Source of the DNA: Heliopora coerulea | Taxonomy: Eukaryota; Cnidaria; Anthozoa; Scleralcyonacea; Helioporidae | Length of the DNA: 64,000 nt | Reading direction: 5' to 3' | NCBI GenBank assembly: GCA_030142905.1 | Contig: JASJOG010000630.1 | Span: 1 to 64,000 of the forward strand | Part shown: in pieces, positions 1 to 64,000 of the stretch | Layout of the letters: the number at the start of each line of letters is the position of its first letter | Numbering within the stretch: position 1 is the first letter of the stretch | The notes under the pieces: model-generated | The model's database searches: none | The model's input: the letters and a program-made list of their open reading frames with translations, nothing else | What the model was told of the DNA's origin: nothing | Made by a program: the position numbers and the translations under genes

Positions 1-246
1 GTAATGTGGTCCCTATTACTTCCCTTAGGAAGTCCTTGATCTGAGCGCTTTTTGCGACTCAGTATACTGTTGTTCAGAGGGTAATCCTTGTACTCTAAGT
101 CCGTTTTAACGTTTTTTCCTTTCTAGCCATGCTCTGCGGCCGACTGGCGGCAGGTCGTACACCGGTTCTCCTAGGGTCCTATGTCTACAACCATGTGATG
201 TTGGAATTCACGCTGGAGTTAGCCTTTGAATGAGCGAACCATGGCG
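1..246 (-). mobile_element. 5' end of non-coding U2/5S element (partial copy)
   Basis: These bases match 2937-3177 apart from single-base indels in homopolymers, and end at the same junction inside 5S. This is therefore the right-hand part of a second copy of the element described at 2265-3177; the rest lies left of the window. No coding region is recognised. Confidence 0.8.
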
Positions 247-277
<31 letters not shown>

Positions 278-339
278 CCGGGCTTAACTTCGGTGATCGG
301 ACGAGAACCGGTGTTTTCCCGGTGGTATGGTCCGTAGAC
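247..339 (-). pseudogene. 5S: 5S rRNA truncated by element
   Basis: Only the 5' portion of 5S remains; its last ~25 nt are replaced by the element at 1-246. An extra C near 332 looks like a sequence error. Confidence 0.85.
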
Positions 340-485
340 ATATAGGCATTGCACAATTGCGTTCTTATAGCTACGCTCTACCGGCTAGGTTGACGAACAA
401 ATCGTTAGGAACACACAGAACTCCAACAGCATCTACATCGTGTTTCACTGACTACTACGTTTTGATTCGAGTTTTACATTTTCAT

Positions 486-529
486 AGGGGACGAGCGCGA
501 ACGCAGGTCCCCCACTACCAGAAATTATA

Positions 530-561
<32 letters not shown>

Positions 562-651
562 GGAGTCCAACCCAATCGAAGTGCAATGAGAGGGCCTCAT
601 CCTGAGAGGACTTCCTTCGTGATCAAAGTACCTCTCGCGTCAGGTAAGTAT
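486..651 (-). ncRNA. U1: U1 snRNA
   Basis: Same gene as 4501-4664 but with two extra C residues (near 510 and 570), probably sequencing errors in this poor-quality end. Confidence 0.88.
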
Positions 652-1009
652 GAGTTTTCCCGGCGAAAGGCAATGTTTTGATTGGTTCATTTCACACTGC
701 CGCATGTGGTAGGAGAGCTGCTAAGTGCATCAATTTAGCTATGAAAGAGATGATTACCTACCATGTTTTATTTCTCGTATCTCATTCCCTATGCCATCAA
801 ACGGTGCACGATGGTTCGTGATCTTGTCATTCCTTGGAAATGCCAACCATCCAACGTTGTCCACATCAGCTCCCCAGAGACACGATGCTTGCTCTCCCGG
901 GACACATCTAACCTGAAACGTAATAGCACAAAACACAGTCACTGCTCTGACCACTTTCATTTCAATTCTTCTTGCTGTTGTGCTGATTGTTGTTCTTCCC
1001 CGAAGGGAA

Positions 1010-1197
1010 GGGGCCGTACTCGGATGTAGTGCAAGACCGAGACAACCCGTGGCCAGGGCGAAGCAAGCTTCAATCCCATGGCCGAGGTCCCAAAAATCAG
1101 TTTAATATATGAGCCAGGCGTTGCCTGGCATATCAGATATTAAGCTGATAAGAACAGATACTACACTTGATCTTAGCCAATAGGCCGAGGAAGCGAT
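1010..1197 (-). ncRNA. U2: U2 snRNA, uninterrupted
   Basis: Full-length U2 with an extra C near 1088 and an extra G near 1190 compared with 3940-4125; both look like homopolymer errors rather than real mutations. Confidence 0.88.
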
Positions 1198-1307
1198 ACT
1201 GAAGTATAAAAAAATAAGTTTAAAAACGAAAAAAGCCACCAACCTTCTTGTGGTTCGTTTTGGTCAGCGGACGTTGCCGCCGCGTACCCTATTGTTCAGG
1301 AAACAAA

Positions 1308-1333
1308 GTCTACAACACGGGGTATTCCCAGGC

Positions 1334-1365
<32 letters not shown>

Positions 1366-1426
1366 CCGGGCTTAACTTCGGTGATCGGACGAGAACCGGT
1401 GTTTTCCCGGTGGTATGGTCGTAGAC
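1308..1426 (-). rRNA. 5S: 5S rRNA
   Basis: Full-length 5S with one extra C near 1333 compared with 4236-4353. Confidence 0.92.
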
Positions 1427-1574
1427 ATATAGGCATTGCACAATTGCGTTCTTATAGCTACCGCTCTACCGGCTAGGTTGACGAACAAATCGTTAGGAAC
1501 ACACAGAACTCCAACAGCATCTACATCGTGTTTTCACTGACTACTACGTTTTGATTCGAGTTTTACATTTTCAT

Positions 1575-1619
1575 AGGGGACGAGCGCGAACGCAGGTCCC
1601 CACTACCCAGAAAATTATA

Positions 1620-1651
<32 letters not shown>

Positions 1652-1740
1652 GGAGTCAACCCAATCGAAGTGCAATGAGAGGGCCTCATCCTGAGAGGAC
1701 TTCCTTCGTGATCAAAGTACCTCTCGCGTCAGGTAAGTAT
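1575..1740 (-). ncRNA. U1: U1 snRNA
   Basis: Full-length U1 with two small insertions compared with the reference copy at 4501-4664. Confidence 0.9.
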
Positions 1741-2100
1741 GAGTTTTCCCGGCCGAAAGGCAATGTTTTGATTGGTTCATTTCACACTGCCGCATGTGGT
1801 AGGAGAGCTGCTAAGTGCATCAATTTAGCTATGAAAGAGATGATTACCTACCATGTTTTATTTCTCGTATCTCATTCCCTATGCCATCAAACGGTGCACG
1901 ATGGTTCGTGATCTTGTCATTCCTTGGAAATGCCAACCATCCAACGTTGTCCACATCAGCTCCCCAGAGACACGATGCTTGCTCTCCCGGGACACATCTA
2001 ACCTGAAACGTAATAGCACAAAACACAGTCACTGCTCTGACCACTTTCATTTCAATTCTTCTTGCTGTTGTGCTGATTGTTGTTCTTCCCCGAAGGGAAG

Positions 2101-2264
2101 GGGGCCGTACTCGGATGTAGTGCAAGACCGAGACAACCCGTGGCCAGGGCGAAGCAAGCTTCAATCCCATGGCCGAGGTCCAAAAATCAGTTTAATATAT
2201 GAGCCAGGCGTTGCCTGGCATATCAGATATTAAGCTGATAAGAACAGATACTACACTTGATCTT
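2101..2264 (-). pseudogene. U2: U2 snRNA 3' part (nt 23-186), 5' part lost
   Basis: U2 sequence runs from its 3' end to nt 23 and stops at site I where the element at 2265 begins. The U2 5' end, promoter interval and 5S 3' end are missing, because the element's other end lies in 5S at 3177. This locus cannot make U2. Confidence 0.9.
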
Positions 2265-3177
2265 GTTTTGAGGTTTGTGTTCCCGTAAGTCCATTTAGGC
2301 CCGAAGTGCTATGGACCGACGACTTGTGCAAGGGAACCGAACTTATTACACACTTATTGGTACACTTTTGTTCTTGTTACACTCTAGGCCTACTGCCCTA
2401 AATCGGTGTTGTTACATGTTTTGGTCCTACGGCTTAACGTCCTTCTCCGAGAAGACGGTATGGGGCACACTCTCACTGTGCCCCATCTTCCTTGGGCCAC
2501 ACTCTCACTGGGGCTTCCAGAAGTACTGCGTTGTTCTAGGTTGTCCTGGTTCATAATCCTTTATCCGGTTCTCTGATAGGGGCACACTCTCACTGTATCC
2601 GCCTATGGGTATCCTGGGGCACACTCTCACCGTGCCCCGCACTGCTGGGGCCATGCTGCCACCATGACGCCAACTTTCACACTCGTATTATAATCCACGT
2701 CTGGCGAGCCTCTTGGGCGAACATTAATCCTCTTAATTCGAGGAGGTCCTGGTCCTACAGCTTTTTGCACGTAGGGTATTCTTTGTTTGAAGGGTAGTCT
2801 TGAATCATTGTCCGTATATTCGAGCTATGAGCGCTTGGTTCCGAGACCCCCCCAATCTCGTCCAAGGTCTCCTGTGTCATCATCAGTATCATCCGTTTTT
2901 GGCCCCGCACCTCATCCGCACTGTTCTTGACCACTGTAATGTGGTCCTATTACTTCCCTTAGGAAGTCCTTGATCTGAGCGCTTTTTGCGACTCAGTATA
3001 CTGTTGTTCAGAGGGTAATCCTTGTACTCTAAGTCCGTTTTAACGTTTTTCCTTTCTAGCCATGCTCTGCGGCCGACTGGCGGCAGGTCGTACACCGGTT
3101 CTCCTAGGTCCTATGTCTACAACCATGTGATGTTGGAATTCACGCTGGAGTTAGCCTTTGAATGAGCGAACCATGGC
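2265..3177 (-). mobile_element. Non-coding site-I element joining U2 to 5S
   Basis: The left end sits at the same U2 position (between nt 22 and 23) and has the same terminal sense sequence (TCAAAAC) as the Keno-like and half elements, so it was probably integrated by the same machinery. The other end lies within 5S, with about 160 bp of target (U2 nt 1-22, intergenic DNA, 5S 3' end) deleted. No long reading frame and no match to the Keno-like 3' hairpin were found; instead there is a different inverted repeat near its 3' end (GTCCAT near 2288 with ATGGAC near 2310). It contains four copies of a small hairpin motif (2459-2640). It may be a SINE-like non-autonomous family or a deleted remnant. 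A second copy with the same junction at 1-246 indicates spread by unequal exchange. Confidence 0.7.
2459..2640. repeat. Four hairpin repeats with loop core CACACTCTCAC
   Basis: The 11-base core lies at 2466-2476, 2498-2508, 2583-2593 and 2620-2630. In the first and fourth copies it is framed by complementary arms (GGGGCAC and GTGCCCC), giving 23-nt hairpins at 2462-2484 and 2616-2638. The other two have weaker or altered arms. Confidence 0.75.
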
Positions 3178-3178
3178 G

Positions 3179-3209
<31 letters not shown>

Positions 3210-3270
3210 CCGGGCTTAACTTCGGTGATCGGACGAGAACCGGTGTTTTCCCGGTGGTATGGTCGTAGAC
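3178..3270 (-). pseudogene. 5S: 5S rRNA truncated by element
   Basis: Only the 5' portion of 5S survives; the 3' ~25 nt are replaced by the element ending at 3177, with the same breakpoint as the copy at 247-339. Confidence 0.88.
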
Positions 3271-3417
3271 ATATAGGCATTGCACAATTGCGTTCTTATA
3301 GCTACCGCTCTACCGGCTAGGTTGACGAACAAATCGTTAGGAACACACAGAACTCCAACAGCATCTACATCGTGTTTCACTGACTACTACGTTTTGATTC
3401 GAGTTTTACATTTTCAT

Positions 3418-3460
3418 AGGGGACGAGCGCGAACGCAGGTCCCCACTACCAGAAATTATA

Positions 3461-3492
<32 letters not shown>

Positions 3493-3581
3493 GGAGTCAA
3501 CCCAATCGAAGTGCAATGAGAGGGCCTCATCCTGAGAGGACTTCCTTCGTGATCAAAGTACCTCTCGCGTCAGGTAAGTAT
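3418..3581 (-). ncRNA. U1: U1 snRNA
   Basis: Full-length copy matching 4501-4664. The spacer behind it carries the G allele of the CACTG(C/G)CGC site. Confidence 0.95.
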
Positions 3582-3939
3582 GAGTTTTCCCGGCGAAAGG
3601 CAATGTTTTGATTGGTTCATTTCACACTGGCGCATGTGGTAGGAGAGCTGCTAAGTGCATCAATTTAGCTATGAAAGAGATGATTACCTACCATGTTTTA
3701 TTTCTCGTATCTCATTCCCTATGCCATCAAACGGTGCACGATGGTTCGTGATCTTGTCATTCCTTGGAAATGCCAACCATCCAACGTTGTCCACATCAGC
3801 TCCCCAGAGACACGATGCTTGCTCTCCCGGGACACATCTAACCTGAAACGTAATAGCACAAAACACAGTCACTGCTCTGACCACTTTCATTTCAATTCTT
3901 CTTGCTGTTGTGCTGATTGTTGTTCTTCCCCGAAGGGAA

Positions 3940-4125
3940 GGGGCCGTACTCGGATGTAGTGCAAGACCGAGACAACCCGTGGCCAGGGCGAAGCAAGCTT
4001 CAATCCCATGGCCGAGGTCCAAAAATCAGTTTAATATATGAGCCAGGCGTTGCCTGGCATATCAGATATTAAGCTGATAAGAACAGATACTACACTTGAT
4101 CTTAGCCAATAGGCCGAGAAGCGAT
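3940..4125 (-). ncRNA. U2: U2 snRNA, uninterrupted (reference copy)
   Basis: U2 snRNA is the spliceosomal RNA that pairs with the intron branch point. The 186-nt copy starts ATCGCTTCTCGG, has the branch-point recognition element GTAGTA at nt 33-38, the SL IIa region, an Sm site (ATTTTTGG) near nt 100, and 3' stem-loops III and IV. The 3' end is set by stem-loop IV and is approximate to a few bases. The two integration sites used by mobile elements elsewhere in the window lie at nt 22/23 and 38/39 of this sequence. A pyrimidine/purine inverted repeat (CTTCCCC ... GGGAAG) follows the 3' end. Confidence 0.97.
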
Positions 4126-4235
4126 ACTGAAGTATAAAAAAATAAGTTTAAAAACGAAAAAAGCCACCAACCTTCTTGTGGTTCGTTTTGGTCAGCGGAC
4201 GTTGCCGCCGCGTACCCTATTGTTCAGGAAACAAA
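4126..4235 (-). promoter_or_regulatory. 5S terminator and U2 promoter interval (reference copy)
   Basis: This 110-bp interval separates the 5S 3' end from the U2 5' end. Read on the minus strand it begins with a short T run after 5S, then has T6 at 4157-4162, a likely polymerase III stop, and T7 at 4136-4142 just upstream of U2. Proximal elements for U2 transcription must lie here or within 5S, because the gene starts so close. I could not match a specific PSE. The same length and most of the sequence are kept in the diverged unit at 56294-56403, which supports function. Confidence 0.55.
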
Positions 4236-4257
4236 GTCTACAACACGGGGTATTCCC

Positions 4258-4292
<35 letters not shown>

Positions 4293-4353
4293 CCGGGCTT
4301 AACTTCGGTGATCGGACGAGAACCGGTGTTTTCCCGGTGGTATGGTCGTAGAC
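4236..4353 (-). rRNA. 5S: 5S rRNA (reference copy)
   Basis: The minus strand reads GTCTACGACCATACCACC at the 5' end and contains the conserved internal control region (AAGTTAAGC, then GGTTAGTACTTGGATGGG) and the 3' end complementary to the 5' end (TTGTAGAC). About 118-120 nt, the usual animal length. It is transcribed by RNA polymerase III from its internal promoter and enters the large ribosomal subunit. Confidence 0.98.
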
Positions 4354-4500
4354 ATATAGGCATTGCACAATTGCGTTCTTATAGCTACCGCTCTACCGGC
4401 TAGGTTGACGAACAAATCGTTAGGAACACACAGAACTCCAACAGCATCTACATCGTGTTTCACTGACTACTACGTTTTGATTCGAGTTTTACATTTTCAT
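4354..4500. other. Spacer between U1 and 5S (reference copy)
   Basis: 147 bp lie between the U1 3' end and the 5S 5' end. A short TATAT stretch lies immediately upstream of 5S. No further gene is recognised. Confidence 0.6.
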
Positions 4501-4543
4501 AGGGGACGAGCGCGAACGCAGGTCCCCACTACCAGAAATTATA

Positions 4544-4575
<32 letters not shown>

Positions 4576-4664
4576 GGAGTCAACCCAATCGAAGTGCAAT
4601 GAGAGGGCCTCATCCTGAGAGGACTTCCTTCGTGATCAAAGTACCTCTCGCGTCAGGTAAGTAT
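4501..4664 (-). ncRNA. U1: U1 snRNA (reference copy)
   Basis: U1 snRNA pairs with the 5' splice site. The minus strand starts ATACTTACCTG (5' splice-site recognition), has the U1-70K loop GATCACGAAG, the U1A loop ATTGCACTTCG, an Sm site AATTTCTGG and a GC-rich 3' stem-loop ending CCCC. The 164-nt length is the usual animal length. Confidence 0.98.
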
Positions 4665-5022
4665 GAGTTTTCCCGGCGAAAGGCAATGTTTTGATTGGTT
4701 CATTTCACACTGGCGCATGTGGTAGGAGAGCTGCTAAGTGCATCAATTTAGCTATGAAAGAGATGATTACCTACCATGTTTTATTTCTCGTATCTCATTC
4801 CCTATGCCATCAAACGGTGCACGATGGTTCGTGATCTTGTCATTCCTTGGAAATGCCAACCATCCAACGTTGTCCACATCAGCTCCCCAGAGACACGATG
4901 CTTGCTCTCCCGGGACACATCTAACCTGAAACGTAATAGCACAAAACACAGTCACTGCTCTGACCACTTTCATTTCAATTCTTCTTGCTGTTGTGCTGAT
5001 TGTTGTTCTTCCCCGAAGGGAA
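4665..5022. other. U1 promoter side spacer (reference copy)
   Basis: 358 bp lie between the U1 5' end and the 3' end of the next U2. It must hold the U1 promoter; a CCAAT motif in U1 sense lies about 30 bp upstream of U1. I searched for U4, U5, U6 and spliced-leader signatures and saw none. One site about 49 bp beyond U1 (4713) is G in eight contiguous units and C elsewhere. Short open frames here have no coding character. Confidence 0.6.
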
Positions 5023-5208
5023 GGGGCCGTACTCGGATGTAGTGCAAGACCGAGACAACCCGTGGCCAGGGCGAAGCAAGCTTCAATCCCATGGCCGAGG
5101 TCCAAAAATCAGTTTAATATATGAGCCAGGCGTTGCCTGGCATATCAGATATTAAGCTGATAAGAACAGATACTACACTTGATCTTAGCCAATAGGCCGA
5201 GAAGCGAT
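5023..5208 (-). ncRNA. U2: U2 snRNA, uninterrupted
   Basis: Matches 3940-4125; no difference noticed. Confidence 0.96.
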
Positions 5209-5318
5209 ACTGAAGTATAAAAAAATAAGTTTAAAAACGAAAAAAGCCACCAACCTTCTTGTGGTTCGTTTTGGTCAGCGGACGTTGCCGCCGCGTACCC
5301 TATTGTTCAGGAAACAAA

Positions 5319-5340
5319 GTCTACAACACGGGGTATTCCC

Positions 5341-5375
<35 letters not shown>

Positions 5376-5436
5376 CCGGGCTTAACTTCGGTGATCGGAC
5401 GAGAACCGGTGTTTTCCCGGTGGTATGGTCGTAGAC
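5319..5436 (-). rRNA. 5S: 5S rRNA
   Basis: Matches 4236-4353; no difference noticed. Confidence 0.97.
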
Positions 5437-5583
5437 ATATAGGCATTGCACAATTGCGTTCTTATAGCTACCGCTCTACCGGCTAGGTTGACGAACAAAT
5501 CGTTAGGAACACACAGAACTCCAACAGCATCTACATCGTGTTTCACTGACTACTACGTTTTGATTCGAGTTTTACATTTTCAT

Positions 5584-5626
5584 AGGGGACGAGCGCGAAC
5601 GCAGGTCCCCACTACCAGAAATTATA

Positions 5627-5658
<32 letters not shown>

Positions 5659-5747
5659 GGAGTCAACCCAATCGAAGTGCAATGAGAGGGCCTCATCCTG
5701 AGAGGACTTCCTTCGTGATCAAAGTACCTCTCGCGTCAGGTAAGTAT
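5584..5747 (-). ncRNA. U1: U1 snRNA
   Basis: Matches 4501-4664; G-allele spacer behind it. Confidence 0.97.
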
Positions 5748-6105
5748 GAGTTTTCCCGGCGAAAGGCAATGTTTTGATTGGTTCATTTCACACTGGCGCA
5801 TGTGGTAGGAGAGCTGCTAAGTGCATCAATTTAGCTATGAAAGAGATGATTACCTACCATGTTTTATTTCTCGTATCTCATTCCCTATGCCATCAAACGG
5901 TGCACGATGGTTCGTGATCTTGTCATTCCTTGGAAATGCCAACCATCCAACGTTGTCCACATCAGCTCCCCAGAGACACGATGCTTGCTCTCCCGGGACA
6001 CATCTAACCTGAAACGTAATAGCACAAAACACAGTCACTGCTCTGACCACTTTCATTTCAATTCTTCTTGCTGTTGTGCTGATTGTTGTTCTTCCCCGAA
6101 GGGAA

Positions 6106-6291
6106 GGGGCCGTACTCGGATGTAGTGCAAGACCGAGACAACCCGTGGCCAGGGCGAAGCAAGCTTCAATCCCATGGCCGAGGTCCAAAAATCAGTTTAA
6201 TATATGAGCCAGGCGTTGCCTGGCATATCAGATATTAAGCTGATAAGAACAGATACTACACTTGATCTTAGCCAATAGGCCGAGAAGCGAT
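6106..6291 (-). ncRNA. U2: U2 snRNA, uninterrupted
   Basis: Matches 3940-4125. Confidence 0.96.
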
Positions 6292-6401
6292 ACTGAAGTA
6301 TAAAAAAATAAGTTTAAAAACGAAAAAAGCCACCAACCTTCTTGTGGTTCGTTTTGGTCAGCGGACGTTGCCGCCGCGTACCCTATTGTTCAGGAAACAA
6401 A

Positions 6402-6423
6402 GTCTACAACACGGGGTATTCCC

Positions 6424-6458
<35 letters not shown>

Positions 6459-6519
6459 CCGGGCTTAACTTCGGTGATCGGACGAGAACCGGTGTTTTCC
6501 CGGTGGTATGGTCGTAGAC
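6402..6519 (-). rRNA. 5S: 5S rRNA
   Basis: Matches 4236-4353. Confidence 0.97.
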
Positions 6520-6666
6520 ATATAGGCATTGCACAATTGCGTTCTTATAGCTACCGCTCTACCGGCTAGGTTGACGAACAAATCGTTAGGAACACACAGA
6601 ACTCCAACAGCATCTACATCGTGTTTCACTGACTACTACGTTTTGATTCGAGTTTTACATTTTCAT

Positions 6667-6709
6667 AGGGGACGAGCGCGAACGCAGGTCCCCACTACCA
6701 GAAATTATA

Positions 6710-6741
<32 letters not shown>

Positions 6742-6830
6742 GGAGTCAACCCAATCGAAGTGCAATGAGAGGGCCTCATCCTGAGAGGACTTCCTTCGTG
6801 ATCAAAGTACCTCTCGCGTCAGGTAAGTAT
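6667..6830 (-). ncRNA. U1: U1 snRNA
   Basis: Matches 4501-4664; G-allele spacer. Confidence 0.97.
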
Positions 6831-7188
6831 GAGTTTTCCCGGCGAAAGGCAATGTTTTGATTGGTTCATTTCACACTGGCGCATGTGGTAGGAGAGCTGC
6901 TAAGTGCATCAATTTAGCTATGAAAGAGATGATTACCTACCATGTTTTATTTCTCGTATCTCATTCCCTATGCCATCAAACGGTGCACGATGGTTCGTGA
7001 TCTTGTCATTCCTTGGAAATGCCAACCATCCAACGTTGTCCACATCAGCTCCCCAGAGACACGATGCTTGCTCTCCCGGGACACATCTAACCTGAAACGT
7101 AATAGCACAAAACACAGTCACTGCTCTGACCACTTTCATTTCAATTCTTCTTGCTGTTGTGCTGATTGTTGTTCTTCCCCGAAGGGAA

Positions 7189-7374
7189 GGGGCCGTACTC
7201 GGATGTAGTGCAAGACCGAGACAACCCGTGGCCAGGGCGAAGCAAGCTTCAATCCCATGGCCGAGGTCCAAAAATCAGTTTAATATATGAGCCAGGCGTT
7301 GCCTGGCATATCAGATATTAAGCTGATAAGAACAGATACTACACTTGATCTTAGCCAATAGGCCGAGAAGCGAT
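7189..7374 (-). ncRNA. U2: U2 snRNA, uninterrupted
   Basis: Matches 3940-4125. Confidence 0.96.
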
Positions 7375-7484
7375 ACTGAAGTATAAAAAAATAAGTTTAA
7401 AAACGAAAAAAGCCACCAACCTTCTTGTGGTTCGTTTTGGTCAGCGGACGTTGCCGCCGCGTACCCTATTGTTCAGGAAACAAA

Positions 7485-7506
7485 GTCTACAACACGGGGT
7501 ATTCCC

Positions 7507-7541
<35 letters not shown>

Positions 7542-7602
7542 CCGGGCTTAACTTCGGTGATCGGACGAGAACCGGTGTTTTCCCGGTGGTATGGTCGTAG
7601 AC
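7485..7602 (-). rRNA. 5S: 5S rRNA
   Basis: Matches 4236-4353. Confidence 0.97.
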
Positions 7603-7749
7603 ATATAGGCATTGCACAATTGCGTTCTTATAGCTACCGCTCTACCGGCTAGGTTGACGAACAAATCGTTAGGAACACACAGAACTCCAACAGCATCTAC
7701 ATCGTGTTTCACTGACTACTACGTTTTGATTCGAGTTTTACATTTTCAT

Positions 7750-7792
7750 AGGGGACGAGCGCGAACGCAGGTCCCCACTACCAGAAATTATA

Positions 7793-7824
<32 letters not shown>

Positions 7825-7913
7825 GGAGTCAACCCAATCGAAGTGCAATGAGAGGGCCTCATCCTGAGAGGACTTCCTTCGTGATCAAAGTACCTCTCGC
7901 GTCAGGTAAGTAT
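7750..7913 (-). ncRNA. U1: U1 snRNA
   Basis: Matches 4501-4664; G-allele spacer. Confidence 0.97.
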
Positions 7914-8271
7914 GAGTTTTCCCGGCGAAAGGCAATGTTTTGATTGGTTCATTTCACACTGGCGCATGTGGTAGGAGAGCTGCTAAGTGCATCAATTTAG
8001 CTATGAAAGAGATGATTACCTACCATGTTTTATTTCTCGTATCTCATTCCCTATGCCATCAAACGGTGCACGATGGTTCGTGATCTTGTCATTCCTTGGA
8101 AATGCCAACCATCCAACGTTGTCCACATCAGCTCCCCAGAGACACGATGCTTGCTCTCCCGGGACACATCTAACCTGAAACGTAATAGCACAAAACACAG
8201 TCACTGCTCTGACCACTTTCATTTCAATTCTTCTTGCTGTTGTGCTGATTGTTGTTCTTCCCCGAAGGGAA

Positions 8272-8457
8272 GGGGCCGTACTCGGATGTAGTGCAAGACC
8301 GAGACAACCCGTGGCCAGGGCGAAGCAAGCTTCAATCCCATGGCCGAGGTCCAAAAATCAGTTTAATATATGAGCCAGGCGTTGCCTGGCATATCAGATA
8401 TTAAGCTGATAAGAACAGATACTACACTTGATCTTAGCCAATAGGCCGAGAAGCGAT
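8272..8457 (-). ncRNA. U2: U2 snRNA, uninterrupted
   Basis: Matches 3940-4125. Confidence 0.96.
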
Positions 8458-8567
8458 ACTGAAGTATAAAAAAATAAGTTTAAAAACGAAAAAAGCCACC
8501 AACCTTCTTGTGGTTCGTTTTGGTCAGCGGACGTTGCCGCCGCGTACCCTATTGTTCAGGAAACAAA

Positions 8568-8589
8568 GTCTACAACACGGGGTATTCCC

Positions 8590-8624
<35 letters not shown>

Positions 8625-8685
8625 CCGGGCTTAACTTCGGTGATCGGACGAGAACCGGTGTTTTCCCGGTGGTATGGTCGTAGAC
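8568..8685 (-). rRNA. 5S: 5S rRNA
   Basis: Matches 4236-4353. Confidence 0.97.
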
Positions 8686-8832
8686 ATATAGGCATTGCAC
8701 AATTGCGTTCTTATAGCTACCGCTCTACCGGCTAGGTTGACGAACAAATCGTTAGGAACACACAGAACTCCAACAGCATCTACATCGTGTTTCACTGACT
8801 ACTACGTTTTGATTCGAGTTTTACATTTTCAT

Positions 8833-8875
8833 AGGGGACGAGCGCGAACGCAGGTCCCCACTACCAGAAATTATA

Positions 8876-8907
<32 letters not shown>

Positions 8908-8996
8908 GGAGTCAACCCAATCGAAGTGCAATGAGAGGGCCTCATCCTGAGAGGACTTCCTTCGTGATCAAAGTACCTCTCGCGTCAGGTAAGTAT
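8833..8996 (-). ncRNA. U1: U1 snRNA
   Basis: Matches 4501-4664; G-allele spacer. Confidence 0.97.
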
Positions 8997-9354
8997 GAGT
9001 TTTCCCGGCGAAAGGCAATGTTTTGATTGGTTCATTTCACACTGGCGCATGTGGTAGGAGAGCTGCTAAGTGCATCAATTTAGCTATGAAAGAGATGATT
9101 ACCTACCATGTTTTATTTCTCGTATCTCATTCCCTATGCCATCAAACGGTGCACGATGGTTCGTGATCTTGTCATTCCTTGGAAATGCCAACCATCCAAC
9201 GTTGTCCACATCAGCTCCCCAGAGACACGATGCTTGCTCTCCCGGGACACATCTAACCTGAAACGTAATAGCACAAAACACAGTCACTGCTCTGACCACT
9301 TTCATTTCAATTCTTCTTGCTGTTGTGCTGATTGTTGTTCTTCCCCGAAGGGAA

Positions 9355-9540
9355 GGGGCCGTACTCGGATGTAGTGCAAGACCGAGACAACCCGTGGCCA
9401 GGGCGAAGCAAGCTTCAATCCCATGGCCGAGGTCCAAAAATCAGTTTAATATATGAGCCAGGCGTTGCCTGGCATATCAGATATTAAGCTGATAAGAACA
9501 GATACTACACTTGATCTTAGCCAATAGGCCGAGAAGCGAT
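9355..9540 (-). ncRNA. U2: U2 snRNA, uninterrupted
   Basis: Matches 3940-4125. Confidence 0.96.
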
Positions 9541-9650
9541 ACTGAAGTATAAAAAAATAAGTTTAAAAACGAAAAAAGCCACCAACCTTCTTGTGGTTCG
9601 TTTTGGTCAGCGGACGTTGCCGCCGCGTACCCTATTGTTCAGGAAACAAA

Positions 9651-9672
9651 GTCTACAACACGGGGTATTCCC

Positions 9673-9707
<35 letters not shown>

Positions 9708-9768
9708 CCGGGCTTAACTTCGGTGATCGGACGAGAACCGGTGTTTTCCCGGTGGTATGGTCGTAGAC
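9651..9768 (-). rRNA. 5S: 5S rRNA
   Basis: Matches 4236-4353. Confidence 0.97.
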
Positions 9769-9915
9769 ATATAGGCATTGCACAATTGCGTTCTTATAGC
9801 TACCGCTCTACCGGCTAGGTTGACGAACAAATCGTTAGGAACACACAGAACTCCAACAGCATCTACATCGTGTTTCACTGACTACTACGTTTTGATTCGA
9901 GTTTTACATTTTCAT

Positions 9916-9958
9916 AGGGGACGAGCGCGAACGCAGGTCCCCACTACCAGAAATTATA

Positions 9959-9990
<32 letters not shown>

Positions 9991-10079
9991 GGAGTCAACC
10001 CAATCGAAGTGCAATGAGAGGGCCTCATCCTGAGAGGACTTCCTTCGTGATCAAAGTACCTCTCGCGTCAGGTAAGTAT
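9916..10079 (-). ncRNA. U1: U1 snRNA
   Basis: Matches 4501-4664; G-allele spacer. Confidence 0.97.
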
Positions 10080-10437
10080 GAGTTTTCCCGGCGAAAGGCA
10101 ATGTTTTGATTGGTTCATTTCACACTGGCGCATGTGGTAGGAGAGCTGCTAAGTGCATCAATTTAGCTATGAAAGAGATGATTACCTACCATGTTTTATT
10201 TCTCGTATCTCATTCCCTATGCCATCAAACGGTGCACGATGGTTCGTGATCTTGTCATTCCTTGGAAATGCCAACCATCCAACGTTGTCCACATCAGCTC
10301 CCCAGAGACACGATGCTTGCTCTCCCGGGACACATCTAACCTGAAACGTAATAGCACAAAACACAGTCACTGCTCTGACCACTTTCATTTCAATTCTTCT
10401 TGCTGTTGTGCTGATTGTTGTTCTTCCCCGAAGGGAA

Positions 10438-10623
10438 GGGGCCGTACTCGGATGTAGTGCAAGACCGAGACAACCCGTGGCCAGGGCGAAGCAAGCTTCA
10501 ATCCCATGGCCGAGGTCCAAAAATCAGTTTAATATATGAGCCAGGCGTTGCCTGGCATATCAGATATTAAGCTGATAAGAACAGATACTACACTTGATCT
10601 TAGCCAATAGGCCGAGAAGCGAT
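10438..10623 (-). ncRNA. U2: U2 snRNA, uninterrupted
   Basis: Matches 3940-4125. Confidence 0.96.
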
Positions 10624-10733
10624 ACTGAAGTATAAAAAAATAAGTTTAAAAACGAAAAAAGCCACCAACCTTCTTGTGGTTCGTTTTGGTCAGCGGACGT
10701 TGCCGCCGCGTACCCTATTGTTCAGGAAACAAA

Positions 10734-10755
10734 GTCTACAACACGGGGTATTCCC

Positions 10756-10790
<35 letters not shown>

Positions 10791-10851
10791 CCGGGCTTAA
10801 CTTCGGTGATCGGACGAGAACCGGTGTTTTCCCGGTGGTATGGTCGTAGAC
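10734..10851 (-). rRNA. 5S: 5S rRNA
   Basis: Matches 4236-4353. Confidence 0.97.
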
Positions 10852-10998
10852 ATATAGGCATTGCACAATTGCGTTCTTATAGCTACCGCTCTACCGGCTA
10901 GGTTGACGAACAAATCGTTAGGAACACACAGAACTCCAACAGCATCTACATCGTGTTTCACTGACTACTACGTTTTGATTCGAGTTTTACATTTTCAT

Positions 10999-11041
10999 AG
11001 GGGACGAGCGCGAACGCAGGTCCCCACTACCAGAAATTATA

Positions 11042-11073
<32 letters not shown>

Positions 11074-11162
11074 GGAGTCAACCCAATCGAAGTGCAATGA
11101 GAGGGCCTCATCCTGAGAGGACTTCCTTCGTGATCAAAGTACCTCTCGCGTCAGGTAAGTAT
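10999..11162 (-). ncRNA. U1: U1 snRNA
   Basis: Matches 4501-4664. Last unit with the G-allele spacer (11211); it borders element A1. Confidence 0.97.
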
Positions 11163-11760
11163 GAGTTTTCCCGGCGAAAGGCAATGTTTTGATTGGTTCA
11201 TTTCACACTGGCGCATGTGGTAGGAGAGCTGCTAAGTGCATCAATTTAGCTATGAAAGAGATGATTACCTACCATGTTTTATTTCTCGTATCTCATTCCC
11301 TATGCCATCAAACGGTGCACGATGGTTCGTGATCTTGTCATTCCTTGGAAATGCCAACCATCCAACGTTGTCCACATCAGCTCCCCAGAGACACGATGCT
11401 TGCTCTCCCGGGACACATCTAACCTGAAACGTAATAGCACAAAACACAGTCACTGCTCTGACCACTTTCATTTCAATTCTTCTTGCTGTTGTGCTGATTG
11501 TTGTTCTTCCCCGAAGGGAAGGGGCCGTACTCGGATGTAGTGCAAGACCGAGACAACCCGTGGCCAGGGCGAAGCAAGCTTCAATCCCATGGCCGAGGTC
11601 CAAAAATCAGTTTAATATATGAGCCAGGCGTTGCCTGGCATATCAGATATTAAGCTGATAAGAACAGAGTTTTATTGATTTCAATGTTTACAAATGATGG
11701 GACCAGTTAACGAACTACGGTAATTACAAAGATATGCTATAAGCGGATACAAGTAACGGT

Positions 11761-11779
11761 GATGCTAGAATTTAGCATC
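11761..11779 (-). other. Post-stop hairpin, family A
   Basis: A 7-bp perfect stem (GATGCTA with TAGCATC, 5-nt loop) begins 4 nt after the stop codon. Families B and C have hairpins at the same place with unrelated sequence. Confidence 0.6.
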
Positions 11780-11783
11780 ATAT

Positions 11784-13193
11784 TTAGGTTTGATATTTAA
11801 GTATATTAAAAGTTTCTAATTTAGGAGATATGTTCAATTTCTTGAAAGCTTCAACATGTAGTGATTTAGTAAGGTCCTCAACTCTCATGGCGAACGATCT
11901 GTATTTATCAGTTTTTTTAAAGAATTTATTTGGAACCGTGGCTTCATTCAGTTCAAATTTAGAGTAGAGACTTGCAGCTTGAATCACTTGTTTCTTTTTG
12001 AGTGAGGTCTCTTTCATAGCCACTTTCACAAAGGAATTAAGTGATTGTTTGTTTAAACCAGAACAATTCAATAAATGATAGTCAACAAGATGAGACGAAA
12101 CGGCAGAATTACATAGTCGGCAGATTCCTTGAATGTTCATGAAGTGAGCTTGAATTCCAGGGTCAAGGTAACCATCACCAACAATCGGTAAAGGATTTGG
12201 AGAGACTAGAAACTTTTTAGGAAAACCTTTAGGCGCAGTCGGAATTTCAACAGATGAATTCGGAGGTGAAGATATATCCACTTTCGTAGTTTTAATTTCG
12301 TCTTGAATAAGCGGAGAATCTTTAGAAACGGAAGAAGGAGCTGAATGAACTGAATTTTCGGAGGAAGTTGATTTGTTGACCTTTGAAATTGACGTTTCAG
12401 AACGATGATTCGGGGTTTTCCCTTGAGAGCATTGAGTATCAGGTTTCTTATTAACAGATTCAGAAGCTTGGGCAATATCAGGCGAAGACTTTTTCTCGTT
12501 ACTAGCAACGTTAATCGAAGAGATCTTTGACAAATTGTTCGACGCTTTATCAGAATTACATTTCGAAGGAACAAAAATGTCATGATGACGATTTAACAGA
12601 TGAGGAGAATCAAAATTAGGATGTGGCGGAGGATTAACCGCTCGGCGCCAATTGAGAGAATCACTATGGGAACGGAGATTTGAATTCAAACTACCAAAAC
12701 CTGAGTCGGATAATTTTTTAACATTTTGAGGCAATGGAGAGTGAAATTCAGACGATTTATTCGTAGAGGATGCAACATTCGAAGTAGTAGGTTTGCAACA
12801 GGATTGGTTGAATTTCAGAGGTAGAATTTGCCATTCGATTTTCGATGACAGTTTGGTTTTGGCGGAAGAAGTTGACCATGACGGTTGGGAAATGTTGTAG
12901 AATTTAATTGCTTGAAGGATGTAATAAGGGACGATATCAATAGACTTCGGAGTATTAGGATCAGTGGAGATAGACCATTCCAATTTGAGCTTTAAATGTT
13001 TTGGAGAAACGGAAATATCCCAAGATATTAGATCAGAAAGTTGGCTGCCTTCAAGGAGAGTTACCAACGGGTATGGCAACGGATAGTACGAACGACCAAC
13101 AAAAGAATCGGTATTAGTTCCATTTGGTTGGCGAGATGGAGTAGGAAGAAGGCCAGGAGACGGAGAAACTTGGATTGAGGAATGAAAAACCAT
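11784..13193 (-). CDS. Unrecognised ~470-aa protein of site-II element A1
   Basis: I do not recognise this protein. The ATG at 13193 (residues MVF) has a good context (A at -3, G at +4) and is the start shared by families A, B and C; it gives 469 residues. An open frame continues 30 codons upstream (hydrophobic, to 13283) but has no ATG in this family. Three conserved parts are seen across families: an N-terminal ~100 residues with a SWDxSVSxK patch; a Ser/Pro/Lys-rich middle with an isolated NWR motif; and a C-terminal ~130 residues with a GFPKKF...GYLDP segment, a zinc-finger-like C-X2-C-X11-H-X3-C, a basic patch and an ending in FNILKY. The middle looks disordered. It has no reverse transcriptase, nuclease or CCHC zinc knuckle. 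By position it may act as an ORF1-like RNA-binding protein or a target-recognition factor; that is inference. Copies A1-A5 look identical, so the frame is intact. Confidence 0.8.
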   Translation of the reverse strand: MVFHSSIQVSPSPGLLPTPSRQPNGTNTDSFVGRSYYPLPYPLVTLLEGSQLSDLISWDISVSPKHLKLKLEWSISTDPNTPKSIDIVPYYILQAIKFYNISQPSWSTSSAKTKLSSKIEWQILPLKFNQSCCKPTTSNVASSTNKSSEFHSPLPQNVKKLSDSGFGSLNSNLRSHSDSLNWRRAVNPPPHPNFDSPHLLNRHHDIFVPSKCNSDKASNNLSKISSINVASNEKKSSPDIAQASESVNKKPDTQCSQGKTPNHRSETSISKVNKSTSSENSVHSAPSSVSKDSPLIQDEIKTTKVDISSPPNSSVEIPTAPKGFPKKFLVSPNPLPIVGDGYLDPGIQAHFMNIQGICRLCNSAVSSHLVDYHLLNCSGLNKQSLNSFVKVAMKETSLKKKQVIQAASLYSKFELNEATVPNKFFKKTDKYRSFAMRVEDLTKSLHVEAFKKLNISPKLETFNILKYQT

Positions 13194-13339
13194 GATGTAT
13201 TGAATAAACCAAAATATCAACAAAATAAGAGCGATGTACTTGAGATCGATGGCGGCTTCTCTTGAAATTATAAACGGCAGCAATTTGACGATAGATAATA
13301 GGTCTAATAAATCTCCCGGGACAATTTAAATACACTCTT

Positions 13340-13384
13340 ATGAAAGAAAGCACAATCACGATCACTTTGAAGAAAATAAGAGTG
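13340..13384 (-). other. Leader hairpin, family A
   Basis: In sense, ACACTCTTAT pairs with ATAAGAGTGT (10 bp) around a loop containing AAAGTGATC. Families B and C keep the stem with compensatory change and the same loop motif. Confidence 0.65.
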
Positions 13385-13387
13385 TAT

Positions 13388-13466
13388 GGCCTAATGACCA
13401 AGACCAAGGCAGCACTGAATTAAGCTGATAAGAACAGATACTACACTTGATCTTAGCCAATAGGCC
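13388..13466 (-). repeat. Inverted repeat: A1 leader versus U2 5' remnant
   Basis: Element bases 13388-13412 are complementary to U2 nt 11-36 (13441-13466): 24 pairs with one mismatch and one bulge, four of them G-U. The distal part of the leader (GCTG) can also pair with U2 CAGC at nt 50-53. A chimeric transcript would fold back on the branch-point recognition region. Confidence 0.85.
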
Positions 13467-13586
13467 GAGAAGCGATACTGAAGTATAAAAAAATAAGTTT
13501 AAAAACGAAAAAAGCCACCAACCTTCTTGTGGTTCGTTTTGGTCAGCGGACGTTGCCGCCGCGTACCCTATTGTTCAGGAAACAAA

Positions 13587-13608
13587 GTCTACAACACGGG
13601 GTATTCCC

Positions 13609-13643
<35 letters not shown>

Positions 13644-13704
13644 CCGGGCTTAACTTCGGTGATCGGACGAGAACCGGTGTTTTCCCGGTGGTATGGTCGT
13701 AGAC
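13587..13704 (-). rRNA. 5S: 5S rRNA
   Basis: Matches 4236-4353. Confidence 0.97.
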
Positions 13705-13851
13705 ATATAGGCATTGCACAATTGCGTTCTTATAGCTACCGCTCTACCGGCTAGGTTGACGAACAAATCGTTAGGAACACACAGAACTCCAACAGCATCT
13801 ACATCGTGTTTCACTGACTACTACGTTTTGATTCGAGTTTTACATTTTCAT

Positions 13852-13894
13852 AGGGGACGAGCGCGAACGCAGGTCCCCACTACCAGAAATTATA

Positions 13895-13926
<32 letters not shown>

Positions 13927-14015
13927 GGAGTCAACCCAATCGAAGTGCAATGAGAGGGCCTCATCCTGAGAGGACTTCCTTCGTGATCAAAGTACCTCTC
14001 GCGTCAGGTAAGTAT
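13852..14015 (-). ncRNA. U1: U1 snRNA
   Basis: Matches 4501-4664; from here rightward the spacer carries the C allele. Confidence 0.97.
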
Positions 14016-14373
14016 GAGTTTTCCCGGCGAAAGGCAATGTTTTGATTGGTTCATTTCACACTGCCGCATGTGGTAGGAGAGCTGCTAAGTGCATCAATTT
14101 AGCTATGAAAGAGATGATTACCTACCATGTTTTATTTCTCGTATCTCATTCCCTATGCCATCAAACGGTGCACGATGGTTCGTGATCTTGTCATTCCTTG
14201 GAAATGCCAACCATCCAACGTTGTCCACATCAGCTCCCCAGAGACACGATGCTTGCTCTCCCGGGACACATCTAACCTGAAACGTAATAGCACAAAACAC
14301 AGTCACTGCTCTGACCACTTTCATTTCAATTCTTCTTGCTGTTGTGCTGATTGTTGTTCTTCCCCGAAGGGAA

Positions 14374-14559
14374 GGGGCCGTACTCGGATGTAGTGCAAGA
14401 CCGAGACAACCCGTGGCCAGGGCGAAGCAAGCTTCAATCCCATGGCCGAGGTCCAAAAATCAGTTTAATATATGAGCCAGGCGTTGCCTGGCATATCAGA
14501 TATTAAGCTGATAAGAACAGATACTACACTTGATCTTAGCCAATAGGCCGAGAAGCGAT
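14374..14559 (-). ncRNA. U2: U2 snRNA, uninterrupted
   Basis: Matches 3940-4125. Confidence 0.96.
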
Positions 14560-14669
14560 ACTGAAGTATAAAAAAATAAGTTTAAAAACGAAAAAAGCCA
14601 CCAACCTTCTTGTGGTTCGTTTTGGTCAGCGGACGTTGCCGCCGCGTACCCTATTGTTCAGGAAACAAA

Positions 14670-14691
14670 GTCTACAACACGGGGTATTCCC

Positions 14692-14726
<35 letters not shown>

Positions 14727-14787
14727 CCGGGCTTAACTTCGGTGATCGGACGAGAACCGGTGTTTTCCCGGTGGTATGGTCGTAGAC
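14670..14787 (-). rRNA. 5S: 5S rRNA
   Basis: Matches 4236-4353. Confidence 0.97.
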
Positions 14788-14934
14788 ATATAGGCATTGC
14801 ACAATTGCGTTCTTATAGCTACCGCTCTACCGGCTAGGTTGACGAACAAATCGTTAGGAACACACAGAACTCCAACAGCATCTACATCGTGTTTCACTGA
14901 CTACTACGTTTTGATTCGAGTTTTACATTTTCAT

Positions 14935-14977
14935 AGGGGACGAGCGCGAACGCAGGTCCCCACTACCAGAAATTATA

Positions 14978-15009
<32 letters not shown>

Positions 15010-15098
15010 GGAGTCAACCCAATCGAAGTGCAATGAGAGGGCCTCATCCTGAGAGGACTTCCTTCGTGATCAAAGTACCTCTCGCGTCAGGTAAGTAT
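14935..15098 (-). ncRNA. U1: U1 snRNA
   Basis: Matches 4501-4664. Confidence 0.97.
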
Positions 15099-15456
15099 GA
15101 GTTTTCCCGGCGAAAGGCAATGTTTTGATTGGTTCATTTCACACTGCCGCATGTGGTAGGAGAGCTGCTAAGTGCATCAATTTAGCTATGAAAGAGATGA
15201 TTACCTACCATGTTTTATTTCTCGTATCTCATTCCCTATGCCATCAAACGGTGCACGATGGTTCGTGATCTTGTCATTCCTTGGAAATGCCAACCATCCA
15301 ACGTTGTCCACATCAGCTCCCCAGAGACACGATGCTTGCTCTCCCGGGACACATCTAACCTGAAACGTAATAGCACAAAACACAGTCACTGCTCTGACCA
15401 CTTTCATTTCAATTCTTCTTGCTGTTGTGCTGATTGTTGTTCTTCCCCGAAGGGAA

Positions 15457-15642
15457 GGGGCCGTACTCGGATGTAGTGCAAGACCGAGACAACCCGTGGC
15501 CAGGGCGAAGCAAGCTTCAATCCCATGGCCGAGGTCCAAAAATCAGTTTAATATATGAGCCAGGCGTTGCCTGGCATATCAGATATTAAGCTGATAAGAA
15601 CAGATACTACACTTGATCTTAGCCAATAGGCCGAGAAGCGAT
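15457..15642 (-). ncRNA. U2: U2 snRNA, uninterrupted
   Basis: Matches 3940-4125. Confidence 0.96.
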
Positions 15643-15752
15643 ACTGAAGTATAAAAAAATAAGTTTAAAAACGAAAAAAGCCACCAACCTTCTTGTGGTT
15701 CGTTTTGGTCAGCGGACGTTGCCGCCGCGTACCCTATTGTTCAGGAAACAAA

Positions 15753-15870
15753 GTCTACAACACGGGGTATTCCCAGGCGGGCACCCATCCAAGTACTAAC
15801 CCCGCCCGACCGGGCTTAACTTCGGTGATCGGACGAGAACCGGTGTTTTCCCGGTGGTATGGTCGTAGAC
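15753..15870 (-). rRNA. 5S: 5S rRNA, single-base variant
   Basis: One substitution at 15781 (plus-strand T to G, GGCGGGCACCC). The same rare variant recurs only at 22611; in both cases the next U2 carries a family-A element. Confidence 0.95.
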
Positions 15871-16017
15871 ATATAGGCATTGCACAATTGCGTTCTTATA
15901 GCTACCGCTCTACCGGCTAGGTTGACGAACAAATCGTTAGGAACACACAGAACTCCAACAGCATCTACATCGTGTTTCACTGACTACTACGTTTTGATTC
16001 GAGTTTTACATTTTCAT

Positions 16018-16060
16018 AGGGGACGAGCGCGAACGCAGGTCCCCACTACCAGAAATTATA

Positions 16061-16092
<32 letters not shown>

Positions 16093-16181
16093 GGAGTCAA
16101 CCCAATCGAAGTGCAATGAGAGGGCCTCATCCTGAGAGGACTTCCTTCGTGATCAAAGTACCTCTCGCGTCAGGTAAGTAT
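16018..16181 (-). ncRNA. U1: U1 snRNA
   Basis: Matches 4501-4664. Confidence 0.97.
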
Positions 16182-16687
16182 GAGTTTTCCCGGCGAAAGG
16201 CAATGTTTTGATTGGTTCATTTCACACTGCCGCATGTGGTAGGAGAGCTGCTAAGTGCATCAATTTAGCTATGAAAGAGATGATTACCTACCATGTTTTA
16301 TTTCTCGTATCTCATTCCCTATGCCATCAAACGGTGCACGATGGTTCGTGATCTTGTCATTCCTTGGAAATGCCAACCATCCAACGTTGTCCACATCAGC
16401 TCCCCAGAGACACGATGCTTGCTCTCCCGGGACACATCTAACCTGAAACGTAATAGCACAAAACACAGTCACTGCTCTGACCACTTTCATTTCAATTCTT
16501 CTTGCTGTTGTGCTGATTGTTGTTCTTCCCCGAAGGGAAGGGGCCGTACTCGGATGTAGTGCAAGACCGAGACAACCCGTGGCCAGGGCGAAGCAAGCTT
16601 CAATCCCATGGCCGAGGTCCAAAAATCAGTTTAATATATGAGCCAGGCGTTGCCTGGCATATCAGATATTAAGCTGATAAGAACAGA

Positions 16688-18437
16688 GTTTTATTGATTT
16701 CAATGTTTACAAATGATGGGACCAGTTAACGAACTACGGTAATTACAAAGATATGCTATAAGCGGATACAAGTAACGGTGATGCTAGAATTTAGCATCAT
16801 ATTTAGGTTTGATATTTAAGTATATTAAAAGTTTCTAATTTAGGAGATATGTTCAATTTCTTGAAAGCTTCAACATGTAGTGATTTAGTAAGGTCCTCAA
16901 CTCTCATGGCGAACGATCTGTATTTATCAGTTTTTTTAAAGAATTTATTTGGAACCGTGGCTTCATTCAGTTCAAATTTAGAGTAGAGACTTGCAGCTTG
17001 AATCACTTGTTTCTTTTTGAGTGAGGTCTCTTTCATAGCCACTTTCACAAAGGAATTAAGTGATTGTTTGTTTAAACCAGAACAATTCAATAAATGATAG
17101 TCAACAAGATGAGACGAAACGGCAGAATTACATAGTCGGCAGATTCCTTGAATGTTCATGAAGTGAGCTTGAATTCCAGGGTCAAGGTAACCATCACCAA
17201 CAATCGGTAAAGGATTTGGAGAGACTAGAAACTTTTTAGGAAAACCTTTAGGCGCAGTCGGAATTTCAACAGATGAATTCGGAGGTGAAGATATATCCAC
17301 TTTCGTAGTTTTAATTTCGTCTTGAATAAGCGGAGAATCTTTAGAAACGGAAGAAGGAGCTGAATGAACTGAATTTTCGGAGGAAGTTGATTTGTTGACC
17401 TTTGAAATTGACGTTTCAGAACGATGATTCGGGGTTTTCCCTTGAGAGCATTGAGTATCAGGTTTCTTATTAACAGATTCAGAAGCTTGGGCAATATCAG
17501 GCGAAGACTTTTTCTCGTTACTAGCAACGTTAATCGAAGAGATCTTTGACAAATTGTTCGACGCTTTATCAGAATTACATTTCGAAGGAACAAAAATGTC
17601 ATGATGACGATTTAACAGATGAGGAGAATCAAAATTAGGATGTGGCGGAGGATTAACCGCTCGGCGCCAATTGAGAGAATCACTATGGGAACGGAGATTT
17701 GAATTCAAACTACCAAAACCTGAGTCGGATAATTTTTTAACATTTTGAGGCAATGGAGAGTGAAATTCAGACGATTTATTCGTAGAGGATGCAACATTCG
17801 AAGTAGTAGGTTTGCAACAGGATTGGTTGAATTTCAGAGGTAGAATTTGCCATTCGATTTTCGATGACAGTTTGGTTTTGGCGGAAGAAGTTGACCATGA
17901 CGGTTGGGAAATGTTGTAGAATTTAATTGCTTGAAGGATGTAATAAGGGACGATATCAATAGACTTCGGAGTATTAGGATCAGTGGAGATAGACCATTCC
18001 AATTTGAGCTTTAAATGTTTTGGAGAAACGGAAATATCCCAAGATATTAGATCAGAAAGTTGGCTGCCTTCAAGGAGAGTTACCAACGGGTATGGCAACG
18101 GATAGTACGAACGACCAACAAAAGAATCGGTATTAGTTCCATTTGGTTGGCGAGATGGAGTAGGAAGAAGGCCAGGAGACGGAGAAACTTGGATTGAGGA
18201 ATGAAAAACCATGATGTATTGAATAAACCAAAATATCAACAAAATAAGAGCGATGTACTTGAGATCGATGGCGGCTTCTCTTGAAATTATAAACGGCAGC
18301 AATTTGACGATAGATAATAGGTCTAATAAATCTCCCGGGACAATTTAAATACACTCTTATGAAAGAAAGCACAATCACGATCACTTTGAAGAAAATAAGA
18401 GTGTATGGCCTAATGACCAAGACCAAGGCAGCACTGA
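16688..18437 (-). mobile_element. Site-II element A2
   Basis: Copy of A1 with the same ends, length (1750 bp) and 20-bp target duplication. Its flanking spacer has the C allele, unlike that of A1. Confidence 0.85.
16803..18212 (-). CDS. Unrecognised ~470-aa protein of element A2
   Basis: The predicted protein is identical to that of A1 (11784-13193): 469 residues from the MVF start, a Ser/Pro-rich middle, a C-terminal C-X2-C-X11-H-X3-C finger and the FNILKY ending. Identity of all five copies means either very recent spread or homogenisation; the open frame cannot by itself be read as selection. Confidence 0.8.
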   Translation of the reverse strand: MVFHSSIQVSPSPGLLPTPSRQPNGTNTDSFVGRSYYPLPYPLVTLLEGSQLSDLISWDISVSPKHLKLKLEWSISTDPNTPKSIDIVPYYILQAIKFYNISQPSWSTSSAKTKLSSKIEWQILPLKFNQSCCKPTTSNVASSTNKSSEFHSPLPQNVKKLSDSGFGSLNSNLRSHSDSLNWRRAVNPPPHPNFDSPHLLNRHHDIFVPSKCNSDKASNNLSKISSINVASNEKKSSPDIAQASESVNKKPDTQCSQGKTPNHRSETSISKVNKSTSSENSVHSAPSSVSKDSPLIQDEIKTTKVDISSPPNSSVEIPTAPKGFPKKFLVSPNPLPIVGDGYLDPGIQAHFMNIQGICRLCNSAVSSHLVDYHLLNCSGLNKQSLNSFVKVAMKETSLKKKQVIQAASLYSKFELNEATVPNKFFKKTDKYRSFAMRVEDLTKSLHVEAFKKLNISPKLETFNILKYQT

Positions 18438-18605
18438 ATTAAGCTGATAAGAACAGATACTACACTTGATCTTAGCCAATAGGCCGAGAAGCGATACTGA
18501 AGTATAAAAAAATAAGTTTAAAAACGAAAAAAGCCACCAACCTTCTTGTGGTTCGTTTTGGTCAGCGGACGTTGCCGCCGCGTACCCTATTGTTCAGGAA
18601 ACAAA

Positions 18606-18627
18606 GTCTACAACACGGGGTATTCCC

Positions 18628-18662
<35 letters not shown>

Positions 18663-18723
18663 CCGGGCTTAACTTCGGTGATCGGACGAGAACCGGTGTT
18701 TTCCCGGTGGTATGGTCGTAGAC
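18606..18723 (-). rRNA. 5S: 5S rRNA
   Basis: Matches 4236-4353. Confidence 0.97.
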
Positions 18724-18870
18724 ATATAGGCATTGCACAATTGCGTTCTTATAGCTACCGCTCTACCGGCTAGGTTGACGAACAAATCGTTAGGAACACA
18801 CAGAACTCCAACAGCATCTACATCGTGTTTCACTGACTACTACGTTTTGATTCGAGTTTTACATTTTCAT

Positions 18871-18913
18871 AGGGGACGAGCGCGAACGCAGGTCCCCACT
18901 ACCAGAAATTATA

Positions 18914-18945
<32 letters not shown>

Positions 18946-19034
18946 GGAGTCAACCCAATCGAAGTGCAATGAGAGGGCCTCATCCTGAGAGGACTTCCTT
19001 CGTGATCAAAGTACCTCTCGCGTCAGGTAAGTAT
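18871..19034 (-). ncRNA. U1: U1 snRNA
   Basis: Matches 4501-4664. Confidence 0.97.
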
Positions 19035-19392
19035 GAGTTTTCCCGGCGAAAGGCAATGTTTTGATTGGTTCATTTCACACTGCCGCATGTGGTAGGAGAG
19101 CTGCTAAGTGCATCAATTTAGCTATGAAAGAGATGATTACCTACCATGTTTTATTTCTCGTATCTCATTCCCTATGCCATCAAACGGTGCACGATGGTTC
19201 GTGATCTTGTCATTCCTTGGAAATGCCAACCATCCAACGTTGTCCACATCAGCTCCCCAGAGACACGATGCTTGCTCTCCCGGGACACATCTAACCTGAA
19301 ACGTAATAGCACAAAACACAGTCACTGCTCTGACCACTTTCATTTCAATTCTTCTTGCTGTTGTGCTGATTGTTGTTCTTCCCCGAAGGGAA

Positions 19393-19578
19393 GGGGCCGT
19401 ACTCGGATGTAGTGCAAGACCGAGACAACCCGTGGCCAGGGCGAAGCAAGCTTCAATCCCATGGCCGAGGTCCAAAAATCAGTTTAATATATGAGCCAGG
19501 CGTTGCCTGGCATATCAGATATTAAGCTGATAAGAACAGATACTACACTTGATCTTAGCCAATAGGCCGAGAAGCGAT
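19393..19578 (-). ncRNA. U2: U2 snRNA, uninterrupted
   Basis: Matches 3940-4125. Confidence 0.96.
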
Positions 19579-19688
19579 ACTGAAGTATAAAAAAATAAGT
19601 TTAAAAACGAAAAAAGCCACCAACCTTCTTGTGGTTCGTTTTGGTCAGCGGACGTTGCCGCCGCGTACCCTATTGTTCAGGAAACAAA

Positions 19689-19710
19689 GTCTACAACACG
19701 GGGTATTCCC

Positions 19711-19745
<35 letters not shown>

Positions 19746-19806
19746 CCGGGCTTAACTTCGGTGATCGGACGAGAACCGGTGTTTTCCCGGTGGTATGGTC
19801 GTAGAC
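19689..19806 (-). rRNA. 5S: 5S rRNA
   Basis: Matches 4236-4353. Confidence 0.97.
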
Positions 19807-19953
19807 ATATAGGCATTGCACAATTGCGTTCTTATAGCTACCGCTCTACCGGCTAGGTTGACGAACAAATCGTTAGGAACACACAGAACTCCAACAGCAT
19901 CTACATCGTGTTTCACTGACTACTACGTTTTGATTCGAGTTTTACATTTTCAT

Positions 19954-19996
19954 AGGGGACGAGCGCGAACGCAGGTCCCCACTACCAGAAATTATA

Positions 19997-20028
<32 letters not shown>

Positions 20029-20117
20029 GGAGTCAACCCAATCGAAGTGCAATGAGAGGGCCTCATCCTGAGAGGACTTCCTTCGTGATCAAAGTACCTC
20101 TCGCGTCAGGTAAGTAT
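19954..20117 (-). ncRNA. U1: U1 snRNA
   Basis: Matches 4501-4664. Confidence 0.97.
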
Positions 20118-20725
20118 GAGTTTTCCCGGCGAAAGGCAATGTTTTGATTGGTTCATTTCACACTGCCGCATGTGGTAGGAGAGCTGCTAAGTGCATCAAT
20201 TTAGCTATGAAAGAGATGATTACCTACCATGTTTTATTTCTCGTATCTCATTCCCTATGCCATCAAACGGTGCACGATGGTTCGTGATCTTGTCATTCCT
20301 TGGAAATGCCAACCATCCAACGTTGTCCACATCAGCTCCCCAGAGACACGATGCTTGCTCTCCCGGGACACATCTAACCTGAAACGTAATAGCACAAAAC
20401 ACAGTCACTGCTCTGACCACTTTCATTTCAATTCTTCTTGCTGTTGTGCTGATTGTTGTTCTTCCCCGAAGGGAAGGGGCCGTACTCGGATGTAGTGCAA
20501 GACCGAGACAACCCGTGGCCAGGGCGAAGCAAGCTTCAATCCCATGGCCGAGGTCCAAAAATCAGTTTAATATATGAGCCAGGCGTTGCCTGGCATATCA
20601 GATATTAAGCTGATAAGAACAGAGTTATTAGAATATATTTCTTTTCAAACATCAACATACATGAATAATCTTCAAAGGTGTTACAAAAAGGAATCTATAT
20701 ACATAGATCATAAGAATGATATGAA

Positions 20726-20753
20726 ATATTGAATAACAATAGTTATCCAATAT
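20726..20753 (-). other. Post-stop hairpin, family B
   Basis: Arms ATATTG.ATAAC and GTTAT.CAATAT (12 positions, one G-T wobble) around a 4-nt loop, starting 2 nt after the stop codon. Confidence 0.6.
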
Positions 20754-20755
20754 GT

Positions 20756-22192
20756 TTAAGAATATTTAAGAATATTAAAGTTATCCAAATGTTCAGGTAA
20801 AGCAAGTTTAGCAAAGGCAATCTTAGCAAGTTCTTGGGTAAGTCTCTCAAGTTTCTCAGTAAAATAATTATAGGACTTAGAGTTTTTAAAGAACTTATTC
20901 GGAATAGATTTTTCGTTCATCTCAAACTTAGAGTATTTCTTCGCTGCTTCCACAACTTGCTTCCTCTTGAGTGATGCATTTTTAGAAATATCTTCAACAA
21001 ATTGTTCCGTTAAGCAACGATCAATACCAGGGCAATGAAGTAGATGTAAATCGATCAAATAAGATGAAGTTTTCGAAGAGCAAAGACGGCAAACACCAGA
21101 AATATTCATATAATAGGCTTTGATGTTCGGATCTAGGTAACCATCTTTGGACACTGGCAGAGGATCAGGCGTGGGATAGAATTTTTTAGGAAAACCTTTT
21201 GGTGGAATTGGGATTTCGTAATCTGATACGATATTAACGTTCGCAGAACCAGATGAACTTGAACACGCTGTTGAAAGAGATTCACACGTTTTGCTAGAAT
21301 TTGGCACAGAAGACGATGAGGTAGATTTTGAAGAGGTATTCGGAATATCAAGATCTTTTTCTTGACGAGAATCCTTGGAAGAAATCGAATCAGATGAACA
21401 ATTTGAGGTAAACTTGTCTAGGTAATCATTAACCACCTCAGATGTTGTTGTCAAGGTAGGAACAGAATTAATTATCTCGGGCGAAGTTGAAGCCTTCGGA
21501 ATTGTAGGCAAGGAAATGATTTCATCTTTAGTAGACGAAACAGAAGATTGTTTGTGATCAGAGTACACATCATGTTTAGTTTTCTTCGATGATTTCTTAA
21601 GCGGAGGGCTAAATATCGGCTTCTGAATTGGAGATGATTTTTGGCGCCAATTATCATAGCAACCACCGGTCGAGATGTTACTTTTATAACCAGAATCAAA
21701 TTGAACACCTTTCACAGATCTAAACGGAGTTATAAATGAATCAGAGTAAACCGGAGAACGATATTTCTTTGATGATGTATCATTTATCGAAGTATGAGGC
21801 GAGGAAACTTTAGAAATCGACCATTCGAATCGGGCGGAGACTTTAGACTTTGATGATGAGAGTGACCATGAAGGTCGAGAAAGGTCATATAAGCATAAAG
21901 CTTGAACAAGGTTATTTGGAATCTTTTCAGATAAAGAAAAACCCTCAGGAGAATTCGGGAGACAAGACCAATCAATTTTGACTTTGATGGATTTCTTTGA
22001 TACGGATATATCCCACGATATCAGGTCAAGTAATGAAGAGCCTTCGAGAACAACAATAGCTTCGTACGGAATCGGAAATAATGAAGCACCAACATATTTA
22101 TTCGGACGTAGATTCGGTGTCGGTGAACTTTTAGGAGTAGGAAGAAGACCAGATGAATGCGATGAGATATAGGGGGAATCAGAAAAGACCAT
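20756..22192 (-). CDS. Unrecognised ~478-aa protein of site-II element B
   Basis: Same family as the A and C proteins; function unknown. I take the ATG at 22192 (MVF), in a fair Kozak context and shared with A and C. An upstream in-frame ATG at 22258 would add 22 mainly hydrophobic residues beginning MLREA, which resemble the open frame upstream of A and C. Conserved blocks are the N-terminal LLDLISWDISVSKK region, an NWR motif in the Ser-rich middle, the GFPKKF and GYLDP segments, the finger C-X2-C-X11-H-X3-C with a SSYLIDLHLL core, a Lys/Arg patch, PNKFFK, and the FNILKY ending. Divergence from A across the Ser-rich middle is high while the terminal blocks are kept, which indicates purifying selection on those blocks. 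Confidence 0.8.
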   Translation of the reverse strand: MVFSDSPYISSHSSGLLPTPKSSPTPNLRPNKYVGASLFPIPYEAIVVLEGSSLLDLISWDISVSKKSIKVKIDWSCLPNSPEGFSLSEKIPNNLVQALCLYDLSRPSWSLSSSKSKVSARFEWSISKVSSPHTSINDTSSKKYRSPVYSDSFITPFRSVKGVQFDSGYKSNISTGGCYDNWRQKSSPIQKPIFSPPLKKSSKKTKHDVYSDHKQSSVSSTKDEIISLPTIPKASTSPEIINSVPTLTTTSEVVNDYLDKFTSNCSSDSISSKDSRQEKDLDIPNTSSKSTSSSSVPNSSKTCESLSTACSSSSGSANVNIVSDYEIPIPPKGFPKKFYPTPDPLPVSKDGYLDPNIKAYYMNISGVCRLCSSKTSSYLIDLHLLHCPGIDRCLTEQFVEDISKNASLKRKQVVEAAKKYSKFEMNEKSIPNKFFKNSKSYNYFTEKLERLTQELAKIAFAKLALPEHLDNFNILKYS

Positions 22193-22333
22193 AGTGAACA
22201 AAACCAATAATATCAACCAGAGATGAATACAGTGTAGAATAATGGCTTCTCTCAGCATAAGCAACCAACAGGTTAAATTTCTTTCGATGAATATAATCCA
22301 GTAGAGGCACCGAACAAAATTTTGAATACACTC

Positions 22334-22382
22334 TTGCAATAATAAAGAACAAAAGGATCACTTTGGGAATAACAAGAGTGTA
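22334..22382 (-). other. Leader hairpin, family B
   Basis: In sense, TACACTCTTG pairs with CAAGAGTGTA, with AAAGTGATC in the loop. Where A has a T-A/A-T pair near the top, B has G-C. Confidence 0.65.
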
Positions 22383-22383
22383 A

Positions 22384-22462
22384 GGCCTAATGACTAAGAC
22401 CAAGGTAGATCAGCATTAAGCTGATAAGAACAGATACTACACTTGATCTTAGCCAATAGGCC
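22384..22462 (-). repeat. Inverted repeat: B leader versus U2 5' remnant
   Basis: The first 31 nt of the element are complementary to upstream U2: GCTGAT pairs with U2 nt 48-53 across a 5-nt loop, and the next 25 nt pair with U2 nt 11-36 (22 Watson-Crick plus 2 G-U, one mismatch, one bulge). U2 nt 37-47 stay as an internal loop. Confidence 0.88.
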
Positions 22463-22582
22463 GAGAAGCGATACTGAAGTATAAAAAAATAAGTTTAAAA
22501 ACGAAAAAAGCCACCAACCTTCTTGTGGTTCGTTTTGGTCAGCGGACGTTGCCGCCGCGTACCCTATTGTTCAGGAAACAAA

Positions 22583-22700
22583 GTCTACAACACGGGGTAT
22601 TCCCAGGCGGGCACCCATCCAAGTACTAACCCCGCCCGACCGGGCTTAACTTCGGTGATCGGACGAGAACCGGTGTTTTCCCGGTGGTATGGTCGTAGAC
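22583..22700 (-). rRNA. 5S: 5S rRNA, single-base variant
   Basis: Carries the same T to G change (22611) as the copy at 15753-15870. Confidence 0.95.
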
Positions 22701-22847
22701 ATATAGGCATTGCACAATTGCGTTCTTATAGCTACCGCTCTACCGGCTAGGTTGACGAACAAATCGTTAGGAACACACAGAACTCCAACAGCATCTACAT
22801 CGTGTTTCACTGACTACTACGTTTTGATTCGAGTTTTACATTTTCAT

Positions 22848-22890
22848 AGGGGACGAGCGCGAACGCAGGTCCCCACTACCAGAAATTATA

Positions 22891-22922
<32 letters not shown>

Positions 22923-23011
22923 GGAGTCAACCCAATCGAAGTGCAATGAGAGGGCCTCATCCTGAGAGGACTTCCTTCGTGATCAAAGTACCTCTCGCGT
23001 CAGGTAAGTAT
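22848..23011 (-). ncRNA. U1: U1 snRNA
   Basis: Matches 4501-4664. Confidence 0.97.
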
Positions 23012-23517
23012 GAGTTTTCCCGGCGAAAGGCAATGTTTTGATTGGTTCATTTCACACTGCCGCATGTGGTAGGAGAGCTGCTAAGTGCATCAATTTAGCT
23101 ATGAAAGAGATGATTACCTACCATGTTTTATTTCTCGTATCTCATTCCCTATGCCATCAAACGGTGCACGATGGTTCGTGATCTTGTCATTCCTTGGAAA
23201 TGCCAACCATCCAACGTTGTCCACATCAGCTCCCCAGAGACACGATGCTTGCTCTCCCGGGACACATCTAACCTGAAACGTAATAGCACAAAACACAGTC
23301 ACTGCTCTGACCACTTTCATTTCAATTCTTCTTGCTGTTGTGCTGATTGTTGTTCTTCCCCGAAGGGAAGGGGCCGTACTCGGATGTAGTGCAAGACCGA
23401 GACAACCCGTGGCCAGGGCGAAGCAAGCTTCAATCCCATGGCCGAGGTCCAAAAATCAGTTTAATATATGAGCCAGGCGTTGCCTGGCATATCAGATATT
23501 AAGCTGATAAGAACAGA

Positions 23518-25267
23518 GTTTTATTGATTTCAATGTTTACAAATGATGGGACCAGTTAACGAACTACGGTAATTACAAAGATATGCTATAAGCGGATACA
23601 AGTAACGGTGATGCTAGAATTTAGCATCATATTTAGGTTTGATATTTAAGTATATTAAAAGTTTCTAATTTAGGAGATATGTTCAATTTCTTGAAAGCTT
23701 CAACATGTAGTGATTTAGTAAGGTCCTCAACTCTCATGGCGAACGATCTGTATTTATCAGTTTTTTTAAAGAATTTATTTGGAACCGTGGCTTCATTCAG
23801 TTCAAATTTAGAGTAGAGACTTGCAGCTTGAATCACTTGTTTCTTTTTGAGTGAGGTCTCTTTCATAGCCACTTTCACAAAGGAATTAAGTGATTGTTTG
23901 TTTAAACCAGAACAATTCAATAAATGATAGTCAACAAGATGAGACGAAACGGCAGAATTACATAGTCGGCAGATTCCTTGAATGTTCATGAAGTGAGCTT
24001 GAATTCCAGGGTCAAGGTAACCATCACCAACAATCGGTAAAGGATTTGGAGAGACTAGAAACTTTTTAGGAAAACCTTTAGGCGCAGTCGGAATTTCAAC
24101 AGATGAATTCGGAGGTGAAGATATATCCACTTTCGTAGTTTTAATTTCGTCTTGAATAAGCGGAGAATCTTTAGAAACGGAAGAAGGAGCTGAATGAACT
24201 GAATTTTCGGAGGAAGTTGATTTGTTGACCTTTGAAATTGACGTTTCAGAACGATGATTCGGGGTTTTCCCTTGAGAGCATTGAGTATCAGGTTTCTTAT
24301 TAACAGATTCAGAAGCTTGGGCAATATCAGGCGAAGACTTTTTCTCGTTACTAGCAACGTTAATCGAAGAGATCTTTGACAAATTGTTCGACGCTTTATC
24401 AGAATTACATTTCGAAGGAACAAAAATGTCATGATGACGATTTAACAGATGAGGAGAATCAAAATTAGGATGTGGCGGAGGATTAACCGCTCGGCGCCAA
24501 TTGAGAGAATCACTATGGGAACGGAGATTTGAATTCAAACTACCAAAACCTGAGTCGGATAATTTTTTAACATTTTGAGGCAATGGAGAGTGAAATTCAG
24601 ACGATTTATTCGTAGAGGATGCAACATTCGAAGTAGTAGGTTTGCAACAGGATTGGTTGAATTTCAGAGGTAGAATTTGCCATTCGATTTTCGATGACAG
24701 TTTGGTTTTGGCGGAAGAAGTTGACCATGACGGTTGGGAAATGTTGTAGAATTTAATTGCTTGAAGGATGTAATAAGGGACGATATCAATAGACTTCGGA
24801 GTATTAGGATCAGTGGAGATAGACCATTCCAATTTGAGCTTTAAATGTTTTGGAGAAACGGAAATATCCCAAGATATTAGATCAGAAAGTTGGCTGCCTT
24901 CAAGGAGAGTTACCAACGGGTATGGCAACGGATAGTACGAACGACCAACAAAAGAATCGGTATTAGTTCCATTTGGTTGGCGAGATGGAGTAGGAAGAAG
25001 GCCAGGAGACGGAGAAACTTGGATTGAGGAATGAAAAACCATGATGTATTGAATAAACCAAAATATCAACAAAATAAGAGCGATGTACTTGAGATCGATG
25101 GCGGCTTCTCTTGAAATTATAAACGGCAGCAATTTGACGATAGATAATAGGTCTAATAAATCTCCCGGGACAATTTAAATACACTCTTATGAAAGAAAGC
25201 ACAATCACGATCACTTTGAAGAAAATAAGAGTGTATGGCCTAATGACCAAGACCAAGGCAGCACTGA
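23518..25267 (-). mobile_element. Site-II element A3
   Basis: Copy of A1 with the same 20-bp duplication. The preceding variant 5S links it to A2, so the A2 and A3 segments probably arose by duplication of one unit. Confidence 0.85.
23633..25042 (-). CDS. Unrecognised ~470-aa protein of element A3
   Basis: Predicted protein identical to that of A1: 469 residues from the MVF start with the C-terminal C-X2-C-X11-H-X3-C finger; function unknown. Confidence 0.8.
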   Translation of the reverse strand: MVFHSSIQVSPSPGLLPTPSRQPNGTNTDSFVGRSYYPLPYPLVTLLEGSQLSDLISWDISVSPKHLKLKLEWSISTDPNTPKSIDIVPYYILQAIKFYNISQPSWSTSSAKTKLSSKIEWQILPLKFNQSCCKPTTSNVASSTNKSSEFHSPLPQNVKKLSDSGFGSLNSNLRSHSDSLNWRRAVNPPPHPNFDSPHLLNRHHDIFVPSKCNSDKASNNLSKISSINVASNEKKSSPDIAQASESVNKKPDTQCSQGKTPNHRSETSISKVNKSTSSENSVHSAPSSVSKDSPLIQDEIKTTKVDISSPPNSSVEIPTAPKGFPKKFLVSPNPLPIVGDGYLDPGIQAHFMNIQGICRLCNSAVSSHLVDYHLLNCSGLNKQSLNSFVKVAMKETSLKKKQVIQAASLYSKFELNEATVPNKFFKKTDKYRSFAMRVEDLTKSLHVEAFKKLNISPKLETFNILKYQT

Positions 25268-25435
25268 ATTAAGCTGATAAGAACAGATACTACACTTGAT
25301 CTTAGCCAATAGGCCGAGAAGCGATACTGAAGTATAAAAAAATAAGTTTAAAAACGAAAAAAGCCACCAACCTTCTTGTGGTTCGTTTTGGTCAGCGGAC
25401 GTTGCCGCCGCGTACCCTATTGTTCAGGAAACAAA

Positions 25436-25457
25436 GTCTACAACACGGGGTATTCCC

Positions 25458-25492
<35 letters not shown>

Positions 25493-25553
25493 CCGGGCTT
25501 AACTTCGGTGATCGGACGAGAACCGGTGTTTTCCCGGTGGTATGGTCGTAGAC
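25436..25553 (-). rRNA. 5S: 5S rRNA
   Basis: Matches 4236-4353. Confidence 0.97.
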
Positions 25554-25700
25554 ATATAGGCATTGCACAATTGCGTTCTTATAGCTACCGCTCTACCGGC
25601 TAGGTTGACGAACAAATCGTTAGGAACACACAGAACTCCAACAGCATCTACATCGTGTTTCACTGACTACTACGTTTTGATTCGAGTTTTACATTTTCAT

Positions 25701-25743
25701 AGGGGACGAGCGCGAACGCAGGTCCCCACTACCAGAAATTATA

Positions 25744-25775
<32 letters not shown>

Positions 25776-25864
25776 GGAGTCAACCCAATCGAAGTGCAAT
25801 GAGAGGGCCTCATCCTGAGAGGACTTCCTTCGTGATCAAAGTACCTCTCGCGTCAGGTAAGTAT
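25701..25864 (-). ncRNA. U1: U1 snRNA
   Basis: Matches 4501-4664. Confidence 0.97.
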
Positions 25865-26370
25865 GAGTTTTCCCGGCGAAAGGCAATGTTTTGATTGGTT
25901 CATTTCACACTGCCGCATGTGGTAGGAGAGCTGCTAAGTGCATCAATTTAGCTATGAAAGAGATGATTACCTACCATGTTTTATTTCTCGTATCTCATTC
26001 CCTATGCCATCAAACGGTGCACGATGGTTCGTGATCTTGTCATTCCTTGGAAATGCCAACCATCCAACGTTGTCCACATCAGCTCCCCAGAGACACGATG
26101 CTTGCTCTCCCGGGACACATCTAACCTGAAACGTAATAGCACAAAACACAGTCACTGCTCTGACCACTTTCATTTCAATTCTTCTTGCTGTTGTGCTGAT
26201 TGTTGTTCTTCCCCGAAGGGAAGGGGCCGTACTCGGATGTAGTGCAAGACCGAGACAACCCGTGGCCAGGGCGAAGCAAGCTTCAATCCCATGGCCGAGG
26301 TCCAAAAATCAGTTTAATATATGAGCCAGGCGTTGCCTGGCATATCAGATATTAAGCTGATAAGAACAGA

Positions 26371-28120
26371 GTTTTATTGATTTCAATGTTTACAAATGAT
26401 GGGACCAGTTAACGAACTACGGTAATTACAAAGATATGCTATAAGCGGATACAAGTAACGGTGATGCTAGAATTTAGCATCATATTTAGGTTTGATATTT
26501 AAGTATATTAAAAGTTTCTAATTTAGGAGATATGTTCAATTTCTTGAAAGCTTCAACATGTAGTGATTTAGTAAGGTCCTCAACTCTCATGGCGAACGAT
26601 CTGTATTTATCAGTTTTTTTAAAGAATTTATTTGGAACCGTGGCTTCATTCAGTTCAAATTTAGAGTAGAGACTTGCAGCTTGAATCACTTGTTTCTTTT
26701 TGAGTGAGGTCTCTTTCATAGCCACTTTCACAAAGGAATTAAGTGATTGTTTGTTTAAACCAGAACAATTCAATAAATGATAGTCAACAAGATGAGACGA
26801 AACGGCAGAATTACATAGTCGGCAGATTCCTTGAATGTTCATGAAGTGAGCTTGAATTCCAGGGTCAAGGTAACCATCACCAACAATCGGTAAAGGATTT
26901 GGAGAGACTAGAAACTTTTTAGGAAAACCTTTAGGCGCAGTCGGAATTTCAACAGATGAATTCGGAGGTGAAGATATATCCACTTTCGTAGTTTTAATTT
27001 CGTCTTGAATAAGCGGAGAATCTTTAGAAACGGAAGAAGGAGCTGAATGAACTGAATTTTCGGAGGAAGTTGATTTGTTGACCTTTGAAATTGACGTTTC
27101 AGAACGATGATTCGGGGTTTTCCCTTGAGAGCATTGAGTATCAGGTTTCTTATTAACAGATTCAGAAGCTTGGGCAATATCAGGCGAAGACTTTTTCTCG
27201 TTACTAGCAACGTTAATCGAAGAGATCTTTGACAAATTGTTCGACGCTTTATCAGAATTACATTTCGAAGGAACAAAAATGTCATGATGACGATTTAACA
27301 GATGAGGAGAATCAAAATTAGGATGTGGCGGAGGATTAACCGCTCGGCGCCAATTGAGAGAATCACTATGGGAACGGAGATTTGAATTCAAACTACCAAA
27401 ACCTGAGTCGGATAATTTTTTAACATTTTGAGGCAATGGAGAGTGAAATTCAGACGATTTATTCGTAGAGGATGCAACATTCGAAGTAGTAGGTTTGCAA
27501 CAGGATTGGTTGAATTTCAGAGGTAGAATTTGCCATTCGATTTTCGATGACAGTTTGGTTTTGGCGGAAGAAGTTGACCATGACGGTTGGGAAATGTTGT
27601 AGAATTTAATTGCTTGAAGGATGTAATAAGGGACGATATCAATAGACTTCGGAGTATTAGGATCAGTGGAGATAGACCATTCCAATTTGAGCTTTAAATG
27701 TTTTGGAGAAACGGAAATATCCCAAGATATTAGATCAGAAAGTTGGCTGCCTTCAAGGAGAGTTACCAACGGGTATGGCAACGGATAGTACGAACGACCA
27801 ACAAAAGAATCGGTATTAGTTCCATTTGGTTGGCGAGATGGAGTAGGAAGAAGGCCAGGAGACGGAGAAACTTGGATTGAGGAATGAAAAACCATGATGT
27901 ATTGAATAAACCAAAATATCAACAAAATAAGAGCGATGTACTTGAGATCGATGGCGGCTTCTCTTGAAATTATAAACGGCAGCAATTTGACGATAGATAA
28001 TAGGTCTAATAAATCTCCCGGGACAATTTAAATACACTCTTATGAAAGAAAGCACAATCACGATCACTTTGAAGAAAATAAGAGTGTATGGCCTAATGAC
28101 CAAGACCAAGGCAGCACTGA
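26371..28120 (-). mobile_element. Site-II element A4
   Basis: Copy of A1. A3, A4 and A5 follow one another with a constant 2853-bp period, i.e. the element-bearing unit itself has become a tandem repeat. Confidence 0.85.
26486..27895 (-). CDS. Unrecognised ~470-aa protein of element A4
   Basis: Predicted protein identical to that of A1 (469 residues from the MVF start); function unknown. Confidence 0.8.
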   Translation of the reverse strand: MVFHSSIQVSPSPGLLPTPSRQPNGTNTDSFVGRSYYPLPYPLVTLLEGSQLSDLISWDISVSPKHLKLKLEWSISTDPNTPKSIDIVPYYILQAIKFYNISQPSWSTSSAKTKLSSKIEWQILPLKFNQSCCKPTTSNVASSTNKSSEFHSPLPQNVKKLSDSGFGSLNSNLRSHSDSLNWRRAVNPPPHPNFDSPHLLNRHHDIFVPSKCNSDKASNNLSKISSINVASNEKKSSPDIAQASESVNKKPDTQCSQGKTPNHRSETSISKVNKSTSSENSVHSAPSSVSKDSPLIQDEIKTTKVDISSPPNSSVEIPTAPKGFPKKFLVSPNPLPIVGDGYLDPGIQAHFMNIQGICRLCNSAVSSHLVDYHLLNCSGLNKQSLNSFVKVAMKETSLKKKQVIQAASLYSKFELNEATVPNKFFKKTDKYRSFAMRVEDLTKSLHVEAFKKLNISPKLETFNILKYQT

Positions 28121-28288
28121 ATTAAGCTGATAAGAACAGATACTACACTTGATCTTAGCCAATAGGCCGAGAAGCGATACTGAAGTATAAAAAAATAAGT
28201 TTAAAAACGAAAAAAGCCACCAACCTTCTTGTGGTTCGTTTTGGTCAGCGGACGTTGCCGCCGCGTACCCTATTGTTCAGGAAACAAA

Positions 28289-28310
28289 GTCTACAACACG
28301 GGGTATTCCC

Positions 28311-28345
<35 letters not shown>

Positions 28346-28406
28346 CCGGGCTTAACTTCGGTGATCGGACGAGAACCGGTGTTTTCCCGGTGGTATGGTC
28401 GTAGAC
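28289..28406 (-). rRNA. 5S: 5S rRNA
   Basis: Matches 4236-4353. Confidence 0.97.
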
Positions 28407-28553
28407 ATATAGGCATTGCACAATTGCGTTCTTATAGCTACCGCTCTACCGGCTAGGTTGACGAACAAATCGTTAGGAACACACAGAACTCCAACAGCAT
28501 CTACATCGTGTTTCACTGACTACTACGTTTTGATTCGAGTTTTACATTTTCAT

Positions 28554-28596
28554 AGGGGACGAGCGCGAACGCAGGTCCCCACTACCAGAAATTATA

Positions 28597-28628
<32 letters not shown>

Positions 28629-28717
28629 GGAGTCAACCCAATCGAAGTGCAATGAGAGGGCCTCATCCTGAGAGGACTTCCTTCGTGATCAAAGTACCTC
28701 TCGCGTCAGGTAAGTAT
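28554..28717 (-). ncRNA. U1: U1 snRNA
   Basis: Matches 4501-4664. Confidence 0.97.
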
Positions 28718-29223
28718 GAGTTTTCCCGGCGAAAGGCAATGTTTTGATTGGTTCATTTCACACTGCCGCATGTGGTAGGAGAGCTGCTAAGTGCATCAAT
28801 TTAGCTATGAAAGAGATGATTACCTACCATGTTTTATTTCTCGTATCTCATTCCCTATGCCATCAAACGGTGCACGATGGTTCGTGATCTTGTCATTCCT
28901 TGGAAATGCCAACCATCCAACGTTGTCCACATCAGCTCCCCAGAGACACGATGCTTGCTCTCCCGGGACACATCTAACCTGAAACGTAATAGCACAAAAC
29001 ACAGTCACTGCTCTGACCACTTTCATTTCAATTCTTCTTGCTGTTGTGCTGATTGTTGTTCTTCCCCGAAGGGAAGGGGCCGTACTCGGATGTAGTGCAA
29101 GACCGAGACAACCCGTGGCCAGGGCGAAGCAAGCTTCAATCCCATGGCCGAGGTCCAAAAATCAGTTTAATATATGAGCCAGGCGTTGCCTGGCATATCA
29201 GATATTAAGCTGATAAGAACAGA

Positions 29224-30973
29224 GTTTTATTGATTTCAATGTTTACAAATGATGGGACCAGTTAACGAACTACGGTAATTACAAAGATATGCTATAAGCG
29301 GATACAAGTAACGGTGATGCTAGAATTTAGCATCATATTTAGGTTTGATATTTAAGTATATTAAAAGTTTCTAATTTAGGAGATATGTTCAATTTCTTGA
29401 AAGCTTCAACATGTAGTGATTTAGTAAGGTCCTCAACTCTCATGGCGAACGATCTGTATTTATCAGTTTTTTTAAAGAATTTATTTGGAACCGTGGCTTC
29501 ATTCAGTTCAAATTTAGAGTAGAGACTTGCAGCTTGAATCACTTGTTTCTTTTTGAGTGAGGTCTCTTTCATAGCCACTTTCACAAAGGAATTAAGTGAT
29601 TGTTTGTTTAAACCAGAACAATTCAATAAATGATAGTCAACAAGATGAGACGAAACGGCAGAATTACATAGTCGGCAGATTCCTTGAATGTTCATGAAGT
29701 GAGCTTGAATTCCAGGGTCAAGGTAACCATCACCAACAATCGGTAAAGGATTTGGAGAGACTAGAAACTTTTTAGGAAAACCTTTAGGCGCAGTCGGAAT
29801 TTCAACAGATGAATTCGGAGGTGAAGATATATCCACTTTCGTAGTTTTAATTTCGTCTTGAATAAGCGGAGAATCTTTAGAAACGGAAGAAGGAGCTGAA
29901 TGAACTGAATTTTCGGAGGAAGTTGATTTGTTGACCTTTGAAATTGACGTTTCAGAACGATGATTCGGGGTTTTCCCTTGAGAGCATTGAGTATCAGGTT
30001 TCTTATTAACAGATTCAGAAGCTTGGGCAATATCAGGCGAAGACTTTTTCTCGTTACTAGCAACGTTAATCGAAGAGATCTTTGACAAATTGTTCGACGC
30101 TTTATCAGAATTACATTTCGAAGGAACAAAAATGTCATGATGACGATTTAACAGATGAGGAGAATCAAAATTAGGATGTGGCGGAGGATTAACCGCTCGG
30201 CGCCAATTGAGAGAATCACTATGGGAACGGAGATTTGAATTCAAACTACCAAAACCTGAGTCGGATAATTTTTTAACATTTTGAGGCAATGGAGAGTGAA
30301 ATTCAGACGATTTATTCGTAGAGGATGCAACATTCGAAGTAGTAGGTTTGCAACAGGATTGGTTGAATTTCAGAGGTAGAATTTGCCATTCGATTTTCGA
30401 TGACAGTTTGGTTTTGGCGGAAGAAGTTGACCATGACGGTTGGGAAATGTTGTAGAATTTAATTGCTTGAAGGATGTAATAAGGGACGATATCAATAGAC
30501 TTCGGAGTATTAGGATCAGTGGAGATAGACCATTCCAATTTGAGCTTTAAATGTTTTGGAGAAACGGAAATATCCCAAGATATTAGATCAGAAAGTTGGC
30601 TGCCTTCAAGGAGAGTTACCAACGGGTATGGCAACGGATAGTACGAACGACCAACAAAAGAATCGGTATTAGTTCCATTTGGTTGGCGAGATGGAGTAGG
30701 AAGAAGGCCAGGAGACGGAGAAACTTGGATTGAGGAATGAAAAACCATGATGTATTGAATAAACCAAAATATCAACAAAATAAGAGCGATGTACTTGAGA
30801 TCGATGGCGGCTTCTCTTGAAATTATAAACGGCAGCAATTTGACGATAGATAATAGGTCTAATAAATCTCCCGGGACAATTTAAATACACTCTTATGAAA
30901 GAAAGCACAATCACGATCACTTTGAAGAAAATAAGAGTGTATGGCCTAATGACCAAGACCAAGGCAGCACTGA
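29224..30973 (-). mobile_element. Site-II element A5
   Basis: Copy of A1, third member of the A3-A5 tandem run. Confidence 0.85.
29339..30748 (-). CDS. Unrecognised ~470-aa protein of element A5
   Basis: Predicted protein identical to that of A1 (469 residues from the MVF start); function unknown. Confidence 0.8.
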   Translation of the reverse strand: MVFHSSIQVSPSPGLLPTPSRQPNGTNTDSFVGRSYYPLPYPLVTLLEGSQLSDLISWDISVSPKHLKLKLEWSISTDPNTPKSIDIVPYYILQAIKFYNISQPSWSTSSAKTKLSSKIEWQILPLKFNQSCCKPTTSNVASSTNKSSEFHSPLPQNVKKLSDSGFGSLNSNLRSHSDSLNWRRAVNPPPHPNFDSPHLLNRHHDIFVPSKCNSDKASNNLSKISSINVASNEKKSSPDIAQASESVNKKPDTQCSQGKTPNHRSETSISKVNKSTSSENSVHSAPSSVSKDSPLIQDEIKTTKVDISSPPNSSVEIPTAPKGFPKKFLVSPNPLPIVGDGYLDPGIQAHFMNIQGICRLCNSAVSSHLVDYHLLNCSGLNKQSLNSFVKVAMKETSLKKKQVIQAASLYSKFELNEATVPNKFFKKTDKYRSFAMRVEDLTKSLHVEAFKKLNISPKLETFNILKYQT

Positions 30974-31141
30974 ATTAAGCTGATAAGAACAGATACTACA
31001 CTTGATCTTAGCCAATAGGCCGAGAAGCGATACTGAAGTATAAAAAAATAAGTTTAAAAACGAAAAAAGCCACCAACCTTCTTGTGGTTCGTTTTGGTCA
31101 GCGGACGTTGCCGCCGCGTACCCTATTGTTCAGGAAACAAA

Positions 31142-31163
31142 GTCTACAACACGGGGTATTCCC

Positions 31164-31198
<35 letters not shown>

Positions 31199-31259
31199 CC
31201 GGGCTTAACTTCGGTGATCGGACGAGAACCGGTGTTTTCCCGGTGGTATGGTCGTAGAC
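31142..31259 (-). rRNA. 5S: 5S rRNA
   Basis: Matches 4236-4353. Confidence 0.97.
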
Positions 31260-31406
31260 ATATAGGCATTGCACAATTGCGTTCTTATAGCTACCGCTCT
31301 ACCGGCTAGGTTGACGAACAAATCGTTAGGAACACACAGAACTCCAACAGCATCTACATCGTGTTTCACTGACTACTACGTTTTGATTCGAGTTTTACAT
31401 TTTCAT

Positions 31407-31449
31407 AGGGGACGAGCGCGAACGCAGGTCCCCACTACCAGAAATTATA

Positions 31450-31481
<32 letters not shown>

Positions 31482-31570
31482 GGAGTCAACCCAATCGAAG
31501 TGCAATGAGAGGGCCTCATCCTGAGAGGACTTCCTTCGTGATCAAAGTACCTCTCGCGTCAGGTAAGTAT
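31407..31570 (-). ncRNA. U1: U1 snRNA
   Basis: Matches 4501-4664. Confidence 0.97.
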
Positions 31571-31928
31571 GAGTTTTCCCGGCGAAAGGCAATGTTTTGA
31601 TTGGTTCATTTCACACTGCCGCATGTGGTAGGAGAGCTGCTAAGTGCATCAATTTAGCTATGAAAGAGATGATTACCTACCATGTTTTATTTCTCGTATC
31701 TCATTCCCTATGCCATCAAACGGTGCACGATGGTTCGTGATCTTGTCATTCCTTGGAAATGCCAACCATCCAACGTTGTCCACATCAGCTCCCCAGAGAC
31801 ACGATGCTTGCTCTCCCGGGACACATCTAACCTGAAACGTAATAGCACAAAACACAGTCACTGCTCTGACCACTTTCATTTCAATTCTTCTTGCTGTTGT
31901 GCTGATTGTTGTTCTTCCCCGAAGGGAA

Positions 31929-32114
31929 GGGGCCGTACTCGGATGTAGTGCAAGACCGAGACAACCCGTGGCCAGGGCGAAGCAAGCTTCAATCCCATGG
32001 CCGAGGTCCAAAAATCAGTTTAATATATGAGCCAGGCGTTGCCTGGCATATCAGATATTAAGCTGATAAGAACAGATACTACACTTGATCTTAGCCAATA
32101 GGCCGAGAAGCGAT
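31929..32114 (-). ncRNA. U2: U2 snRNA, uninterrupted
   Basis: Matches 3940-4125. One of only two unsplit U2 loci right of 20 kb. Confidence 0.96.
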
Positions 32115-32224
32115 ACTGAAGTATAAAAAAATAAGTTTAAAAACGAAAAAAGCCACCAACCTTCTTGTGGTTCGTTTTGGTCAGCGGACGTTGCCGCCGC
32201 GTACCCTATTGTTCAGGAAACAAA

Positions 32225-32246
32225 GTCTACAACACGGGGTATTCCC

Positions 32247-32281
<35 letters not shown>

Positions 32282-32342
32282 CCGGGCTTAACTTCGGTGA
32301 TCGGACGAGAACCGGTGTTTTCCCGGTGGTATGGTCGTAGAC
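32225..32342 (-). rRNA. 5S: 5S rRNA
   Basis: Matches 4236-4353. Confidence 0.97.
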
Positions 32343-32489
32343 ATATAGGCATTGCACAATTGCGTTCTTATAGCTACCGCTCTACCGGCTAGGTTGACGA
32401 ACAAATCGTTAGGAACACACAGAACTCCAACAGCATCTACATCGTGTTTCACTGACTACTACGTTTTGATTCGAGTTTTACATTTTCAT

Positions 32490-32532
32490 AGGGGACGAGC
32501 GCGAACGCAGGTCCCCACTACCAGAAATTATA

Positions 32533-32564
<32 letters not shown>

Positions 32565-32653
32565 GGAGTCAACCCAATCGAAGTGCAATGAGAGGGCCTC
32601 ATCCTGAGAGGACTTCCTTCGTGATCAAAGTACCTCTCGCGTCAGGTAAGTAT
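32490..32653 (-). ncRNA. U1: U1 snRNA
   Basis: Matches 4501-4664. Confidence 0.97.
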
Positions 32654-33261
32654 GAGTTTTCCCGGCGAAAGGCAATGTTTTGATTGGTTCATTTCACACT
32701 GCCGCATGTGGTAGGAGAGCTGCTAAGTGCATCAATTTAGCTATGAAAGAGATGATTACCTACCATGTTTTATTTCTCGTATCTCATTCCCTATGCCATC
32801 AAACGGTGCACGATGGTTCGTGATCTTGTCATTCCTTGGAAATGCCAACCATCCAACGTTGTCCACATCAGCTCCCCAGAGACACGATGCTTGCTCTCCC
32901 GGGACACATCTAACCTGAAACGTAATAGCACAAAACACAGTCACTGCTCTGACCACTTTCATTTCAATTCTTCTTGCTGTTGTGCTGATTGTTGTTCTTC
33001 CCCGAAGGGAAGGGGCCGTACTCGGATGTAGTGCAAGACCGAGACAACCCGTGGCCAGGGCGAAGCAAGCTTCAATCCCATGGCCGAGGTCCAAAAATCA
33101 GTTTAATATATGAGCCAGGCGTTGCCTGGCATATCAGATATTAAGCTGATAAGAACAGATACTACACTTGATCTTGTTTTGAATTTCTCCCCGACAGCTG
33201 TGAGCGCCCGACGGTGCAATGGGCCTCTGGAGCTGTGTGCAGCGGGGGATAATCCACGGAG

Positions 33262-33280
33262 GTAGCATATCGCTGGCTAC
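33262..33280 (-). other. 3' UTR hairpin, Keno-like 1
   Basis: Arms GTAGC (33262-33266) and GCTAC (33276-33280) enclose a loop that is almost unchanged in all site-I coding elements (sense loop AGCGATAT). The arms are GTACC/GGTAC in Keno-like 2 and GTATC/GATAC in the half elements, so the pairing covaries. Confidence 0.8.
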
Positions 33281-33486
33281 GCAGTTACAGGGCTCGCGAA
33301 ACCCTCTCCACGCCGGAAACGACAAGGTGGTAGGACGGTCGGCTACTCAGTGCGTAGTATCTCGTCGCCGTTTCACCGACGGACCGTGAGGTGGAGAATG
33401 AAGGTGACTGGCGGTGAAACGTGGCCTTGGTCCGCAGACTTCCAAGCAAATAATAAGCATGTAAAGGCGAGAAAGCGCTCAGGACG

Positions 33487-33602
33487 TCAAGTACACCGGT
33501 TAAGGAGACCCTCGGTACTGGGCTCTCCCTCGCAAATAATAAAACGTAAAAGGGGAGAGCACTTGGGGCGTCAAGTACACCGGTTAAGGAGACCCTCGGC
33601 AC
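33487..33602 (-). repeat. Tandem repeat in Keno-like 1 3' UTR
   Basis: A ~33-bp segment (CGTCAAGTACACCGG...) occurs at about 33487-33520 and again 82 bp later at 33569-33602. The same duplication is in Keno-like 3 (about 57758 and 57834). Confidence 0.75.
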
Positions 33603-33698
33603 CAAGCACCCCCTCCGCGAGAAAACTTAAACAAGGACCCGGGGATAAAACCCCTAGATGGATTAATTAGTGTTCTTACCTTTTTCGTGTACCTGACC

Positions 33699-36600
33699 TT
33701 AAGAATGCACCTCAGCATGGAATGAAAGAGACCCATCCGGCTGCAAAGATCCTAGGACACCCCCAGCTAGCCATTCCTGCTCGAAGGTGGTGGCGAGACA
33801 GTGGCGCTGTTGCACTCGCAAGAGGAATCGAAGAGATGACTTAATCCTCTTCAGCGAGATTTGGGGTTCCGGCTGAAGGCCATCAAAACGATGAGAGTTT
33901 CGGGCGATCCAAATCTGGTGGCGGATGATGCCAAGTAGGGCGATGAGGCCGGCTGGGATGTGCGCGGTGGATGGGAATGCCCACAAGATATCCGAGGCTG
34001 TTGGGCGTGGCACCGTTAACCTGGCCCGACGGAGGAGGATGGTGAACCAAGCCAGGATGGGCTGCGCAAAAGGACAGTCGACAAACAGGTGCACGAGAGT
34101 TTCGGGTGCCCCACAGTGACACGCAGGGTCCACTGCCATTCCAAAGTGGAGGAGTCGGTCCGCAGTTGGTAGAATGCAATGGGCTATCAGCCAAGACGTG
34201 TCAAGTGCCGGTCTTAAGTGGCGGAGCAAGTTCAAATTTTGCCACACTTTCGGCCAGTGGATAGGGCCAAGTCCTAGTTCGCGAACCTTGGCGATGCAGC
34301 GGTGTGGTGTAGAGTTAAGGCGGCCTAAGATGGCGTAAACATTCTTGGCGGTGATTTCAGCCACTGGCAGCGGGTCAGCATTGGGCCTTGGCACGATGAA
34401 GGCGCCGAAGGCTTGGGTGCCACCGACAGCATACCACGCTGTGAGTACTGCGCCATAGAAGGGTGGCAGACGGCGGAGTGTGGCTGCGCTGACCTGAGGT
34501 AGGCCGAAGACTCGATTAACTGGTTCCGCAAGGAAAGCCCTTCGAAGATAATAATGGAAGAAACTCTGCCAACCACGGTATTCACCGGAAAGAAAGCGCT
34601 TCACCCAAATAATGTGAAGAGACGACAGCTTGCGAGTCACTTCTACAACCCCTAAGCCTCCATGGTCAAGGGGCTGCGTCACCGAAGACCTGCTGAGCCA
34701 TTCCCTCTTTTTACCCCAGACAAAAGGAAACACAAGTTTATTAATTTCATGAATTATATTAGTGGGGATTAGTCTGATGGAGCCTAAGTACCAGAATGTG
34801 CTTAGGCCCAGAGAGTTAGCAATTAGTGCCCGGCCCCTAAAGGACAGCTTACGGTGCGCCCAAGACTGAAAGACCTTCTCCAGCTTTTTGAGGTGGGGCC
34901 CCCAGTCCTCGCCTCCCTCGTTTGAGAGGCGGCTTCCAAGGACCTCGATATGGCTGGAGGAAACCCGAAAGTCCACTGGGAAAGAGGTGCGAGATCTCCA
35001 TGGGCCCAAGACGAGGGCTTTACATTTGGTAATGTTAAGCCGAGCCCCCGATCCTTTTTCGTACCTCTCGAACAACCGGACCAAAGCGAGAATCGAAGCG
35101 TCCGAGGTCACCAGTGCGGACGTGTCGTCGGCATATTGCGAGATCTTGTGTCGCACTCCCCCAGCAGGGAGAGGGAACCCGTCAATGGCGGGGTCTGCGC
35201 GGATGGCACAGGCCAACGACTCTGCGACCAGGACGTACAAGAGCGGCGAAAGAGGACAACCTTGCCTAACCCCCCGGCGAACGGGAAACAGCTCCGAAAC
35301 GAAGCCGTTCACGATCACCGCCGAAAACACCTCACCGTACAACAGGGCCACCCAGCGGCGAAAAGAGGGGCCAAATCCCATCTTGACCAGAACCTTCTGC
35401 ATGTAGGTCCACTCTACACGGTCGAAGGCTTTTTCCTGATCAAGGGAGAGCACAGCAGCGGGTAATGCCTGAGAGTTGGCATAATCTACGACGTCGTGGA
35501 GAAGACGTACGTTCTCCCCCACGCACCGGCCGGGAATGCCGCACGATTGATCCGGCGACACCACGGACGATATAACCAGGAGGAGGCGATTCGCTAGCGC
35601 CTTGGCCGCGATCTTGTAATCCGCACACAGGAGGGTGATTGGACGCCAATTCGCGGTTTCAAGAGGGTCCCCCCTCTTGAACAAGAGCGTTATCGTACCC
35701 GAGCGTTGGGATTTGGACATTTTTCCAGAACGGTAGCACGAGTTGAATACGTTGACTAAGTCTGGGCCCAACAACCCCCAGAACCGAACATAAAATTCGG
35801 CGGGAAGGCCATCTACCCCCGGCGACTTATTGGAAGCCATCTGTTTGAGTGCCCTTTCACACTCTGCTTCCGTGAGGTCTCCCTCACACAACTCGGTCTC
35901 GGCAGGGGACAACTTACGTTCAAGACGCTCTAGGAAGGGGTGTTGTTCTCCCTCGTCTAGGTGTTCTGACGAGAACAGCTTGAAGTAGTAATCCCGCCAT
36001 ACGCCAATCATGTCCTTAGTGGAGGTAGCAAGCGTGCCGTCAGGGCGTTTAACGCCACTGATTAAGCGCTGCTGCCCCCGGACCTTCTCTTGGCGCAGGA
36101 AATAGGCCGTCGACGACTCCCCGTCTTCCGCCCACCGCGTGGCTGCACGCAACTGCGCCCCCTTGGCTTCCGTGAGAAGCTCGGAGGCTAGCTCTGCTCT
36201 CACTTCCTCCAGCAGACCGGGGAGCTGCTCACCGTTATCAATTCGCCTTTGGACATGTTCGACGGTAGCGTTCAACGATTTGATTTTGCGTCGCTGCTGT
36301 TGAGATTTCTCCCGCGAGAAACGACGGATCAACCTTTTAATCCGGACTTTGCCGGCATCCCACCATGATGAGAGAGAAGAAAAACGATTCCGCTCACGAC
36401 GCCAATCCACCCAAAATCCTGCGATTTCGTTGCAGAAGGCCTCATCCTTGAGGTGAGAGGTGTTGAACTTCCATAATCCTTTGCCCCTATCAACCCCAGA
36501 TGGAAGGTTGATGTCCAGATACACATAGGAGTGATCTGATCGAAAGAAGGGAAAGATCCCCACTGACGAGACGAGACCCAGGTATCGCTGTGGTAACCAG

Positions 36601-37235
36601 ATCATGTCGATCCGGGAGGCCTGGCCGCCACCGGGCCTCCTCCACGTGAACTCCTCGACCCCGGGATGCATAGCGCGCCATACATCGCAGAGTTCGAAGG
36701 AGGTGGTTAAATCACGCAGAGAAGGTGACCAGTTGTAAGCCCAGGGGGACCTCGGATTACATCCGAGGCGATCCGAGCACGGATCTACCACTGTGTTAAA
36801 GTCCCCACACAGTAACACTGGGAGGTCTGGGTCTAGGGCTTGGTAAAAGGATTCGAAAAAGAGACTACCGTCTTTTTTGTTGTTAGGGCCGTAAAGACTT
36901 GCGACCTGGAAGTTTAAATTATTACGGGAAAATTCCGCAATAACCAGTCTCCCAGAGTCGTCTTTCCAACTACTAACCACCGACAAGGCCTCGGGACGGT
37001 AAAGGATGGCAACACCGCGACTACGTGCCGTACCGGGCGAGGATATACATTTATAGTTAGTATTAGTTATGATGGGGTTAGTAAACCAGTCTGAAAATTC
37101 CTCCTCCGAGATGGAGTGCGTCTCTTGAAGGCAAACTATGGATGGCTTAAAACAATTTAGCCATGATGTTAAAGTTTGTCTGTTCTCCAAGGATCGAAGT
37201 CCCTGGATATTTAAGGTCAATATTTTACAGTTCAT
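33699..37235 (-). CDS. Keno-like ORF2: APE endonuclease / reverse transcriptase
   Basis: This 1178-residue polyprotein carries out target-primed reverse transcription in the nucleus. The N-terminal APE-type endonuclease spans about residues 1-245, with LNIQGL, QETH (Glu38), GDFN (Asp145, Asn147), RID (Asp210) and SDH (233-235). The reverse transcriptase spans about 455-800, with LSLDQEKAFD (Asp599), GVRQGCPLSP and YADD (701-704). A C-terminal C-X-C-X7-H-X4-C finger at 1039-1054 matches the L1/Tx1 C-terminal zinc finger. Its ATG overlaps the ORF1 stop as ATGA, suggesting termination-reinitiation. No stop or frameshift is seen and all catalytic residues are present. Residues ~892-1118 differ from Keno-like 3 far more than the rest, a sign of recombination. 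Confidence 0.93.
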   Translation of the reverse strand: MNCKILTLNIQGLRSLENRQTLTSWLNCFKPSIVCLQETHSISEEEFSDWFTNPIITNTNYKCISSPGTARSRGVAILYRPEALSVVSSWKDDSGRLVIAEFSRNNLNFQVASLYGPNNKKDGSLFFESFYQALDPDLPVLLCGDFNTVVDPCSDRLGCNPRSPWAYNWSPSLRDLTTSFELCDVWRAMHPGVEEFTWRRPGGGQASRIDMIWLPQRYLGLVSSVGIFPFFRSDHSYVYLDINLPSGVDRGKGLWKFNTSHLKDEAFCNEIAGFWVDWRRERNRFSSLSSWWDAGKVRIKRLIRRFSREKSQQQRRKIKSLNATVEHVQRRIDNGEQLPGLLEEVRAELASELLTEAKGAQLRAATRWAEDGESSTAYFLRQEKVRGQQRLISGVKRPDGTLATSTKDMIGVWRDYYFKLFSSEHLDEGEQHPFLERLERKLSPAETELCEGDLTEAECERALKQMASNKSPGVDGLPAEFYVRFWGLLGPDLVNVFNSCYRSGKMSKSQRSGTITLLFKRGDPLETANWRPITLLCADYKIAAKALANRLLLVISSVVSPDQSCGIPGRCVGENVRLLHDVVDYANSQALPAAVLSLDQEKAFDRVEWTYMQKVLVKMGFGPSFRRWVALLYGEVFSAVIVNGFVSELFPVRRGVRQGCPLSPLLYVLVAESLACAIRADPAIDGFPLPAGGVRHKISQYADDTSALVTSDASILALVRLFERYEKGSGARLNITKCKALVLGPWRSRTSFPVDFRVSSSHIEVLGSRLSNEGGEDWGPHLKKLEKVFQSWAHRKLSFRGRALIANSLGLSTFWYLGSIRLIPTNIIHEINKLVFPFVWGKKREWLSRSSVTQPLDHGGLGVVEVTRKLSSLHIIWVKRFLSGEYRGWQSFFHYYLRRAFLAEPVNRVFGLPQVSAATLRRLPPFYGAVLTAWYAVGGTQAFGAFIVPRPNADPLPVAEITAKNVYAILGRLNSTPHRCIAKVRELGLGPIHWPKVWQNLNLLRHLRPALDTSWLIAHCILPTADRLLHFGMAVDPACHCGAPETLVHLFVDCPFAQPILAWFTILLRRARLTVPRPTASDILWAFPSTAHIPAGLIALLGIIRHQIWIARNSHRFDGLQPEPQISLKRIKSSLRFLLRVQQRHCLATTFEQEWLAGGVLGSLQPDGSLSFHAEVHS

Positions 37236-38812
37236 TTCAAGTTCAGGAGAGACTCCAAGGTTAAGTCCAGCTCGGAGGTAGGCCGAGGTCCAAGATTCCC
37301 TTCGGGTTGCGAATCGGGAAGGATGTTTCCGGAGGCGGACAGGCGAATGTCAGGGACTTCCCCAGTGCCCGGGACTAGGTCGTAGAGGGCTCCAAATTGG
37401 CCCAAGGTAATATCGATGTCTCTGGTGGAGCGGCGTGAAGATACGCCTGTACCAACCAGGGACGGTTGGGTACGTTTCCGGGTTGGTGGTCCGGACGAGG
37501 AGGTCGAGTCGGTGCTCGACGCGGAGCGCGACCGAGAGCGCATCCGGTTGGAGTTACGGCTGGGTGGTCGGCGCTGACGGCGTGGGACTTTAAAGCCATC
37601 CGTGTCGGTATCCTGCACCGATGGGCTCGCGATGGGCGGGAACTCCTGGGAGTATGAGGACAGCACACTAGGTTGGGAACCGCTGGTAGTGGTCACGGTG
37701 GTTACCCGAGGATCCACAGCGCTGGCGTAAGAGGCCGGCGGGGCCAGTAGTTCGCTGCCGTCTGAGGCGTTCTTCTCGGCGGCCGAGGAGGAACTGGTGG
37801 TATTACTGGCGGTGGTGTTTGGGGTGGCTGTACCCGTGTCTTTTGTTTCACCGGCGGCGTCGTTGGCGAGGCCGGTGAGCGCGGTGCTGGGCGTAGCAGA
37901 AGCGTCAGCATCGTGACTGGGAGAATGGGCGGTAGCGTCAGTCTCCGCAGTTCTAACTTCGTTACCCCGGTCAGAGCCGGAGTCGGGATCAGTTCGATCC
38001 TGGGTGAGGGGGCTGGTTGCCCCTTCGTGTTCGAGGCCTTCCATATTGGTCCCTTCCATAGGGATGGGAGTCTGTTGGGAGGCGTCGGGGTGGGTGCCAT
38101 CCATGTCGGTCGTGTGGACGGGCGGCAGAGAAGCCGTGTCACCAGGGGTGGATGCCTCTGGGGTGTGGTGGTCGGACGGCGTTTCAGTCTCCGCTGACGG
38201 GGACGGTTGGTCCTGCGTTTCCCCATCGTAAGTGGGGGGAGGGTCGTCGGCAGTGGCGGAAGTGCGAGACTGCATGTAGGGGCAGTCGCGGGTGGTATGG
38301 TCCGGCGACTGGCACCGGAAACAAGTCCGTACTTGTCCGCGATAAAAGATAAGGCAGGTATGCCCTCGAATACGCAGGGTTGACGGGATGTTTTTAAGCA
38401 CCTCCATCAATACAGAAAGGGTGCCCGTGTATATGCCTCTCTTGGTCTCGTGTTTAGCCGAATAAACTTTCCCGTACTTTCCAAGGATACGGGTTGCGGC
38501 CTCCATAGGGATACCAATGGCCAAGCGTTGTACTGAGACCCATTTTTTGCATGAAATGGGTTGAGGTTCGAGAGGAAACCCTCGGAGCGAAAGTCCGGCG
38601 CTGAGGCAATCCTCCATCAGCGCGGCTGTGTTAAATGTTATGCGCAGTTTTTTCGAAGAAATGAACTGCACACAGTAAAAGTACTTGCCCAATGGCTCGT
38701 ACTGTCCGTTGAAGTCTTCTAAGACTTCGTCCAAATTTATCCTAGGCAGCTCTCTTGTTGCCAGTGTTGGGATCACAGCAACAGCTGAGCGGTTCGCATA
38801 CGGTATGGACAT
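37232..38812 (-). CDS. Keno-like ORF1: RNA-binding protein with zinc knuckle
   Basis: This 526-residue protein should coat the element RNA and form the retrotransposition particle. An N-terminal RRM-like region of about 150 residues (YFYCVQF, then KKWVSVQRLAIG and GKYGKV) is followed by one zinc knuckle, C-X2-C-X4-H-X4-C at 164-177. The rest is a Thr/Ser/Pro/Asp-rich tail of low complexity with a basic RMRSRSRSAS patch near residue 430. The start MSIPYANRSA is shared with Keno-like 3, and a similar one is in Keno-like 2. It ends at the ATGA overlap with ORF2. The architecture fits ORF1 of the Tx1 clade. Confidence 0.88.
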   Translation of the reverse strand: MSIPYANRSAVAVIPTLATRELPRINLDEVLEDFNGQYEPLGKYFYCVQFISSKKLRITFNTAALMEDCLSAGLSLRGFPLEPQPISCKKWVSVQRLAIGIPMEAATRILGKYGKVYSAKHETKRGIYTGTLSVLMEVLKNIPSTLRIRGHTCLIFYRGQVRTCFRCQSPDHTTRDCPYMQSRTSATADDPPPTYDGETQDQPSPSAETETPSDHHTPEASTPGDTASLPPVHTTDMDGTHPDASQQTPIPMEGTNMEGLEHEGATSPLTQDRTDPDSGSDRGNEVRTAETDATAHSPSHDADASATPSTALTGLANDAAGETKDTGTATPNTTASNTTSSSSAAEKNASDGSELLAPPASYASAVDPRVTTVTTTSGSQPSVLSSYSQEFPPIASPSVQDTDTDGFKVPRRQRRPPSRNSNRMRSRSRSASSTDSTSSSGPPTRKRTQPSLVGTGVSSRRSTRDIDITLGQFGALYDLVPGTGEVPDIRLSASGNILPDSQPEGNLGPRPTSELDLTLESLLNLK

Positions 38813-39187
38813 GGTAATAAATCACACTGACCTTTTTGGGTTGCACACACTAAATCCCCAAAAGGTGAACACACGGAGTCCGGTATGCGATCGTCCGCTG
38901 GACCAAGTGGTAAGGAGGTCAACAGCCAGAAGGTCTGCCAGGTAAACCAGAGAGGCCAACTGCAGTGGAGGTAGGCGAAGAACACGTTGCCAAACCCGGT
39001 AGAATGTCGAACCAACTGCAGGAACGGAGGCGAAGATCTCGTAGCCAATACTCGTGGAAATCTCGAAGAACGAAACCAAAGGATACTTGAGTGTTATGGG
39101 GAGGACTCCCCAAGCATTCGTCCACAAAAGCACCTCAAAAACAGCTTGGAACACAAGGCTCTTTACTGCGATCGCTAGAACTCGATT
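38813..39187 (-). promoter_or_regulatory. Keno-like 1 5' UTR
   Basis: About 375 nt without a reading frame. The outer end in sense reads GAGTTCTAGCGATCGCAG and recalls the 3' UTR hairpin sequence. A second conserved block at 39091-39123 (GGAC ... GAGTCC, then a TCCCC-rich stretch and ATAACAC) recurs in Keno-like 2 and 3. Confidence 0.6.
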
Positions 39188-39319
39188 AGCCAATAGGCCG
39201 AGAAGCGATACTGAAGTATAAAAAAATAAGTTTAAAAACGAAAAAAGCCACCAACCTTCTTGTGGTTCGTTTTGGTCAGCGGACGTTGCCGCCGCGTACC
39301 CTATTGTTCAGGAAACAAA

Positions 39320-39341
39320 GTCTACAACACGGGGTATTCCC

Positions 39342-39376
<35 letters not shown>

Positions 39377-39437
39377 CCGGGCTTAACTTCGGTGATCGGA
39401 CGAGAACCGGTGTTTTCCCGGTGGTATGGTCGTAGAC
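39320..39437 (-). rRNA. 5S: 5S rRNA
   Basis: Matches 4236-4353. Confidence 0.97.
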
Positions 39438-39584
39438 ATATAGGCATTGCACAATTGCGTTCTTATAGCTACCGCTCTACCGGCTAGGTTGACGAACAAA
39501 TCGTTAGGAACACACAGAACTCCAACAGCATCTACATCGTGTTTCACTGACTACTACGTTTTGATTCGAGTTTTACATTTTCAT

Positions 39585-39627
39585 AGGGGACGAGCGCGAA
39601 CGCAGGTCCCCACTACCAGAAATTATA

Positions 39628-39659
<32 letters not shown>

Positions 39660-39748
39660 GGAGTCAACCCAATCGAAGTGCAATGAGAGGGCCTCATCCT
39701 GAGAGGACTTCCTTCGTGATCAAAGTACCTCTCGCGTCAGGTAAGTAT
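39585..39748 (-). ncRNA. U1: U1 snRNA
   Basis: Matches 4501-4664. The spacer behind it has one private change (near 39895, CCATGAAACGG). Confidence 0.97.
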
Positions 39749-40333
39749 GAGTTTTCCCGGCGAAAGGCAATGTTTTGATTGGTTCATTTCACACTGCCGC
39801 ATGTGGTAGGAGAGCTGCTAAGTGCATCAATTTAGCTATGAAAGAGATGATTACCTACCATGTTTTATTTCTCGTATCTCATTCCCTATGCCATGAAACG
39901 GTGCACGATGGTTCGTGATCTTGTCATTCCTTGGAAATGCCAACCATCCAACGTTGTCCACATCAGCTCCCCAGAGACACGATGCTTGCTCTCCCGGGAC
40001 ACATCTAACCTGAAACGTAATAGCACAAAACACAGTCACTGCTCTGACCACTTTCATTTCAATTCTTCTTGCTGTTGTGCTGATTGTTGTTCTTCCCCGA
40101 AGGGAAGGGGCCGTACTCGGATGTAGTGCAAGACCGAGACAACCCGTGGCCAGGGCGAAGCAAGCTTCAATCCCATGGCCGAGGTCCAAAAATCAGTTTA
40201 ATATATGAGCCAGGCGTTGCCTGGCATATCAGATATTAAGCTGATAAGAACAGATACTACACTTGATCTTGTTTTGGACTTGACTTCCCTGTCAACCCGA
40301 AGGTTGTGTGCAAGCAGGGCAAGCCCCAGGGAG

Positions 40334-40352
40334 GTATCATATCGCTAGATAC
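40334..40352 (-). other. 3' UTR hairpin, half element 1
   Basis: GTATC and GATAC arms with the shared loop, compensatory to the Keno-like hairpins. Confidence 0.78.
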
Positions 40353-40515
40353 TCAGACCAAATGGGCTCGCGAGACCCACTCCCTTGCGCCAGATTCTCC
40401 GCATGGTCACCTCCGACAGGGCTGAAGCAGAAGTAACTACGCCCTGCCGAAGGAGTGAGGTGACAAATGAACGTGTGTGATTCGGGATGGGAACGTGGGG
40501 GTCAGCAGACCCATG

Positions 40516-41976
40516 TCAGGAAGAGGACGCCACAGGGGGAGGGTCCGATGGATCCCCCCCAGCGTTAGGTTTTGTTTTTGCTGCAGTGCCACAGACGGGC
40601 GCTGGCTTGGATGGTATTCGGGTACAAGCGAGATCCGATCCAGCGGGAACGGGTGCGGGTCTCTTACGGTTTTTACGCATGACTTTCAACAGAACACGTG
40701 GTGGTGGATCCTCCTCATACAGAGGTTCATCCTCCAGAGGAATGTCGGGTGCTTGTACGTTAGGCAGCTCAGAGTTGTCGGAAGGTAAGGAGTCGGTCAA
40801 GGTAGCGGGACCCGTCGTGGGAATGGCGGGGTTATCCTCGGTGTCAACGGAATGTTCGAGATCTTCGGAAGGTTTAGGTCCAACAGTTCCTTTGGGGGAA
40901 TTGGACTCCTTCGGGTCAATAACAGCCTCTTCATGAGAGGGGGTCAAGTCGGCGCCTCCGGCAGGATCGTCAGAGGAGTGAACAGATTTATCCCCACTAG
41001 GGTTTGGGTTGGAAGTTCCGAGTACAGGAAATTCCTCCTCGTAGTGGGGGGAAGCTGGGCCAGGTGGGCGGACCTCGGATACTGAGGTCAGCCGTCCAGA
41101 GGAAGTGGTCATTTGGCCGGATGGTGGGCCAGAAACGGTGGGCGGTTTATCGCGTGACTGCTTGGGAGTTTTCTTCTTTGTAGCTCCCGACGACTGCTCC
41201 CCCGGCTTGGGAGAGGGTGATTTCTTAGCTGGGCATCGCTTGGACTCGTGGCCCAAGGCGCCACAGTGAAAGCAGGTGCGGGCCTGACCTGGGTGGTACA
41301 CCAAGCCCGCATGGCCAAGAATACGGATACGTGTGGGTACTGACTTGTGCAGGACCATCAGAACTTTTATGGTTCCGGTATAAACGTTCCGGAACTGTAC
41401 GAACCGGAGAGATTTGACTTCGCCAAAGCCAGCGAAGAAGGCTCGAATAGCTTGTTCTGGCAAGCTGTAGGGCAAATGAGTTATAGTAAGCCAGCATCGA
41501 TCGATGACAGGCTTAATACGTAGGGGATGACCCCGGAGCGTTAGGCCAGTGTTGATGACATCTTCGAGGACGGTAGCTGTAGGGCACCAAAGACGAAGAC
41601 GATTAGGCCGGACGAGCTGTATGCAACAGAAGAAGTTCTCAATCGGGGCGAAGTCCTTCGTAAAGGAGTCCCAAACTTCCTCAGGCTTTACCGACGGTTG
41701 TCCACGGAGGGCCAACTCAGGGATGTCCACGTAGGCGCATCGATCCTGATGAGGCAGGAGGGCCGCAGCTGAAAGGCTCTGAGAAGAGCCACCCCTCGGG
41801 GCACGGTCATCAGCCACGGTTCCTCCTGAAGCGTTGTGCAACTCGAAGACCGACGTAGCAGTGTTATGAGTCGAAGACTCAAGCATGGCATCCACCGCTA
41901 GCGCCGAACTGCAACTCGAAGTACTCGTAGAACTGGTAGTACTGGTAGAACTCGTGGTACACTCGTTGGACTGCAT
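40516..41976 (-). CDS. ORF1-type zinc-knuckle protein of half element 1
   Basis: The 486-residue protein has an N-terminal Ser/Thr-rich extension of ~75 residues absent from Keno-like ORF1. An RRM-like region (FFCCIQLVRPNRLRLW, then RCWLTITHLPY and FGEV) is followed by a zinc knuckle C-X2-C-X4-H-X4-C at 235-248 and an acidic/Pro-rich tail. The last ~50 residues (KRPAPVPAG..., KPAPVCGT) are well conserved in half element 2, so they probably have a role. The ATG at 41976 lies only ~32 nt from the element 5' end, so on a chimeric U2 transcript the leader would be about 53 nt. It is probably an RNA chaperone for its own RNA, using reverse transcriptase in trans. Confidence 0.85.
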   Translation of the reverse strand: MQSNECTTSSTSTTSSTSTSSCSSALAVDAMLESSTHNTATSVFELHNASGGTVADDRAPRGGSSQSLSAAALLPHQDRCAYVDIPELALRGQPSVKPEEVWDSFTKDFAPIENFFCCIQLVRPNRLRLWCPTATVLEDVINTGLTLRGHPLRIKPVIDRCWLTITHLPYSLPEQAIRAFFAGFGEVKSLRFVQFRNVYTGTIKVLMVLHKSVPTRIRILGHAGLVYHPGQARTCFHCGALGHESKRCPAKKSPSPKPGEQSSGATKKKTPKQSRDKPPTVSGPPSGQMTTSSGRLTSVSEVRPPGPASPHYEEEFPVLGTSNPNPSGDKSVHSSDDPAGGADLTPSHEEAVIDPKESNSPKGTVGPKPSEDLEHSVDTEDNPAIPTTGPATLTDSLPSDNSELPNVQAPDIPLEDEPLYEEDPPPRVLLKVMRKNRKRPAPVPAGSDLACTRIPSKPAPVCGTAAKTKPNAGGDPSDPPPVASSS

Positions 41977-42008
41977 CGCAAAGGACGTTTACAGACACCT
42001 CTTGTCAC

Positions 42009-42140
42009 GCCAAGAGGCAGAGAAGCGATACTGAAGTATAAAAAAATAAGTTTAAAAACGAAAAAAGCCACCAACCTTCTTGTGGTTCGTTTTGGTCAGC
42101 GGACGTTGCCGCCGCGTACCCTATTGTTCAGGAAACAAAG
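42009..42140 (-). promoter_or_regulatory. U2 promoter interval driving half element 1 (inferred)
   Basis: The U2 5' end and the 110-bp upstream interval are intact and face the element. CCTCTTG of the variant U2 remnant and CAAGAGG of the element leader form a 7-bp hairpin across the junction. Confidence 0.45.
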
Positions 42141-42161
42141 TCTACAACACGGGGTATTCCC

Positions 42162-42196
<35 letters not shown>

Positions 42197-42257
42197 CCGG
42201 GCTTAACTTCGGTGATCGGACGAGAACCGGTGTTTTCCCGGTGGTATGGTCGTAGAC
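42140..42257 (-). rRNA. 5S: 5S rRNA
   Basis: Matches 4236-4353. Confidence 0.97.
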
Positions 42258-42404
42258 ATATAGGCATTGCACAATTGCGTTCTTATAGCTACCGCTCTAC
42301 CGGCTAGGTTGACGAACAAATCGTTAGGAACACACAGAACTCCAACAGCATCTACATCGTGTTTCACTGACTACTACGTTTTGATTCGAGTTTTACATTT
42401 TCAT

Positions 42405-42447
42405 AGGGGACGAGCGCGAACGCAGGTCCCCACTACCAGAAATTATA

Positions 42448-42479
<32 letters not shown>

Positions 42480-42568
42480 GGAGTCAACCCAATCGAAGTG
42501 CAATGAGAGGGCCTCATCCTGAGAGGACTTCCTTCGTGATCAAAGTACCTCTCGCGTCAGGTAAGTAT
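42405..42568 (-). ncRNA. U1: U1 snRNA
   Basis: Matches 4501-4664. Confidence 0.97.
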
Positions 42569-43165
42569 GAGTTTTCCCGGCGAAAGGCAATGTTTTGATT
42601 GGTTCATTTCACACTGCCGCATGTGGTAGGAGAGCTGCTAAGTGCATCAATTTAGCTATGAAAGAGATGATTACCTACCATGTTTTATTTCTCGTATCTC
42701 ATTCCCTATGCCATCAAACGGTGCACGATGGTTCGTGATCTTGTCATTCCTTGGAAATGCCAACCATCCAACGTTGTCCACATCAGCTCCCCAGAGACAC
42801 GATGCTTGCTCTCCCGGGACACATCTAACCTGAAACGTAATAGCACAAAACACAGTCACTGCTCTGACCACTTTCATTTCAATTCTTCTTGCTGTTGTGC
42901 TGATTGTTGTTCTTCCCCGAAGGGAAGGGGCCGTACTCGGATGTAGTGCAAGACCGAGACAACCCGTGGCCAGGGCGAAGCAAGCTTCAATCCCATGGCC
43001 GAGGTCCAAAAACAGTTTAATATATGAGCCAGGCGTTGCCTGGCATATCAGATATTAAGCTGATAAGAACAGATTGATTATTTATTCAACATAAACAAAA
43101 ATGATGGGTCTGGTTTTCTATCCCAGAATATTTGACAAGATGTATAGAAGTTTAAGATATAGTTA

Positions 43166-43192
43166 ATACCGAGTGAATATTTCACTCAGTAT
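43166..43192 (-). other. Stop-codon hairpin, family C
   Basis: Arms ATAC.GAGTGAA and TTCACTC.GTAT around a 3-nt loop. The TGA stop of the ORF lies in the 5' arm. Confidence 0.6.
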
Positions 43193-44606
43193 ATTTTAAG
43201 ATATTAAAATTTTCATACATTTCAGGAATGTTCAAGATACGGAATGCAGATTTAGTAAGTTTTTGGATAATGTTTTCAAGTTCGGATGAGAAGAATTTAA
43301 ATTTATCAATGTTCTTAAAATATTTATTTGGTACAGTCTTTTCGCTAAGTTCAAATTTGCAAAACTGTATAGCAGCCTCCACCACTTTTTTGCGCTTGAG
43401 TTTGGTTTTCTTCATCACTTCTTGTACAAAAGAATCGAGAGGCTGACGATCTAATCCGGAACATTGTAAAAGGTGAAGGTCAATGAGGTAAGATGATACT
43501 TTGGTGTTACAAAGACGGCATTTTCCTGGTAAATTCATGTAGCAAGCTTTTGTTTCAGGTTCCAGAAAGCCATCATTCATTACTGGAAGAGGATCAGGAT
43601 TAGGATAAAAGCTTTTTGGGAAATCAGGCGGTGGAACAGGGAAATCATCCGAAGAGTTTGATTCTTCTTCATTAATCATTAACTCGGCTTCTGTAGATTT
43701 TGGTTGATAATTTTCATTTGAAGAATCAGAAGGAATCGGAAATGTTTTGGAAACAGTTGGTTGAGAGTTCATAGGAATGTCATTCACTTTAGAGCCAACA
43801 TCAGGCGAAGAAATCGAAGAAGGTTTTGAGACAGTTGAACTTGGAGTAACCTTTAGAGTATCAAATTTCACAGTTGTCAAGTTCAGCTTTGAATTAATTA
43901 TCTCAGATTCAGAAGAAACGCTGGGATCTTTAGTAGGTAAAGGACGAAAAACATTCGGAGATGATTTATCTGGATTAACAAACACATCATGTTTAGAATA
44001 CTTTGAAGAGGAGCCAAAATTCGGTTGAAAAATCGGAGAACACTTTTGGCGCCAATTTTGCGAGTTCGGCCCATAGCAACCTACGGGCTGTTCTTTACTT
44101 TTATATCCAGAATCAAGAAATTCACGATTTTCAGCTTGAGACGCAGATTTAGGTGTTTGAGGAATAACCGGAGGAGACATCTGCTTGATTGATGACGAAT
44201 TTATCGAAGATTTGGCAGATACAGGTTTAGAAATGGGCCATTCAATTCGAATAGATACTTTAGACGACGAAGACGATATCGACCACGAAGGATTAGCCAG
44301 GTCATGTAAACAAAGTGAACGGATAAGATTAGGAGGAAGCTTTTCGTTCAATGAACAACCAGAGAAGGATTTTGTATCGCAAGACCAATCCATTTTGATT
44401 TTCAAAGATTTAGTTGAGACAGATAAGTCCCAGGATACAAGTTCTAAGAGTGAAGAACCTTCGAGTAGTAGCACGGCTTGAAACGGAAGAGGAAATAGAG
44501 ACGAACCAACGTATTTTTCGGGATGCAGGTTAGGAGTTGGTTGACTATCAGGATTCGGAAGAAGGCCAGACGAATAATCTTTCATGAAATGCTGTTTGAA
44601 AACCAT
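43182..44606 (-). CDS. Unrecognised ~474-aa protein of site-II element C
   Basis: Member of the same unknown family as A and B. The ATG at 44606 (MVF) has an excellent Kozak context (GTCACCATGG); an upstream in-frame ATG at 44675 in poor context would add MSREVAIL plus a hydrophobic run. Conserved blocks: SGLLPNP, YVGSSLFPLPF, LLELVSWDLSVS, NWRQKCSPIFQP, a PPDFPKSF...GFLEP segment, the finger C-X2-C-X11-H-X3-C with SSYLIDLHLL, KLKRKKVVEAA, PNKYFK and FNILKY. The central part is Ser-rich and variable. It could be an RNA- or DNA-binding partner of an enzyme encoded elsewhere; no enzymatic motif is visible. Confidence 0.8.
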   Translation of the reverse strand: MVFKQHFMKDYSSGLLPNPDSQPTPNLHPEKYVGSSLFPLPFQAVLLLEGSSLLELVSWDLSVSTKSLKIKMDWSCDTKSFSGCSLNEKLPPNLIRSLCLHDLANPSWSISSSSSKVSIRIEWPISKPVSAKSSINSSSIKQMSPPVIPQTPKSASQAENREFLDSGYKSKEQPVGCYGPNSQNWRQKCSPIFQPNFGSSSKYSKHDVFVNPDKSSPNVFRPLPTKDPSVSSESEIINSKLNLTTVKFDTLKVTPSSTVSKPSSISSPDVGSKVNDIPMNSQPTVSKTFPIPSDSSNENYQPKSTEAELMINEEESNSSDDFPVPPPDFPKSFYPNPDPLPVMNDGFLEPETKACYMNLPGKCRLCNTKVSSYLIDLHLLQCSGLDRQPLDSFVQEVMKKTKLKRKKVVEAAIQFCKFELSEKTVPNKYFKNIDKFKFFSSELENIIQKLTKSAFRILNIPEMYENFNILKYTE

Positions 44607-44748
44607 GGTGACCCGTAAGACGACCAATATGAACCAAAACGAAACGAAGTGTAAGATGGCGACTTCTCTGGACATAAACCAAGCCAATGGGCAAATTTCT
44701 AACGAAGAAAGGTAAACGAAACAAGCTCCAGAGGACAATTTGGATTCA

Positions 44749-44792
44749 CTCTTGTGAAAGAAAACGTAATATAGATCACTTTGACAAACAAG
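44749..44792 (-). other. Leader hairpin, family C
   Basis: In sense, CACTCTTGT pairs with ACAAGAGTG (9 bp), again with AAAGTGATC in the loop. Confidence 0.65.
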
Positions 44793-44798
44793 AGTGTT

Positions 44799-44877
44799 GA
44801 CCTAATGACTAAGACCAAGGTAGATCAGCATTAAGCTGATAAGAACAGATACTACACTTGATCTTAGCCAATAGGCC
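44799..44877 (-). repeat. Inverted repeat: C leader versus U2 5' remnant
   Basis: Same arrangement as family B. The only difference in the paired region relative to B changes a G-C to a G-U pair with U2 G12. Confidence 0.87.
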
Positions 44878-44997
44878 GAGAAGCGATACTGAAGTATAAA
44901 AAAATAAGTTTAAAAACGAAAAAAGCCACCAACCTTCTTGTGGTTCGTTTTGGTCAGCGGACGTTGCCGCCGCGTACCCTATTGTTCAGGAAACAAA

Positions 44998-45019
44998 GTC
45001 TACAACACGGGGTATTCCC

Positions 45020-45054
<35 letters not shown>

Positions 45055-45115
45055 CCGGGCTTAACTTCGGTGATCGGACGAGAACCGGTGTTTTCCCGGT
45101 GGTATGGTCGTAGAC
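44998..45115 (-). rRNA. 5S: 5S rRNA
   Basis: Matches 4236-4353. Confidence 0.97.
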
Positions 45116-45262
45116 ATATAGGCATTGCACAATTGCGTTCTTATAGCTACCGCTCTACCGGCTAGGTTGACGAACAAATCGTTAGGAACACACAGAACTC
45201 CAACAGCATCTACATCGTGTTTCACTGACTACTACGTTTTGATTCGAGTTTTACATTTTCAT

Positions 45263-45305
45263 AGGGGACGAGCGCGAACGCAGGTCCCCACTACCAGAAA
45301 TTATA

Positions 45306-45337
<32 letters not shown>

Positions 45338-45426
45338 GGAGTCAACCCAATCGAAGTGCAATGAGAGGGCCTCATCCTGAGAGGACTTCCTTCGTGATCA
45401 AAGTACCTCTCCCGTCAGGTAAGTAT
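45263..45426 (-). ncRNA. U1: U1 snRNA, single-base variant
   Basis: One change near 45414 (plus-strand CTCTCCCGTCAGG), 14 nt inside the 5' end, just after the 5' splice-site recognition sequence. Otherwise as 4501-4664. Confidence 0.95.
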
Positions 45427-46011
45427 GAGTTTTCCCGGCGAAAGGCAATGTTTTGATTGGTTCATTTCACACTGCCGCATGTGGTAGGAGAGCTGCTAAG
45501 TGCATCAATTTAGCTATGAAAGAGATGATTACCTACCATGTTTTATTTCTCGTATCTCATTCCCTATGCCATCAAACGGTGCACGATGGTTCGTGATCTT
45601 GTCATTCCTTGGAAATGCCAACCATCCAACGTTGTCCACATCAGCTCCCCAGAGACACGATGCTTGCTCTCCCGGGACACATCTAACCTGAAACGTAATA
45701 GCACAAAACACAGTCACTGCTCTGACCACTTTCATTTCAATTCTTCTTGCTGTTGTGCTGATTGTTGTTCTTCCCCGAAGGGAAGGGGCCGTACTCGGAT
45801 GTAGTGCAAGACCGAGACAACCCGTGGCCAGGGCGAAGCAAGCTTCAATCCCATGGCCGAGGTCCAAAAATCAGTTTAATATATGAGCCAGGCGTTGCCT
45901 GGCATATCAGATATTAAGCTGATAAGAACAGATACTACACTTGATCTTGTTTTGAGCCTGACTTCCCTGTCAACCCGAAGGTTGTGTGGAAGCAGGGCAA
46001 GCCCCAGGGAG

Positions 46012-46030
46012 GTATCATATCGCTAGATAC
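46012..46030 (-). other. 3' UTR hairpin, half element 2
   Basis: GTATC/GATAC arms and the shared loop. Confidence 0.78.
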
Positions 46031-46167
46031 TCAGACCAAATGGGCTCGCGAGACCCACTCCCTTGCGCCAAGTTCTCCGCATGGTCACCTCCGACAGAGC
46101 TGAAGCAGAAGTAACTACGCCCTGCCGAAGGAGTGAGGTGACATAAAACGTTTGTGATTCGGGATGA

Positions 46168-47541
46168 TTAAGTGTGGGTCCGCGGACCCGTGTCAGAAGA
46201 GGACGCCGTAAGGGAAGGGTCCGATGGGCCCTTCCCGGCGTTAGAGATCGGTTTTGAACCAGTACCGCAAACCGGTGCTGGTTTCGAGGATATGCGGATA
46301 CAGGCCAGTCCTATACCCGAAGGTATAGGAGCAGGCTTACGTTTACGAGCTTTGCGTAAGGAGCGAAGCTCGGGTTGGTCCGTCGGTTTATCATCACCCT
46401 CGACGTCGTCAGGGTGTGGTGCGGATGGGTCTCGGGAATCCAACTGAAGGTCACTGGTAGCTCTGTTGAGCTTGACCCAGTCTTCGGCAAAAAGTTTAGC
46501 CTTCGGTTGAGGATCGGATGGTGTGTCGGAAAAATCGAGAAGAGCAGGCCGTTCCTCTGTGGAAGGAGGGACGGAATCTTGCTCGACGTTGTCGGAAGCA
46601 GGAGGGCCGAATATTCCTGGCGGGGAACTGGACACCTCCGGCGCATCTTCGGTGTGTAGAGTAATGGATGGGCTAGGTATTTCAAGGTTAGGTGAGTCCG
46701 ATTGAGGTATGGACTGATTGGACTCCGGTAGTGGTAGGGTATTCTCAGGTATAGCCGCGGAGGGCACTGAGGTCGAGGGGCCAGACTGGCAGGACGGTTG
46801 AACAGTGGTCGTGGAAGGCGGTGTCTTTTTGGGACCCCGACGCTTCCTCTTGGACTTGGAAGGTGGAGTTTTGTCCTTCTTCTCTGGGCAGCGTTTTGAC
46901 TCATGGCCCACGTTGCCACAGTGGAAACACGTTCGGGCCTGTCCTGGATGGTAAACAAGGCCGGCATGTCCTAAGACACGAATACGGGTAGGGATGGTCT
47001 TCGTGAGAGCCATGAGAACTTTAATGGTTCCGGTGTAAACTTCCCGAAACTGAACGAAGCGGATACACCGAACTTCTCCAAATTCGGAGAAGAACTGATG
47101 AATCGCTTCCTCTGACAAGCCATATGGAAGGTGGGTGACCGTAAGCCAGCAACGATCCATAATTGGCCGAATACGGAGTGGATGACCCCGGAGGGTTAAT
47201 CCAGTGTTCAAGACGTCTTCAAGTACAGAGGACGAAGGACACCACACTCGGAGACGGTTTGGTCTGACCAGCTGTATGCACGTAAAGAAGTCCTTTACCG
47301 GGGCAAAATCCTTGGAGAAGGTGTCCCAGACTTCTTGTGGCTTCAACGGAGGCTTTCCTTGTAAGGCCAGCTCCGGAATATCGATGAAGGCGCATCGATC
47401 TTGGAAGGGCAAGAGGGCCGCAGCTGCAAGGCTCTGAGAAGAGCCGCCACCCAGGGCACGGTCGACAGCCACGGACCCCCTTGAAGCGTTGTTCAACTCG
47501 ACGGAAGGCGTAGCAGTGTTATCAGCCATAGACTGAAGCAT
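46168..47541 (-). CDS. ORF1-type zinc-knuckle protein of half element 2
   Basis: The frame stays open upstream to 47604 but only from a GTG; the first ATGs are 47541 and 47529, so I start at 47541 (457 residues). It aligns with half element 1 through the IDIPELAL.GKP segment, the RRM-like region and the zinc knuckle (C-X2-C-X4-H-X4-C, residues 205-218 from this start). The Pro/Ser-rich tail is diverged but the C-terminus (KRKPAPIPSG..., KPAPVCGT) is conserved. The absence of ORF2 and the conserved frame in two diverged copies suggest that the protein itself is needed for mobility. Confidence 0.83.
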   Translation of the reverse strand: MLQSMADNTATPSVELNNASRGSVAVDRALGGGSSQSLAAAALLPFQDRCAFIDIPELALQGKPPLKPQEVWDTFSKDFAPVKDFFTCIQLVRPNRLRVWCPSSSVLEDVLNTGLTLRGHPLRIRPIMDRCWLTVTHLPYGLSEEAIHQFFSEFGEVRCIRFVQFREVYTGTIKVLMALTKTIPTRIRVLGHAGLVYHPGQARTCFHCGNVGHESKRCPEKKDKTPPSKSKRKRRGPKKTPPSTTTVQPSCQSGPSTSVPSAAIPENTLPLPESNQSIPQSDSPNLEIPSPSITLHTEDAPEVSSSPPGIFGPPASDNVEQDSVPPSTEERPALLDFSDTPSDPQPKAKLFAEDWVKLNRATSDLQLDSRDPSAPHPDDVEGDDKPTDQPELRSLRKARKRKPAPIPSGIGLACIRISSKPAPVCGTGSKPISNAGKGPSDPSLTASSSDTGPRTHT

Positions 47542-47761
47542 GGATCCACCGCTAGCACCTAACTGCACTCGTAGACTCGTAGAAATACTTGTAGACAGGA
47601 TCACAACAGACGTTCGGACACCTCTTGTCTGCCAAGAGGCCGAGAAGCGATACTGAAGTATAAAAAAATAAGTTTAAAAACGAAAAAAGCCACCAACCTT
47701 CTTGTGGTTCGTTTTGGTCAGCGGACGTTGCCGCCGCGTACCCTATTGTTCAGGAAACAAA

Positions 47762-47783
47762 GTCTACAACACGGGGTATTCCC

Positions 47784-47818
<35 letters not shown>

Positions 47819-47879
47819 CCGGGCTTAACTTCGGTGATCGGACGAGAACCGGTGTTTTCCCGGTGGTATGGTCGTAGAC
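47762..47879 (-). rRNA. 5S: 5S rRNA
   Basis: Matches 4236-4353. Confidence 0.97.
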
Positions 47880-48026
47880 ATATAGGCATTGCACAATTGC
47901 GTTCTTATAGCTACCGCTCTACCGGCTAGGTTGACGAACAAATCGTTAGGAACACACAGAACTCCAACAGCATCTACATCGTGTTTCACTGACTACTACG
48001 TTTTGATTCGAGTTTTACATTTTCAT

Positions 48027-48069
48027 AGGGGACGAGCGCGAACGCAGGTCCCCACTACCAGAAATTATA

Positions 48070-48101
<32 letters not shown>

Positions 48102-48190
48102 GGAGTCAACCCAATCGAAGTGCAATGAGAGGGCCTCATCCTGAGAGGACTTCCTTCGTGATCAAAGTACCTCTCGCGTCAGGTAAGTAT
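48027..48190 (-). ncRNA. U1: U1 snRNA
   Basis: Matches 4501-4664. Confidence 0.97.
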
Positions 48191-48548
48191 GAGTTTTCCC
48201 GGCGAAAGGCAATGTTTTGATTGGTTCATTTCACACTGCCGCATGTGGTAGGAGAGCTGCTAAGTGCATCAATTTAGCTATGAAAGAGATGATTACCTAC
48301 CATGTTTTATTTCTCGTATCTCATTCCCTATGCCATCAAACGGTGCACGATGGTTCGTGATCTTGTCATTCCTTGGAAATGCCAACCATCCAACGTTGTC
48401 CACATCAGCTCCCCAGAGACACGATGCTTGCTCTCCCGGGACACATCTAACCTGAAACGTAATAGCACAAAACACAGTCACTGCTCTGACCACTTTCATT
48501 TCAATTCTTCTTGCTGTTGTGCTGATTGTTGTTCTTCCCCGAAGGGAA

Positions 48549-48734
48549 GGGGCCGTACTCGGATGTAGTGCAAGACCGAGACAACCCGTGGCCAGGGCGA
48601 AGCAAGCTTCAATCCCATGGCCGAGGTCCAAAAATCAGTTTAATATATGAGCCAGGCGTTGCCTGGCATATCAGATATTAAGCTGATAAGAACAGATACT
48701 ACACTTGATCTTAGCCAATAGGCCGAGAAGCGAT
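48549..48734 (-). ncRNA. U2: U2 snRNA, uninterrupted
   Basis: Matches 3940-4125; the last unsplit U2 in the window. Confidence 0.96.
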
Positions 48735-48844
48735 ACTGAAGTATAAAAAAATAAGTTTAAAAACGAAAAAAGCCACCAACCTTCTTGTGGTTCGTTTTGG
48801 TCAGCGGACGTTGCCGCCGCGTACCCTATTGTTCAGGAAACAAA

Positions 48845-48866
48845 GTCTACAACACGGGGTATTCCC

Positions 48867-48901
<35 letters not shown>

Positions 48902-48962
48902 CCGGGCTTAACTTCGGTGATCGGACGAGAACCGGTGTTTTCCCGGTGGTATGGTCGTAGAC
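48845..48962 (-). rRNA. 5S: 5S rRNA
   Basis: Matches 4236-4353. Confidence 0.97.
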
Positions 48963-49109
48963 ATATAGGCATTGCACAATTGCGTTCTTATAGCTACCGC
49001 TCTACCGGCTAGGTTGACGAACAAATCGTTAGGAACACACAGAACTCCAACAGCATCTACATCGTGTTTCACTGACTACTACGTTTTGATTCGAGTTTTA
49101 CATTTTCAT

Positions 49110-49152
49110 AGGGGACGAGCGCGAACGCAGGTCCCCACTACCAGAAATTATA

Positions 49153-49184
<32 letters not shown>

Positions 49185-49273
49185 GGAGTCAACCCAATCG
49201 AAGTGCAATGAGAGGGCCTCATCCTGAGAGGACTTCCTTCGTGATCAAAGTACCTCTCGCGTCAGGTAAGTAT
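49110..49273 (-). ncRNA. U1: U1 snRNA
   Basis: Matches 4501-4664. Confidence 0.97.
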
Positions 49274-49899
49274 GAGTTTTCCCGGCGAAAGGCAATGTTT
49301 TGATTGGTTCATTTCACACTGCCGCATGTGGTAGGAGAGCTGCTAAGTGCATCAATTTAGCTATGAAAGAGATGATTACCTACCATGTTTTATTTCTCGT
49401 ATCTCATTCCCTATGCCATCAAACGGTGCACGATGGTTCGTGATCTTGTCATTCCTTGGAAATGCCAACCATCCAACGTTGTCCACATCAGCTCCCCAGA
49501 GACACGATGCTTGCTCTCCCGGGACACATCTAACCTGAAACGTAATAGCACAAAACACAGTCACTGCTCTGACCACTTTCATTTCAATTCTTCTTGCTGT
49601 TGTGCTGATTGTTGTTCTTCCCCGAAGGGAAGGGGCCGTACTCGGATGTAGTGCAAGACCGAGACAACCCGTGGCCAGGGCGAAGCAAGCTTCAATCCCA
49701 TGGCCGAGGTCCAAAAATCAGTTTAATATATGAGCCAGGCGTTGCCTGGCATATCAGATATTAAGCTGATAAGAACAGATACTACACTTGATCTTGTTTT
49801 AAGTTTCACGTCCTATACAGCCTTGTACCTCTCGGTACGGTCAGCGACGGTGCAATGCGTGACCTGGAGCTGTGTGCAATAGGATGAAACAACACGGAG

Positions 49900-49918
49900 G
49901 TACCATATCGCTAGGTAC
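49900..49918 (-). other. 3' UTR hairpin, Keno-like 2
   Basis: GTACC (49900-49904) pairs with GGTAC (49914-49918) around the shared loop. In sense, the sequence TGAGTACCTAGCGAT here recurs at the element's own 5' end. Confidence 0.8.
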
Positions 49919-50231
49919 TCAGACCAAAAGGGCTCGCGGAACCCTCTCCTTATGCCTGATAGACAAATGTGATCCCCTCACCTAAGCGGAAGCAGAAGTA
50001 ACTACCGCCGGCTCGGGGGTGAGGTGAACCAATGACAACGTGACTGGCGTGAGTTGGTCGTGGGTCCGCAGACCCGTCACCGGAAGAGAAAGCCTCTCCC
50101 GGCGGTTGGTCCCCGCGTCGGGGCACCACAGAAAAAATTAACTATCTTAGGAAGACCTAAGAAGTCCCAGCTAAATCGCAGGGCGCTACACCCGGCCCGT
50201 CGGTCGTCCCCGGAGGAGGTCAACCGACGCC

Positions 50232-53200
50232 CTAGGAAGTCGGGTCATTCCGGGAGCCGGGTGCCTCTATTCCGCGCGCGGAAGACGGATCCCCCCCTAG
50301 GCGAGAGCGGAGCTCATCAGGGAACGCCAGCGTACCATCGCCACAGACCGTACCCAGGACGCCCCCGGCTAACCATTGCGTCTCGAAGTAGGAGCGCAAC
50401 ACGTGGCGCTGTTGTATGCGCGCCAAAAACCGGAACGAAGACTTCACACGTTCCAACGCGTACCGGGGCTCCGGCTGAAGGTGTTCGAACCGAAAGAAGT
50501 TGCGGGATATCCATACTTGATGTCTCAACAAGGCCATCAGGACCGAGAAACCGGTCGGAATGTTGTCCGCCTTCCTGAAAGAAAACCGGACCTCGCGCGA
50601 CGCTGGGCGCGGCTGCGATGACCTAAATTGCGACATCAAGGCGTGGAGCCAGTCGATCAGCGAAGAAGCGAAAGGACACTCCACAAAAAGGTGCTCGATG
50701 GACTCTCTGCGGCCACAGTGACACCAAGGAGACACCGACATGCCGAACCGCAGCAGTCGGTCCGCTGTTGGAAGCACGCCGTGCGCTGTAAGCCACGAAG
50801 TATCGAGCGCAGCACGGTCGTGTCGTAGCTGGTCCAGGTTCTTCCACACGGTACGCCACTCCACTCCGATGGCGGAATACTTCTCGACGCATCGGTGCTC
50901 GTGACCGGTGTTCCTGACGAGGATGTCGTAGACCTCCTTGGCAGTAACGTTGGTCAGAGCTAGTGGCTCGGCGCCCGTGCGCGGTACCACCCAGCCCCCG
51001 GGGGCGTGATGGCCGCCTACTTGAAGCCACGCGGAGAGCACCTCGCGATAGAAAACGGGGATTTTCCTCAGTGTGGAGGCGCCGACCTGCCGTAAGTTGA
51101 AGGCTCGGCTGACTGGTTCCGCTAGGAAGGCCCTGCGGAGGTAGTGGCGATAAAAGAACTGCCAACCACGCTTCTCACCTACCAAGAAGCGCTTGGCCCA
51201 CACGACCCGGAAAGCAGAAACCTTTTTGGCGATGTCCACAACCCCTAGCCCCCCCCTGGCTATTGGCTGTGAGACTGTGTCCCTGCTGAGCCACTCTCTT
51301 TTCTTACCCCAAACAAAACTATAAATTAATTGATTAACTTTTTTAATTATTTCGTTAGGTAGTGTTACGACATTTGCTAGATACCAAAATAAACTGAGTC
51401 CAAGAACATTAACAATTAACGCTCGTCCCCGGAAAGATAGTTTGCGTTCGCGCCAAGCATGCAGCGTGGCTTTGAGCTTCGCGACGCGGGGCCCCCAGTC
51501 CTCGCCACCATCGTTGCTAAGACGTGTTCCGAGTGCAACGATGTGACCCGAAGACCACCGAAAGTCCGCTGGGAGGGAAGTACGGTTGCGCCAAGGTCCC
51601 AACAAGAGACCGTGACATTTGCCCGGGTTTAGTTTGGCCCCCGAGGCTTTTTCGTACCTCCCGAACAACTCCACCAAAGACAGGACCGACGAGTCGGTCG
51701 TCACGGTTATGGACGTGTCGTCGGCGTATTGTACAATTTTCGCGCGCTCTCGCCCTCCGGGGAGGGGAAAGCCGACGATGGTGTCGTCCGCGCGAACTGC
51801 ACATGCCAACGACTCCGCAACGAGGACGTAAAGGAGCGGGGAAAGGGGACAACCCTGCCGCACCCCCCTGGAAACCGGAAATGGCTCTGTGGCAAAGCCA
51901 TTCACGATAACCCGGCTGTACACATTCGTGTACAATAACCTAACCCATCCACAAAAGGACGCCCCGAAACCCATCTTGACCAGAACCTTCTCCATGTAGG
52001 TCCATTCTACTCGGTCAAAGGCTTTTTCCTGATCAAGGGAAAGGATTGCTGCTGGCACCGCCTCGGTGTTGGCGTAATCTACGATGTCCTGAAGAAGACG
52101 AACGTTCTCCCCAATGAAGCGGCCCGGGACCCCACACGACTGATCGGGCGAGACCACGGAACCTATTACATTAAGGAGGCGATTAGATAACGCTTTGGCG
52201 GCGATCTTATAGTCCACACACAATAAAGTGATGGGACGCCAGTTCGCCGTGTCCAAGAGGTCTCCCTTCTTGTACAGGAGCGTTATTGCACCAGAGCGTT
52301 GGGTCAGGGACAAGCGGCCACAACGGTTACACGAGTTTAGCACCCTTACAAGGTCGGGACCCAGGAGGCTCCAGAACCGAACGTAAAATTCGGCAGGTAG
52401 ACCATCCACCCCAGGTGCTTTGGAGGATGCCATTTGCTTGAGTGCCCGTAAGCACTCCTCCTCCGTGAGGTCTCCCTCACATGACTCGGACTCGGCGGCG
52501 GACAACTTCCGCTCGAGGCTCGAAAGAAAAGCCCCTTGTTCTTGATCCTCGAGATGTTGCGAGGAGAACAGTCGGAAATAGTAGTCCCTCCAGACGCCAA
52601 GGATGTCCTGCGTCGATTTAACGATCTGACCATCAGATCGACGAATGGCTCGAATGAGCCTTCGCTGACCTCGGACTTTCTCTTGGCGCAAGAAGTATGC
52701 CGAAGACGACTCCCCTTCTTCTGCCCACCTAATGTTGGCACGCAACTGGGCCCCCCTCGCCTCGGAAAGGAGTTCGGAGGCCAGCTCTGCCTTTTTTTCC
52801 TCCAACAGACCGGGGAGCTGTTCACCGTTGTCTATGCGCTTTTGGATATCGGCGACTGCTGCATTTAACTCTCGGATCTTACGCTTCTTATCGCGGGACG
52901 ATGCACTCGACAATCTGCGAATCAGTCCTTTTAAGCGGACCTTTCCTGCATCCCACCAGGACGAGAGAGAGTGGAAGGTATCCATCTCACAACGCCAATC
53001 CGCCCAAAATCGTGCGATTTCAGAACAGAAGGCCTCGTCTGACAGGTGAGACGTGTTAAACTTCCACAGGCCTTTGCCTCGCTCGACAGCTGATGGAAGG
53101 TCGATCTCGAGATACACATAGGAGTGATCCGAGCGGAAAAAGGGGTAGATCCCCACCGACGAGACAAACCCGAAATACCTTTCGGGTAGCCAGATCATAT

Positions 53201-53831
53201 CGATCCGGGACCCCTGCGCGCCATTGGGTCGTCGCCACGTGAACTCTGCGTCCCCTGGGTGTTTAGTACGCCAGGCATCACAGAGTTCGAACGCAGCCAT
53301 TAGGTCACTCAATGTCGAGGACCAGTTGTACGCCCAATACGACTCTGGATTGCAACCGAAGCGATCCAGGCGGGGATTGACCACGGTGTTGAAATCTCCG
53401 CAGAGAAACACCGGGAGGTCTGGGTCTATGGCCTGATACAGGGATTCGAAAAAAACAGCGCCGTCATCCTTATTATTGGGTCCATACAGACACACGACCT
53501 GGAAGTTTAGATCGTCTCGGCGAAGTTCCGCAACGATTAAACGACCGGCCTCGTCTCGCACTTTTTTCACCACCTGAAAACAGGGCTTGTAGAGGAGGGC
53601 CACCCCCGCGCTGCGCGTTGTACCGGGGGACGAGATAGTTTGATAATTTAGTTTATTATTAATATTTAGATTATTTTTGCTAAACCAAAGATCGAGCTCC
53701 TTCTCCGAAGTGGCATGCGTTTCCTGCATACAGATCAGGTCAGGTGTGAAACAGTTGAGCCACGACATTAATGTCTGGCGGTGGCCCAAGGTGCGAAGAC
53801 CCTGGGCATTAAGTGTGATGATACTGATCAT
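50232..53831 (-). CDS. Keno-like ORF2: APE endonuclease / reverse transcriptase
   Basis: The 1199-residue homologue of the ORF2 at 33699-37235. APE motifs: QETH (Glu37), GDFN (Asp146), RID (Asp211), SDH (234-236). Reverse transcriptase motifs: LSLDQEKAFD (Asp600), GVRQGCPLSP and YADD (702-705). The C-terminal CHC...H...C finger lies near residues 1040-1055, and a ~20-residue Arg/Ser/Gly-rich tail follows beyond the end of the other two. The start ATG at 53831 follows the ORF1 stop by 11 nt, so reinitiation would work differently from the ATGA overlap of the sister family. No disabling change is seen. Confidence 0.93.
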   Translation of the reverse strand: MISIITLNAQGLRTLGHRQTLMSWLNCFTPDLICMQETHATSEKELDLWFSKNNLNINNKLNYQTISSPGTTRSAGVALLYKPCFQVVKKVRDEAGRLIVAELRRDDLNFQVVCLYGPNNKDDGAVFFESLYQAIDPDLPVFLCGDFNTVVNPRLDRFGCNPESYWAYNWSSTLSDLMAAFELCDAWRTKHPGDAEFTWRRPNGAQGSRIDMIWLPERYFGFVSSVGIYPFFRSDHSYVYLEIDLPSAVERGKGLWKFNTSHLSDEAFCSEIARFWADWRCEMDTFHSLSSWWDAGKVRLKGLIRRLSSASSRDKKRKIRELNAAVADIQKRIDNGEQLPGLLEEKKAELASELLSEARGAQLRANIRWAEEGESSSAYFLRQEKVRGQRRLIRAIRRSDGQIVKSTQDILGVWRDYYFRLFSSQHLEDQEQGAFLSSLERKLSAAESESCEGDLTEEECLRALKQMASSKAPGVDGLPAEFYVRFWSLLGPDLVRVLNSCNRCGRLSLTQRSGAITLLYKKGDLLDTANWRPITLLCVDYKIAAKALSNRLLNVIGSVVSPDQSCGVPGRFIGENVRLLQDIVDYANTEAVPAAILSLDQEKAFDRVEWTYMEKVLVKMGFGASFCGWVRLLYTNVYSRVIVNGFATEPFPVSRGVRQGCPLSPLLYVLVAESLACAVRADDTIVGFPLPGGRERAKIVQYADDTSITVTTDSSVLSLVELFGRYEKASGAKLNPGKCHGLLLGPWRNRTSLPADFRWSSGHIVALGTRLSNDGGEDWGPRVAKLKATLHAWRERKLSFRGRALIVNVLGLSLFWYLANVVTLPNEIIKKVNQLIYSFVWGKKREWLSRDTVSQPIARGGLGVVDIAKKVSAFRVVWAKRFLVGEKRGWQFFYRHYLRRAFLAEPVSRAFNLRQVGASTLRKIPVFYREVLSAWLQVGGHHAPGGWVVPRTGAEPLALTNVTAKEVYDILVRNTGHEHRCVEKYSAIGVEWRTVWKNLDQLRHDRAALDTSWLTAHGVLPTADRLLRFGMSVSPWCHCGRRESIEHLFVECPFASSLIDWLHALMSQFRSSQPRPASREVRFSFRKADNIPTGFSVLMALLRHQVWISRNFFRFEHLQPEPRYALERVKSSFRFLARIQQRHVLRSYFETQWLAGGVLGTVCGDGTLAFPDELRSRLGGDPSSARGIEAPGSRNDPTS

Positions 53832-53842
53832 CGATAGTTGAG

Positions 53843-55861
53843 TCAGTCCAGCGAGCCCTCAAATGGAGGGTTCGGGATAGTCGCTAGAGCGGCTTTACGT
53901 TCCGGGAAGAGCAAATTCCCAGAGTTGGTGACGGTGACTGTCTCCTCCTCGGAAGCAGATGAGTATTCGTCATCGCTGTCCATGTCCTCTGCGGTGGGTG
54001 TTTGGAGAGGCTCTGGTGGTGGGGGAGGAGGGGCAAGCACTTTCGGACGCCTGCGAGTGGCACCGACAACAGGTCGTGGTGCGGTCCGTCGTCGAGTGAA
54101 CGGATCGAAGGGTTCCTGCCCGCGGGGCGCGCCGTGACGATTTTTGCGCGGGCCAGAGGTGCTACCGTAACGATTTTTGCGTGGGCCAGAGGTGCCCCCA
54201 AGCTTTTTTTGCGAAGGTTGCTCCGGCTCGGTGGCGTGTGGGATGGCCACACTTGGTCCTTCCAGAAGAGGAAGGGAAGTAGGGTCCTGCAACGGCAGGG
54301 AGGCGGCAGCCCCGGACAAAATGCCATGTGGGGCTGCCACGTGTGTGTCCTTCTGGTGAGAAGGAGAGGTAGAAGGAGATACCGGCAGAGGTAAAGAGGT
54401 GGGATCTGCCGGGGGAGTCTCCTGTTGGGAATTGGTACTGGTTGCCTTCGCCTGAAAGGGAAGGGCCTGGTCTTGCACCTGCAGGAAGGTAGGATCTGCT
54501 GGTGCGGGTGGGAGGCCAAAGGGAGCCGAGATGCCCGAGATCAACGGGCGGAAGGCGTCCCCTAGAGCTGGCCTTGTTCTGGTCGATGGGGCCCCCGGTC
54601 CCGTCAATTGGCGGAACTTCTTGCACGGGGGTTCCTCATCTGGGACGGCTCGCTGGGCAGCGGTAGCCGGGGTTGAGTCCTCAGCGTTTCCTTCCCGGGG
54701 GGCAGGAAGGAAGGCCTCCTGACTCACGCGGGTAAATGAAAGGTTAGCGCTGTTGGGGATTTCCCGGACAGATGCTGGGACGTGTGGGGGAGTAGTTTCC
54801 CCATTGGTAGCCTCTGAGCGGGCCTGGGCCTCATGTGAGGGTGCTGTCGCGAGGGACTTCCAGGGAGCCGGCAAGGACGACGGGTCGAGAGGTTGGGACC
54901 CGATGGGGATGTCATTCGGAGGGTCTTGCCGGGTAGCCGATGTTGAGGCGACCTCGCGTGATGTGGTGCGCGGAACTATTGATCTGCGCGAATTTTTCCT
55001 TTTGCGGTTCTTACGACTCCTGCGCTGGCGTTGTGGTGGCGGTGAGCGTTGTGCCAGGCTTGCCAAAGCAGGAGGCAAAGGAGAAGGTTCCTCCTGGGCG
55101 GTTACCGCCGCGTAAGAACGTCCGGGGGTAACTGTGGAGGGGGCGCGAGAAGGTACTGGCCGAGTGTTCGTTGCCACTGTTGTGGCCAGGCGCCGTAATT
55201 TCGGGGGGGCCCCAAGGGGCGAACGCGCCGGGCTCGCCGATGGCGAGGATGGGTGGCGGCGTGGAGGGGTGCCAGGGTCCCGACTGGATTGTTGGGGAAC
55301 CAGGCGTTGTTGAGGGCCTCGCCTATTTGGGCACTGACGGCCCGTATGGCCAGGCGCGTGGCACCGGAAACAAGTAGGTGTTTGGTCGCGGTACCAAATA
55401 TGGCACGCGTGGCCTCGGATACGAACCATGGATGGGATGTCCTTCCGGATTTCTGTGAAGGCAAAAAGCGTGCCTGTCGCGACCAAGTCAATGATCTCCG
55501 ATTTGATCTCGTGTATTTTTCCAAAGGGTTGGAAGGCCTTGTGGATGAATTCATGTGGGGTGCCATAGGCCAAACGGCGGATTGTTACCCACTTTTTATT
55601 GCTAACCGGGTTCAAGGTTAGAGGATGACCACGGAACGTTATGCCCGTATTCATAACGTCCTCCATTTTACGGGACGTGGTGAAGCAGAACCTGACCTCA
55701 GAAGCGGAAAGGAGCTGTATGCAGGCAAACGCGCTATGCAAGGGGTTTGCCACTGATAGAAAACATTTGCGGAGCTCCGCCTCGGTGACACGAGGCTTGC
55801 CTCGTAAGCAGAGCTCGGGCAAGGAGCACAGGGCGGACCGGTTGGAAAAGGGTACCGCCAT
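53843..55861 (-). CDS. Keno-like ORF1, long form
   Basis: At 672 residues it is about 140 longer than the ORF1 of Keno-like 1 and 3. The first 180 residues align without gaps, including the zinc knuckle at exactly the same positions (C164, C167, H172, C177). The extra length is a Pro/Ser/Thr-rich linker with a basic QRQRRSRKNRKRKNSRR patch near residue 285. Near the C-terminus there is an internal duplication of ~11 residues (GSTSGPRKNRYG-type, about 575-597) followed by an acidic segment. Its expected role is RNA binding and particle assembly. Confidence 0.88.
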   Translation of the reverse strand: MAVPFSNRSALCSLPELCLRGKPRVTEAELRKCFLSVANPLHSAFACIQLLSASEVRFCFTTSRKMEDVMNTGITFRGHPLTLNPVSNKKWVTIRRLAYGTPHEFIHKAFQPFGKIHEIKSEIIDLVATGTLFAFTEIRKDIPSMVRIRGHACHIWYRDQTPTCFRCHAPGHTGRQCPNRRGPQQRLVPQQSSRDPGTPPRRHPSSPSASPARSPLGAPPKLRRLATTVATNTRPVPSRAPSTVTPGRSYAAVTAQEEPSPLPPALASLAQRSPPPQRQRRSRKNRKRKNSRRSIVPRTTSREVASTSATRQDPPNDIPIGSQPLDPSSLPAPWKSLATAPSHEAQARSEATNGETTPPHVPASVREIPNSANLSFTRVSQEAFLPAPREGNAEDSTPATAAQRAVPDEEPPCKKFRQLTGPGAPSTRTRPALGDAFRPLISGISAPFGLPPAPADPTFLQVQDQALPFQAKATSTNSQQETPPADPTSLPLPVSPSTSPSHQKDTHVAAPHGILSGAAASLPLQDPTSLPLLEGPSVAIPHATEPEQPSQKKLGGTSGPRKNRYGSTSGPRKNRHGAPRGQEPFDPFTRRRTAPRPVVGATRRRPKVLAPPPPPPEPLQTPTAEDMDSDDEYSSASEEETVTVTNSGNLLFPERKAALATIPNPPFEGSLD

Positions 55862-56271
55862 TAGAGTAAACTATATCTACGAAAGGATACGGAGAAGGAT
55901 ACTCCAAAAAAAACGTGGTCCCAGAAAGACCAGAACGAACTCCAAAAAGGAGAGGAACCAGGGACTACTGCCCCAGAGCAAGTAGTCCCACAAGCGAAGA
56001 ACCAAACGAGAGAGCCAACTATAAGTCCAGTGGTTGTGATGCCAAGGCTCTGACAAGAGCCACTCCAAAGAAGCACGGTCGGACACCACGGACCACGAGG
56101 CGTTGAGAACTCGAAGAAGAAGAAAACCACGAAGAGGAAAACTAGAGTGTTATCGGGAGGACTCGCCGAAGCATGCGTCCACCCTAGTTTCCTCGATAAC
56201 AGCAAAAACCAAACAGCCAAAGGACGAACCAACAGGAACGGATTCCGGACTGCGATCGCTAGGTACTCACA
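55862..56271 (-). promoter_or_regulatory. Keno-like 2 5' UTR
   Basis: About 410 nt, no convincing reading frame. The outer end in sense reads GTGAGTACCTAGCGATCGC. The block at 56147-56180 (GGAC...CATGCTTCG...GAGTCC, then TCCCGATAACAC) is shared with the other two Keno-like elements. Confidence 0.6.
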
Positions 56272-56403
56272 AGCCAATAGGCCGAGAAGCGATAGCGAAA
56301 AGGAAAAAAATCAGTTTAAGAACGAAAAACGCCGACAAACATGTTGTGGTTCGTTTTGGTCAGCGGACGTTGCTGTAGCGTACCTTATTGTTCGGCAAAC
56401 AAA

Positions 56404-56521
56404 GACTACAACACGGGGTATTCCCAGGCGGTCACCCATCCAAGTACTAACTCCGCCCGACCGGGCTTAACTTCGGTGATCTGACGAGAACCGGTGCTTT
56501 CCCGGTGGTATGGTCGTAGAC
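56404..56521 (-). rRNA. 5S: 5S rRNA, diverged class
   Basis: Four substitutions from the reference class (in sense: A to G near nt 25, C to A near nt 40, G to A near nt 70, and the terminal AGAC to AGTC). The copy at 63619 has the same four, so this is a stable variant class rather than random decay. Confidence 0.93.
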
Positions 56522-56674
56522 AGGAGGCGTAAGGACTATAGCATTTTTATAGCTAGCGCTGTGTGTGGCGGCCAACTGGACGAAGATATTGTTAGGAACG
56601 CACCGAACTACACCATCACCTACATCGTGTTTCACTCACTAATCCGTTTTCACTTCAGCTTTACGCTTTGATAG

Positions 56675-56695
56675 GGAGGGAGGGAGGGAGGGGAC
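56675..56695. repeat. GGGA microsatellite beside U1
   Basis: A short (GGGA)n run directly downstream of the U1 3' end, found only in the diverged class (also at 63889-63908). Confidence 0.8.
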
Positions 56696-56731
56696 GAGCG
56701 CGAACGCAGGTCCCCACTACCAGAAATTATA

Positions 56732-56763
<32 letters not shown>

Positions 56764-56852
56764 GGAGTCAACCCAATCGAAGTGCAATGAGAGGGCCTCA
56801 TCCTGAGAGGACTTCCTTCATGATCAAAGTACCTCTCGCGTCAGGTAAGTAT
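56690..56852 (-). ncRNA. U1: U1 snRNA, diverged class, U1-70K loop variant
   Basis: U1 with the normal 5' end and Sm site, but the stem-loop I loop reads GATCATGAAG instead of GATCACGAAG (56820). This loop binds U1-70K, and the changed C is normally highly conserved, so the copy may be impaired or a pseudogene. Confidence 0.88.
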
Positions 56853-57275
56853 GCGTTTTCCGGCGAAAGGCAACGTTTTGATTGGTTCATTTCACACTGT
56901 CGCATGTGGTAGGAACGTTGCTTGGTGCATCAACTTAGCTAGGAATGACTGAAATGATTACCTACCATGTTTTATCTCTAGCATTTCCTTCGCTACTCCT
57001 TGGAACTGTGGGCGGGCGGGCGGGCGGGCGGGCGGGCGGGCGGGCGGGCGGGCGGGCGGGCGGGCGAGCGATGGTTCGTCATCTTGTCGTTCCTTGCAAT
57101 CGCCAAGCAGCCAACCTTGTCCGCATCATGCTCTCCAGAGACACGGCGCTTCGTCTCCAGGGACACATTCAAAGCTGACCTGAAATGTAATCGCACAAAA
57201 CACATTACTTGCTGCTCTGACCGTTTTCCTTTCATATCATTTCAATTGTTATTGTTGTTCTTCCCCTTTGGGGAA
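56853..57275. other. Diverged-class spacer
   Basis: Corresponds to 4665-5022 with many substitutions and a long (CGGG)n run. No gene recognised. Confidence 0.6.
57009..57066. repeat. (CGGG)n microsatellite
   Basis: About 58 bp of uninterrupted GGGC repeats, a strong potential G-quadruplex on the plus strand. Confidence 0.95.
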
Positions 57276-57525
57276 GGGGCCGTACTCGGATTTAGTGCAA
57301 GACCGAGACAACCCGTGGCCAGGGTGAAGCAAGCTTCAATCCCATGGCCGAGGTCCAAAAATCAGTTTAATATATGAGCCAGGCGTTGCCTGGCATACCA
57401 GATATTAAGCTGATAAGAACAGATACTACACTTGATCTTGTTTTGAATTTCTCCCCGACAGCTATGAGAACCCGACGGTGCAATGGGCCTCTGGAGCTGT
57501 GTGCGGCGGGGGATAATCCACGGAG

Positions 57526-57544
57526 GTAGCATATCGCTGGCTAC
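57526..57544 (-). other. 3' UTR hairpin, Keno-like 3
   Basis: GTAGC/GCTAC arms and loop identical to Keno-like 1. Confidence 0.8.
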
Positions 57545-57962
57545 GCAGTTACAGGGCTCGCGAAACCCTCTCCACGCCTGAAACGACAAGGTGGTAGGAC
57601 GGTCGGCTACTCAGTGCGTAGTATCTTGTCGCCGTTTCACCGACGGACCGTGAGGTGGAGAATGAGGGTGACTGGCGGTGAGACGTGGCCTTGGTCCGCA
57701 GACTTCCAAGCAAATAATAACCATGTAAAGGCGAGAAAGCGCTCAGGACGTCAAGTACACCGGTGAAGGAGACCCTCGGTACTGGGCTCTCCCTCGCAAC
57801 TAATAAGACATAAAAGGGGAGAGCACTTGGGGCGTCAAGTACACTGGTTAAGGAGACCCTCGGCACCAAGCACCCCCTCCGTAGAAAAACTTAGTCTAGA
57901 CCCGGGGTTAGTACCCCTATAAGTGATAATTAGTGTTCTTACCTTTTAGTTTTAACCTGACC

Positions 57963-60900
57963 TTAAGAATGCAACTCAGCGTGGAAAGAAAGAGACCCAT
58001 CCGGCTGCAAAAATCCAAAGACACCCCCAGCTAGCCATTCTTGCTCAAAGGTGGATGTGAGACAATGGCGCTGTTGCACCCGTAAGAGGAAACGAAAGGA
58101 TGACTTTGTCCTCTTCAACGAGATCTGGGGTTCTGGCTGAAGACCATCAAAACGATGAGAATTTCGGGCAATCCATATCTGGTGGCGGATTAGGGCCAAC
58201 AAAGCCAGGAATCCCGCTGGAGGCGCAGCTGGTTTGGGATAGGTCCATAGGATGTCAATGGTGGTAGGACGCGTCGCTGACGAGTTGTGGCGACGGAGGA
58301 GGTTAGTGAACCAGTCCAGCAGGGGTGCCGTAAAGGGACACTCGACGAATAGGTGGACGAGGGTCTCTGGTGCCCCACAGTGACAGGAAGGGTTGACATC
58401 CATGCCAAAGTGCAAAAGTCGGTCTGCTGTTGGTAAGATGCAGTGGGCAATGAGCCATGAGGTATCCAGAGCTGGCCGCGAGTATCGAAGTAGGTTGAGG
58501 TTTTTCCACACTGCACGCCATTCAATGTGGCCGAAGCCAAGTTCACGAGTTTTGGCTATACATCGGTGTGGTTTGTAATTGGTGCGGCCTAAGGTGGCAT
58601 ACATACGGTGAGCAGTAACGTCAGCCAAAGGGATGGGATCAGTCTGTGGTTGTGGGACGATCCATGCTCCAAAGGCACGAGTGCCACCCACGGAGTACCA
58701 AGCTGTTAAGACGGCTCGGTAGAAAGGAGGCAGACGGCGAAGAGTGGCATCACCAACGTTCTGCAAGCCAAACACGCGTTCTTCAGGTGCTGCAAGGAAA
58801 GCCCGTCGAAGGTGGAATCTAAAGAAACTCTGCCAACCACGGTATTCACCGGAAAGAAAGCGCTTCACCCACATAATGTAAAGAGACGACAGCTTGCGAG
58901 TCACTTCTACAACCCCTAAGCCTCCTTGGTCGAGGGGCTGTGTCACCGAAGACCTGCTGAGCCATTCCCTCTTTTTCCCCCACACAAAAGGAAAAACAAG
59001 TTTATTAATTTCGTGGACGATGTTAGTCGGGATTAGTCGGATTGAGCCTAAGTACCAGAATGTACTTAGGCCAAGAGAGTTAGTAATTAGGGCCCGGCCC
59101 CTAAAGGACAGCTTGCGGTGCGCCCAAGACTGAAAGACCTTCTCCAGCTTTTTGAGGTGGGGCCCCCAGTCCTCGCCTCCCTCATTTGAGAGGCGGCTTC
59201 CAAGGACCTCGATATGGCTGGAGGAAACCCGAAAGTCCACTGGGAAAGAGGTGCGAGATCTCCATGGGCCCAAGACGAGGGCTTTACATTTAGTAATGTT
59301 AAGCCGAGCCCCCGATCCTTTTTCGTACCTCTCGAACAACCGGACCAAAGCGAGAATCGAATCGTCCGAGGTCACCAGTGCGGACGTGTCGTCGGCGTAT
59401 TGCGAGATCTTGTGTCGCACTCCCCCAGCAGGGAGAGGAAACCCGTCAATGGCGGGGTCTGCGCGGATGGCGCAGGCCAACGACTCTGCGACCAGGACGT
59501 ATAAAAGCGGCGAAATAGGACAACCTTGCCTAACCCCCCGGCGAACGGGAAACAGCTCCGAAACGAAGCCGTTCACGATCACCGCCGAAAACACCTCACC
59601 GTACAACAGGGCCACCCAGCGGCGAAAAGAGGGGCCAAATCCCATCTTGACCAGAACCTTCTGCATGTAGGTCCACTCTACACGGTCGAAGGCTTTTTCC
59701 TGATCAAGGGAGAGCACAGCAGCGGGTAATGCCTGAGAGTTAGCATAATCTACGACGTCGTGGAGAAGACGTACGTTCTCCCCCACGCACCGGCCGGGAA
59801 TGCCGCACGATTGATCCGGCGACACCACGGACGATATAACCAGGAGGAGGCGATTCGCTAGCGCCTTGGCCGCGATCTTGTAATCCGCACACAGGAGAGT
59901 GATTGGACGCCAATTCGCGGTTTCAAGAGGGTCCCCCTTCTTGAACAAGAGCGTTATCGTACCCGAGCGTTGGGATTTGGACATTTTTCCAGAACGGTAG
60001 CACGAGTTGAATACGTTGACTAAGTCTGGGCCCAACAACCCCCAGAACCGAACGTAAAATTCGGCGGGAAGGCCATCTACCCCCGGCGACTTATTGGAAG
60101 CCATCTGCTTGAGTGCCCTTTCACACTCTGCTTCCGTGAGGTCTCCCTCACACAACTCGGTCTCGGCAGGGGACAACTTACGTTCAAGACGCTCTAGGAA
60201 GGGGTGTTGTTCTCCCTCGTCTAGGTGTTCTGACGAGAACAGCTTGAAGTAGTAATCCCGCCATACGCCAATCATGTCCTTAGTGGAGGTAGCAAGCGTG
60301 CCGTCAGGGCGTTTAACGCCACTGATTAAGCGCTGCTGCCCCCGGACCTTCTCTTGGCGCAGGAAATAGGCCGTCGACGACTCCCCGTCTTCCGCCCACC
60401 GCGTGGCTGCACGCAACTGAGCCCCCTTGGCTTCCGTGAGAAGCTCGGAGGCTAGCTCTGCTCTCACTTCCTCCAGCAGACCGGGGAGCTGCTCACCGTT
60501 ATTAATTCGCCTTTGGACATGTTCGACGGTAGCGTTCAACGATTTGATTTTGCGTCGCTGCTGTTGAGATTTCTCCCGCGAGAAACGACGGATCAACCTT
60601 TTAATCCGGGCTTTGCCGGCATCCCACCATGATGAGAGAGAGGAAAAACGATTCCGCTCACGTCGCCAATCCACCCAAAATGCTGCGATTTCGTTGCAGA
60701 AGGCCTCATCTTTGAGGTGAGAGGTGTTGAACTTCCATAATCCTTTGCCCCTATCAACCCCAGATGGAAGGTTGATGTCCAGATACACGTAGGAGTGATC
60801 TGATCGAAAGAAGGGAAAGATCCCCACTGACGAGACGAGACCCAGGTATCGCTGTGGTAACCAGATCATGTCGATCCGGGAGGCCTGGCCGCCACCGGGC

Positions 60901-61505
60901 CTCCTCCACGTGAACTCCTCGACCCCGGGATGCATAGCGCGCCATACATCGCAGAGTTCGAAGGAGTTGGTTAAATCACGCAGAGAAGGTGACCAGTTGT
61001 AAGCCCAGGGGGACCTCGGATTACAGCCGAGGCGATCCGAGCACGGATCTACCACTGTGTTAAAGTCCCCACACAGTAACACGGGAAGGTCTGGGTCTAG
61101 GGCTTGGTAAAAGGATTCGAAAAAGAGACTACCGTCTTTTTTGTTGTTAGGGCCGTAAAGACTTGCGACCTGGAAGTTTAAATTATTGCGGGAAAATTCC
61201 GCAATAACCAGTCTCCCAGAGTCGTCTTTCCAACTACTAACCACCGACAAGGCCTCGGGACGGTAAAGAATGGCAACACCGCGACTACGAGCTGTGCCGG
61301 GCGAGGATATACATTTGTAATTAGTATTTGTTGTGTTAGGGTTAGTACTGGAGAACCAATCAGAGAATTCCTCCTCCGACGTTGAGTGGGTCTCCTGTAA
61401 GCAAACTATGGAAGGCTGAAAGCAGTTCAGCCAGGCTATTAAAGTCTGTCTATTCTCCAGAGACCGAAGCCCCTGGATGTTTAGTGTCAAAATTTGACAG
61501 TTCAT
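57963..61505 (-). CDS. Keno-like ORF2: APE endonuclease / reverse transcriptase
   Basis: 1180 residues, two more than the ORF2 at 33699-37235 (inserted near residue 52). All motifs are intact: Glu38 in QETH, GDFN (Asp147), SDH, LSLDQEKAFD (Asp601), YADD (703-706) and the C-terminal finger from Cys1041. One change lies beside the reverse-transcriptase core (GVRQGCPISP instead of GCPLSP). The start overlaps the ORF1 stop as ATGA. Residues about 895-1120, up to and around the finger, diverge strongly from Keno-like 1, while residues 60-890 and the last ~60 are nearly identical. Confidence 0.93.
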   Translation of the reverse strand: MNCQILTLNIQGLRSLENRQTLIAWLNCFQPSIVCLQETHSTSEEEFSDWFSSTNPNTTNTNYKCISSPGTARSRGVAILYRPEALSVVSSWKDDSGRLVIAEFSRNNLNFQVASLYGPNNKKDGSLFFESFYQALDPDLPVLLCGDFNTVVDPCSDRLGCNPRSPWAYNWSPSLRDLTNSFELCDVWRAMHPGVEEFTWRRPGGGQASRIDMIWLPQRYLGLVSSVGIFPFFRSDHSYVYLDINLPSGVDRGKGLWKFNTSHLKDEAFCNEIAAFWVDWRRERNRFSSLSSWWDAGKARIKRLIRRFSREKSQQQRRKIKSLNATVEHVQRRINNGEQLPGLLEEVRAELASELLTEAKGAQLRAATRWAEDGESSTAYFLRQEKVRGQQRLISGVKRPDGTLATSTKDMIGVWRDYYFKLFSSEHLDEGEQHPFLERLERKLSPAETELCEGDLTEAECERALKQMASNKSPGVDGLPAEFYVRFWGLLGPDLVNVFNSCYRSGKMSKSQRSGTITLLFKKGDPLETANWRPITLLCADYKIAAKALANRLLLVISSVVSPDQSCGIPGRCVGENVRLLHDVVDYANSQALPAAVLSLDQEKAFDRVEWTYMQKVLVKMGFGPSFRRWVALLYGEVFSAVIVNGFVSELFPVRRGVRQGCPISPLLYVLVAESLACAIRADPAIDGFPLPAGGVRHKISQYADDTSALVTSDDSILALVRLFERYEKGSGARLNITKCKALVLGPWRSRTSFPVDFRVSSSHIEVLGSRLSNEGGEDWGPHLKKLEKVFQSWAHRKLSFRGRALITNSLGLSTFWYLGSIRLIPTNIVHEINKLVFPFVWGKKREWLSRSSVTQPLDQGGLGVVEVTRKLSSLYIMWVKRFLSGEYRGWQSFFRFHLRRAFLAAPEERVFGLQNVGDATLRRLPPFYRAVLTAWYSVGGTRAFGAWIVPQPQTDPIPLADVTAHRMYATLGRTNYKPHRCIAKTRELGFGHIEWRAVWKNLNLLRYSRPALDTSWLIAHCILPTADRLLHFGMDVNPSCHCGAPETLVHLFVECPFTAPLLDWFTNLLRRHNSSATRPTTIDILWTYPKPAAPPAGFLALLALIRHQIWIARNSHRFDGLQPEPQISLKRTKSSFRFLLRVQQRHCLTSTFEQEWLAGGVFGFLQPDGSLSFHAELHS

Positions 61506-63097
61506 TTTGATTGTTGTAGTAGAGACTCCAAGGTGGAGTCCAACTCGGTTGTGGGCCGAGGTCGTAGGTTCCCTTGCAAAGCTGTATCGGGAAGGAGGTT
61601 TCCAGAGGCGGTCAGGCGAATGTCAGGGACTTCCCCGGTGTCCGGAACTAAATCTTGGAGGGCTCCAAATTGGCCCAAGGAGATGTCTATGTCTCTGGTG
61701 GAGCGGCGTGAGGATACACCTGTGCCGACCAGGGACGGTTGGGTGCGTTTGCGGGTTGGTGGCCCGCACGAGGAGGTTGAGTCAGTGCTCGAAGTGGAGC
61801 GCGACCGAGAGCGCATCCGGTTGGAGTTGCGGGAGGATGGTCGGCGCTGACGGCGCGGGACTCGGAAGCCATCCCTGTCTGTATCCTGCGCTGGCGGACT
61901 TTCAATGGGTGGGAAGTCTTGAGAGTGCAACGATGTTGAGGTCTCACTGAGTGGGGTATCGCTGGTAGTTATCACAGTGGTGGCCCGGGGATCCACGGCA
62001 CTGGCGTAAGAGGCCGGCGGGGCCAATAACTTCGTACGGTCCAAGGCGTTCGTATCGGCGGCCTCGGAGGAGCTGGTGGTGGTACTTTGGCTGGCAGTGT
62101 TGTTTGGGGTGGCTACGCCCATTTCATTGGTTTCACCGGCGGCGGCAGTTGCGAGGCCGGTGAGCGCGGTGCTGAGCACAGAGTCGTCAGCATCGTGACT
62201 GGGAGAGCAGGCTGTGGCGTCTGTCTCCGCAGTTCTAGCGGGATCGACCCGGTCGGAGCCGGAGTCGGAATCAATTTGATCTTCACTAGGGGGGCTGTTT
62301 GCCCCTTCATTTTCGAGGCCCTCCATGGCGGTCCCTTCCTCGAGGGAGGGGGTCTGTTGGGGGGCATCGGGTTGGGAGTCGTCCGTGCCGGTCGAGGGGG
62401 CAGACGGCGGAGCCGTGGTATCAGAGGCGGGAGTTGTTGCCTCCGAATGGTGGTGGTCTGACGGCGTTGTGGTCTCCGCTGAGGGGGACGGCTGGTCCTG
62501 TGTATCCCCATCGCGAGTGGGGGGAGGGTCGTCACGAGTGGTGGAAGCGTGAGACCGGAGGTAGGGACAGTCGCTGGTGGTATGATCCGGCGACTGGCAT
62601 CGGAAGCACGTCCGTATTTGGCCCCGGTAGAAAATAAGGCACGTGTGCCCGCGGATACGTAGGGCAGACGGAATATTTCTTTGCACTTCCATCAAAATGG
62701 AGAGGGTACCGGTATAGATGCCTCTCTTCGTTTCATGCTTGGCGGCGAATACTTTCCCGTATTTCCCGAGGATGCGGGTTGCAGCCTCTATGGGAATGCC
62801 GATAGCGAGGCGTTGTACAGAGACCCACTTCTTGGAGGAGATGGGCTGCGGTTCCAAGGGGAAGCCTCGTAGGGAAAGGCCAGCACTGAGACATTCTTCC
62901 ATTAATGCGGAAGAGTTGAATGTTATTCGTAACTTCTTACTGGAAATAAATTGTACGCAGTAGAAGTACGAGTTTAATGGCCCATACTGCCCATTGAAGT
63001 CCTCGAGGACTTCATCGAGGGTGACTTTGTCTTGTTCGCGAATGGCCAGTGTTGGAATTACGGCAACAGCCGAACGGTTGGCATACGGAATGGACAT
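61502..63097 (-). CDS. Keno-like ORF1: RNA-binding protein with zinc knuckle
   Basis: 531 residues; the same architecture as 37232-38812, with the zinc knuckle at 164-177, the RMRSRSRSTS patch and a Ser/Thr/Asp-rich tail. The first 180 residues and the C-terminal ~120 are well conserved between the two copies; the tail between them has many substitutions and small indels. The start is MSIPYANRSA, and the stop overlaps the ORF2 ATG. Confidence 0.88.
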   Translation of the reverse strand: MSIPYANRSAVAVIPTLAIREQDKVTLDEVLEDFNGQYGPLNSYFYCVQFISSKKLRITFNSSALMEECLSAGLSLRGFPLEPQPISSKKWVSVQRLAIGIPIEAATRILGKYGKVFAAKHETKRGIYTGTLSILMEVQRNIPSALRIRGHTCLIFYRGQIRTCFRCQSPDHTTSDCPYLRSHASTTRDDPPPTRDGDTQDQPSPSAETTTPSDHHHSEATTPASDTTAPPSAPSTGTDDSQPDAPQQTPSLEEGTAMEGLENEGANSPPSEDQIDSDSGSDRVDPARTAETDATACSPSHDADDSVLSTALTGLATAAAGETNEMGVATPNNTASQSTTTSSSEAADTNALDRTKLLAPPASYASAVDPRATTVITTSDTPLSETSTSLHSQDFPPIESPPAQDTDRDGFRVPRRQRRPSSRNSNRMRSRSRSTSSTDSTSSCGPPTRKRTQPSLVGTGVSSRRSTRDIDISLGQFGALQDLVPDTGEVPDIRLTASGNLLPDTALQGNLRPRPTTELDSTLESLLQQSK

Positions 63098-63486
63098 GAT
63101 AAGTAAAACACACTAACCTCTTGGGTAAAACACACTAAGTCCCAAAATGGTTATCACACGAAGTCCGGTATGCGAATGTCCGCTGGAGAAACGGTGACTA
63201 AGCCAACAATCAAAGGGTCTTTCTAACAGACCAGCAGTATGTCAGTCCAGCTGCAATGGGAGGTCGGCGGAGATCTCGGAGCCAAGACCCAGGACACTCA
63301 AAGGAGGTCGAAACCAGCTGCAGGAACTGTGGTTGAGGATCTAGTAGTCAGAACTCGTAGAAAACTCGAAGTAAAAACTCGTGGAAATCTCGGCGGCTGA
63401 AGGACTAAGATACTAATGTGTTATCGGGAGGACTCCACGAAGCATGCGTCCACACTAGCACTTGTTGATCGCTGGAACTCGGTCGA
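63098..63486 (-). promoter_or_regulatory. Keno-like 3 5' UTR
   Basis: About 390 nt with repeated GAACTCG/AACTCG-type words and no reading frame. It carries the shared block at 63418-63451. At the 5' junction CCGAG of the leader can pair with CTCGG of the U2 remnant. Confidence 0.55.
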
Positions 63487-63618
63487 AGCCAAGAGGCCGA
63501 GAAGCGATAGCGAAAAGGAAAAAAATCAGTTTAAGAACGAAAAACGCCGACAAACATGTTGTGGTTCGTTTTGGTCAGCGGACGTTGCTGTAGCGTACCT
63601 TATTGTTCGGCAAACAAA

Positions 63619-63736
63619 GACTACAACACGGGGTATTCCCAGGCGGTCACCCATCCAAGTACTAACTCCGCCCGACCGGGCTTAACTTCGGTGATCTGAC
63701 GAGAACCGGTGCTTTCCCGGTGGTATGGTCGTAGAC
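63619..63736 (-). rRNA. 5S: 5S rRNA, diverged class
   Basis: Same four substitutions as 56404-56521. Confidence 0.93.
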
Positions 63737-63904
63737 AGGAGGCGTAAGGACTATAGCATTTTTATAGCTAGCGCTGTGTGTGGCGGCCAACTGGACGAAG
63801 ATATTGTTAGGAACGCACCGAACTACACCATCACCTACATCGTGTTTCACTCACTAATCCGTTTTCACTTCAGCTTTACGCTTTGATAGGGAGGGAGGGA
63901 GGGA

Positions 63905-63946
63905 GGGGACGAGCGCGAACGCAGGTCCCCACTACCAGAAATTATA

Positions 63947-63978
<32 letters not shown>

Positions 63979-64000
63979 GGAGTCAACCCAATCGAAGTGC
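63905..64000 (-). ncRNA. U1: U1 snRNA, 3' part, cut by window end
   Basis: 3' part of U1 (including the Sm site), preceded on the plus strand by the GGGA run. The stem-loop I loop lies outside the window, so the variant seen at 56820 cannot be checked here. Confidence 0.9.

Follow-up and report, generated by a model that had tools for sequence, protein, structure and literature searches.

An antisense copy of target sequence at the 5′ end of U2-specific non-LTR elements in Heliopora coerulea

Little is understood about the 5′ ends of site-specific non-LTR elements, and the systems closest to the one described here are the U2-specific families Utopia and Keno, together with R2. Utopia resembles the elements that we find after nt 57/58 of U2 (site II, below) in its U2 3′ flank, which starts at nt 39, and probably in its RLE-type protein with zinc fingers; the reptile Utopia elements likewise have a 20-bp duplication (PMC4640811). 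Keno, an APE-type U2 element, has the same 3′ flank in U2 as site II but carries an APE endonuclease, none of which was seen among the site II elements read here (PMC4640811). A scan for Exo_endo_phos (APE) gave no match in two site II reverse transcriptase proteins, those of Utopia1 and L049. In R2, described as having a 5′ co-transcript ribozyme, the 5′ end of the element pairs with target-gene sequence in the co-transcript, as it would here (PMC3774820). The SIDEs of R2 are likewise non-autonomous elements at the site of their autonomous partner, with whose 5′ module and 3′ end they are equipped (PMC3414825).

The window analysed, a stretch of 64,000 nucleotides (contig JASJOG010000630.1, positions 1 to 64,000, of assembly GCA_030142905.1; genome 430 Mb), consists of 5S-U2-U1 units repeated in tandem on the minus strand, its snRNA genes marking it as eukaryotic. 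Its interrupted U2 genes have two insertion places, and every insert read shares the orientation of U2. Site I follows U2 nt 22 and has a 3′ flank from nt 23, whereas Keno and Utopia are described with a flank from nt 39; in the long elements at site I, two ORFs carry APE endonuclease, reverse transcriptase and zf-RVT. At site II the insert follows nt 57/58 and U2 resumes at nt 39, giving a target duplication of nt 39-57/58 (19-20 bp). Two types of U2 gene (C446, C591) form separate array blocks, the second being marked by A16C, A64G, G137A and C170A; within nt 11-57 the types differ solely at nt 16, which is A or C. Site I elements occupy 33176-39209, 40271-42029, 45949-47651, 49796-56293 and 57440-63508 of the window, the long two-ORF APE elements measuring 6.0-6.6 kb and the single-ORF elements 1.6-1.85 kb, and a (GGGC)15 tandem repeat lies between a U1 gene and a U2 remnant (57010-57070).

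Three site II families, A, B and C, are each about 1.75-1.8 kb long, with one ORF of about 500 aa that in none of them reaches the Pfam cut-off. The family B element (1792 bp; 20624..22415, minus strand; one ORF, open frame of 533 aa) is preceded by a remnant of U2 nt 1-57 (22416..22472, minus strand) that matches intact U2 at 100% and is followed by a remnant of nt 39-192 (20470..20623, minus strand), which begins with the target duplication. Family A (1751 bp; 11669..13419, minus strand) follows a U2 1-57 remnant at 13420..13476 (minus strand) and has further copies at 16688-18438, 23518-25268, 26371-28121 and 29224-30974, all DNA-identical to the first, the five amounting to one distinct DNA sequence. 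Family C (1756 bp; 43075..44830, minus strand) follows a U2 1-57 remnant at 44831..44887 (minus strand). The ORFs of this family of proteins lie at 11784-13283, 20756-22339 and 43182-44738 and share a conserved C-terminal CxxC...H...C finger with helices. The predicted fold has a mean pLDDT of 52, with no PDB match at E<=0.001 and no Pfam relative; residues 361-499 reach pLDDT values of mostly 82-93, with a dip at 441-460. Public data contain 14 homologues, whose identity to family D2 reaches 92%.

The start of these site II elements is an antisense copy of U2 nt 11-36/43. The leader of family B (element nt 1-33; 22383..22415, minus strand) pairs with U2 11-36 and 48-53, that of family A (13387..13419, minus strand) pairs with U2 11-43, and that of family C lies at 44798..44830 (minus strand). 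The complementarity had been noticed in an earlier sequence-only reading of the window, which placed it correctly: U2 nt 11 falls at 22462, and nt 32 of the family B leader at 22384. RNAfold returns the fold proposed there for B and C, in which 6 bp close a 5-nt loop across the junction and 24 further pairs form with U2 11-36; family A keeps the U2 11-36 pairing, as had been claimed, and extends the helix to nt 43, and the leader of family G can pair up to nt 40. One bulge and one U.U mismatch interrupt the pairing of leader nt 8-33 with U2 36-11. This mismatch, at U2 nt 17 in families A, B and C, had escaped the earlier reading, as had a second conserved leader block, AAAGTGATC, complementary to U2 nt 1-7 (AAGTGAT at 22357..22363, minus strand, with one G.U pair), of which AGTGAT is common to the autonomous class described below.

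Downstream, a second hairpin (hairpin II, ACACTCTT...AAGAGTGT; 22327..22382, minus strand) has 11 bp in B, shows an A-T/G-C exchange between families and retains 7 bp in G; it is absent from the minimum-energy fold of L036 itself. RNAalifold also proposed an outer stem between U2 4-10 and a GAGAAGY block that is invariant in 16/16 leaders of the ORF family (GAGAAGC at 22245..22251, minus strand), a candidate that we rejected: shuffled U2 gives equally long runs (maximum P=0.63), with P=0.043 for the total excess. Both hairpin II and GAGAAGY belong to class 1, as defined below, and are absent from class 2 leaders. A self-cleaving ribozyme of HDV type with U2 sequence in P1 would follow a logic known from R2 with its 28S sequence (PMC3774820), but a 7-bp P1 is much shorter than the helix here. 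Scans with Rfam models, which may miss diverged R2-type folds, matched no ribozyme in the family B leader (up to E=10), in five class 2 leaders (up to E=5) or in the leaders of Utopia1, the 2-kb element and one site I element, and we find such a ribozyme barely credible.

A core-pattern search of the genome, blind by design to junctions without the core, found 33 junctions, compared with 6 matches for the reversed-pattern control. All 33 were read and yield 21 distinct leaders: the ORF family (class 1) accounts for 28 junctions with 16 distinct leaders, and class 2 for five junctions, each with its own leader. A search with the ORF A protein gave 39 matches, all but one (on C263) on contigs whose U2 junctions were read. 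In the fetched arrays (C591 1-74000, C735 and C446 5000-174999) both junctions were detected for 16 site II copies, of which 14 have the antisense leader; the two copies without it are a 5.65-kb Utopia (Utopia1) and a 2.03-kb ORF element (the 2-kb element).

The strength of the pairing separates these groups. Scored against the A16 form of U2 1-57, duplex energies fall 5.3-8.7 s.d. below dinucleotide shuffles in 16/16 distinct class 1 leaders, unlike those of Utopia1 (z -0.2) and the 2-kb element (z -1.7); all five class 2 leaders give z of -3.0 to -7.3 against mononucleotide shuffles. The consensus fold has an energy of -43.8 kcal/mol with U2 and -3.9 kcal/mol for the leader alone in class 1, and of -36.9 and -4.3 kcal/mol in class 2. 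Across 12 aligned copies 95.8% of 287 cells are paired, versus 14-50% when the partner is slid by 1-3 columns; a shuffle control on these copies was uninformative, with 500/500 shuffles reaching every measure, because the U2 side hardly varies. When the full U2 1-57 is given to every leader, the mean probability in silico that U2 11-36 is paired with the leader is 0.83-0.92 in 16/16 class 1 leaders with A16 and 0.72-0.88 with the C16 type, compared with 0.35 for Utopia1 and 0.17 for the 2-kb element.

The prediction that a chimeric RNA would cover the branch-point element holds in silico, this element being 0.01-0.33 unpaired with a class 1 leader and 0.70 unpaired in U2 1-57 alone. The U6-pairing region is paired as well, which would suit a leader that hides the U2 5′ domain of chimeric transcripts from the spliceosomal or snRNP machinery. 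This masking, suggested in the sequence-only reading, is less likely because two elements with an identical insertion point, Utopia1 and the 2-kb element, lack the antisense leader, although every copy read of either lies downstream of a site I insertion; as a general reason for the leader we regard it as distinctly unlikely.

Site I presents a different picture. The proposal that its leaders represent the same antisense phenomenon was dropped, the signal being weak (duplex z -2.6 to +1.8); only a short YAAGAGG pairing and an association with U2 nt 16 look real. Genome-wide, the site I U2 remnant has C16 with YAAGAGG-type leaders in 46 of 50 places and A16 with CAATTGG/AAATAGG leaders in 6/6, and C16 is still found in 6 of 7 YAAGAGG copies in A16 arrays, in counts where the copies are not independent and the target type is assigned by array position (window examples at 47620-47640 and 41997-42018). 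Because the association holds even in A16 arrays, U2 nt 16-22 seem to be carried along with the site I element. Short and long site I elements share a leader motif, GGAYGCATGCTT, followed by a small hairpin and ATAACAC (for example in the 56200 region of the window).

The site II leader is old. Six ORF-bearing families give 15 pairs with amino-acid identities of 35-63% and fourfold-site identities of 29-57%, the latter at most 44% in 13 of the 15; over the same pairs the leader core is 71-100% identical and the later leader stretch 37-88%, and the core has 1.08 changes per column, the remaining leader 2.46. Every leader has the exact antisense base at 14-18 of 21 core positions. Since that base is present in at least one leader at every one of the 21 positions, the ancestral leader was probably a near-exact inverted copy of U2, made by fold-back. 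The sequence-only reading had named a recent fold-back copy in one ancestor as the finding that would undo it. A fold-back in one ancestor is indeed very likely, but it was not recent, with fourfold sites near saturation and a constrained core; the comparisons confirm what appears to be an ancient fold-back whose core still matches U2.

The changes within the leader also bear on its use. Against nulls that are rough (parsimony on leader trees, with class 1 leaders supplying the background spectrum, a single tree assembled manually from both classes, no count of deletions, and gaps at nt 11 for some class 2 letters), pairing is kept among the 16 leaders by 16/23 changes that start from a paired state (null 0.30) and by 16/18 transitions (null 0.63, P=0.015). 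Among the 21 leaders, pairing is kept by 27/43 changes (null 0.31) and 27/30 transitions (null 0.63, P=0.0009) over nt 11-36, and by 24/34 inferred changes (null 0.28, P=3e-7) and 24/27 transitions (null 0.58, P=0.0006) over nt 11-31. Columns tell the same story more modestly: transitions are seen in 8 of 10 columns where a transition keeps pairing and in 3 of 10 where it breaks it (Fisher 0.035). These patterns support leader changes that have favoured pairing with U2 over a long time.

The earlier reading was right that the three differences between A, B and C preserve pairing (U34-A to U-G, U22-A to U-G and G12-C to G-U). The outcome that it had named first as refuting it, further site II leaders that change at the cost of pairing, is partly borne out among the 21 leaders, several of which break pairs: at nt 27 (U in L034, L035 and L041), nt 24 (C in L035), nt 21 (A in L041, U in L048), nt 11 (A in L048), nt 16 (C in L045), nt 14 (U in L043), nt 17 (U or C) and nt 33/34. 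The G and L045 leaders lack one base opposite U2 nt 24, and L035, L041 and L048 pair at 18/21 positions. The covariation check suggested in that reading found two-sided change in 0 of 24 pairs; covariation of this kind cannot be shown, because within nt 11-57 only nt 16 of U2 varies, and site II leaders keep U opposite nt 16 on A16 and C16 genes alike, except for L045 with C. Were the leader an inert relic of one fold-back event, its origin would be the same likely one, to which the survival of the antisense base at all core positions points; the near saturation elsewhere, the slower core, the pairing-biased changes and the retention of the leader in two otherwise unlike classes, and in many families with open ORFs, make this a remote explanation.

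The second of these classes includes a putative source of enzyme. An element of about 4.8 kb begins at L044, a class 2 junction; its body, L049, codes for 1371 aa and, judged by its sequence, is probably an autonomous Utopia-type element, of a putative ZF-RT-RLE kind. Its reverse transcriptase matches RVT_1 at E=1.4e-32, its best solved relatives are R2 proteins, it is 47% identical over 963 aa to the protein of Utopia1 (5.65 kb, C446), and its insertion in U2 has a 3′ flank from nt 39; C2H2 matches lie below the cut-off, CCHC and RPD..IDV motifs are seen by eye, and no RLE model matches. The L050 and L051 proteins, in broken frames, are 78-85% and 57-66% identical to that of L049, these three being the bodies read of the five in class 2 (L045 and L046 account for the other two). 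L049 and its two relatives bear the same antisense leader as the ORF-only elements.

The two classes meet only at their ends. In BLASTN (E<=0.01), eight class 1 families match the three class 2 bodies with their leaders at the two ends only: at the start over the first 26-53 nt in 7/8 (not G; element nt 1-33/34, and to 53 in E), at the 3′ tail in 6/8 (not B and F), and at both ends in 5/8. By eye, the L049 tail, ...CGTTAACTGGACCCATCAA...AATAAAAC|TCTGTTC, is that of the ORF family (for example E, ...CGTTAACTGGTCCCATCAA...) in 7/8 families (not B), the eight being those of the 16 class 1 leaders that were read as full elements. No interior BLASTN match of the sort that internal deletion of the partner would predict links the eight families to the three class 2 bodies, and the ORF profile is unrelated to the Utopia1 and L049 proteins (hhalign probability 0.2 and 0.4%). 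Outside the core, AGTGAT, complementary to U2 1-6, is the one informative 6-mer common to both classes (13/16 and 4/5), accompanied by the AT-rich ATATTT; beyond leader and 3′ tail nothing else in common was detectable. Utopia1 and the 2-kb element, without an antisense leader, share a different tail. At C446 119189-124839 (Utopia1, in L019) and 69828-71861 (the 2-kb element, in L014), these two, through the tail that they alone share, resemble a further pair of autonomous and non-autonomous partners.

Because the leader follows tail class and reverse transcriptase lineage rather than site, it appears to behave as a terminal cis-acting signal of one U2-targeting lineage, for which R2 and its SIDEs offer a precedent (PMC3414825). 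These comparisons show that an ancestor of one U2-targeting non-LTR lineage evidently gained a 5′ inverted U2 copy, from about nt 43 (perhaps 53) to nt 11, and that both the autonomous Utopia-type and the ORF-only elements have kept it as a terminal module. Because enzyme-coding and enzyme-less elements share only start and tail, the backward copy is probably a working part of transposition.

The account that we favour, tentatively, is a 5′ domain at the RNA level, built jointly by U2 remnant and leader and serving the lineage's own cycle. The leader module would be a cis-acting RNA signal in retrotransposition: transcription would start at the U2 promoter and proceed across the remnant into the element, and in the resulting chimeric RNA leader nt 1-33 would pair with U2 11-43 and AGUGAU with U2 1-6, so that remnant and leader would fold together as a single 5′ domain. 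Such a domain may mark the RNA 5′ end for the lineage's own protein and prevent the U2 part from folding as U2, a role that may be likened to R2's 28S-containing 5′ ribozyme and 5′ protein-binding RNA. The antisense copy may have arisen at the cleaved top strand, if its 3′ end (nt 57) folded back on itself and was lengthened with upstream U2 sequence as template. Against this account, L035, L041 and L048 break pairs, the column-level test is modest, the outer stems alone are not significant, and 9/21 leaders have no full cis partner in copies read today. These nine, which include 5/5 of class 2, were read only in copies without U2 nt 1-22 directly upstream, a site I or tandem element occupying that place.

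The main rival holds that the leader pairs with target DNA during integration. It accommodates the nine leaders without cis U2 1-22, as an intact target always has U2 1-57 whatever the donor context; the module also tracks reverse transcriptase lineage and tail rather than site, and in B and C a distance of 2-3 nt separates the pairing edge (nt 36) from the nick. The wobbles rG.dT and rU.dG are tolerable in RNA:DNA. Such pairing would fit the branched intermediate of RLE elements, R2 in vitro having a branched 4-way junction as a good substrate for second-strand cleavage (PMC6895275). However, A-type and G-type leaders pair beyond the nick, to 43 and 40, and another Utopia uses the same site without a leader, and we consider this rival unlikely. 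A built-in guide that hybridises with the U2 top strand beside the first nick seems quite improbable; if true, RNA copied from the target would help to select the site or set the branched intermediate, for autonomous element and parasites alike. The same complementarity, present even without a full cis partner, would allow pairing in trans with host U2 snRNA, for localisation or interference. In B and C the 6-bp helix that closes a 5-nt loop across the junction is meaningful chiefly for pairing in cis, and U2 5′ sequences are occupied in snRNPs; we judge trans pairing highly improbable.

Returning to the jointly built 5′ domain and its described relatives, we found no report of a target-antisense leader in the literature searched, mostly at the level of titles and the starts of abstracts. 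The main text of the Utopia paper is without the words antisense, inverted, hairpin or ribozyme, whereas here the element start is antisense to U2 (PMC4640811). We rate as new what appears to be a target-antisense 5′ module in a U2-specific RLE lineage of known kind and its partners. The leader is a defined sequence with which to ask how co-transcribed target sequence is used when the 5′ junction is formed, and whether pairing between RNA and target is open to elements of this kind. Where R2 has a short HDV P1 stem, the elements described here have an antisense copy of 25-33 bp, with no ribozyme found in the leaders scanned (PMC3774820). The interior of the ORF-only elements sets them apart from the R2 SIDEs: its conserved ORF encodes about 500 aa that show no relation to the protein of the partner (PMC3414825).
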